DNA of 38,593 nt from Nitrososphaerota archaeon (GTDB lineage: Archaea; Thermoproteota; Nitrososphaeria; Nitrososphaerales; Nitrosopumilaceae): the NCBI GenBank assembly GCA_028820595.1, contig JAPPIP010000018.1, positions 1 through 38,593 on the forward strand. The letters are read 5' to 3'. A model generated the notes under the pieces. It worked only from the letters and a program-made list of their open reading frames with translations. It did no database searches and had not been told where the DNA came from. This document shows positions 1-38,593 of this stretch, one piece after another; position 1 is the first letter of the stretch, and each line of letters begins with the position of its first letter. The position numbers and the translations under genes are program-made.

Positions 1-98
1 CGTCTAGGGCGCCTCGTGCGGGTGAAATTCTAGGCAGGGTTATGACACTAACTAGCTCCGGCAAAAAGTACAAAAAGTGCTGCATGCCCAAGGCGTGA
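1..98 (+). CDS. C-terminal fragment of a SEC-C-motif-like protein (5' end outside window)
   Basis: An open frame enters from the left edge and stops at TGA 96-98. Its end reads SSGKKYKKCCMPKA, which matches the second half of the SEC-C metal-binding motif (usually CxCGSGKKYKKCC). The first CxC pair is not visible: the residues before it are VMTLTS. The motif is therefore either degenerate or only coincidentally similar. Only about 31 residues are present, so function cannot be judged. A free-standing start at ATG 42 would give just 18 residues. Confidence 0.35.
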   Translation, partial: SRAPRAGEILGRVMTLTSSGKKYKKCCMPKA

Positions 99-363
99 CG
101 CGGCGGTTCTGGCCCGGGGCCGCGCCCGCAGCGGCAGCAGGCGGGCCGCTACGGACGGCCGCTGCGTGCGGTCACGATGTGTTCGTAGCCGTAGTTGACG
201 GGCAGTGCTATGACACCATGGACTCGAAATCCGGCATGACCAAGCGGGGGCTAAATTAGTACAGAGATCTAACAAGAGCAACGTTTTTGTCAGATCGATA
301 GATCAGCTTGAGGCGTTCTTATACGAATTATGATTGTTAAAATATCAAATATCGTTCTGGACT
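99..363. other. Intergenic region upstream of cas4-cas1
   Basis: No credible gene. The ORF at 77-259 has no recognisable features and a composition typical of a chance frame in GC-rich DNA. From about 255 on, the base composition becomes strongly AT-rich, in contrast to the GC-rich surroundings, as expected for a promoter region. Confidence 0.5.
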
Positions 364-375
364 TGAATTAAATTG
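364..375 (+). promoter_or_regulatory. Probable TATA box of cas4-cas1
   Basis: The A/T-rich box TGAATTAAATTG is centred about 26 nt before the GTG start at 396. That spacing would place transcription initiation at or next to the start codon, a leaderless mRNA. No Shine-Dalgarno-like sequence precedes the GTG. Confidence 0.5.
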
Positions 376-395
376 ACACCACACGTGCTTGGATC

Positions 396-2084
396 GTGGC
401 CGATACGAAGGAACCAAGCCGGGACCTCATACCGGTGAGGATGCTCGCCCAGTACGCGTACTGCAGGCGCCTCGCGTACATGGAGTGGGTCCAGGGCGAG
501 TTTGCCTACAATGCGGAGGTAGTTGACGGCGCGCACAAGCACAGGAACGTCGACAAGCCCTCCAAGAGGACAAGGCCCCCCAAGGGCGGCGATGCCGAGG
601 GCCCCGGGGACGTCATACACGCGCGGTCCGTCATGCTTTCCGATGCCAAGCTGGGACTGGTTGCAAGGATGGACCTCTTGGAGGTTGACGGCGGCGTTGC
701 CACGCCGATAGAGTACAAGCGCGGGACGACTCCGCAGACTCCCACCGGCACGTACCCGGATCACGTGGTCCAGGTCTGCGCCCAGGGGCTGATCCTGAGG
801 GCCAACGGATACGCGTGCACGGGCGGGATCATATACTACGTGGGCTCCAAGCAGCGCGTGCGCGTGGACTTTGACGAGCAGACGGTATCGATGACCATGC
901 AGATGATCGGCGAGATGCGGGAGATGGCATCAAGGGACGCGATGCCGCCCCCGCTAGTCGACAGCCCAAAGTGCCCCAGGTGCTCGCTGGTGGGGATCTG
1001 CATGCCGGATGAGACAAACCTTCTCGGCGGCGCCAGCACGCAGCGCGGCATTACAAAGGACCAGGTCAGGCGCATGTATCCGATCCGCGACGATGCCGTC
1101 CCCGTGTACGTGCAGGACCAGGGCGCGCGCGTATCAAAGTCGGGCGACTGCATACACGTAAAGACCGCAGACGAGACCAGAAAGATCCGGCTCATCGACG
1201 TCTCCGAGCTCACCGTCTTTGGCAACGTGCAGATCACCACCCAGACGATAAGGGAGCTCTGCGGGAGGGACATACCGATCTGCTACATGACGTACGGCGG
1301 GTGGTTTGTCGGCATGACGCGCGGCCTTGCAAGCAAGAACATCGGACTGAGGATAGGCCAGCATCTGGCATACTCCAAGACCAGTTCGCGCATGGCCATC
1401 GCGCGCGAGATCGTGTCCGGCAAGATAAAAAACAGCATAACCATGCTCAGGCGGAACCACGGCTCGCCCCCCGCCGGAAAGATTGCGGAGATGGAGGGGT
1501 TCGCACAGAGGGCGCTCGCCGCAAGGCAGTACGACGCGCTGCTCGGGATAGAGGGGATGGCGGCGCGCCTTTACTTTTCCGAGTTTTCCGGCATGCTAAA
1601 GTCCGACTCCGCCGCCTTTGACTTTGAGGGCCGGAACCGGAGGCCGCCCAAGGACCCGGTCAACGCCATGCTGTCGTTCCTGTACGCGATGCTGACCCGG
1701 CAGGCGACCGTCACCGCGTCAAAGGTCGGACTGGACCCGTACCTGGGGTACCTCCACATGCCAAAGCACGGCAAGCCCGCGCTGGCCCTCGACCTGATAG
1801 AGGAGTTCCGACCACTCGTGGCCGACTCCACGTGCCTGACGCTCGTGAACACCGGCGAGATCTCAGAGTCAGACGTGGTACGGTCGGACTTCGGCGTGGC
1901 GCTCACTGCAGAGGGGAGGAGGACTGTCATAAGGGCGTACGAGCGCAGGATGGACGCGTCGGTCATGCACCCGCTGCTCGGGTACGGCGCAAGCTACAGG
2001 AGGATACTGGAGACCCAGGCAAGGCTGCTTTCCAGGCACATTCTAGGCGAGATTGCGGCGTATCCGGCGTTCCGCACGAGGTGA
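396..2084 (+). CDS. cas4-cas1: Cas4-Cas1 fusion, CRISPR adaptation nuclease-integrase
   Basis: This 562-residue protein joins two adaptation enzymes. The N-terminal part (about 1-205) is Cas4, a RecB-like exonuclease that trims and PAM-selects prespacers. Visible are Cys23, the nuclease residues Asp92 and Glu106-x-Lys108 (PIEYKRG), and the Cys193/196/202 cluster (CPRC...GIC), giving four Fe-S cysteines. The C-terminal part (about 225-562) is Cas1, the integrase, with Glu386 (GIEGMAARLYF), His454 (GYLHMPKHGKPALALD) and an acidic LIEEFRP segment for metal binding. A fused Cas4-Cas1 is characteristic of subtype I-G/I-U. The start is GTG 396, supported by a TATA-like box 26 nt upstream. cas2 begins 3 nt after the stop, so both are probably one operon. 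No key residue appears to be missing. Confidence 0.95.
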   Translation: MADTKEPSRDLIPVRMLAQYAYCRRLAYMEWVQGEFAYNAEVVDGAHKHRNVDKPSKRTRPPKGGDAEGPGDVIHARSVMLSDAKLGLVARMDLLEVDGGVATPIEYKRGTTPQTPTGTYPDHVVQVCAQGLILRANGYACTGGIIYYVGSKQRVRVDFDEQTVSMTMQMIGEMREMASRDAMPPPLVDSPKCPRCSLVGICMPDETNLLGGASTQRGITKDQVRRMYPIRDDAVPVYVQDQGARVSKSGDCIHVKTADETRKIRLIDVSELTVFGNVQITTQTIRELCGRDIPICYMTYGGWFVGMTRGLASKNIGLRIGQHLAYSKTSSRMAIAREIVSGKIKNSITMLRRNHGSPPAGKIAEMEGFAQRALAARQYDALLGIEGMAARLYFSEFSGMLKSDSAAFDFEGRNRRPPKDPVNAMLSFLYAMLTRQATVTASKVGLDPYLGYLHMPKHGKPALALDLIEEFRPLVADSTCLTLVNTGEISESDVVRSDFGVALTAEGRRTVIRAYERRMDASVMHPLLGYGASYRRILETQARLLSRHILGEIAAYPAFRTR

Positions 2085-2087
2085 GGT

Positions 2088-2384
2088 ATGGTGGCGCGGA
2101 ACAGGTACTTTGTCTGCTATGACGTGCGGGACCCGCAGCGCCTTACGCAGACGTACAAGACGATGTGCGGATACGGGGACCGCGTCCAGTATTCGGTGTT
2201 TCTGTGCGACTTGAGCGACGTCGAGCTTGTAATGATGAGGGGTGACCTGGAGAATGTCATGAACACCAAGGAGGACAGCCTCGTCATCGTCAACGTCGGC
2301 TCTGTCGAAAAGAGCGGGGCGCGGATAACCACTGTCGGCACGTCCCTTGGAACCCAGAGGAGGGATGCGTCAATCGTGGTGTGA
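2088..2384 (+). CDS. cas2: Cas2, CRISPR adaptation protein
   Basis: This 98-residue protein has the expected Cas2 size. Its N-terminus RYFVCYDVRDPQRL carries the first ferredoxin-fold strand and the conserved Asp after a Tyr (YDVRD). The segment QYSVFLCDLSD is the typical second conserved strand. Cas2 dimers bridge two Cas1 dimers in the spacer-integration complex. ATG 2088 follows the cas4-cas1 stop by 3 nt, so the two are translationally coupled. The CRISPR leader begins directly after its stop codon. Confidence 0.95.
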   Translation: MVARNRYFVCYDVRDPQRLTQTYKTMCGYGDRVQYSVFLCDLSDVELVMMRGDLENVMNTKEDSLVIVNVGSVEKSGARITTVGTSLGTQRRDASIVV

Positions 2385-2557
2385 TGTGCTGCGAGAGGCC
2401 GGGAGCAGAGGCGCGCATGGGAAGGCCCTCGCACACGCTATATATGCCCGGCGTGGCACTGGTACGGTGTAGCAGGACATGAGCCGCATATCGGACACAA
2501 CTGGAGACAGAGTGACGCAACCTGCCTGCCGGCGCCGAATCTAGGCGTGTGTGCGGG
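2385..2557 (+). promoter_or_regulatory. CRISPR leader
   Basis: This 173-nt non-coding stretch lies between cas2 and the first repeat. A TATA-like element (GCTATATATG, 2437-2446) would start transcription near 2470 and carry it into the array. The orientation is supported by the repeat's 3' end ATTGAAGC, which is like the crRNA 5' tag of other type I repeats, and by the broken repeat lying at the opposite end of the array. Confidence 0.75.
2437..2446 (+). promoter_or_regulatory. TATA box of the CRISPR leader
   Basis: GCTATATATG is the only strong A/T-rich box in the GC-rich leader. It lies about 115 nt before the first repeat. Confidence 0.55.
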
Positions 2558-5500
2558 CTTTCCGCAACGAGTATGTTGCGGCCCCATTGAAGCATGCGAA
2601 AGACATGTCTAAGTTTCTTGGACTTTTCGTGCTTTCCGCAACGAGTATGTTGCGGCCCCATTGAAGCGGCGGTCTTTTCACCGGATACGAGCAGGGAGGC
2701 CCACCTTTCCGCAACGAGTATGTTGCGGCCCCATTGAAGCCACGAGGTTCGGCATGGAATAGCAGATTGTGCCCACCTTTCCGCAACGAGTATGTTGCGG
2801 CCCCATTGAAGCCTTGCCGCCGCCCTCGGAGCCGTTTCGGCGTGCGCCTTTCCGCAACGAGTATGTTGCGGCCCCATTGAAGCGATATGTGGAAACAAAG
2901 TAGTGGGGACAGACACCAAACTTTCCGCAACGAGTATGTTGCGGCCCCATTGAAGCTGGCAAAGCGGCTTCAAAACCATCGGCGGCATCATCCTTTCCGC
3001 AACGAGTATGTTGCGGCCCCATTGAAGCCTGGCCGACATATACGCTCACGTCGCCGGGGGCCGCGAGCTTTCCGCAACGAGTATGTTGCGGCCCCATTGA
3101 AGCGTGCCGTCTACTTCGCACGCCCTGATGACCGCCCCGCTGCTTTCCGCAACGAGTATGTTGCGGCCCCATTGAAGCACAGTTACCATGCCTGTATGAA
3201 AAAAAATGAATATACTTTCCGCAACGAGTATGTTGCGGCCCCATTGAAGCCGCTCCCTGACGTCCGCTACGAGCACGCCGATGTCCGCTTTCCGCAACGA
3301 GTATGTTGCGGCCCCATTGAAGCCTGAAGTCGGTATTTGATCTCAACGCGCTGGTTGACCTTTCCGCAACGAGTATGTTGCGGCCCCATTGAAGCGCGTA
3401 CGACGACTCGACCCTCGGCATATGCTACGGGCTTTCCGCAACGAGTATGTTGCGGCCCCATTGAAGCGGTATAATCCGAATAGTTGTTGGACCAGTGGTA
3501 TTCCACGCTTTCCGCAACGAGTATGTTGCGGCCCCATTGAAGCCGTTAGCGGTTTGGAGTTGAGACTTGCAGGCATTGAGCTTTCCGCAACGAGTATGTT
3601 GCGGCCCCATTGAAGCATGAACGTATTTTCCGATGATCAGATGAAGTCCCATGACTTTCCGCAACGAGTATGTTGCGGCCCCATTGAAGCCGCCCCAAGG
3701 AAAGGCGTCGGCCAATCCGCCCATTCGGCTTTCCGCAACGAGTATGTTGCGGCCCCATTGAAGCATTGCCTCGCAAACAGAATCCCAAATTTTGGGATAA
3801 TCTTTCCGCAACGAGTATGTTGCGGCCCCATTGAAGCAAACTTCAGTATGAGATTCAGTATGATGAGTACTGCTTTCCGCAACGAGTATGTTGCGGCCCC
3901 ATTGAAGCACCGCCTGGCTCTTCCGCCGCCTGCAGCGCGTGGAGGCTTTCCGCAACGAGTATGTTGCGGCCCCATTGAAGCGTACCAGTCCCGCGGCGAC
4001 ATGGCTTCCGGCCCCGGACTTTCCGCAACGAGTATGTTGCGGCCCCATTGAAGCTCAATTCAACGGTGTGAATTCCGACTCCGAAGCCGCCAACTTTCCG
4101 CAACGAGTATGTTGCGGCCCCATTGAAGCGCAAAAACCGCATTGAAAGTCTAAGAAACTTAGACATTCTTTCCGCAACGAGTATGTTGCGGCCCCATTGA
4201 AGCGGCAATGCAGAGAAGGAAGAGGAAGAAGCAGTGATCCTTTCCGCAACGAGTATGTTGCGGCCCCATTGAAGCTCCAATTCCTTCCTGTCCCTGCCCA
4301 GTCCCTCGAGCTTTCCGCAACGAGTATGTTGCGGCCCCATTGAAGCAATTCGTATAATTGTAGGGAAGCGGCATGACTGAAGCTTTCCGCAACGAGTATG
4401 TTGCGGCCCCATTGAAGCTTCTCCCCGCCCCACACGATGTTGATCTTCACGTCGTCTTTCCGCAACGAGTATGTTGCGGCCCCATTGAAGCCCGCAGGGG
4501 CCGCAGAACCTCCTCGTCTCGGTGCGGCTTTCCGCAACGAGTATGTTGCGGCCCCATTGAAGCCCGGCGCGTCCGCGGAGGTCGAACGCTATGCAGCAGT
4601 CTTTCCGCAACGAGTATGTTGCGGCCCCATTGAAGCGGTCTATGTCATGTCCGAATTATACTCGGCGGAGATGCTTTCCGCAACGAGTATGTTGCGGCCC
4701 CATTGAAGCGTGCAATCCCATCCAGGTGCGCACGGCGCAGACTTCTTTCCGCAACGAGTATGTTGCGGCCCCATTGAAGCAGGCCGATAGGGGATTTCAT
4801 AGCCCTGATGCTGAAGCTTTCCGCAACGAGTATGTTGCGGCCCCATTGAAGCGAAGGGGGGGTTCAAGAAAAAGGCCCCCAATGAAGACTTTCCGCAACG
4901 AGTATGTTGCGGCCCCATTGAAGCCGGCGCTACAACGGTGACGTGATACCGCAATCCGCCCTGCTTTCCGCAACGAGTATGTTGCGGCCCCATTGAAGCA
5001 TTGAATTTCCGAGGTCGCGCCCCTCTGAGACGGCGCTTTCCGCAACGAGTATGTTGCGGCCCCATTGAAGCTTGTTCCGTATTGCCACACTTGCTGTAAT
5101 GTGGAAAATCTTTCCGCAACGAGTATGTTGCGGCCCCATTGAAGCCACCGCAAGTGTCACAAACAAGGAAAGTTCCCTCCTCTTTCCGCAACGAGTATGT
5201 TGCGGCCCCATTGAAGCGGACGTTGACGTGATCAGGTCGAGCTTTGCCCACGCGCTTTCCGCAACGAGTATGTTGCGGCCCCATTGAAGCGTAGGCTCAA
5301 CATCGCTGACTCTGAATCCATCGCTACTTTCCGCAACGAGTATGTTGCGGCCCCATTGAAGCATTGAAGCCGCCGGCAGTCCAAGGGAAGCCATCCGAAC
5401 TTTCCGCAACGAGTATGTTGCGGCCCCATTGAAGCTCGTCCAAGGCGTATGTGGTGAACTGCGCCTCCCCGCTTTCCGCAACGAGTATGTTGCGGCCCCA

Positions 5501-7371
5501 TTGAAGCTCCCCCCGGCTGGACGTCGCCGCCTCACACCAGATGCTTTCCGCAACGAGTATGTTGCGGCCCCATTGAAGCCTCGACCATGCGTCCGTCGAC
5601 GGCCGCCGCGCTGGCTTTCCGCAACGAGTATGTTGCGGCCCCATTGAAGCTGCCTGCGCTCCTCGAGGGTCAGGGCGGCGCGGCGGCGCTTTCCGCAACG
5701 AGTATGTTGCGGCCCCATTGAAGCAGGTCCGACGTCCTCTACTATGAGACGGATTCCGACTTTCCGCAACGAGTATGTTGCGGCCCCATTGAAGCATGTG
5801 GTCGACCGCGGACCTTATCAGCGCGATTGCGCTTTCCGCAACGAGTATGTTGCGGCCCCATTGAAGCTGCGGCTGGTTCATTTATTTACACCTCCGCTGC
5901 CGCCTTTCCGCAACGAGTATGTTGCGGCCCCATTGAAGCAGCGCCCGCGGGTTTGTCAGCCGCGATACCATCAGGGCTTTCCGCAACGAGTATGTTGCGG
6001 CCCCATTGAAGCTGACATGCTGTGCATTTTGCCATACTTCAGGGTATTTCTTTCCGCAACGAGTATGTTGCGGCCCCATTGAAGCGTGTGGGCAGCCCTC
6101 ATGCGGCGCCACCAGCACCAGCTTTCCGCAACGAGTATGTTGCGGCCCCATTGAAGCGAAAACGCGTCGTTCAGTTCGTCGACCGCGTCAAGCTTTCCGC
6201 AACGAGTATGTTGCGGCCCCATTGAAGCTACAGCATGAACCAGAGCAAGGGCGTGGACCACGTCAACTTTCCGCAACGAGTATGTTGCGGCCCCATTGAA
6301 GCAGAAAAAGAGAAAAAGGAAATTCTCAATTTTGAGAACTTTCCGCAACGAGTATGTTGCGGCCCCATTGAAGCGATTCGGGCGACGTGATGACGCACAA
6401 GATGATCGAGCTTTCCGCAACGAGTATGTTGCGGCCCCATTGAAGCGTGCCTTTCGACTGGGTTCTCCGGCTTCGGGGGCTGCTTTCCGCAACGAGTATG
6501 TTGCGGCCCCATTGAAGCGGCCGCTTCTTTCGAGAGGGGGTGCCTGGCGAGATCGTCTTTCCGCAACGAGTATGTTGCGGCCCCATTGAAGCTACGGCAT
6601 GGACAAGGCCCCCAAGGCGCCCCGCGTCAACTTTCCGCAACGAGTATGTTGCGGCCCCATTGAAGCTGGCGGGTGGCCGTATGCCTTCCCAAGAGGGCCA
6701 TTGCTTTCCGCAACGAGTATGTTGCGGCCCCATTGAAGCAGCTTTAGCCCGGTGGAGAACTCGCCGAGCGCCGCGTCTTTCCGCAACGAGTATGTTGCGG
6801 CCCCATTGAAGCGAGCGCCACGCGTACGGCCATCGGTCGGAGCCGACGCTTTCCGCAACGAGTATGTTGCGGCCCCATTGAAGCTACTCCATGAACCAGA
6901 GCAAGGGCGTGGACCACGTCCTTTCCGCAACGAGTATGTTGCGGCCCCATTGAAGCTGCGGCATATGCAGTTTTCATGTCGCCCTTTTTGGCTTTCCGCA
7001 ACGAGTATGTTGCGGCCCCATTGAAGCCCATACTTATCGACCACCACCGCGACCAGACCGCACTTTCCGCAACGAGTATGTTGCGGCCCCATTGAAGCAC
7101 GGATTCGCAAAAGCAAAAGATGATCGACGAGACCGCTTTCCGCAACGAGTATGTTGCGGCCCCATTGAAGCAGGAAGCGGATCAGTGTGTCAATGCTTGG
7201 CACGCGGCTTTCCGCAACGAGTATGTTGCGGCCCCATTGAAGCGACAACCCATGATTTAGTAATTACCGCAACAGCCGATCTTTCCGCAACGAGTATGTT
7301 GCGGCCCCATTGAAGCTCTTGTATGACGATCATGCCGTTGACGATCCGCGCCCTTTCCGCAACGAGTATGT
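2558..7371 (+). CRISPR. Type I-G CRISPR array: 66 complete repeats, 66 spacers, one interrupted repeat
   Basis: Counted by hand, 36-nt repeats start at 2558, 2632, 2705 and so on to 7281, followed by the first 19 nt of a 67th repeat at 7353-7371. The repeat begins CTTTCCGCAACGAGTATG and ends GCGGCCCCATTGAAGC. It contains a perfect 7-bp inverted repeat, CCGCAAC-gagtat-GTTGCGG, suitable for a crRNA hairpin. Spacers are 35-40 nt, mostly 36-38. I saw no sequence variant among the complete repeats, including those at the distal end. The long minus-strand and plus-strand ORFs listed over this region, full of recurring GAATYSLRK- or NEYVAAPLK-like motifs, are translations of the repeats and are not genes. 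The array is ended by an insertion sequence at 7372. Confidence 0.98.
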
Positions 7372-7387
7372 CAGGAGTTAGGATTTA
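7372..7387 (+). repeat. Left terminal inverted repeat of the insertion sequence
   Basis: CAGGAGTTAGGATTTA. The transposase stop codon (TAA on the minus strand, 7385-7387) lies inside it. Confidence 0.75.
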
Positions 7388-8602
7388 AGGTATTTGCCAT
7401 TTGAAATTCCCGTGATGCTTTTCCCATTTTATCAATTGCTCGGCTGCGGTGGCCATGCATTTGACAAACGATACGATTGCAAAGCTCTTGCCTCCTGCCA
7501 AATTGCCGTGACGGAGATCATAATATTGCCCCGGGCGCCACAGGCCGTACGACAGCAGTGCAAAATAAAACAAAATCCGCCTCACGTGCAGCCGCCTGCT
7601 GCACGTTTTGGCAAGTGCGTCCTTTATGGTCCTAAAGCCGGTCTCCACAATCCGGCGCCTTCTGTATTCTTCCGGCAGGACATCCGCCAATTCCTTCCGG
7701 GTGCAGACGGGCAGGTTTGTGGCAAACGCAGCGCATTGGTCCGTGATCGGGGCGTCCTTGTCGCATCCGTCCCTTCTGACGACGAGCAGGTTGAACGGCG
7801 CCTTTTCCTTGGTCCTGGTGCCTGTGATGTGAAACCGCGATGCCGCGCCCCTCGTCCCCGCATCAACCTCCGTTATGGCCTTTTTTACGCGCGCGTTTTT
7901 TGCAGCGGGCATCAGAAACTTTCTGCCGCCGTCTTGCAGCCCGTTTATGGCCGCCGCGGATAAAAATTCGCGGTCCGCGAGGACCACGCCGACGGCAGGC
8001 CCCCGCCGGCCCGGCTTCTTCGGCATTTGAAGCAGGGATGTGACCGCCCTGTCCCCGTTTAGCACCGTCTTGGTGTCCAGTGGGATGTTGCAGTCCCTGC
8101 GTACCGTATGCAGCGTCAGGTGTGAGGGGAACTTTGAGGTGCCGTTCCTGGGCTTTGATGTCCTCATCCGCCCACTGAGGCTGTCCCCGTAATGCCCCGG
8201 GCCGCTGACGTCGGCCGCAACAGTGCAGCCGGATCGCACCAGGCCTTCCCTGCGCGCACGCCTCGGGATGCAGTTGACGCTGCCGCCGCACCACCGGTCC
8301 GCCCCGGCCGGATCCAGTTTCCTTGGCTTTTTCATCATCCAGCTTCCCGAAGGGATCCTCGGAACAGATTCCCCGTTCTTCTGTTTTTCAAACCTGTCTT
8401 TTTTGAGATCGCGCGACACCGATTCTGCAAACCTTTTACTGTGTGACATTGTCTGGAGCACCATTGGCATGTCGTGCCGGTTGAAACCCTTTCGCTGCTT
8501 TGAAAACTCTATGCCGGGCTTTTCAAACCTTGAAAATAAAACTCGATATTCCTTGCTGCTCAGTGTGTTTTGATGTGCGTAATTGTCTTCTCGCTTGCTC
8601 AC
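7385..8602 (-). CDS. DDE transposase of the inserted element (IS4/ISH3-like)
   Basis: This 405-residue protein starts at GTG 8602, with a TATA-like AATTTATATG about 30 nt upstream. The DDE-type core is visible: VLADREFLSAAAINGL (second catalytic Asp, with the DRE context shared by two other transposases in this window) and YRRRRIVETGFRTIK, which resembles the Y-R-E-K signature of IS4-like enzymes. The first Asp is probably in CTVAADVSG. It appears intact and lies between matching terminal repeats, so the element may still be or recently have been mobile. Its DNA is less GC-rich than its neighbours. The exact IS family was not checked. Confidence 0.8.
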   Translation of the reverse strand: MSKREDNYAHQNTLSSKEYRVLFSRFEKPGIEFSKQRKGFNRHDMPMVLQTMSHSKRFAESVSRDLKKDRFEKQKNGESVPRIPSGSWMMKKPRKLDPAGADRWCGGSVNCIPRRARREGLVRSGCTVAADVSGPGHYGDSLSGRMRTSKPRNGTSKFPSHLTLHTVRRDCNIPLDTKTVLNGDRAVTSLLQMPKKPGRRGPAVGVVLADREFLSAAAINGLQDGGRKFLMPAAKNARVKKAITEVDAGTRGAASRFHITGTRTKEKAPFNLLVVRRDGCDKDAPITDQCAAFATNLPVCTRKELADVLPEEYRRRRIVETGFRTIKDALAKTCSRRLHVRRILFYFALLSYGLWRPGQYYDLRHGNLAGGKSFAIVSFVKCMATAAEQLIKWEKHHGNFKWQIP

Positions 8603-8674
8603 GCCATGATGCTAATATCTATAGGCGCATATAAATTATTCTACCGCGTAATTAAAAATTCAGATAAAAAACAC

Positions 8675-8690
8675 TAAATCCGAACTACTG
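8675..8690 (-). repeat. Right terminal inverted repeat of the insertion sequence
   Basis: TAAATCCGAACTACTG on the plus strand, the inverted partner of the left end (14/16). It supplies the artificial stop codon of the interrupted transposase frame at 8674-9480. Confidence 0.75.
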
Positions 8691-9480
8691 GCATGTCCGA
8701 CACGGCGCCGCGCTCTCCCCGTGCAAACTCCCCGACGGCCTCGGTCACCGCCGGCGTGTTCCTGCACGGAACCAGGTACTTTATGTTCATGTCCACGAGC
8801 GTCTGCAGCACCGCCGTCGAAAAGAACTCCCTGTCGGCCATGACCGTCCCGACGCCTGCTCCCGTATCCCTGCACGCGGCAGGCAGCGTGCGCACGCAGT
8901 CCGCCACCTGCTCCGGCGCGGGCATCGGAAGGACCGCCACTACGAGTCGGGCCCCCGGGGTTACGGACTGGACCGTGATGTGCCGCTCGAACCTGTCGGT
9001 GCCTTTCTTGGACCTCGACCTCACGAGCTCGGCGCCGTGCCCCTTGTCGTACCGGGGGATCAGGTGCATGTCGATTGCCAGGTCCCACCCGACCGGGTCC
9101 TGCCCGCGCCCGCGCAGGTGCGCGAGCGTCCTCTGCACCCCGTCCCTGAACGCGTCGGCGCCAAATCCCTCCGGAATCTTTGCAAGCGCGAGGCGCTCCC
9201 ACTCGCCGGACGGCATCTCCGGGCTGCCGGCCTCCTCCCGGAACCTGCCCGCCTCCCTGCGCGCCAGCCGCGCGGAGTCGATGCAGCCGGCCGTGTTTGC
9301 GTTGAATATGCCGCCAAGAAGCAGGCAGTTGTTCAGGTGCTCCTCCGCGTACTGGGCGTTGTCGGCACGCGACACCGCGGGGACGCGCCGCACAAAATCC
9401 CGCATCGACAGCCCGACAGACTCATAAGTGCGCCCGGCGAGCATCATGTCACGTCTCAATGGGTTGTCCTGGTGGGACAT
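8691..9480 (-). pseudogene. Second transposase, C-terminus removed by the neighbouring insertion sequence
   Basis: The minus-strand frame starting at 9480 encodes about 263 residues of a transposase related to the one beside it and to the one at the window end. Shared features are AIDMHLIPRYD (first catalytic Asp), SRSKKGTDRFERHITVQSV and VMADREFFSTAVLQTL (second catalytic Asp). The frame then runs into the terminal repeat of the insertion sequence and stops at once. The C-terminal third, including the catalytic Glu region, is absent and not found elsewhere in the window. Its GC-rich codon use fits the host better than that of the adjacent element, suggesting an older resident. Confidence 0.8.
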
Positions 9481-9557
9481 GATCCCATTGGGACTCTTCC
9501 CTCATTTAGGCGTGACGAAAGCGCGCAGATAACTTTAAAGATCATGAGCGTCGCCGA

Positions 9558-9579
9558 CCCGCCGTTAGGCGGGCCTAAC
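9558..9579. repeat. Two nested, mutually exclusive hairpins upstream of csb1
   Basis: CCCGCC-GTTA-GGCGGG (9558-9573) and GTTAGGC-GG-GCCTAAC (9564-9579) are each perfect inverted repeats and overlap, so only one can form at a time. They sit between the transposase remnant and the csb1 promoter. They could be a terminator, a remnant of a transposon end, or a binding site. Confidence 0.6.
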
Positions 9580-9606
9580 ATTTGGGTTAACTGCGATCAC
9601 CATTAT

Positions 9607-9617
9607 GTTAATAAACT
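9607..9617 (+). promoter_or_regulatory. Probable TATA box of the csb1-csb2-cas3-csx17 operon
   Basis: GTTAATAAACT is centred about 25 nt before ATG 9637, the leaderless spacing seen at other genes here. A second A/T-rich box (CTAAAAATTA, 9621-9630) is too close to the start to be the TATA element. The effector operon thus appears to have its own promoter even though it is cut off from cas2 and the array. Confidence 0.5.
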
Positions 9618-9636
9618 TGGCTAAAAATTACAATGT

Positions 9637-10614
9637 ATGAAGTTACCTAATGAAGACAGGTTACTGGCAGAAGTTCAACTTGAACCAGTCCAAGGCTCGC
9701 GTTTCCAGCCTACAGGATTTCCATCACTTGGTGCAGCTGAATTCACGTCAATATCGAATGATACTAACACTGACTGCGTTCTAGTAGAATCCGTGCAGTC
9801 CATGGCCAACAGGCTTGAAGATGTCTGCTGGGACAAAGAGAAACTGCGTTTGGCAGATGCTCTTTCTGGCATGCCCGTTATAACGGTAAACGACAAAAAT
9901 TCCAAGTTCTTGACCAACTCGCTGCTTGAGGCGCATCGTATGAATTCATCATACATGCTTGAGGGCAGTGACAAGACCCTGAACGAAACTATCAAGCGCG
10001 AACTGCAAATAAAAGACGACGGCATCGTGGCTCGAATACCAGATTTTGCACGTTTTGTGCTTAGATACGATCCAAATTCATTGCTGCATGGACTGTTTCT
10101 GAGCCGTAAAGAATTGGCAGGTGGAAGATACAAGATGACGCGCATACTTTCTTCGTTCATTGAGGCGACAAATGTCAAGCCTGTTGTAAGTGGAGGCGTA
10201 AAATTTGACTTTGTCGATCCCAGCGGCGGCGAGGCTGGCGCTGAATCCGGGTTCGGACACATTCCGTACCCTAGAACAGAATACTCTGCAGAGTCTATCG
10301 TTGCATACTTTAACGTGGACATATCCTTGCTCAGATCATACGGGCTTAGCGACGTTGCAAATAATTTCCTATTCACGCTGGCACTCTGGAAGATACGATT
10401 CTTCTTGAAGCACGGACTCCGACTGAGAACCGCCTGTGACTTGAAAATTAAAAAAGAGATCCGAGTCTCTCAGCCCAGATCGATGAAAATCCCCGATCTT
10501 GATGTCCTAAGCAAGGATGTCACGTTGCTGATTAAAAAATGCAAGTCTGAGGGTCTGTTTACGGAAAAACCTCTGACCGTGACGTACTCTGCCAAAAAAG
10601 CGGATAAAAAATAG
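9637..10614 (+). CDS. csb1: Csb1 (Cas7 of type I-G), crRNA-binding backbone subunit
   Basis: This 325-residue RAMP-family protein is the repeated backbone subunit that would coat the crRNA spacer in the Cascade-like effector. The N-terminus shows the Csb1/GSU0053 signature: GSRFQPTGFPSLGAA (20-34) followed by LVESVQSMANRLEDVCW (49-65). A central Gly-rich segment (FVDPSGGEAGAESGFGHIPYPRTEYSAE) and the conserved FNVDISLLRSYGL region follow. Length is normal for the family. It is the first gene of the effector operon, with a TATA-like box 25 nt before ATG 9637. csb2 begins about 10 nt after its stop in the same frame. Confidence 0.92.
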   Translation: MKLPNEDRLLAEVQLEPVQGSRFQPTGFPSLGAAEFTSISNDTNTDCVLVESVQSMANRLEDVCWDKEKLRLADALSGMPVITVNDKNSKFLTNSLLEAHRMNSSYMLEGSDKTLNETIKRELQIKDDGIVARIPDFARFVLRYDPNSLLHGLFLSRKELAGGRYKMTRILSSFIEATNVKPVVSGGVKFDFVDPSGGEAGAESGFGHIPYPRTEYSAESIVAYFNVDISLLRSYGLSDVANNFLFTLALWKIRFFLKHGLRLRTACDLKIKKEIRVSQPRSMKIPDLDVLSKDVTLLIKKCKSEGLFTEKPLTVTYSAKKADKK

Positions 10615-10623
10615 GCATGTGCA

Positions 10624-12096
10624 TTGTTCGCCATCGCCATACGTTTTATCCACGGCAGGTATCATGCTACCCCTTGGGGCAAACATGTTAACGAAGGCGT
10701 GCCAGAATGGCCGCCAACCCCGTGGAGGGTTTTACGAGCCATCATTGCAGCATGGAAACGCGTTAGGCCAGACCTTGCCGACGAGGTTGTGTGGCCCATA
10801 CTGCAAAAGCTGGCCTTTGAACCTCCGGCCTATGGCCTCCCAGACGCCAGCGTATCGCATACGCGACATTACATGCCTGCAAACCAAAAAAAGGTTTTTC
10901 TGATCATGGATACGTTCGTTGTAATGGGGCAAAGACCTGTCTACATGGTATGGAATAACGTGACATTAAACCCGGACGAATCATCCCTGTTGGAGATGAT
11001 GTTGTCAAACATTCACTACCTTGGGCGGGCCGAATCTTGGTGCGACATATCGATTGCACCTTCCACTCCTTCATGCAACTGTCTGATATTGTCTGAGGGC
11101 CAAAGCATGAACCCTTCCCAAGAAATTGTGCGGGTGCTTGCCCCAAACCGACATGCGTGCTTTGAGGATCTTGACGCCACTGCGGCCGGATCGGAGAATC
11201 TAAAGTCCATAACAGTAACAACCAAGACTCTTCAGGACAATAAGTATGCAGATCCGCCCGGTAGCAGGTGGTTGCTGTATGCCAGGCCGCAAAACTGTTT
11301 TGAGCCCCGAAATGACACGCAAGCCAAAACCTCATCAAACCGCGTAACGTTGGTGCGGTATGCTGTGACTGGAGCCACGAGACCTGACGTTAGAGACACG
11401 TTGCGCATAGGAGACATGACTCGTACCGCGTGTATGTCTAGGTACGGAAAAGCAAAAAATGGTGAAAGCTCTGCAACATTCACTGGCAAGGACGCCGACG
11501 GACATCCGCTTACCGATCATATGCACGCCTTCTTCCTTCCCACGTATGAGAAACAAAATCAAGAGATTGACCACGTCACGATTCTTGCAAAAAATGGCTT
11601 TGACAGTGACGAACTTTACTTGCTGTCCGGATTAAAGCGCCTCTACAGATACGATACTGACCCCGTAAATCTCCTGTTCCAAGGATGCGGCACGCTGCAG
11701 GACTTCTCAACCGTTCCAATATTTGGCACTGGTAGGAAGTGGGTGTCAACAACCCCCTTCGTGTTAACCCGGCACACAAAGTACCGAGGAAAGGGAAGCA
11801 AGAAACGTATGGTTGATGGCCTTGGGGATCAGATCCGATCCGAGATGGGAAAAAGATATGGTCAAACACATAATCTGGAGAGAGTTACTGTAATCGACGC
11901 TCAGGAGAACGTCGGCAACACACTCTTCAAGCCACACGAATTTTTCAGGTGGCGCCGTCATGGCAGCAAGGGAAGCGATCAGGCATACAACCTGCGTCTC
12001 GAATTCAAAGAAGCGATCAGCGGTCCATTGACGCTAGGCTATGCGTCCCATTTCGGCTTGGGAATGTTTGCTCCGACAGGAGATACAGCCTCATGA
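10624..12096 (+). CDS. csb2: Csb2 (Cas5-Cas6-like), crRNA processing and 5'-end subunit of type I-G
   Basis: This 490-residue protein starts at TTG 10624, the only start that preserves the conserved N-terminus AIRFIHGRYHATPWGKHVNEG. The following WPPTPWRVLRAIIAAWKR is the hallmark of the Csb2/GSU0054 family. In type I-G this protein replaces separate Cas5 and Cas6 subunits. The C-terminus GPLTLGYASHFGLGMFAP contains the glycine-rich loop typical of Cas6-like RAMPs. No separate cas6 gene is present in the window, so Csb2 should be the repeat-cleaving nuclease. Its TGA overlaps the cas3 ATG (ATGA at 12093-12096). Catalytic histidines were not assigned. Confidence 0.9.
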   Translation: MFAIAIRFIHGRYHATPWGKHVNEGVPEWPPTPWRVLRAIIAAWKRVRPDLADEVVWPILQKLAFEPPAYGLPDASVSHTRHYMPANQKKVFLIMDTFVVMGQRPVYMVWNNVTLNPDESSLLEMMLSNIHYLGRAESWCDISIAPSTPSCNCLILSEGQSMNPSQEIVRVLAPNRHACFEDLDATAAGSENLKSITVTTKTLQDNKYADPPGSRWLLYARPQNCFEPRNDTQAKTSSNRVTLVRYAVTGATRPDVRDTLRIGDMTRTACMSRYGKAKNGESSATFTGKDADGHPLTDHMHAFFLPTYEKQNQEIDHVTILAKNGFDSDELYLLSGLKRLYRYDTDPVNLLFQGCGTLQDFSTVPIFGTGRKWVSTTPFVLTRHTKYRGKGSKKRMVDGLGDQIRSEMGKRYGQTHNLERVTVIDAQENVGNTLFKPHEFFRWRRHGSKGSDQAYNLRLEFKEAISGPLTLGYASHFGLGMFAPTGDTAS

Positions 12097-14441
12097 AATA
12101 CGCTCGATTTGAAGATTTCTTTCGCAAGGCGACGGAACACACGCCGTATTCATACCAAAAAGAATTGGCCAAGCCGGGAACTCACCATAGCATCGTAAGC
12201 GTCCCGACGGGTGCCGGAAAGACAGAGTCCGCCGTACTCTGCATGTGGCTGTGGAAGAGACTAAACGGCAAGAACGTTCCAAAAAGACTCGTGTACTGCC
12301 TTCCGATGAGGGTTCTTGCGGAGCAGACGCATGCCAAGGTGACCAGATGGATAAAGAATCTCGCCCTTGAAGAGCGCATATCAGTCGAATTGCTTATGGG
12401 GGGCAGCGATACGAGAATCGAGAGGATACTTCCACACAAGGAATGCGTAATAATCGGAACCCAGGACATGCTTGTTTCTGGCGCTCTCAACCGGGCATAT
12501 GGCAGTAGCCCGGCCGTCTGGCCAATCGTATTTGGACTGCTTAACAACGACTGCATGTGGATCATGGACGAGATTCAAATTATGGAAAATGCGCTGCCCA
12601 CATCCATACAGCTTGACAGCTTTCGACGTTCTATGGGCGCATTTGGCCCCCACAGCACGGTATGGATGTCGGCCACGGTAAACCCCGACTGGATCAAGAC
12701 TGTGGACTTTAACGAAGGCGCGAGTACGTACAGGCTCAATCCTTCAAAGGTGGAAAAAGCCCTCAAGAAAAGGCATCATGCCCCAAAGACACTGCACGAG
12801 GCGCCGTTCAAACTTAACAAAGAATACAGCAAGGAGGATGTGAAAAAAATAATGCGCCTCCACGTACAAGAAACCACTACTGCAATTATTGTCAACACGG
12901 TAAAGAGGGCGCAATCAATTTTTAAGATCCTGTCGCAAGATTATGACTGCACGCTGATTCACTCCAGATTTCGCGGGTTCGAGAGGCACTCCCTTAATGA
13001 GTGGCTCTCAAAATTTAAGGATCAACAGGATGATGGACGGGACCAAGTCATTATCTCGACACAGGTGATCGAGGCAGGAGTGGACATATCGGTCAGGACC
13101 ATGATTACGGAGCTTGCGCCGTGGGCCAACATGATCCAGAGATTCGGGAGGTGCAACAGGTATGGCAGCCTCCACGATGCGAACGTTTTTTGGATAGACA
13201 TGGATGATACGTCATTTCCACCGTACGAAAAAACTGATATGGACAAGGCAAGGCGCGAACTAAATAAGCTCTCGGGCAGATCTGTGTCTCCCGGGGATCT
13301 TCCAGAATTCAAGGATCAAAAAACGTTTGATGCCGTTTTGCGCCGGCGCGACATCATGGGGCTGTTTGACACAACACCAAACCTGTCCGGCGGTTATACT
13401 GACGTTTCCCAATTTGTGCGCAGTCTGGAGCAGCGGCTTGACGTTGGTGTGTTCTGGCGCAACCTTGGCGGAAGCACGTCGGGGCAGCCCCGACCCGAGC
13501 CAGAAGAGATATGCGACGTCCCAATACACGAGATGCACAGCTTTCTCAAGGGCAGAAAGGGGTGGGTCTGGAGCTATGCAAACGAGTCTTGGGAGCGGGC
13601 CTATTCCGGTGACATACTCCCGGGCCAAACGGTCATGCTGGACAGCACAGACTCGGGATACTCTAGTGTAACGGGCTGGGATCCATCACACACGGATCCG
13701 GTCGAGCCTGTGTTGGAGCCTGTCTCCATGCCAGAGTCACACTACAGCGACATGCGCTCTAAACTGGGTGCGTTCGTAACGCTTGAGGATCATACGCTGC
13801 ACGTGCACGACGAGGCGCGCTCCATGCTCAAAAAAGAAACACACATGGAACGCAGCCTCAAGGAAGCCATCCTGATTGCCGCGAAATACCACGATGTCGG
13901 CAAGGCTCACCACGTTTTTCAGAATGCCGTACGGGGTAATGGTAACGGCAGTGACCCCCAAACCAAGCAGGTGTGGGCAAAAGGGCCGTCCCTGTCACGC
14001 TATGAGCGAACAGGATTTAGGCACGAAGTCGTAAGCATGCTGGCGTATCTTGGGCAACGCGACAGGCCCAAAAAAGAGCTCCGGAATCTAGCTGCATATC
14101 TGATACTCTCTCATCATGGCAAGGTCCGCCTCTCTCTTGGCATCCCCCGGTCCCGCTCTGACAGTAGCATGCGCAATGGCCACATGCTGGGTGTCTCACT
14201 TGGGGGCGAGACATTTCCAGAATTTGTCAGCAAGGAGGTATCTGTCGCCGAGACCGACATTGACATGTCCCTTGCAAGCATGGGCCGAGACCCTTCCGGA
14301 AGGCCGTCGTGGTCTGAGAGGACAATAAGGCTGCGAGACGAGCATGGCCCGTTTAGGCTTGGGTATATGGAGACGTTGCTCAGAAGGGCTGACTGGCTTG
14401 CAAGCGAAAAGGAAGGCAGGGGTGAATACAGGCGTGAATGA
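12093..14441 (+). CDS. cas3: Cas3 helicase-nuclease with C-terminal HD domain
   Basis: This 782-residue protein unwinds and degrades target DNA after effector binding. Order of parts: Walker A VPTGAGKTE (about 38-45), motif II DEIQ (159-162), SAT motif MSATV (192-196), motif VI QRFGRCNRYG, then a C-terminal HD nuclease with AAKYHDVGKAHHVF (His600-Asp601), RHEVVSMLAYL and LSHHGKVR. Helicase-then-HD is the order described for type I-G/I-U Cas3, whereas most Cas3 proteins have HD first. The listed ORF opens at 11949, but ATG 12093 is the real start: it overlaps the csb2 stop and gives a protein beginning MKYARFEDFFRKAT. The stop overlaps the start of csx17. Confidence 0.93.
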   Translation: MKYARFEDFFRKATEHTPYSYQKELAKPGTHHSIVSVPTGAGKTESAVLCMWLWKRLNGKNVPKRLVYCLPMRVLAEQTHAKVTRWIKNLALEERISVELLMGGSDTRIERILPHKECVIIGTQDMLVSGALNRAYGSSPAVWPIVFGLLNNDCMWIMDEIQIMENALPTSIQLDSFRRSMGAFGPHSTVWMSATVNPDWIKTVDFNEGASTYRLNPSKVEKALKKRHHAPKTLHEAPFKLNKEYSKEDVKKIMRLHVQETTTAIIVNTVKRAQSIFKILSQDYDCTLIHSRFRGFERHSLNEWLSKFKDQQDDGRDQVIISTQVIEAGVDISVRTMITELAPWANMIQRFGRCNRYGSLHDANVFWIDMDDTSFPPYEKTDMDKARRELNKLSGRSVSPGDLPEFKDQKTFDAVLRRRDIMGLFDTTPNLSGGYTDVSQFVRSLEQRLDVGVFWRNLGGSTSGQPRPEPEEICDVPIHEMHSFLKGRKGWVWSYANESWERAYSGDILPGQTVMLDSTDSGYSSVTGWDPSHTDPVEPVLEPVSMPESHYSDMRSKLGAFVTLEDHTLHVHDEARSMLKKETHMERSLKEAILIAAKYHDVGKAHHVFQNAVRGNGNGSDPQTKQVWAKGPSLSRYERTGFRHEVVSMLAYLGQRDRPKKELRNLAAYLILSHHGKVRLSLGIPRSRSDSSMRNGHMLGVSLGGETFPEFVSKEVSVAETDIDMSLASMGRDPSGRPSWSERTIRLRDEHGPFRLGYMETLLRRADWLASEKEGRGEYRRE

Positions 14442-16560
14442 GCACGAGCTAAGCGGGTGCACAACGACTCCGATGTCAAACTATCTAAAGTCGCTGGGAC
14501 TGGCCAGGATACTCTCAAGAAACGATCCCACACTTATGGCGTTCTGGAGAAATGACCGTCTTGTCATACAGTCGTCCATGACAAAGAATGAGATCTGTCA
14601 ATACGTCCTGCGCGACTATGCCCCATCCCCGATAATAAGCCCGTGGAGCTACAACAAGTACCAAAAGACCCGGGATGCATTAAAGCCCAGATTGGACTCT
14701 GACGATGACCGGTACCGAATGTACAGGGACACGATATCTCGCCTGAAGCACACAGTGTTTGAAGATCTTAAGAGAAATACCGGCCTGAAAAAAATTGACA
14801 AGGCCTCAATAGACAAACACAAACTGCTCTTGCTCAAACTGTGCCGCAACATGCTGCCTGACGAGTACGTCTCGTGGCTAGACGTGGTATCGGTACTTGA
14901 TAATACTGAAAAACCACGATTTGCACCCCTGCTTGGCTCTGGTGCAAACGATGGCAACTTTGACATGGCAGAGAATTTCGTAAAATGCCTGCTGCTTGTG
15001 CTGCAACCTGAAGCGCACCAGGAAAGATCTGAGAAGTGGCTGAAGGCTTCATTGTTTGGGGGAGTAGTTGGTTTGGAACGCATAAACACAGTGGGGCACA
15101 ATCCGGACGGTAGCGGTGGTCCGAACTCTGGTGCGGGGTTTGAGGGCGAGTCAATGTCAAACCCGTGGGACTATGTGCTGTTAATGGAGGGCACTCTGCT
15201 GTTTGCAGGGGGCGTTTCAAAGCGCCTGTCAAACACAAGCGGCAAGGCAATGTTCCCATTTGCGGTAGGCGCATCCAATGTCGGGTATGCTACTGCCTCC
15301 ATTGACGATACGGACGGAGGGCAGGAGCCCGCCTCCAAGGGGGAGCTGTGGCTGCCCGTGTGGGGCAGGCCTTCCACGTGCGCGGAGATCGAACAGGTGT
15401 TCCAAGAGGGCCGGATGCAGGTCGGCGGCCGTCCTGCCGCTACGGGTACCGAGGCCGCAAGATCCGTGATTACCATGGGCACAGAACGGGGCATGGACAA
15501 GTTTGAAAGGTTCGGTATACTGAAGAGAAAAGGAAAACAGTACCTCTTTGTCCATTCCGGTGCACTGCGTGTTGCAGACGAGCCTGCGGCGAGCCTGCTC
15601 GATGATCTGGACGACTGGTACGACTCTGCCGTCAAAAGCAAGAGCAAGAGCAAGTCACTTGAACAGATGATAAGGAGTTATGACGGAGCCGTCATGCGGT
15701 TCTGCACGACCCGCAAGCAGCGCGACATGCTCGAAATATTGGCATCCGTCGGCAAAATCGAGGCGCACCTAGCCATGATTTCCCCTGATTCCGTGCTGCT
15801 GCAACAGCTGTCTGATGAGTGGTTGCACGAATGTTATGATGGCTCTGCAGAGTTCAGACTGGCTGCATCAATTGCATCAATCCAGCCCTCACACAAAGTT
15901 GGAAGCGTAAGGACAAATCTTGAAAAGTCCGAGAGAAGCAACATCGGTGTATGGAAGCCCTCTAAGAATACAGTCTCTTGCGTCTGGAAGAACAACGACG
16001 ACCTCATTAGAAACATGTCGCGTGTTCTGCAAAGACGCGGCGTTGAAGGACAAATCCAATCACTAAAAACAATACCAATTGAGGGGGCCATACCCACCCA
16101 GATCTCGGACATTGCACAATTTCTCGATGGAAACCTAAATTTCAAAAAAATTGGCAGTCTTGTGCTAGCACTTTCCTGCATAAAGATACGTCGTGGCATG
16201 GACTATCCATGGAAGCATGTCAGATTATCCAGAAACAACGATACTGCAATACCAGAGGCGTACGCGGTCATGAAGTTGGTCTGTCCCCCGCTGGAAAAAG
16301 ACAGTGTCAGGTATGACCTGGCCATGCTCCAGCTGCTGTCGTCAGGGCGCGTGAGTGACGCATACGCAAAAGCTGCATACATGCTGCACTCGCACGGTTT
16401 TGCGCCTCACAGCTATGACGGAAGAACCAAACGCTCGCACGGTACTACCGTGTCGAACACCGTCAAAAATCACATACTGGCCTCGCTCCTCTTTCCGATA
16501 TCAAACCAGACCAGAAACCTGCTGCTAAGGACCGTTACTAGCTATGAGCATGCAACCTGA
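14434..16560 (+). CDS. csx17: Csx17 (Cas8u2), large subunit of the type I-G effector
   Basis: This 708-residue protein is the large effector subunit, expected to recognise the PAM. The family N-terminus is visible as ELSGCTTTPMSNYLKSLGLARILS, matching the Csx17 pattern of L-x-G-C followed by YLKALG. GTG 14434 is chosen because it gives this N-terminus directly and overlaps the cas3 stop by 8 nt. GTG 14422 would add four residues, and the ORF start at 14344 is deep inside cas3. The middle has a region (MEGTLLFAGGVSKRL) typical of the family. After TGA 16558-16560 the same frame stays open for 91 more codons, described separately. Confidence 0.88.
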   Translation: MNEHELSGCTTTPMSNYLKSLGLARILSRNDPTLMAFWRNDRLVIQSSMTKNEICQYVLRDYAPSPIISPWSYNKYQKTRDALKPRLDSDDDRYRMYRDTISRLKHTVFEDLKRNTGLKKIDKASIDKHKLLLLKLCRNMLPDEYVSWLDVVSVLDNTEKPRFAPLLGSGANDGNFDMAENFVKCLLLVLQPEAHQERSEKWLKASLFGGVVGLERINTVGHNPDGSGGPNSGAGFEGESMSNPWDYVLLMEGTLLFAGGVSKRLSNTSGKAMFPFAVGASNVGYATASIDDTDGGQEPASKGELWLPVWGRPSTCAEIEQVFQEGRMQVGGRPAATGTEAARSVITMGTERGMDKFERFGILKRKGKQYLFVHSGALRVADEPAASLLDDLDDWYDSAVKSKSKSKSLEQMIRSYDGAVMRFCTTRKQRDMLEILASVGKIEAHLAMISPDSVLLQQLSDEWLHECYDGSAEFRLAASIASIQPSHKVGSVRTNLEKSERSNIGVWKPSKNTVSCVWKNNDDLIRNMSRVLQRRGVEGQIQSLKTIPIEGAIPTQISDIAQFLDGNLNFKKIGSLVLALSCIKIRRGMDYPWKHVRLSRNNDTAIPEAYAVMKLVCPPLEKDSVRYDLAMLQLLSSGRVSDAYAKAAYMLHSHGFAPHSYDGRTKRSHGTTVSNTVKNHILASLLFPISNQTRNLLLRTVTSYEHAT

Positions 16561-16875
16561 CAATCTCTGTATTGGTATCTGTATGGAGACATAAAACGTA
16601 GCGCGGTTGAGCTTGAAGGGATTATTGGACATAGTCCGTTATTTGAACAGCGTCGCATTCTCAATGATAAAAGGGTGGACAGCGCCTGTCCGGACATACG
16701 GAATAAAGTCTTGGGGACATGCAGTGGCAGCTGTCAAACACATGTTGTAGGAACGGCTAGGACCACTGATACGCCTGGCGGATGGCCATCTCCTTGGTAT
16801 AGCGCTTTAGGTGTGTTTTTTCAATCAAAACACTGATCAGATAGATTTATAGATCAGATAAAAAAATAGAAACTC
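16561..16875 (+). other. Region after csx17 with a 91-codon open frame lacking a start codon, then an AT-rich stretch
   Basis: Immediately after the csx17 stop, the same frame remains open from 16561 to TGA 16834-16836 (QSLYWYLYGDIKRSAVELEG and onwards). It has no ATG near its beginning and is absent from the ORF track. I do not recognise its product. It could be a chance frame, the decayed N-terminally truncated end of another gene, or sequence formerly fused to csx17. The stretch from 16836 to 16875 is AT-rich with TAGATTTATAGATC, a probable TATA region for the transposase remnant that follows. Confidence 0.35.
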
Positions 16876-17404
16876 ATGAAGAGAGCGAAACGCACGACGA
16901 GGGACCTCCAGCTCCGACAAAAACACTACGAAGCAGACGTAAAGTTCAGGATACTGCACCTGTTCGAGCGCGGGGACATGCCACCCGAAGGGGCGTGGCA
17001 TATTCCGCACGCAGCGGGGGCGGTCAAACTCCCCGGCGTTCATCAGGTTCCCAGAGGCCCTGCGCAAAAAGTCCCCTAGGGCCGTCGTCCTGACGGGCGG
17101 GGCCACATGCCACGCCTCCAAGGCGGTCGGGAGGTGGCTGCAGAAGCATCCGGGAATAGTCCCAATCTGCCTTCCGGTGGGATCCCCGCACATGAGCTCG
17201 ATTGAAAACCTGTGGGGGATGATGCACTCGTACCTGGCCCGCGTCGGATACGACACGTTTGAAAGGTTCATGCACCTCGCGCTCTATTTTTTGCGCCGTT
17301 GCGCGTCCGATCTCGACGTCCGGGGCAGGTTGGACTCGCGCCCGGATCCGGCCGCCGAGGCTCGAATCATGCGGACCAGAAAGCTGCTCGAATCATTTCA
17401 GTAA
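16876..17404 (+). pseudogene. Decayed IS630-like transposase
   Basis: Two frames together give parts of one transposase. The first (ATG 16876, 67 codons) starts MKRAKRTTRDLQLRQ and then runs off. From about 17048 the second frame reads FPEALRKKSPRAVVLTGGATCHAS...WLQKHPGIVPICLPVGSPHMSSIENLWGMM, matching the IS630/Tc1 layout (VVLDN.x.H...LPPYSPxLNPIEN.W). The catalytic Asp expected after VVL is Thr here, and the Asp of SPDLNPIE is also replaced (SPHMSSIE). The frame change and lost catalytic residues make it inactive. Much of the usual N-terminal half is missing. Confidence 0.7.
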
Positions 17405-17692
17405 AAACAACTCATGCGCCGCAGACCTGTTCATCAGATGCAACAAAATACAATATTTTGGGGCATCCATGCCATTATTTTTTTGGCAAATAATAAAAAT
17501 GACAAGTCAAGCAAGTTTACGTGACCCAAAATACGATATTTCGAGTTCGATGGGTAAAATAATTATTCATATTTGTATTCATATTAATTGAAAAACATAT
17601 CTTAAATGCTATATATCAAAACAATGATCTTATAGTAAACTTACATATTAAATCACAAATCTTAACTCAATTTACTATAGCATGCAAGCCTT
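17405..17692. other. AT-rich island without genes
   Basis: About 290 nt of strikingly AT-rich DNA within GC-rich surroundings. It contains short inverted repeats such as CAAAATA-CAA-TATTTTG near 17445 and many TATA-like words. No ORF is credible. It may be leftover of a foreign element together with the adjacent IS630-like remnant. Confidence 0.5.
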
Positions 17693-17950
17693 TCAACCGT
17701 AAACGCGCCGCCTGTGGCCAGCCTCGATGACAAAAATTATTATCGAGCCCTGTTGCAGGCCCATTATAATCCGGTAACTTCCAACGCGCATCCTGAAAAA
17801 CGCAGAGTCTGACAGTCTACTGACCGCGGCATACGGGTTGCCCCTCGCCCCGACGACCGCATCCCTTATCATCCTGGCGTGTCTCTTGTCCAATTTTTTT
17901 AACTGCCTGACCGATCTTGACGACCACAGGACGTTCCAGGCCATCCTCAC
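17693..17950 (-). CDS. RelE-family toxin
   Basis: This 85-residue protein has the RelE/ParE layout: WNVLWSSRSVRQLKKLDKRHARMIRDAV (N-terminal helices), GNPYAAVSRLSDSAFFRMRVGSYRIIMGL (core strands) and IEAGHRRRVYG at the C-terminus, where RelE toxins carry their catalytic Arg/Tyr residues. RelE toxins cleave ribosome-bound mRNA. Its ATG overlaps the antitoxin stop by 4 nt, so it is co-transcribed and coupled. It belongs to a mobile-element-rich strip next to the CRISPR locus. Confidence 0.8.
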   Translation of the reverse strand: MRMAWNVLWSSRSVRQLKKLDKRHARMIRDAVVGARGNPYAAVSRLSDSAFFRMRVGSYRIIMGLQQGSIIIFVIEAGHRRRVYG

Positions 17951-18177
17951 AGCCCTAGTTCGCTGTCCAGCTGCTCGGTGGTATACACGCGCCCCGCCTT
18001 GATGTCCCTTACGCCCTCCTCGATGCTCTTTATCGTCCGGGCGGAGAGCTCGTCGTCACGGTCACTTTTTTGCGCCAGTCTCCGGATCAGCTGATCAAAC
18101 GTCTCGCCCGGATGCAGCTTCTGCCCCTCCAGGATCTCCTTGGTCTCCTTGCTCAGCTGAATGGTAGTCCTTGCCAT
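17947..18177 (-). CDS. Antitoxin of the RelE-type pair
   Basis: This 76-residue protein begins MARTTIQLSKETKEILEGQK, resembling a ribbon-helix-helix DNA-binding strand followed by helix, and has a charged C-terminal part (DIKAGRVYTTEQLDSELGL) that would wrap the toxin. The longer ORF start at 18249 is rejected: ATG 18177 matches the domain start and lies about 26 nt downstream of a TATA box, suggesting a leaderless transcript. A symmetric palindrome directly overlaps the start codon and is probably its own operator. Confidence 0.75.
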   Translation of the reverse strand: MARTTIQLSKETKEILEGQKLHPGETFDQLIRRLAQKSDRDDELSARTIKSIEEGVRDIKAGRVYTTEQLDSELGL

Positions 18178-18199
18178 GGCATGCCATGGCATGCCATGG
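18174..18199. promoter_or_regulatory. Palindromic operator of the toxin-antitoxin operon
   Basis: Three CCATGG boxes lie exactly 10 bp apart (18174, 18184, 18194) joined by CATG, forming a perfect 26-bp palindrome. It spans from the TATA box to the antitoxin start codon. Ribbon-helix-helix antitoxins typically bind such helically phased boxes, so this should be the autorepression site. Confidence 0.65.
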
Positions 18200-18206
18200 T
18201 ATAAAA
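18198..18206 (-). promoter_or_regulatory. TATA box of the toxin-antitoxin operon
   Basis: CTTTTATAC on the minus strand, centred about 26 nt before the antitoxin ATG at 18177 and abutting the palindromic operator. Confidence 0.6.
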
Positions 18207-18778
18207 GCCATGCACCCGGTTCTCTCCCAACCTCGGTGGATGGGCGCATGCGTGGACACGTCGAGGAAATCTGTGCAAAAAAGCCAAGCCGGCATCAAAG
18301 GCTACGTACCTTGACAAGGTGTCACGTCAGCAGGTATTGCGGGGACGGGACAAGGACGGCAGGGGGCGGGGACGGAGCTTTGGACACGTGTGCGACGGCT
18401 CGTATGTGGTGGCGCGTGTGCGCGTACGAGTCATCCGTCCGCCGCATCGCGCATTGCCGCATTCTGTATGGACGTGATCCGCCCGCCGCACTCTGAATGC
18501 CTGCCGGATCATAATTGGAACCTGTTTGAGAGGGCCGGGGACACCCCGTACTCGCTTGTAAACCCCGGCGGCGCCAGGTACCCCGTCTTTGGCGGGCCCT
18601 GCCCGCCGCAAGGCCCGGGGCCGCTGCCATGTAGGCCGCATGTACGGCGCGCGTCAGAATCAGGCGGCATGGCGTGTACCCCGCCCCCCCGGTTACGGTT
18701 CCGCCTGACGCAAACGGGGCGGCGTCGGTCCGTGGCTCCGTGTCGGACGACCCGGGGGGTACGCCTTCCTGGCGCTTG
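18207..18778. other. Intergenic stretch with no supportable gene
   Basis: About 570 nt. Overlapping ORFs on both strands (for example 18390-18803) are rich in Arg, Pro and Ala with no recognisable domain or promoter, as expected from GC-rich non-coding DNA. It may hold decayed sequence. Confidence 0.4.
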
Positions 18779-18788
18779 GGTTATATGG
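18779..18788 (+). promoter_or_regulatory. Probable TATA box of the TPR-protein gene
   Basis: GGTTATATGG lies about 35 nt before ATG 18818, in otherwise GC-rich DNA. Confidence 0.4.
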
Positions 18789-18817
18789 CTTGCCTGCATG
18801 TGATCATTGATAATACA

Positions 18818-19345
18818 ATGAGACGGAGGCGACAGACGCCGGTACGGCCGACGGACGCCGGTACGGCCGGCGCGTACTACGGGATCGACCTGCTGATTCG
18901 CAGCGGCCGGTACGAGGAGGCGACACGGCGCTGCGACAAGATGCTAAGGGACAATCCCAACGACACCGTGGCGCGGGATTACAAGGACAGGGCACTGCGT
19001 GACGTTGCGCAGGCCACTGAAAAGCTAAGGCGGAGCGAGGAGGCCCTGAGGGACGACCCGGAGGATTTCAGCTGCATGGTGAACAAGGGGATGGCCCTGA
19101 TGCAGCTCGGGCGCGTGGAGGAAGCGCTGGACCACATGGATGCCGTGCTGAGGGACGACCCGGATGACTGCGACGTGATGTACGCCAAGGCTGTCGGGCT
19201 TGCGCTGAACGGCAGGCTTGGCGAGGCGCGCGAGTGCCGCAAACTGCTGGACAGGACGTGCCCGGAGCACCTCTGCCCCGTGCCGCTCGACAATTTTTTG
19301 CGGCTTGGCGAGATGGCGAACATGGTAGAGCTCGCCGGGACGTGA
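18818..19345 (+). CDS. Small tetratricopeptide-repeat (TPR) protein
   Basis: This protein of about 175 residues has at least three TPR-like helix pairs: AGAYYGIDLLIRSGRYEEAT, FSCMVNKGMALMQLGRVEEAL and CDVMYAKAVGLALNGRLGEA, each followed by a DDPDD- or DNPND-type turn. TPRs mediate protein-protein contacts, and no enzymatic domain is present. The ORF opens at 18674, but the residues before ATG 18818 are low-quality coding sequence and the TATA-like box fits 18818. The partner is unknown. Confidence 0.75.
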   Translation: MRRRRQTPVRPTDAGTAGAYYGIDLLIRSGRYEEATRRCDKMLRDNPNDTVARDYKDRALRDVAQATEKLRRSEEALRDDPEDFSCMVNKGMALMQLGRVEEALDHMDAVLRDDPDDCDVMYAKAVGLALNGRLGEARECRKLLDRTCPEHLCPVPLDNFLRLGEMANMVELAGT

Positions 19346-19360
19346 CCGCACGTAACGGCG

Positions 19361-19416
19361 GCCCCCCGCGGCCCCCCGCGGCCCCCCGCGGCCCCCCGCG
19401 GCCCCCCGCGGCCCCC
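19361..19416. repeat. GC-rich 10-bp tandem repeat
   Basis: Five exact copies of GCCCCCCGCG plus a partial sixth copy, directly after the TPR gene. The purity suggests recent slippage expansion. It produces the repeated Pro-Arg-Gly-rich frames in the ORF track. Confidence 0.9.
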
Positions 19417-19660
19417 GAGTCCCTGCAGGCTCTTGGCAGCTCGGTCGTGGAATCTGTCCGCGCCCCCGCGTTCCCGGTGCCGGCATCGTCTCCCCGCCCG
19501 TGACTGCCTTTTGTGTGAAAACTTCCGTCCGTCTGGTCCGGGCGCCCCGTGCCGGCATCGGTACCGGACGGGCCGCCAAAGCCCCGCAGGGATCTCCGGC
19601 CCCGCTGTCTCCTCCCCCCTCCTGCCAGTGCGGTCGCGCCGGCATCTGCACAGGCATCTG
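19417..19660. other. Intergenic region between the TPR gene and cbiC
   Basis: Together with the tandem repeat this makes a gap of about 315 nt without a gene. No promoter-like or structured element stands out. The two flanking genes converge. Confidence 0.4.
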
Positions 19661-20323
19661 TCACGCGCGCTGTCCTGCCGCGCGGGGGCCGGCCCTGAGC
19701 AGCTTGTACAGCGCGTTGACAATGGCCGACGCGGCGGGGCTGCCGCCCTTCCTGCCTACATTGGTGATGTACGGTATGCCGTCTTGCTGGGCCAGCTCCG
19801 CCTTTGACTCTGCGGCGTCCACGAACCCGACCGGCACCCCCACTATGAGGGCGGGTTTTGCAGCGCCCTCCCTTGCCATCCTCAGCACCTCGCGCAGGGC
19901 AGTCGGCGCGTTGCCGATTGCCACTATGCCGCCGCTCATCTCGGGTGACACCGAGCGCATCGCCGCCTGCGACCTGGTAAGCGACTTTTCCTTTGCGGCC
20001 GCGGCCACGCCGGGATCGGATATCCTGCATATGATCTCGTTTCCAAAGTCCCTCGGGTTCTGCTTGTTGAGGCCCCCGATCACGCCGTTGACGTCCGTTA
20101 TGATCGCGCGCCCGCCTCTGAGCGCGCCCATCCCGCCTTCGATGGCATCCTCGTGAAACAGCATGCGGTTTGCCCCCGCAAAGTCAAAGTCCGCCGTGGC
20201 GTGTATGACCCGCCTCACGACGGGCCACTCCGCGTCGTTGTACGCATGTCTGCCGCCGATCTCCTCGTCGATGATGCGCATGCTGGCATCCTCTATCGAC
20301 TGGCCCGCCCTAACCTGCGACAT
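19661..20323 (-). CDS. cbiC: CbiC, cobalt-precorrin-8 methylmutase
   Basis: This 220-residue enzyme moves the C11 methyl group to C12 of the corrin ring, giving cobyrinate, late in cobalamin synthesis. The family catalytic-His context is visible as RVIHATADFDF (about 38-48), followed by GGRAIITDVNGVIGGLNK and the C-terminal core VGVPVGFVDAAESKAEL and GRKGGSPAASAIVNAL. Length is normal. It is the last gene of a minus-strand operon cbiG-cbiX-cbiC and overlaps the end of cbiX by 14 nt, implying translational coupling. Confidence 0.92.
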   Translation of the reverse strand: MSQVRAGQSIEDASMRIIDEEIGGRHAYNDAEWPVVRRVIHATADFDFAGANRMLFHEDAIEGGMGALRGGRAIITDVNGVIGGLNKQNPRDFGNEIICRISDPGVAAAAKEKSLTRSQAAMRSVSPEMSGGIVAIGNAPTALREVLRMAREGAAKPALIVGVPVGFVDAAESKAELAQQDGIPYITNVGRKGGSPAASAIVNALYKLLRAGPRAAGQRA

Positions 20324-21104
20324 GGTCCGCCGCCTCCACCTCTGCCGCCCTCTGCAGTATCAAGTCTATCATCCTCTCGTCGGCCCCGATGTGTCTGGTG
20401 ATGTACGCGTTTCTTATCGACGACGACTCCAGGGCGGGCATCAGGTCGTTGTTGATGTCCGTCTTTACGTGCGCGCCCTCGTGCAGGAAGTAGTATACGA
20501 TGACCAGCGCCTCCGGGCTGTCCGCCTCGCACCTTCTGATTCCCGCGGCTATGTCCGGCTGCTCTATCTCAAGCCAGCACCTGCTCACGTTGCGGTACCT
20601 CCCCCTGAGGCCGTTAACGATGTAGTCCATGGAGCGCCGCGCGTTGGGATCCACGCTGCCGTGCCCGATTATCATCACGTCCACCCTGTCGTCCGGCATG
20701 GCGGCGTTGTTCTCTTTCAGCGCGGCGGCCACCCTGCTCTGAACGATGTCGACCAGCGTGCCGTGCATGCTCATGGCCCTCGTTACGAGCAGCTTTATCC
20801 GCGTCTTGGACTGGTATGTCATGGCGTCCGCTACGGCGTTCTTGACCTTTTTCCCCGGGTACAGGAAGTACGGCACTATCGTAAGCGCGTCTATTGCGCC
20901 GGGCTTGAGGCACCTTGCCATGCCGTCCTCGATGTACGGCGGCTCCACCTCCAGAAAGCAGTATTCGGCAAACGCATAGTCCCCCTTTTTCATGACGCCC
21001 GTACATATGCTGTCAAGCTCCTCTGACGCCTCGCGCTCGCGGCTCCCCCTGTCGATCAGGAGCAGCCCGCGCCTCCTCCTGCCCTCCTCTTGTCCTGCAG
21101 TCAT
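20310..21104 (-). CDS. cbiX: Two-domain CbiX-like sirohydrochlorin cobaltochelatase
   Basis: This 264-residue protein has two CbiX domains in tandem. The second (from about residue 140) carries the normal VMIIGHGSVDPNARRSMDYIV and VIVYYFLHEGAHVKTDI motifs. The first starts LLLIDRGSREREASEEL, where the metal-binding His of the usual GHGS/DHGS motif is Arg, although TIVPYFLYPGKKVKNAV is present. CbiX inserts cobalt into sirohydrochlorin at the start of anaerobic cobalamin synthesis. The altered first domain may be structural. It overlaps cbiG by 4 nt and cbiC by 14 nt. Confidence 0.85.
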   Translation of the reverse strand: MTAGQEEGRRRRGLLLIDRGSREREASEELDSICTGVMKKGDYAFAEYCFLEVEPPYIEDGMARCLKPGAIDALTIVPYFLYPGKKVKNAVADAMTYQSKTRIKLLVTRAMSMHGTLVDIVQSRVAAALKENNAAMPDDRVDVMIIGHGSVDPNARRSMDYIVNGLRGRYRNVSRCWLEIEQPDIAAGIRRCEADSPEALVIVYYFLHEGAHVKTDINNDLMPALESSSIRNAYITRHIGADERMIDLILQRAAEVEAADHVAG

Positions 21105-22213
21105 GTCTCCGACACCCTCCTCGATACGGCCACCGTCAAATCCGGCGGGAATTTCTGCTTTTGCACTACGAGCCTGCAGGAACCCGGGCCTCCGCCCGCC
21201 TTGATGCAGGCGGCCTCGGACACGCTCGGCGTGCCCTCGTACGCCCTTACCGTATCGGAGGGGTTCGGCACCGCGACCCCCGCCAGATCGTCCCGGCCGT
21301 ACAGGTCAAGCGGCACCTGCAGTATGTCTGCGGCCTCCGCCAGCCCCGGCACGTCGGCCGGCTTTTTTATCGACGCCAGCCTGGCAACGCATTTTGCAGA
21401 CAGGCCGTGCGCCTTGAGGGCCTCTGCAATGCCGCCGATGATGGTGTCCGGGGCGGTGTCGCGGTGCACCCCGACCCCGACTACCAGGGTGGGGGGCCTG
21501 TATATGACGCGGCTTGCAGTGGCGCCCGGTATGTCAGTCCTGTCCGATATTACGAGGTGCGCCCTCGCGTCTGACTTGTGCAGGGCGCCAAGCGTGTCGT
21601 ATGTGGCGACGTTTGCAGGCAGTCTGCCGCCGCTGCCGCCGCTGCCGCCGCTGCCGCCGCGCCACCAGTCCGTCCTGCCCGCGTCCTGGTATACGCCTAC
21701 CTTTTCCTCGTTTACCATGTGGGCGCTCACCGCCGTAACGTCCGAGTCGTCCTCTATCACCCAGTTGTAGTCGCGGCCTATCATGTCGACTGATATGGTG
21801 CCCTTTACGTCCGCCGCGGTGGTGATTACCGGCCGCGCGCCCAGCCTCCCTGCAATGTCGCGGGTCAGCTCGTTTGCGCCGCCGATGTGCCCCGACAGCA
21901 CGCTTATGACAAAGTTTCTCATCTCGTCAATCACGATTACGGCCGGATCCGTCTTTTTGTCCTTGAGGTGGGGCGCAATCAGCCTGATCGTGGCGCCAAG
22001 CGAGAACAGGCACACCAGCCCGTCGCTTTGCGCAAACAGCCTGGATGCCACGGCGGACGTCTGCTCCGCATACCAGGTTATTCGCGCGCTGTTGCCATAC
22101 GTGTCGGCAAACTTGCCGGGGGCGTACACCTCCCATCCGGGGAACGCGTCCAGTATGTCCAGCCCGGTCCTGATGCCGTCCTTGGTTATCGCCAGTACGG
22201 CCACCTTCTCCAT
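21101..22213 (-). CDS. cbiG: CbiG, cobalt-precorrin-5A hydrolase
   Basis: This 370-residue protein opens the lactone ring of cobalt-precorrin-5A and releases acetaldehyde. The N-terminal domain shows LVCLFSLGATIRLIAPHLKDKKTDPAVIVIDE and VISVLSGHIGGANELTRDIA. The C-terminal domain starts at PPTLVVGVGVHRDT and ends with the CbiG-typical EACIKAGGG. Between them lies an 11-residue GGSGGSGGSGG stretch encoded by (GCC GCC GCT)-type repeats, a natural flexible linker. It is the first gene of the operon, with an A/T-rich box about 27 nt before ATG 22213. Confidence 0.92.
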   Translation of the reverse strand: MEKVAVLAITKDGIRTGLDILDAFPGWEVYAPGKFADTYGNSARITWYAEQTSAVASRLFAQSDGLVCLFSLGATIRLIAPHLKDKKTDPAVIVIDEMRNFVISVLSGHIGGANELTRDIAGRLGARPVITTAADVKGTISVDMIGRDYNWVIEDDSDVTAVSAHMVNEEKVGVYQDAGRTDWWRGGSGGSGGSGGRLPANVATYDTLGALHKSDARAHLVISDRTDIPGATASRVIYRPPTLVVGVGVHRDTAPDTIIGGIAEALKAHGLSAKCVARLASIKKPADVPGLAEAADILQVPLDLYGRDDLAGVAVPNPSDTVRAYEGTPSVSEAACIKAGGGPGSCRLVVQKQKFPPDLTVAVSRRVSET

Positions 22214-22232
22214 GCGCAGCCTTTGGCCTGTT

Positions 22233-22246
22233 TTGTAAAATACCTT
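22233..22246 (-). promoter_or_regulatory. Probable TATA box of the cbiG-cbiX-cbiC operon
   Basis: GTATTTTACAAAAC on the minus strand, centred about 27 nt before ATG 22213. Confidence 0.5.
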
Positions 22247-22288
22247 GCCATCGTGCAGGCGCGACGGGCGCGCAGAGCTGCCACGCAG

Positions 22289-23677
22289 TCAGTCGTATCC
22301 GCCCGGGCGCTCCACCTTGTGAAATATCGAATACGACGTGATTGGGACCTCTCCCTGGCCGTCCTTCTTGTACAGCGTGACGGTATACACGCCGGGCAGA
22401 TCCGCCAGATCCCCCACGTCCGCCCTTAGGTCAAACCTCCCGTTCTCAAAGCCCCCCCATTCTTCTGCGACTATGATGGGCACCTTGAGCTCGGCCGTGC
22501 CTTCCAGCGAGGCATCCCTGGCGGACTCTTGCAGGCGCAGGGCCTCTTGGGGGGACTCCGGGGCCGGGACGTCGCGCGGTATCTCGTACGGGTCCGGGCA
22601 CGTGCCGCTGCCATGCGTGGTGCCAAACCCGTCGTACCTCCAGCCGGGCTCGGGAGGCGCGACGATCAGGGACACCGCCGCGCCGTAGGTGTAACAGTAG
22701 GTTCGCGCGACCTGGCCCTGCGTAAGGCTGTGCGGGGCAGGATCATACGTAAGCGACATGCTGTCGCCGAACTGGATCTGGGCCGTCACTGCGGCTGCAA
22801 ACGACAGCACGCCGTTTTCGTCAATTGCCGGTTCTGCCTCAAACGACAGCGCGTCCTCGTACTCAAAGTGCTGCACTACGATGTCGTTGCGCCAGTCGCT
22901 TGCGATGCCTATGTTTACGGTTGCGTGGTGCGGATCAAGGATGTTGCTCCGATGGCCCGGACTCTGCATTAGCCCGTTCATGGCATCCGGTACCGTAGCG
23001 GCGGGCGACTCGAGCATGTAGGACTCGCCCACGCAATAGTTCAGGCCGAATATGTTCTCCGCGTTGTACTGGTCCCCTCCTGCCAGCGTATGGCGCATGT
23101 ACGGCTTGAGGCCGTCAAGCCCCCAGTGTGAGGAGCTGCAGCCGGCAAGCATGTTCTCCGCATGAGCCTGGGCCGCGCCGTTGCTTCCCGGCGCAACGGG
23201 CTCCAGCCCCGCCCTGTCGCGTTCGGCGTTTATCATGTCGAGCATGGACGCCCTTGCCCCTGCGAGCTCCTCCTCGGAGGGCGGTTCCTGGTATTTTGAT
23301 CCTGCCTCATGCGTGCCGGAGCCTGTGGATTTCCTCAGGTCCGCGCCTGCCTGCCCTGGCTTTGCGCCTGCCTGTTCCGCCGCCTCCTCTGCAGCGGTGA
23401 TGGCAGGTTCTGGGAACGGCGGCGGCCCGGGCGCCTGCACCGGCGTCTTCGCGGCGTCCCCCGCGCCCGCATTCGGCCAGGCGCCTCCGTCGTATGAAGC
23501 CGGTCCCGCGAGCAGCAGGAACGCGGCAGCGGCGGCGGCGGCAGCAGCGATCCCGAGCGTGACGATTGCAGCCCTCCTGCCGCCGGCCCCGCCCCTTCTG
23601 CCGCGCGACTTCCAACGGCGGCCGCCGTTTCGGCCGTAATTCGAACGGTTCCCGCCGCCGTGCCGCCTGTATCCCAC
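22289..23677 (-). CDS. Membrane-anchored or secreted CAP (SCP/PR1-like) domain protein
   Basis: This 462-residue protein begins with a strongly basic tail (RRHGGGNRSNYGRNGGRRWKSRGRR), then one hydrophobic segment (about 36-58, AIVTLGIAAAAAAAAAFLLL). This would be an N-in anchor or uncleaved signal. A Pro/Ala-rich spacer follows. The CAP domain (about 140-270) shows MLDMINAERDRAGLEPV, AQAHAENMLAG, SHWGLDGLKPYMRHTLAGG and MNGLMQSPGHRSNILDPHH. The C-terminal 190 residues form an unassigned extracellular domain ending with VYTVTLYKKDG. CAP proteins act outside the cell in many lineages but the role here is unknown. A leaderless-type A/T box lies 27 nt upstream. Confidence 0.82.
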   Translation of the reverse strand: MGYRRHGGGNRSNYGRNGGRRWKSRGRRGGAGGRRAAIVTLGIAAAAAAAAAFLLLAGPASYDGGAWPNAGAGDAAKTPVQAPGPPPFPEPAITAAEEAAEQAGAKPGQAGADLRKSTGSGTHEAGSKYQEPPSEEELAGARASMLDMINAERDRAGLEPVAPGSNGAAQAHAENMLAGCSSSHWGLDGLKPYMRHTLAGGDQYNAENIFGLNYCVGESYMLESPAATVPDAMNGLMQSPGHRSNILDPHHATVNIGIASDWRNDIVVQHFEYEDALSFEAEPAIDENGVLSFAAAVTAQIQFGDSMSLTYDPAPHSLTQGQVARTYCYTYGAAVSLIVAPPEPGWRYDGFGTTHGSGTCPDPYEIPRDVPAPESPQEALRLQESARDASLEGTAELKVPIIVAEEWGGFENGRFDLRADVGDLADLPGVYTVTLYKKDGQGEVPITSYSIFHKVERPGGYD

Positions 23678-23694
23678 GCACTGGAATCGCGTCT

Positions 23695-23711
23695 CAAAAA
23701 TTAATAATTTG
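23695..23711 (-). promoter_or_regulatory. Probable TATA box of the CAP-domain gene
   Basis: An A/T-rich run (AAATTATTAATTTTTG on the minus strand) is centred about 27 nt before ATG 23677. Confidence 0.5.
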
Positions 23712-23840
23712 CGAACAGGCAGGATGCGTCTTGCGCTTCGGCTGGCGTGCCCGTCTGGGCGCGCGCTTGCAAACCAACCGGCGGCCGGCGTCGTGGTCTG
23801 AATCCGGATGCGGCCGGCCGCGGATTCAAAAACCAGTCAC

Positions 23841-25004
23841 TTACGCCCCGGCCCTTGCAAGCACACTGCCGTCGAACCCAAACAGTACGACCTCGATTGC
23901 GACGTCGTCATTTTTCGCGTGGTTCTTCATGTGCCTGTGTACCTCGGCGCACAGCGTCTCAAAGAACCTGGGCGCGCACTCCGCACCCGATATGATTTCA
24001 GAGACGTGCCTTGCGGTGTTCGCCTTGGTGACGGCGCGCACGACGTCGTCGGGCGCGCCCGCGCCCGCCGCCAGGCCCGCGAGGAACTTCATGTCCACCT
24101 TGGAGCCCTTTACGTGGGTCTGTTTTACGCCGGCTGCCATCTTTGCAAGCTTGCCTACGAACCCCACCACGTACACCTTTTGAAAGTGCGCAGAGCGCTT
24201 TGCGGACTCGCGGACGGAATACCCCGCAAAGTCCCCCATCTGCACAAAGCAGTGGTCGGGCAGGGCAGGCGCTTCTTCTTCTTCTTCTTGTTTGGCGCCA
24301 CCGCCGCCTCCGCGCGCAATCGCGTTCCTTGCAAACTCCTCGCTCCTGCCGCCGGTCGTCAGCACGATGACGTTTTCGCCCATGGCGGCCGCCACGTCCA
24401 AGTTCTGCCTGATGGCGGCCGCGTACGACGCCGTCGAGAACGGTATTACGATCCCGCTCGTGCCCAGTATGGATATGCCGCCTATTATGCCCAGCCTGGG
24501 GTTGTCGGTCCTTGGTGCGAGTTCCCTCCCCCTGGGGACCGATATGACCGCCCTGATGCCGCGGCTCTCCCAGAACGGGGATGCGGCCTCCTCCCGGAGG
24601 TTCTGGACTATCATCCTCTTTGGCACGGGGTTTATCGCCGGCTTGCCTATCTCCAGCCCCAGCCCGGGCTTTGTCACCACACCGACGCCCTCGCCGCCGC
24701 CGATCTCTATCTCGCCCGGCCTGCCGGTCACGTGCAGGTCCACCACGATGTCCGCGCCGTGCGTCACGTCGGGGTCGTCCCCGCCGTCCTTCGTTATCAC
24801 GCATCTGGCGCGGTCGTCCCCGGTCCTCGTGCACTCCTTGATCGGGATGATTATCGTGTCGCCCCTGGGTATGGTGATCTCCATGCTGCCTGCCGCGCAG
24901 TCCCCCGTGACTACCGCCCTCAGGGCGGCCCTCGCACCTGCCGCGGCGCAGCTTCCTGTGGTGTATCCGGTCCTCTGCTTTTGGGCGTCCCCCCCCTGGC
25001 TCAT
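23841..25004 (-). CDS. cbiD: CbiD, cobalt-precorrin-5B C1-methyltransferase
   Basis: This 387-residue enzyme methylates C1 of the corrin ring using S-adenosylmethionine. The family N-terminus RTGYTTGSCAAAGARAAL is clear, followed by EIGGGEGVGVVTKPGLGL, INPVPKRMI, GIIGGISILGTSGIV and GDFAGYSVRESAK. A low-complexity insert GGGGGAKQEEEEEAPALP occurs at about 231-248. It is separated from cbiG by the CAP gene but is on the same strand, and has its own A/T box 26 nt upstream of ATG 25004. The nearby metK makes its methyl donor. Confidence 0.92.
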   Translation of the reverse strand: MSQGGDAQKQRTGYTTGSCAAAGARAALRAVVTGDCAAGSMEITIPRGDTIIIPIKECTRTGDDRARCVITKDGGDDPDVTHGADIVVDLHVTGRPGEIEIGGGEGVGVVTKPGLGLEIGKPAINPVPKRMIVQNLREEAASPFWESRGIRAVISVPRGRELAPRTDNPRLGIIGGISILGTSGIVIPFSTASYAAAIRQNLDVAAAMGENVIVLTTGGRSEEFARNAIARGGGGGAKQEEEEEAPALPDHCFVQMGDFAGYSVRESAKRSAHFQKVYVVGFVGKLAKMAAGVKQTHVKGSKVDMKFLAGLAAGAGAPDDVVRAVTKANTARHVSEIISGAECAPRFFETLCAEVHRHMKNHAKNDDVAIEVVLFGFDGSVLARAGA

Positions 25005-25021
25005 ACGTGGACAGCACGTGA

Positions 25022-25034
25022 ACGTATTATTTTC
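25022..25034 (-). promoter_or_regulatory. Probable TATA box of cbiD
   Basis: GAAAATAATACG on the minus strand, centred about 25 nt before ATG 25004. Confidence 0.5.
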
Positions 25035-25069
25035 TGTTTACCGTGTGTGCGTGGGGCGGCCGTTGGCGG

Positions 25070-25102
25070 CACGCCACACGCCGCACGCCACACGCCGCAC
25101 GC
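25070..25102. repeat. 14-bp tandem repeat in the cbiD/epimerase divergent intergenic region
   Basis: Two exact copies of CACGCCACACGCCG followed by CACGC, directly before the TATA-like box of the epimerase gene. It could be a regulator site or slippage product. Confidence 0.75.
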
Positions 25103-25111
25103 TTAAAATTT
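25101..25111 (+). promoter_or_regulatory. Probable TATA box of the epimerase-like gene
   Basis: GCTTAAAATTT is centred about 28 nt before ATG 25134. Confidence 0.5.
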
Positions 25112-25133
25112 GCACGCGCGCCACGCGCGCCAC

Positions 25134-26039
25134 ATGGCGGCAAGGAAGATCGCGATCATGGGCGCCGGCGGCTACATCGGGCGCAACCTGCGGCGCGTCG
25201 CGTCGGAGCTGTACGGCGAGGTGGAGGTGGCCGTACTGTCCCGGGACGACATCATCCCGTTTTACTTCGGCGACGCCGCGGCCGACCGCGGCCCGCGCCG
25301 GGACGACAACGAGGACCTGTGGGCCGCAGTAGATATCATACGGGGCTCCGACGCGCTGGTAAACCTGGCGGGGTCGGGCCGCCAGTCGGCCATGTCGCAG
25401 TTTTCAGACTCCATAGAGACCCCCGCGTCCATCGCCGCGTTCCTGTGCAGGCACGCCGGCATACCCCGCATCGTATACCTGAGCGGTCTGGGGGCCTCCG
25501 CGCGCTCGCCGGTCGCGTACCTGGCGTCAAAGTACAGGGCGGAGATTTCGGTGGGCAGGTCCGGTCTGGACTATGTGATATTCCGCCCCTCCTACGTGGT
25601 GGGGCGCGGGGACCACCTTGTGTCGTACGTGCTGTCCTGCGCCGGGGGGACCGGCGTCCGGCCCGGGTCCGCCGACGTCTACGAGTGCTATGCAAAAATG
25701 CAGCCCGTACACGTCGACGACGCCGCGGCCGCAATCCTGTGGGGCGCCCTCGAGGCGCCGCCCGCCCGCATGACCCTTGACCTGGTGGGCCCCGACCGCG
25801 TCCCGTTCTACGACTACATGTCCATGGTGTCGCGCATATGCCGCGTCCCGCTGAACCCGATCACGATGGAGCAGGCTTATGCGCAGGCCCTCGGGGATCC
25901 GGAGCACGCAGCGTTCGGGGTGGACGACCTTGGGATCATAACCGGCGGGTACACGGCAAACCCCCGGAGGCTTGTGCGCGCAACCGGGATCTCGCCGCGT
26001 TCGGTGGTGTCGATACTAGAGGCCGGCCGCCTTCCTTAG
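25134..26039 (+). CDS. NAD(P)-dependent epimerase/dehydratase-like protein (atypical SDR)
   Basis: This 301-residue protein starts with a Rossmann motif, [15 protein letters not shown] (G-x-G-G-x-I-G), and has [18 protein letters not shown] and YLASKYRAE, where the Tyr-x-x-x-Lys pair normal for SDR catalysis becomes ASKYRAE-like. This pattern is seen in atypical SDRs related to the NDUFA9/complex I 39-kDa group. A substrate cannot be named. ATG 25134 is preferred over the ORF start at 25110 because a TATA-like box lies 28 nt upstream. Its 3' end overlaps the convergent metK end by 24 nt. Confidence 0.75.
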
Positions 26040-27194
26040 CGCCCCTGCCCTGTCCGTCCTCTCCCACGTGAACTCGGGCTCGTCCCCCCTGCCGAAGTGG
26101 CCGTACGCGGCCGTCCTCCTGTATATGGGCCTCTTCAGGTTCAGCTGCGATATTATGGCGGCCGGGCGCATCTCAAAGTTCTCCCTTATTATGCCGGTTA
26201 TGCGCTCGTCGGACACCTTTCCTGTCCCGAACGTGTTGACGTAGAGCGACACGGGCTCGGCCACGCCTATCGCGTACGCCAGCTGCACCTCGCACCTGTC
26301 CGCGATGCCGGCGGCCACGACGTTCTTTGCGATGTACCTGCACATGTAGCAGGCCGACCTGTCGACCTTTGAGGGGTCCTTGCCGGAGAACGCGCCGCCG
26401 CCGTGCCTCCCGAATCCGCCGTACGTGTCCACTATAATCTTGCGCCCGGTCAGGCCCGTGTCGCCGTGCGGCCCTCCGATCTCAAACCTGCCGGTCGGGT
26501 TGACGTGCACCCTGATGCCGTCGTCCCACATGTCCCCCAGGACGGGCCTGATGACGCGGGATATGATCCCCTCCCTGATGTCCTGCTGGCTCACGTCGGG
26601 CGCATGCTGCGTTGATATGACCACCGCCGTTATCCCCGCGGGACTGCCGCCCTCGTACCTCACGGACACCTGGGACTTGCCGTCGGGCCTGACCCACGGC
26701 AGCGTGCCGTCCCTCCTGACCTGGGAGAGCATCCTGGTCAGCTTGTGAGAGAGCAGGATGGGCATGGGCATCATCTCGGGCGTCTCGTTTGTGGCGTACC
26801 CGAACATTATTCCCTGGTCGCCTGCGCCCTGCTCCCCTCCCTCCTTTTCGTCCACGCCGCGGCTGATGTCGGGGCTCTGGGAGTGGAGCATCAGCCTCAC
26901 CTCGCACGTGTCGGCGTCGAACTTTAGGTCCGCGTCGTCGTATCCTATCTCCCTGATTACAGTCCTTGCCAGCCTCTCCTGCGCGGGCTTGTCGAGTGCC
27001 GCCTTTGACGTGACCTCCCCGGATACCATGACAAAGTCCGTGGTTACGAGAGCCTCTATCGCGACCCGGGAGTCTGGGTCCTGCCTCAGGTACTCGTCCA
27101 GAAACGCGTCGGAGACGTTGTCGCATATCTTGTCCGGATGCCCCTCGGTTACCGACTCGGACGTAAACAGAAAGTTCTCGCTGTCGGACATCAT
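26016..27194 (-). CDS. metK: S-adenosylmethionine synthetase, bacterial-type MetK
   Basis: This 392-residue enzyme makes S-adenosylmethionine from methionine and ATP. The bacterial/eukaryotic-type family signature is clear: [15 protein letters not shown] near the start, [46 protein letters not shown] and [16 protein letters not shown]. Length matches the family (about 380-400). Most archaea instead use a distinct archaeal MAT, whereas Thaumarchaeota carry this type, so it supports the lineage guess. Start is ATG 27194 or the next codon 27191. An ATT/ATC microsatellite lies just upstream. Confidence 0.95.
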
Positions 27195-27218
27195 GCCGCG
27201 CCCCGTCTTGCCGCCGTT

Positions 27219-27261
27219 GTTGCTATTATTATTATAATCATCATCATCGTCATCATCATGA
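27219..27261. repeat. ATT/ATC trinucleotide microsatellite between metK and the LSm gene
   Basis: Runs of TAT/ATT triplets pass into ATC/GTC triplets over about 43 nt. It is the A/T-rich part of the metK upstream region and probably contains its TATA element. Confidence 0.7.
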
Positions 27262-27264
27262 CAA

Positions 27265-27510
27265 TCAGAGTTCGTTTTCCATCTTTATGAACAGGACGTT
27301 GTTTCCCCTCACGATGACCCTGCCGTAGTTTGCTATCGTCTTGCCGCCGTGGCGCTCTTCTGCGTCGGTCATTATGAGGTTCATGTACGCGTCGATGTTG
27401 CTCATCTTTCCCTTGTATTCGACCTCGTTCTTGAGCCGGACCGTAACCAGCCTCCTCGTGCTCTTCTGCAGGGCCGTAAGGGGGCGTTTTGCCGCGCTTG
27501 CTTGGGACAA
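27265..27510 (-). CDS. LSm (Sm-like) RNA-binding protein
   Basis: This 81-residue protein has the full Sm fold. Sm1: [27 protein letters not shown]. Sm2: [19 protein letters not shown], with the RGNNV RNA-binding loop. Archaeal LSm proteins form heptameric rings that bind U-rich RNA. The start is taken as TTG 27510 because upstream codons are not conserved-looking. It is divergently arranged with the RadB-like gene and shares its A/T-rich promoter region. Confidence 0.9.
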
Positions 27511-27536
27511 TGTATATCGATCTGGGCACCGGCGTC

Positions 27537-27547
27537 TTGAATAAAAG
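27537..27547. promoter_or_regulatory. Shared A/T-rich promoter box between LSm and RadB-like genes
   Basis: TTGAATAAAAG is about 32 nt from the LSm TTG start on one side and about 35 nt from ATG 27578 on the other. No other strong box serves either gene, apart from TATATC at 27512-27517, which is too close to the LSm start. Confidence 0.4.
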
Positions 27548-27577
27548 CCTTATGTGCTGCGCCGCGCCTGTCTGCGC

Positions 27578-28552
27578 ATGGAGCGCCGGCCCGACTCGCC
27601 TGCCGGCCCCGGTTCCGGCGCCTCGGCCGCTGCCGCCCCGGGCAATGCTCGGCGCGTCCCGGTCGGCATCGATGCAGTCGACGGCATGCTGGGCGGCGGC
27701 ATCCCGCCGGGCATCATAGTGGACGTGTTTGGCGGCCACGGCACGGGCAAGACCCAGATTATGATGCAGGCGGCGGCCAGGTTTGCCGCGCGCGGCAAGA
27801 GAGTCCTGTTCGTGGACACGGCAGGCACGTTCCGGCCCGAGCGCGTGCTCCAGATGGCGGGCGCCCCGGCGAGTCGCGAGGCCGTATTCGGCATGATATC
27901 TGTCGCCAGGGTCCAGAGCGTGGCCGAGCAGGAGGGCGTGGCTGCAAGGCTGCTGCAGCAGCCGCAGCACGGGCCCGCCGCGGGGTTTGACCTCGTTGTA
28001 GTTGACAGCCTGACTGACCTGTTCTCCTACGAGTACAGCAGGTACGGGAGCCTGCGCGAGCGCAACAGGCTGTTCTTCGGGTACATGCGGAGCCTCGCCC
28101 GCCTCGCCGTGCACCGCGGCGTGACCATAATGACGTCAAACGTCGTGAGGGCGTCGGGCGACGCCGAGGTGGAGAACATGGCCGCCGAGGTCGACATGTT
28201 TGCGCACGTCCGGATACGCCTGGCCCGGGGGGAGTCGGGTTCTGCTGCTGCCGCCGCCACGGGCGCGGCCGGCAAGGTACTCTACGGGCACGCGTCGTGC
28301 GTCATGCTGGACTCCCCGCGCCGTAACGGAGACGGTGGCCGCGACGGCCGCCGCAACAATCGTGACGATAATTACAACGGCAGCAACGACGGCGGCGCCC
28401 GCGCCGACAATTGTGGGCCGGCGCACTATCATAAAGGAAGCGGCGGCGGCGAAGACTACGGCGTAACATTCTCATACAGGATCGAATCCGGCGGCATCGC
28501 GACGTTCAATTGTGATTCTGATCCAAGCCGCAGCGGCATCAACCTGCCATGA
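27578..28552 (+). CDS. radB: RadB-like RecA-superfamily recombinase/ATPase
   Basis: This 324-residue protein has a RecA-type core: GIDAVDGMLGGGIPPGIIVDVFG, Walker A GGHGTGKTQ, and Walker B FDLVVVDSLTDLF, followed by RERNRLFFGYMRSLARLAVHRGVTIMTSNVV. It lacks the N-terminal helix-hairpin-helix domain of RadA, which points to a RadB-type paralogue aiding homologous recombination. The residue range of about 250-285 is a Gly/Asn/Asp/Arg-rich insert (NGDGGRDGRRNNRDDNYNGS) without resemblance to the family core. ATG 27578 is preferred over GTG 27554. Confidence 0.75.
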   Translation: MERRPDSPAGPGSGASAAAAPGNARRVPVGIDAVDGMLGGGIPPGIIVDVFGGHGTGKTQIMMQAAARFAARGKRVLFVDTAGTFRPERVLQMAGAPASREAVFGMISVARVQSVAEQEGVAARLLQQPQHGPAAGFDLVVVDSLTDLFSYEYSRYGSLRERNRLFFGYMRSLARLAVHRGVTIMTSNVVRASGDAEVENMAAEVDMFAHVRIRLARGESGSAAAAATGAAGKVLYGHASCVMLDSPRRNGDGGRDGRRNNRDDNYNGSNDGGARADNCGPAHYHKGSGGGEDYGVTFSYRIESGGIATFNCDSDPSRSGINLP

Positions 28553-28665
28553 TTACGCGACAGTGGCAGTAGCAGCGGCAAGAGGAAACGGCAGCTTGAC
28601 TACGCAGTGGTTCCCGCCATCGCCACCTGCCGCACCGTTACCCTGCCGATCACCATATGTAGCAG

Positions 28666-31600
28666 TCATTTCGCCGCAGGGCATATCTTGTTGTACGGGC
28701 ACCACTTGCAGTGGAAGCCGGGAGCGGGATCAAACTGCTCGTCGATTATGCGACTGCCGCAGTCCTTCACGATGTCGAGTCCCTCCTCTAGCGACTCCTC
28801 CGTCACCGCGTACTCCCTTGTCTTGTTGTCCTTTGCCGGATACACCATCGAGACTTTGGCAGGCAGCGAGCCGTACTTCTCCCTCACTGCGTGCGCGTAG
28901 ATGTTGGCTTGGGGCGACACCCTGAGCTTGTCATGGGTGATTATGGTGCGTCCCGTCTTAAAGTCCACCACCTCGTACTCGCCGTCCGGGTTCCTGTCCA
29001 ATCTGTCGATCTTTCCCTTGTATCTTATGTCATCTATGGCCAGTCTGAACTCCACTTCCACATCGACGGGCGTGTTGGGTGATGCCTCGTCCCACGTGGC
29101 GTAATTGCTTATGATATCCTCAAGGGAGGACGAGGCCTCTGCATACTCCGCCGCGTCATATTCGCTCCTGCTTAGGCTCAGCTCCTCGGCCGCCAACCTT
29201 GTGGCTTCTGCGACGTCTTGGTCGCGCCCTGACGCTCTCTCGCCTCCCAGCCGCTCCATCGCTGCGTGGATCACGGTGCCCTTTCTCATGGCCATGGACA
29301 ATCTGCTGGGTATGCGCAGTATGCGGTTGTACTTGAACTTCAGCGGGCACACTTGGTACTCTTCGATGCCGGAGGCCGACAGAGTTAGTGTCTCCTTGCG
29401 CACGAGCCGGCCCTCTGGCTTGCCGGCCACGGGCGGATCGCCGTCCATTGCGGCAGCGATGGCCGCGGCGGCCTCGTCCATGCCATCCTTCAGGGTGGAC
29501 ATGGCTCCGGAATCCCCTCTGCCGCCAGACTCTTGGTGCTCATGCGTGATCTTGGCCAAGTTTACCGTGCCGAGAACGGCCGCGACGGGGCGCGACTCGC
29601 GGACTGCCTTGCACACATCCTCCTGTATTCGTGACTTTTCCGCGTCAAGTGCGCTCTGGACGGCCGACACACTCGCCTTAGCCTTCTCGTACTCCACAGT
29701 CAACACGCTCGGGTTTGACTCATACTTCGTGTCCTTCAGGAACCTTGATGGCTCTCTCTCCTTACGGCTGTCCCCGGCTAGCTTAGGATACGACAGGTAC
29801 AGCCTGTCCTTGGCCCTGGTCATCGCCACGTACAGCAAGTTCCGCTGCTCCCAGAAGTGCAAATCGGAATCATCTGAGCGGCCACTGCCCTTGAGCAGCG
29901 CCTTTGGGATCTCAAAGTCGTCCGTCCTCGGCTTGCCGGGCATGCTGTCGTCGCGCAGTCCGGTCACAAACACCGTGTCAAATTCCTTTCCTTTGCTCTT
30001 GTGGATGGTCAGCACGCTGACCGCGCCGGCCGCGGGCTCGTCGTACTCCGCCCCGGTATCGATCGCGTCGGGGTTCTCGGCCAGCTCCACATACTCCACA
30101 AAGTCCGAGAGCCGCCTGCCGTAGTAGTGGCGCTCGTATTCCTCTGCCACGTCGTACAGCTTGTTGAGGACTGCCAAGTTCCAGGCCGCGTCTTCGTCAC
30201 CGTCCGGCGCGTTGGCGTTCTTCTTGTAGGCATCCGTGTACTCCATCATTATGCGGTACAGCGTGCCGAGCAGGCCAATCTTCCTAGACTCGTCGCACAT
30301 GCTCTTCAACTGGCGCGCAATCTCGCCTGCCTCCGCCTCTTGATCCAAGCCCGGATATCCCATCAGTGTCGCGTATACGCCGTCGTCAGGCGTGCCGTTG
30401 TCAGACGCGAGCCTCGCGGCCTTCCTGTTTATGGCCTGTATGTTGTACTCCCGTATGCCGCGCCTGCTGAGCACCAGCGATATAGAGTCGCCGGCCGTCT
30501 CAGGCGAGGCGGCTATCCGGAGCAGGGCCATTATCTCGGCCACCAGTGGGTTGCGCATGAGATTGCCCGTGCCCACCAGTGCCGCCGGAATGCCGCTTGC
30601 CCTAAGGGCGCGGGCAAACGCCTGGCAGGAGCGGTTGGTCCTGCACAGCACGGCGACCTTCCCGTGGGGAACGCCGAGGTCCGGTATGGTCTTGGCCACA
30701 AACTCGTACTCTGACTCTTCGTCGGTTGTAGCCGCCACCACCACCCGCTCGCCGGCCGGCCGCTTGGAGACCAGCGGTTTAGTGTCTCGTCCACTCTCCG
30801 CGCTCAGGAGGCCTACGGACAGCTTGGATATGTTTCCCGAGCACCTGTAGTTTTGGCCCAGCGTGACGCTTTTGTGGCCGGGATACGCATCGCGGAACTC
30901 GTCGAATATCCCGCCAAAGGCACCCTGAAAGCCCATTATGGACTGGTCGTCGTCCCCGACCGCGGTGATGTTTCCGTGGCCCGCCAGCAGCACGGCCAGC
31001 CTGAACTGCGCATAGTTGTTGTCCTGAAATTCGTCGACCAGAACATGCTGGTACTGCTTCCGGTACGTCTCAAGCACGCGCGCGTCGCGCTCAAACAGAT
31101 CCACCGTCATGGCCACCATGTCGTCGTAGTCGATCAGGTTGTGGCTGTTCTTGTACGAGTCGTACGCACGGTATACTTTTACAAGCTCTCCCAGTCTGGC
31201 GAGCGACTCGTCGTCGGGAGCCGCGGCAAGGCCGTTCCTTGCATGCCGTTCGAGGTCGTCGGCCGAAACCAGCTCCCTCTTTGCCAGCCTGACCGCTTTG
31301 AGCATCGAGGTGAGCTTGTCGATCGGGCTCTTCTCTAGATTGACTATGTTCGGGTCTATACCGAACGCGTTCATGTTCCTAAAGCACCACGCGAGCCTAG
31401 GCAGTCCGCCGAACACCACTGTACTCTCGCTCGTGCCGGTCTTGATCCGGTTGTCCTTTAGGATTTCAAGGCAGAGCGAGTGGATGGTGCCCACCCAGAC
31501 CTCCCCCGTGCCGGGCCCCAGCCTCCGGCGCATCTCGTCGGCGGCCCTCTCGGTAAAGGTCATGCACAGTATGGATTCGGGGGGTATGCCGTCGGCCACT

Positions 31601-31716
31601 AGCCGGTTGACCTTTTCTATGATGACGTGGGTCTTGCCGGATCCGGGGCCGGCCCTTATCAGAAGCTGGCCCTCGGAGTGCGACACGGCCGTCCGCTGCT
31701 CCTCATTGAGTCCCAT
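28666..31716 (-). CDS. UvrD/PcrA-type DNA helicase fused to a PD-(D/E)XK nuclease with Fe-S cysteines
   Basis: This 1016-residue protein is a superfamily 1A helicase followed by a nuclease. Helicase motifs: LNEEQRTAV (Q motif), AGPGSGKTH (Walker A, about 18-26), VDEFQDNN (motif II), VGDDDQSIMGFQGA (motif III), VLTIHKSKGKEFDTVF and YVAMTRAKDRLYL (motif VI). The nuclease (about 780-1016) shows YQVCPLKFKYNRI, KGTVIHAAMERL, KGKIDRLDR and EVVDFKTG (D...D-x-K), ending FHCKWCPYNKICP. The Cys near 785 plus the three terminal Cys match the Fe-S arrangement of AddB- and Cas4-type nucleases. Likely role: DNA repair or end resection. A TATA-like box (31740-31749) lies 28 nt upstream. Confidence 0.9.
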   Translation of the reverse strand: MGLNEEQRTAVSHSEGQLLIRAGPGSGKTHVIIEKVNRLVADGIPPESILCMTFTERAADEMRRRLGPGTGEVWVGTIHSLCLEILKDNRIKTGTSESTVVFGGLPRLAWCFRNMNAFGIDPNIVNLEKSPIDKLTSMLKAVRLAKRELVSADDLERHARNGLAAAPDDESLARLGELVKVYRAYDSYKNSHNLIDYDDMVAMTVDLFERDARVLETYRKQYQHVLVDEFQDNNYAQFRLAVLLAGHGNITAVGDDDQSIMGFQGAFGGIFDEFRDAYPGHKSVTLGQNYRCSGNISKLSVGLLSAESGRDTKPLVSKRPAGERVVVAATTDEESEYEFVAKTIPDLGVPHGKVAVLCRTNRSCQAFARALRASGIPAALVGTGNLMRNPLVAEIMALLRIAASPETAGDSISLVLSRRGIREYNIQAINRKAARLASDNGTPDDGVYATLMGYPGLDQEAEAGEIARQLKSMCDESRKIGLLGTLYRIMMEYTDAYKKNANAPDGDEDAAWNLAVLNKLYDVAEEYERHYYGRRLSDFVEYVELAENPDAIDTGAEYDEPAAGAVSVLTIHKSKGKEFDTVFVTGLRDDSMPGKPRTDDFEIPKALLKGSGRSDDSDLHFWEQRNLLYVAMTRAKDRLYLSYPKLAGDSRKEREPSRFLKDTKYESNPSVLTVEYEKAKASVSAVQSALDAEKSRIQEDVCKAVRESRPVAAVLGTVNLAKITHEHQESGGRGDSGAMSTLKDGMDEAAAAIAAAMDGDPPVAGKPEGRLVRKETLTLSASGIEEYQVCPLKFKYNRILRIPSRLSMAMRKGTVIHAAMERLGGERASGRDQDVAEATRLAAEELSLSRSEYDAAEYAEASSSLEDIISNYATWDEASPNTPVDVEVEFRLAIDDIRYKGKIDRLDRNPDGEYEVVDFKTGRTIITHDKLRVSPQANIYAHAVREKYGSLPAKVSMVYPAKDNKTREYAVTEESLEEGLDIVKDCGSRIIDEQFDPAPGFHCKWCPYNKICPAAK

Positions 31717-31739
31717 GAGGCCTGGGGAAACACGGAGGC

Positions 31740-31749
31740 TATTTAACAG
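31740..31749 (-). promoter_or_regulatory. Probable TATA box of the UvrD-nuclease gene
   Basis: TGTTAAATAG on the minus strand, centred about 28 nt before ATG 31716. Confidence 0.5.
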
Positions 31750-31844
31750 TCATGACACCCAGCAGTCAATGCAAACGCGACTGGAACAAGTCCGCTACTA
31801 GGTTTGGCAACGGCCTCGGTTCGAGGGTGAGACTGGCAAGAAGA

Positions 31845-32078
31845 CTAAAGTGCCCCTGTAAACTCATCCTTTGAAATCTTTGCAAGCGCCAAAATTGAAG
31901 AAAGGGTTCCCGGTTTGACGTCCCTGTGCAATGGCACGACTGTAACAATCTTTTCATTATCATCTGCAAACTTGTGCAGGACCACATGGCTGCCGGTCTG
32001 CCGGGCAACTTGGAAGGAGAATTTTTTGACAAGGATTTTTACGAGTGTAATTCCGGACAGTCTAGGGAATTTCGACAT
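31845..32078 (-). CDS. hicA: HicA-family toxin
   Basis: This 77-residue protein has the compact HicA fold: SGITLVKILVKKFSFQVARQTGSHVVLHK, including the GSH segment with the catalytic His, then VPLHRDVKPGTLSSIL. HicA toxins cleave mRNA and are neutralised by HicB. It follows hicB with a 17-nt overlap, so the two are one transcript. The hicB-hicA order is the reverse of the most common order but known. Confidence 0.88.
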   Translation of the reverse strand: MSKFPRLSGITLVKILVKKFSFQVARQTGSHVVLHKFADDNEKIVTVVPLHRDVKPGTLSSILALAKISKDEFTGAL

Positions 32079-32280
32079 TTATGGCACCGTCTGGGTTCCC
32101 GTTGGCCAGAAATTCTCTTGCATCCGGTTTTTCCTCAAGATAGAGACTTACGGCCTCCTTGATGTTGGATACCGCTTCTTCCATTGTATCGCCCTGTGTG
32201 GTGACTCCTGTGGACACCTCCTTTATCACATACGTGTCCTCCTCTTTCCAAAACACAGTATGCATCTTCATCAAGATCAT
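32062..32280 (-). CDS. hicB: HicB-family antitoxin
   Basis: This 72-residue protein shows the HicB partial RNase-H-like fold: VFWKEEDTYVIKEVSTGVTTQGDTMEEAVSNIKEAVSLYLEE. No C-terminal DNA-binding domain is present, so autoregulation would need another mechanism or the toxin complex. Start ATG 32280 (or 32271/32265) lies about 27 nt from an A/T-rich box (GATAAAGATTAAAATTT, minus strand). Confidence 0.85.
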   Translation of the reverse strand: MILMKMHTVFWKEEDTYVIKEVSTGVTTQGDTMEEAVSNIKEAVSLYLEEKPDAREFLANGNPDGAINVEIP

Positions 32281-32293
32281 GCGAGACTGTTCA

Positions 32294-32311
32294 AATTTTA
32301 ATCTTTATCTG
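32294..32311 (-). promoter_or_regulatory. Probable promoter of hicBA
   Basis: A/T-rich GATAAAGATTAAAATT on the minus strand, 15-31 nt before ATG 32280. Confidence 0.4.
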
Positions 32312-32322
32312 ACAACCGCGCA

Positions 32323-32408
32323 CACCCTCGGGTCGATTCGAGATTCACGTCTGGATGCGCTCTGAGTTTTGAAATTCTAGGCACCATGCCCCAATCGACC
32401 TGAGGGTG
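32323..32408. repeat. 86-nt element bounded by a 16-bp inverted repeat
   Basis: CACCCTCGGGTCGATT (32323-32338) pairs with AATCGACCTGAGGGTG (32393-32408) at 15 of 16 positions, across a 54-nt loop. It lies in a gap of about 320 nt between hicB and the SWIM gene. It could be a small MITE-like element or a structured RNA. The rest of the gap shows no gene. Confidence 0.65.
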
Positions 32409-32607
32409 TACACAGCCGCGACAGCAGCAGGTCGAGCGTGGGGTCTGCTTTTTTGATCGTCTGGGCGGGGCTGGTGCCGGATTGCGGTAATTCGCCCAAA
32501 AACAACGTCCGGACCCGGGCAGTTGTTTGCAGAGTGTGCCATTCGCACTTGTGTTTCATCGTAATCTTTGAATTTGGCGCCAACCTCCCCCGCGCGCGTG
32601 CAGGAAA

Positions 32608-32614
32608 TTTATAG
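32608..32614 (+). promoter_or_regulatory. Probable TATA box of the SWIM-finger gene
   Basis: TTTATAG lies about 20 nt before ATG 32630 and 26 nt before ATG 32636. Confidence 0.45.
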
Positions 32615-33871
32615 CCGCCGTCCGGCCCCATGGCCATGAGACTGGAGGACAGGTTCAAGGGCAAGTGGGTCGTAAAGCCCGCCAAGTCCATGGTAGGGCA
32701 GTTGGGCAGGTACTACGGATACCGGACCGGGGACCACGACGGCGTGCTCGACGGCCGCGTAAAGGCGTACATATTCGGCACCGTCATGTATGCGCTCGTG
32801 AACGTGGACCACGCCGAGCGCCAGGTGCTGGTGCGGCAGACTGGCAGGCACCAGATAAAGACTGAGTGCGACTGCGAGATGCAGATGTACTCGTTTGGTG
32901 AAACACCATGCGTCCATGCGGCCGCGGCGCTGCAGTATTATGAGCGCGAACGTGACGTTGTGCCCCTTTGAGGACTGGAGCGCCAGGTTGTACTGCTCCT
33001 TGACGTACTTTGACATGGCGTTGTACAGCGCCCTCTCCTTTGCGGAGAGCCGCACGTCGGGCGTCTCGACGCTCCTGGGCATGAACAGCGGCATGTTCTC
33101 AAAGTCCCGCATGTCCTCCTTTGCCCGCCTCAGGAACAGCGGGTTGTCCCCCCTCCTTATCGACGACTCTATCATGCCCTCGCCTGCAAGGTAGCCCGGC
33201 TCGAGCAGGTCCAGGAGCAGCTGGAAGTTCTTGGTGTCGCCCTTGTGGGGCGTGGCGGTCAGGAACAGCAGGTGCTCCGTGTTGGCCGAGAGCACCTCCC
33301 CGAGCCTGTAGCGGCGCGTCTTCGAGGTGGAGTTGCCCTGCGAGTAGGCGCTCATCTTGTGGGCCTCGTCGACTATGGCCATGTCAAAGCGCCCGGCCCT
33401 GCGGAGGGAGTCGGCTATGTCCTCGCGCTTTGCAAAGTCGATGGACGTGATCAGGTGGTCCCCCCTCCAGGCGTCCCCCCTCCCGTTGGCCTCAAAGTAC
33501 GCGCGGTCCACCACCTCGAAGCCGTCGTCGAACTTGTCCTGCATCTCCCACCTCCACTGCTCCCTGAGCTGGCCCGGGACCACTATGAGGACGCGCTTCC
33601 TCCCCTCCCTGAGCTCGAGCTCCTTTATTATCAGGCCCGCCATTATCGTCTTCCCGGCCCCCGGGTCGTGCGCCAGCATGAACCGGATCCTGGACTTTTT
33701 GAGGACGTGCCCGTACACGGCCTCTATCTGGTGGGGCAGGGGGTCCACCCTCGAGACGCTCATCCCCAGCACCGGGTCGTACTCGAACGCGTACCAGAAC
33801 CTCTTGGCCTCCAGCGCCAGAAAGGCCTGCTCCGTGTTCCTTAGCGTATGATCATACTTTGCAGAACGCAC
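32609..33871 (-). pseudogene. Truncated SNF2-like helicase (ATPase lobe 1 only)
   Basis: The minus-strand frame encodes the N-terminal half of a helicase of the large SNF2/HepA-like, DUF3883-type group often seen in defence islands. It shows PLPHQIEAVYGHVLKKSRIRFMLAHDPGAGKTIMAGLIIKEL (Walker A), VLIVVPGQLREQWRWEM, MAIVDEAHKM (DEAH) and FLTATPHKGD. Family-like sequence ends near HNVTFALIILQRR (about 32,925). The remaining 105 codons are antisense of the SWIM gene. Helicase lobe 2 is missing, so it cannot be active as a translocase. GTG 33871 is preferred to TTG 33949 because GGGTATATTACC lies about 28 nt upstream. Confidence 0.8.
32630..32971 (+). CDS. Small SWIM-type zinc-finger protein
   Basis: This protein of up to 113 residues ends with CDCEMQMYSFGETPCVHAAAAL, matching the SWIM pattern C-x-C-x(n)-C-x-H followed by a small-residue helix. 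SWIM fingers bind DNA or proteins and are often fused to or next to SNF2-family helicases. Here the gene meets a truncated SNF2-like helicase tail to tail, and its last 15 or so codons overlap that gene's conserved part in antisense. The C-terminus (QYYERERDVVPL) may therefore be borrowed from the helicase DNA. ATG 32636 is an alternative start that fits the TATA spacing better. Confidence 0.65.
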   Translation: MAMRLEDRFKGKWVVKPAKSMVGQLGRYYGYRTGDHDGVLDGRVKAYIFGTVMYALVNVDHAERQVLVRQTGRHQIKTECDCEMQMYSFGETPCVHAAAALQYYERERDVVPL

Positions 33872-33891
33872 GATCTGTCTGGGCCCGCCTT

Positions 33892-33904
33892 GGGTAATAT
33901 ACCC
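33892..33904 (-). promoter_or_regulatory. Probable TATA box of the truncated helicase
   Basis: GGGTATATTACCC, itself nearly palindromic, centred about 28 nt before GTG 33871. Confidence 0.45.
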
Positions 33905-33963
33905 TCTCGTTTGGTGGTCGGCAACCGCCCGACCCCCCTCTGGTTGCAATTACGCCGCCCGGC

Positions 33964-33977
33964 TTAAGATTTTTAAC
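33964..33977 (+). promoter_or_regulatory. Probable TATA box of the membrane-protein/lhr unit
   Basis: TTAAGATTTTTAAC lies about 28 nt before ATG 33999. No separate box precedes lhr. Confidence 0.5.
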
Positions 33978-33998
33978 GGTAGGCACGGCCTGCACGGC

Positions 33999-34331
33999 AT
34001 GGCGGACATATTCGATTACATCCCGATCATCTGCACCATACTGTTTGCCGCCGGGATAGTGGGGGCAATCCTATATGAGCGGGCGCGCTCCAGTCCCGTT
34101 GATGACTCGGCGGGAAGGAGGGGCAGAAAAGCAGCACCGGCGGCGGCAGCAGCAGCCGACACCGCCGCCGCGCCCCCCGCGGGGACCGGGGCGGGGAAGG
34201 CGGCAGACGCCGGGGGCGCAGCAGAAACCACCACCACCACCACCACCACCACGACAGCAACCACCACCACCGGCAAGCAAAAAGCGCCAAGGACATCCAG
34301 GGCAAGAAGAAGATCGCGCCGCCATTCTTGA
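33999..34331 (+). CDS. Small single-span membrane protein overlapping lhr
   Basis: This 110-residue frame starts MADIFDYIPIICTILFAAGIVGAILYER, one clear membrane segment (about 8-27). An Ala/Gly/Pro-rich and then Thr-rich tail follows (ten Thr in a row from an ACC repeat), with a basic end. A TATA-like box 28 nt upstream supports expression. Its last 257 nt overlap the lhr ORF in another frame. Function unknown. The tail may be partly non-functional or the lhr start may be further downstream. Confidence 0.55.
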   Translation: MADIFDYIPIICTILFAAGIVGAILYERARSSPVDDSAGRRGRKAAPAAAAAADTAAAPPAGTGAGKAADAGGAAETTTTTTTTTTATTTTGKQKAPRTSRARRRSRRHS

Positions 34332-37155
34332 AAGGACGTTTGCAGAGTTCGGGTTCGAGAGCCTGACTGAGATCCAGTCAAAGGCCTCGCCCGTAATACT
34401 GCAAAAGCGCGACTGCCTGGCAGTAGCGCCCACCGGCTCCGGCAAGACGGAGTGCTCGATAATACCGATATTCTCCATCCTCGGATCCGAGAATTCAGGC
34501 AGCGGCGGCCGCGGGGGCATCCGCGCCCTGTACATAACCCCGCTGCGGGCGCTCAACCGCGACGTGTTCCGGCGCATCTCGAGGTACGCGGAGCTCTGCG
34601 GGCTTGAGATCGGCGTCAGGCACGGGGACACCCCGCAGGGCCGCCGGAGAAAGATGGCCGAGAACCCCCCGGACGTCATGATCACCACGCCGGAGACGCT
34701 GGTCGTGCTGCTGAGCCAGGAGAAGATGCTCGCCGCCCTTGCCAGCCTGGAGTGGGTCGTGATAGACGAGGTGCACGAGCTGCTTGCAAGCGAGCGGGGC
34801 TCGCAGCTCTCGCTTAGCCTGGAGAGGCTCGAGCTCAACTCCAAGAGGCCCCTCACCCGCATCGGGCTCTCGGCCACGGTGGGAAACGTGTCGGACGCGG
34901 CAAAGTTCGTCTCCGGCGCGCGGCGGCGCTGCCGCATCGTACGGGACAGGTCGCTGAGAAAGTACGACGTTGACATCGAGTACGTGGAGGGCACCATATC
35001 GGACGCGGCCCGCGCCATACACGCGAAAATTGCGCAGTCCGGGCTGGACTCGCCCGTCCTGCTGTTTGCAAACACGCGCGGCGAGGCGGAGTTCCTGGCG
35101 TCCGTGCTAAAGGAGATCGGCAAGACGCCCGTCGAGCTGCACCACGGCTCCCTCTCCAAGTCAGCCAGGGAGGAGACCGAGCAGCTGCTCCGCGAGGGGG
35201 GCGGCCTCCGCATCATAGCGTGCACGTCGTCGCTTGAGCTGGGAATCGACGTCGGCTCAGTCGAGCTGGTGGTGCACTACGGCTCCCCCCGGCAGGTCTC
35301 AAAGTTCGTCCAGCGGATAGGCCGCAGCAGGCACGTGCGCGGCGCGTCGGCGCGGGGCCTGATAATCACGAACAGCGCGGACGACGAGCTGGAGGCGCGC
35401 GCCATAATGGAGCGCGTCGGCGCGGGGTCGATAGAGCAGCAGCGGATACACGCGGCCCCGCTCGACGTCCTGGCCCACCACATGGTGGGGCTCTCCATGC
35501 AGGCGGGCCCCCGCGGGATCAGGGTGGACGCCGCGCTCGACGTGGTAAGGCGGGCCTATCCGTACCGCGACATTACGATTGATGAGTTCTCGCAGGTCCT
35601 CGAGCAGCTGGACGCGAGCCGCCTGATCACATATGACCGGGACGGCATGACGTTTGAAAAGTCGGGCCGGTACATGCGCTACCACTACGAGAACCTGTCG
35701 ACCATCCCGGACATGCTGAGGTTCAAGGTGTTTGACAGCACGAACCGCCGCATAATAGGGACGCTCGACCAGAGGTTCGTGGGGGACCACGGCGAGCAGG
35801 GCAACATCTTCGTGCTCAGGGGCTCGCAGTGGCGCATCCTCAACGTGGATGAAAAGTCGTTTGCGGTGAACGTGGAGCCCCTGCGGTCAGGCGGCGGCGA
35901 CCCCGCCACAAGGACCGTCCCGTACTGGGAGGGCGAGAGCATCCCGGTGGACTACGAGACGGCCCGCAGGGTCGGCCTGCTCCGCGGCATGATCCGGAGT
36001 GGCAGGATGGAGGTCCAGAACAAGGTGATGGGGGGGCTGACCTTCGAGGTGGCCGCGTCAGGGGACGGTGGCGGTGATCGCGGCAGTAACGGTGATGGCG
36101 GTAAAAACGGAAGCAAAAACGGCAAAACCGCCGCCGCCCCTCCAGACATCATACCGGTCGAGTCGCAGCGCTCGCGCGGGGTAATAGTGCTGCACGGGTG
36201 CTTTGGCAGCAGTATAAACGCGACTCTCTCCACGCTGCTCTCCTCCATGCTCTCCGGCCTCACGGGCTCCAGAATAGACTCGCGCTCTGACGGGTACCGG
36301 ATAGTCCTGTCGTCCTCGTCGGCCCGCATATCCGAGCCGCTGCTCCTGCGGGTCCTCGGCGACAGGTACGACGATCTGGCCGGAATGGTCGGCTCCTCGC
36401 TTGCGGGCACGCACAACGTCAACTGGCGCGTCTGGTGCGTGGCAAAGAGGTTCGGCGTGCTGGGCCGCGACGCCGTCTACGAGTCAAGGTCGGCCCGCTT
36501 TCTGTACGAGCGCCACGCCGGCACGCCCGTCGTAAGGGAGGCGCTCAGGGAGCTGTTCCACGACAAGTACGACCTTGACGGGTGCCGGTCCGTCCTCGAG
36601 GGCGTGCGCAGCGGCCGCATACGGGTGTCGTGGACCGAGGTGGACGGGTTCTCGGGGCTGGCGGCGCCCATCCTGGACCACACCGCCAGGTACTACTCGT
36701 CTCCCGCCGCGCTCGACCGCGGCATAATCGAGCTGGTAAAGGCCAGGCTGGCAAAGACAAAGCACCGCATAGTCTGCGTCCGCTGCGGCAGGTGGGAGCG
36801 GCTGGTCGAGACGCGCGACGTGGTGGGGCCGCTCGCGTGCCCGCACTGCAGGGGCAGGCAGGTAGCGGTGACGTTCCATTCAGATACGGACCTGCCCGGC
36901 ATAGTGCGCAAGAGGGTCGCGGGCCAGAGGGTTACGGCCGAGGAGAAGCGAAAGTTTGAGCGCGCATGGAAGGTCGCGTCGCTGATAGAGTCGTTTGGGC
37001 CCACCGCCGTCACGGTGATGTCCGGGTACGGGGTGGGCGCCGACACGGCCGCGCGCATACTGCGCAACATGATAGGCGGCGACGAGGACAACCTCATAAA
37101 GCAGATCTACGAGGCCGAGAGGCAGTATGTCGTGACGCGCGGGTTCTGGGACTAG
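34075..37155 (+). CDS. lhr: Lhr-type superfamily 2 DNA helicase
   Basis: This ORF encodes up to 1026 residues. After a Pro/Gln/Arg-rich leader of about 80 residues, the helicase core begins: FGFESLTEIQSKA, Walker A APTGSGKTE (about 118-126), ALYITPLRALNRD, MITTPETL, DEVHELLASERGSQL (about 230), GLSATVGN, LLFANTRGEAEF and VQRIGRSRHVRG. The C-terminal half has the Lhr-specific winged-helix region and a zinc-binding CVRCGRW...CPHC knuckle. A Gly/Asn/Lys-rich insert (GDGGGDRGSNGDGGKNGS) lies near residue 665. Lhr helicases act in archaeal DNA repair. The true start is uncertain because the leader overlaps the membrane-protein frame. No ATG is available between the leader and the core. Confidence 0.85.
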   Translation: MSGRAPVPLMTRREGGAEKQHRRRQQQPTPPPRPPRGPGRGRRQTPGAQQKPPPPPPPPRQQPPPPASKKRQGHPGQEEDRAAILERTFAEFGFESLTEIQSKASPVILQKRDCLAVAPTGSGKTECSIIPIFSILGSENSGSGGRGGIRALYITPLRALNRDVFRRISRYAELCGLEIGVRHGDTPQGRRRKMAENPPDVMITTPETLVVLLSQEKMLAALASLEWVVIDEVHELLASERGSQLSLSLERLELNSKRPLTRIGLSATVGNVSDAAKFVSGARRRCRIVRDRSLRKYDVDIEYVEGTISDAARAIHAKIAQSGLDSPVLLFANTRGEAEFLASVLKEIGKTPVELHHGSLSKSAREETEQLLREGGGLRIIACTSSLELGIDVGSVELVVHYGSPRQVSKFVQRIGRSRHVRGASARGLIITNSADDELEARAIMERVGAGSIEQQRIHAAPLDVLAHHMVGLSMQAGPRGIRVDAALDVVRRAYPYRDITIDEFSQVLEQLDASRLITYDRDGMTFEKSGRYMRYHYENLSTIPDMLRFKVFDSTNRRIIGTLDQRFVGDHGEQGNIFVLRGSQWRILNVDEKSFAVNVEPLRSGGGDPATRTVPYWEGESIPVDYETARRVGLLRGMIRSGRMEVQNKVMGGLTFEVAASGDGGGDRGSNGDGGKNGSKNGKTAAAPPDIIPVESQRSRGVIVLHGCFGSSINATLSTLLSSMLSGLTGSRIDSRSDGYRIVLSSSSARISEPLLLRVLGDRYDDLAGMVGSSLAGTHNVNWRVWCVAKRFGVLGRDAVYESRSARFLYERHAGTPVVREALRELFHDKYDLDGCRSVLEGVRSGRIRVSWTEVDGFSGLAAPILDHTARYYSSPAALDRGIIELVKARLAKTKHRIVCVRCGRWERLVETRDVVGPLACPHCRGRQVAVTFHSDTDLPGIVRKRVAGQRVTAEEKRKFERAWKVASLIESFGPTAVTVMSGYGVGADTAARILRNMIGGDEDNLIKQIYEAERQYVVTRGFWD
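34225..34272. repeat. ACC trinucleotide microsatellite inside overlapping frames
   Basis: A run of ACC triplets encodes poly-Thr in the membrane-protein frame and poly-Pro in the lhr frame. Changes in repeat number keep both frames, but single-base slips would switch them. Confidence 0.8.
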
Positions 37156-37456
37156 AATGCGCGTGAGGCGGGGCCACCGAACCCGGGAATTACATACGTT
37201 AGTCCACTTTGGGCAGGTGTGGACAATCCCGCCGCGCCCCCGGTAGTTTGAAGTGTGGGTTTTTGACGAATTCGCGTCGATGATGTTACAATTCTGACCA
37301 AACTTCGTATCATGATCAGTATTTTGCATACTATGATCCCCGGCTGTGGAAAATCTCGATTTTGTGCGTTGTTGTCCGGGCGACGCCCCGCGCGTGCCGG
37401 CGCGCGGTACAGAATGAACAGATCTATGTTGCGGTGTCCGTACCCGCCCAGCGGTT
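37156..37456. other. Intergenic region between lhr and the terminal transposase
   Basis: About 300 nt, mixed composition, with an AT-rich central part and short inverted repeats (for example AGTATTTTGCATACT near 37,318-37,332). The ORF at 37312-37512 has no recognisable domain. One end of a transposable element may lie here, but I found no copy of the terminal repeat seen at 7372/8690. Confidence 0.4.
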
Positions 37457-38593
37457 ATGAGAAAAGGCGGGCAGGAATGCCGCAAAAAAGAGATCGGCGC
37501 AAGGGTGCTTAATACCTTGTCAAGGGTGCCGGACGGCAACGTGGAGTTCTCACGGGACCCGAGGGCGGCATACGGAAGGGACGAGTGGATGGCCATACTG
37601 GCCGAGACGGGCAGGTCCGGCGCGACCGCGGCCGACGCGACAGGGGCCCCGAGGGAGGAGGGCAGGGACGTGCCCGGCGAGAGGCGGTTTCTGGACGTCG
37701 TGCACCCGATCAGGCCCCGCGGCCTGCGGGACATCTGCGACGGCATGGTGTCGGAGACCGCGCGCCTCGCGACGAAGGAGGGCGTGTACGCGGGCGGGCG
37801 CGGCGCGACGGTCGGAATCGACAAGCGCCTGATAGGCCGGTACGACAGGAACAGCATGCGCCGCCCGGTGTACTCCGAGCCGAAAAACGGGGCGAAGCGG
37901 TTCGAGGCCTATGCGACGATGCAGATCGTGGGCGGGCCCATAAACGCGACGCTCCGGTCCGCCCGGGTCACGCGCGGCACGGACAGCGTGGATTTTGTGC
38001 GTGAATTCATGCACGCCCCTGACGGCTACGGCCTGCGCACGCGCCTCGTGCTGCCCGACAGGGAGTTTTACGCGGTGGACGTGACGCGCGCCATCGCGGA
38101 GTTCGGGCGGGACTTTCTGATGCCTGCGGTCAGGAGCGCGCGGGTAAGGAAGCTCACAGAGGATCGCGACAGCGGCACGGGCGGGGCCGTCGCGGAGCAC
38201 ACGATCAGGAACAGCAGGGGGGAGGAGTCCTCATTCGGGCCGGTGATCGTGAGGCGCGCCGCGGACCGGGGAAAAAAGGCGGGGGGCGAAAGGGGGATCG
38301 CCGACAGGTACGCGGTGTTTGCGACCAGCCTGCCTGCGCCGCGCGCGCTGTACGAGATCGGGAGCCTGCCCGAGGAGTACCGCGGGCGGCGGGGCATTGG
38401 GACCGGCTACAGGCAGATCGAGGGCGTGCGCCCGCGGACCGCGAGCCGCGACGACTCGTACAGGCGGTTTCTGTTCGCGTTCGCGCTGTTCCTCTACAAC
38501 ATGTGGGCCATAGAGCGCGCCCGGGCGGGCGCATGCCTTGCAAACATCACGCTAAAGACGCTTGCGCGCATGGCGCCGGCCGCGGCGCGCGAA
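37457..38593 (+). CDS. DDE transposase related to those at the CRISPR locus (3' end outside window)
   Basis: The frame starting at ATG 37457 (MRKGGQECRKKEIG) stays open to the window edge, at least 379 residues. It is missing from the ORF track because no stop is reached. It shares GIDKRLIGRYDRN (first Asp), NGAKRFEAYATMQIV, VLPDREFYAVDV (second Asp) and FLMPAVRSARVRKL with the two transposases at 7385-9480. Near the end, EEYRGRRGIGTGYRQI lies where the others have the Y-R-E-K block: the Glu of IVETGFRTIK is Gly here (IGTGYRQI), so catalysis may be lost. Ends of the element were not identified. Confidence 0.75.
   Translation, partial: MRKGGQECRKKEIGARVLNTLSRVPDGNVEFSRDPRAAYGRDEWMAILAETGRSGATAADATGAPREEGRDVPGERRFLDVVHPIRPRGLRDICDGMVSETARLATKEGVYAGGRGATVGIDKRLIGRYDRNSMRRPVYSEPKNGAKRFEAYATMQIVGGPINATLRSARVTRGTDSVDFVREFMHAPDGYGLRTRLVLPDREFYAVDVTRAIAEFGRDFLMPAVRSARVRKLTEDRDSGTGGAVAEHTIRNSRGEESSFGPVIVRRAADRGKKAGGERGIADRYAVFATSLPAPRALYEIGSLPEEYRGRRGIGTGYRQIEGVRPRTASRDDSYRRFLFAFALFLYNMWAIERARAGACLANITLKTLARMAPAAARE

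Follow-up and report, generated by a model that had tools for sequence, protein, structure and literature searches.

Does the newest spacer of a CRISPR array aim again, on the opposite strand, at a site that an older spacer already covered, and if so, is this a trace of primed adaptation? The question arises from a 38,593-nt stretch of a Nitrosopumilaceae archaeon (GenBank assembly GCA_028820595.1, contig JAPPIP010000018.1; hereafter the window), in which the first spacer of a long array, S1, resembles the reverse complement of spacer S22. The original prediction saw in this pair what priming would produce and named independent acquisition from related viruses as the alternative.

The genes make this a complete CRISPR-Cas locus of type I-G. 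The Csx17/Cas8g large subunit, Csb1/Cas7g, Csb2/Cas5-6g and Cas3g all score above their NCBIfam cut-offs, and a Cas4-Cas1 fusion and Cas2 adjoin the array. The order is Cas4g/Cas1g, Cas2g, the array, insertion-sequence genes, and then Cas7g, Cas5-6g, Cas3g and Cas8g:

396..2084, + strand: Cas4g/Cas1g fusion, adaptation nuclease-integrase (NCBIfam NF049935, E 7.7e-218, 724 bits against a cut-off of 560)
2088..2384, + strand: Cas2g (TIGR01573 above cut-off; PADLOC Cas2g, E 3.5e-29)
2385..2557, + strand: presumed leader, from its position between cas2 and the first repeat; related loci are arranged alike
2558..7371, + strand: CRISPR array of 66 identical 36-nt repeats and a cut 67th, with 66 spacers
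9637..16560, + strand: effector genes Cas7g, Cas5-6g, Cas3g and Cas8g (NCBIfam, all above cut-off)

The genome itself (1.99 Mb in 140 contigs) is placed with the Nitrosopumilaceae via a genus-mate, an uncultured Nitrosopumilus MAG (G173), identified by its repeat and array as the MAG of locus L050. Cas4/1 proteins closest to that of the window are found in this MAG (62%), in a Cenarchaeum MAG (59%) and, after these archaeal relatives, in Caldilineaceae MAGs (53-55%). Caldilineaceae (Chloroflexota) loci (L045-L049, L051, L055) carry similar repeats ending ATTGAAGC/G. This suggests that archaea and bacteria have exchanged I-G systems, perhaps inside sponges. Elsewhere in the window, a gene at 28666-31716 (- strand) encodes a 1016-aa UvrD-type helicase with a C-terminal PD-(D/E)XK nuclease domain (AddA-like), beside genes for an SNF2/ResIII helicase (32609-33949) and an Lhr-type helicase (34075-37155).

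S1 had been called the newest spacer. Its presumed age is read from its cas2-proximal position, as in related loci; the 90 nt that directly precede the first repeat showed no conserved leader motif. At the other end, the 67th repeat stops after 19 nt (7353-7371), where an ISH3-like transposase gene adjoins (7385-8602, - strand). The remainder of that repeat was not found elsewhere in the window, and the old end of the array may have been lost. The spacers and blocks that matter here are as follows:

2594..2631, + strand: spacer S1, cas2-proximal and presumed newest, a long imperfect hairpin
2605..2626, + strand: block of S1 in common with S22 (21/22, opposite strand)
4130..4167, + strand: spacer S22, the most hairpin-prone of 65 spacers
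4145..4166, - strand: block of S22 in common with S1, with a perfect stem-loop, GTCTAAG-AAA-CTTAGAC, at 4148-4164
6229..6266, + strand: spacer S51, register and peptide as S60
6885..6920, + strand: spacer S60, register and peptide as S51, with a synonymous serine codon change

The opposite-strand block of 21 identities in 22 nt was reproduced exactly, in coordinates and sequences: positions 12-33 of S1 face the reverse complement of S22 and read ATGTCTAAGTTTCTT-G/A-GACTTT (S1 and reverse-complemented S22, respectively). Across the whole overlap of the two, 23 of 28 positions are identical in an ungapped alignment. Such a block has an analytic chance expectation of 1.6e-5 windows among 66 spacers, and the pair scores 19, against an opposite-strand maximum of 13 in 60 first-order Markov shuffles of the spacer set (one shuffle attained 18 on the same strand). 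The similarity between S1 and S22 is beyond chance. Its opposite orientation is also real, since the same-strand alignment is worse (20/33).

Both spacers are AT-rich, with GC contents of 39% and 34% against 57% for the spacers of the array, which fits a common kind of source. The peptide CLSFLDF is correctly read in both, as had been reported. The block is open in further frames as well (SLRNLDI/SPRNLDM on the opposite strand, MSKFL on the strand of CLSFLDF), and none of all these frames is established. Identity declines at either edge of the block.

Only one pair in the window array scores above S1/S22, namely S51/S60, which lie on the same strand and in the same register. They have 31 nt in common and both encode YSMNQSKGVDHV, with a synonymous AGC/TCC change at a serine. 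S56 (6593-6630; YGMDKAPKAPRV) possibly represents this site in a more diverged form. As a separate observation, S44 (5725-5759) reads RSDVLYYETDS in one frame, like the YxDTDS motif of family B DNA polymerases, and may thus be directed against the polymerase gene of a virus. The back-translated S44 peptide, used as a degenerate pattern, had no match in IMG/VR.

The block shared by S1 and S22 is itself an inverted repeat, GTCTAAG-TTT-CTT(A/G)GAC, whose arms pair perfectly in S22 and include one G.U pair in S1. In addition, S1 has an outer stem (GCGAAAG/TTTTCGT) and folds across nearly its full length. Among 65 spacers, S22 ranks first and S1 fourth in hairpin propensity. A general preference of spacers for hairpins was considered and rejected, as the whole set of 65 shows no excess. 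Short palindromic similarity between unrelated genomes had been named as what would overturn the prediction; the site is indeed palindromic, but the match is too good for chance.

Taken together, S1 and S22 are probably separate acquisitions from related but diverged invaders, made at a conserved stem-loop site. Both would derive from one segment with a stem-loop, of which these invaders carried homologous copies, and the type I-G Cas4/1-Cas2 machine would have captured the two spacers separately, far apart in array time. Each capture presumably took place beside a TTN motif of its own, the two lying on opposite strands. The protospacers would then overlap by 28 bp through their 3' (PAM-distal) parts, with each 5' end protruding by 10 nt, and repeated infection by one virus lineage would suffice. 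We infer a viral or otherwise mobile source, orthology of the two sites and an origin of the pair without priming. A homologous site covered in both orientations is the best reading, and the word "re-targets" is therefore fair as a description of the outcome.

How many such overlaps should be expected without priming can be estimated with a memoryless model, in which sites are chosen at random from a recognisable target of 30-120 kb (the pool size is assumed) and opposite-strand overlaps of at least 18 nt are counted. For 65 spacers, the model gives 1.3, 0.67 and 0.33 overlaps at 30, 60 and 120 kb, respectively, and 0.13 at 300 kb. The probability of at least one overlap is 0.27-0.76 over the 30-120 kb range, and primed adaptation is therefore not needed to account for the pair. 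In such overlaps neither array exceeds random resampling: the window holds one opposite-strand overlap against 0.33-1.3 expected, and the related array described below holds four against 1.6-6.

This related I-G array belongs to the genus-mate (G173; L068, L069) and has 138 spacers and a related repeat. It contains about 10 same-register pairs, in which the starts of both members coincide or nearly so and diverged DNA mostly encodes one peptide; S51/S60 of the window array is a pair of the same kind. It also contains four opposite-strand overlaps above noise (S2/S48, S10/S17, S10/S48 and S45/S125). Repeated sampling of diverged copies can thus be seen as a habit of these arrays, and independent acquisition from related viruses is the better fit of the two explanations originally offered, given the many such cases in the sister array. 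No protein-level links between window and sister spacers rose above noise.

The same-register pairs of the sister array far outnumber the roughly 0.3-1.3 expected under the memoryless model with an assumed PAM density of 1/8. This excess suggests strongly favoured sites or selection, together with the return of the same virus lineages. In the sister overlaps, one member can also reveal what lies upstream of the other. The triplets found there are TTC, TTT, TTT and TTC; one case, from a diverged strain, has CTC, and two further sister pairs, possibly at different sites, have CGT and CTG. A TTN PAM has been reported for type I-G (PMC9638904), and the sister overlaps likely point to a TTN protospacer-adjacent motif, with the majority of triplets matching it. 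For S1 and S22 neither PAM can be read, because each spacer extends 10 nt past the other at its 5' end.

Protospacers were searched for widely. None was found for the window spacers in IMG/VR, phage records, plasmids, the archaeon's own genome or 250 genomes of the family, and an exact 21-mer gave none in GTDB representative genomes; the IMG/VR and GTDB scans used a few exact or degenerate patterns, which diverged protospacers could have escaped. In IMG/VR, neither exact and degenerate scans with the shared block and both flanks nor back-translations of the S51/S60 and sister S113/S130 peptides gave a match. Concatenated spacers gave nothing against phage records and the 250 family genomes except a 24-nt match to the S52 hairpin, which lies at a chromosome-like place in one genome (G013) and is near chance after 250 genomes. 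Plasmids returned only weak matches to the array (E 0.4), and half of the sister array returned noise against phages.

Several apparent hits were set aside. A pattern for the sister peptide QEWLMM led to two IMG/VR contigs (L070, L071) that, judged by their ORFs, are apparently unrelated bacteriophages. An 18-nt core was found in two others (L074, L075), within genes of apparently unrelated phages and in about the number expected by chance (an estimate that assumes the collection size); these contigs matched no other window spacer beyond noise. Near matches to the block within the order (five genomes besides the archaeon's own) were fewer than for a reversed-pattern control and are attributed to chance.

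The conserved stem-loop also admits another explanation. The block may be one of several copies of a stem-loop that occur inverted or in different elements, for instance a terminal inverted repeat, a transcription terminator, or a transposon-end or replication hairpin. S1 and S22 would then target different loci, and their opposite strands would carry no meaning of retargeting. We consider this unlikely, although much of the pattern agrees with it: the limits of the similarity nearly match those of the stem-loop, and since identity is confined around it and drops at the edges, the block could be a mobile or repeated hairpin instead of one locus. The two spacers also stand first and fourth of 65 in hairpin propensity in a set with no general excess, and weak opposite-strand pairs on palindromes occur elsewhere (sister S13/S129; S28/S88 of locus L047). 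However, conservation extends to the TTT loop and to the flanks, ATG and TTT, making the block wider than a bare palindrome, and the overlap offers only six flank bases. With three mismatches allowed, the archaeon's own genome still has no copy of the block beyond the array itself, and the order's near matches stay below their control.

Primed adaptation itself appears improbable as the origin of the pair. Under this explanation, S22, by then imperfectly matched, would have guided the I-G effector to the site, Cas3 would have opened it, and S1 would have been taken from the opposite strand. Where priming has been mapped, newly gained spacers are concentrated around the primed site and come from either strand (PMC4117759, PMC5059440, PMC3936756). 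For instance, 25 of 28 downstream primed protospacers of the Haloarcula hispanica I-B system were in reverse orientation (PMC3936756), and the I-F system of Pectobacterium uses both strands near the primed site (PMC4117759, PMC5059440). S1 is a leader-end spacer, shifted to the 3' side of S22 and reversed, which is the orientation of those Haloarcula spacers. Overlap with the primed protospacer itself is not singled out in these three studies, and no priming in type I-G is reported in PMC10504553 or PMC9638904.

A further hint of priming comes from the sister array, where the newer members of opposite-strand pairs lie near the leader (mean index 16.8, permutation P 0.045, post hoc and on four non-independent pairs), while same-register pairs show no such bias (P 0.69); over all overlap pairs, P is 0.14. 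Yet random resampling already predicts one pair like S1/S22, and S2-S10 show no nucleotide similarity to older spacers, in a test that nearby non-overlapping acquisitions would escape. The geometry of this one pair is compatible with priming, but the proposed link to it is unsupported. The broader idea that I-G priming in Nitrosopumilaceae gains spacers at nearly the position of an older, decayed protospacer but from the other strand, with the leader-end overlaps as its trace (S1/S22; sister S2/S48, S10/S17 and S10/S48), seems more doubtful still.

It is highly improbable that S1 was copied from the S22-repeat junction of the array or that the similarity is coincidence: the alignment with reverse-complemented S22 does extend about 10 bases into the repeat (TGC-GAAAGA / TGCGGAAAGA), an extension with a frequency of 6e-4 among other spacer segments, but with 66 of 66 repeats identical it is implausible that S1 should contain diverged versions of both the repeat and S22, the GAAAG of S1 is accounted for by the hairpin of this spacer, where it forms the outer arm, and the figure of 1.6e-5 for the 22-nt block speaks against pure chance.

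In summary, separate acquisition from diverged relatives remains the preferred reading, and the S1/S22 overlap is an ordinary phenomenon, expected when an array repeatedly samples the same viruses. Overlapping spacers in long arrays can inform on an adaptation system even when the virus is not known; here, they point to a likely PAM for type I-G in archaea of this kind and to repeated sampling of the same viral sites. They also advise caution, as priming should not be read from one opposite-strand overlap, above all where the site is palindromic.

The gene set, with its Cas4-Cas1 fusion, is that of the type I-G systems of Geobacter, Methanosarcina and Thioalkalivibrio (PMC10504553, PMC9638904). 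The repeat length of 36 nt, with ATTGAAGC/G as the repeat end in relatives, and a spacer length of about 37 nt are shared as well, and the likely TTN motif of the sister array would agree. Unlike in those three, the host is an archaeal ammonia-oxidiser. With priming in Haloarcula hispanica I-B and Pectobacterium I-F, the pair has in common a newer spacer near an older target on the opposite strand, and its orientation agrees with the downstream bias of Haloarcula hispanica (PMC3936756). However, priming in those systems yields clusters of spacers around a site and needs the effector and Cas3, whereas here there is one pair, with no cluster and no mapped target. A close parallel is recurrent acquisition from the same or related viruses, in which spacers from diverged copies recur within one array, as in S51/S60 and abundantly in the sister array; S1/S22 differs in its opposite orientation, its 10-nt offset and its position on a palindrome.
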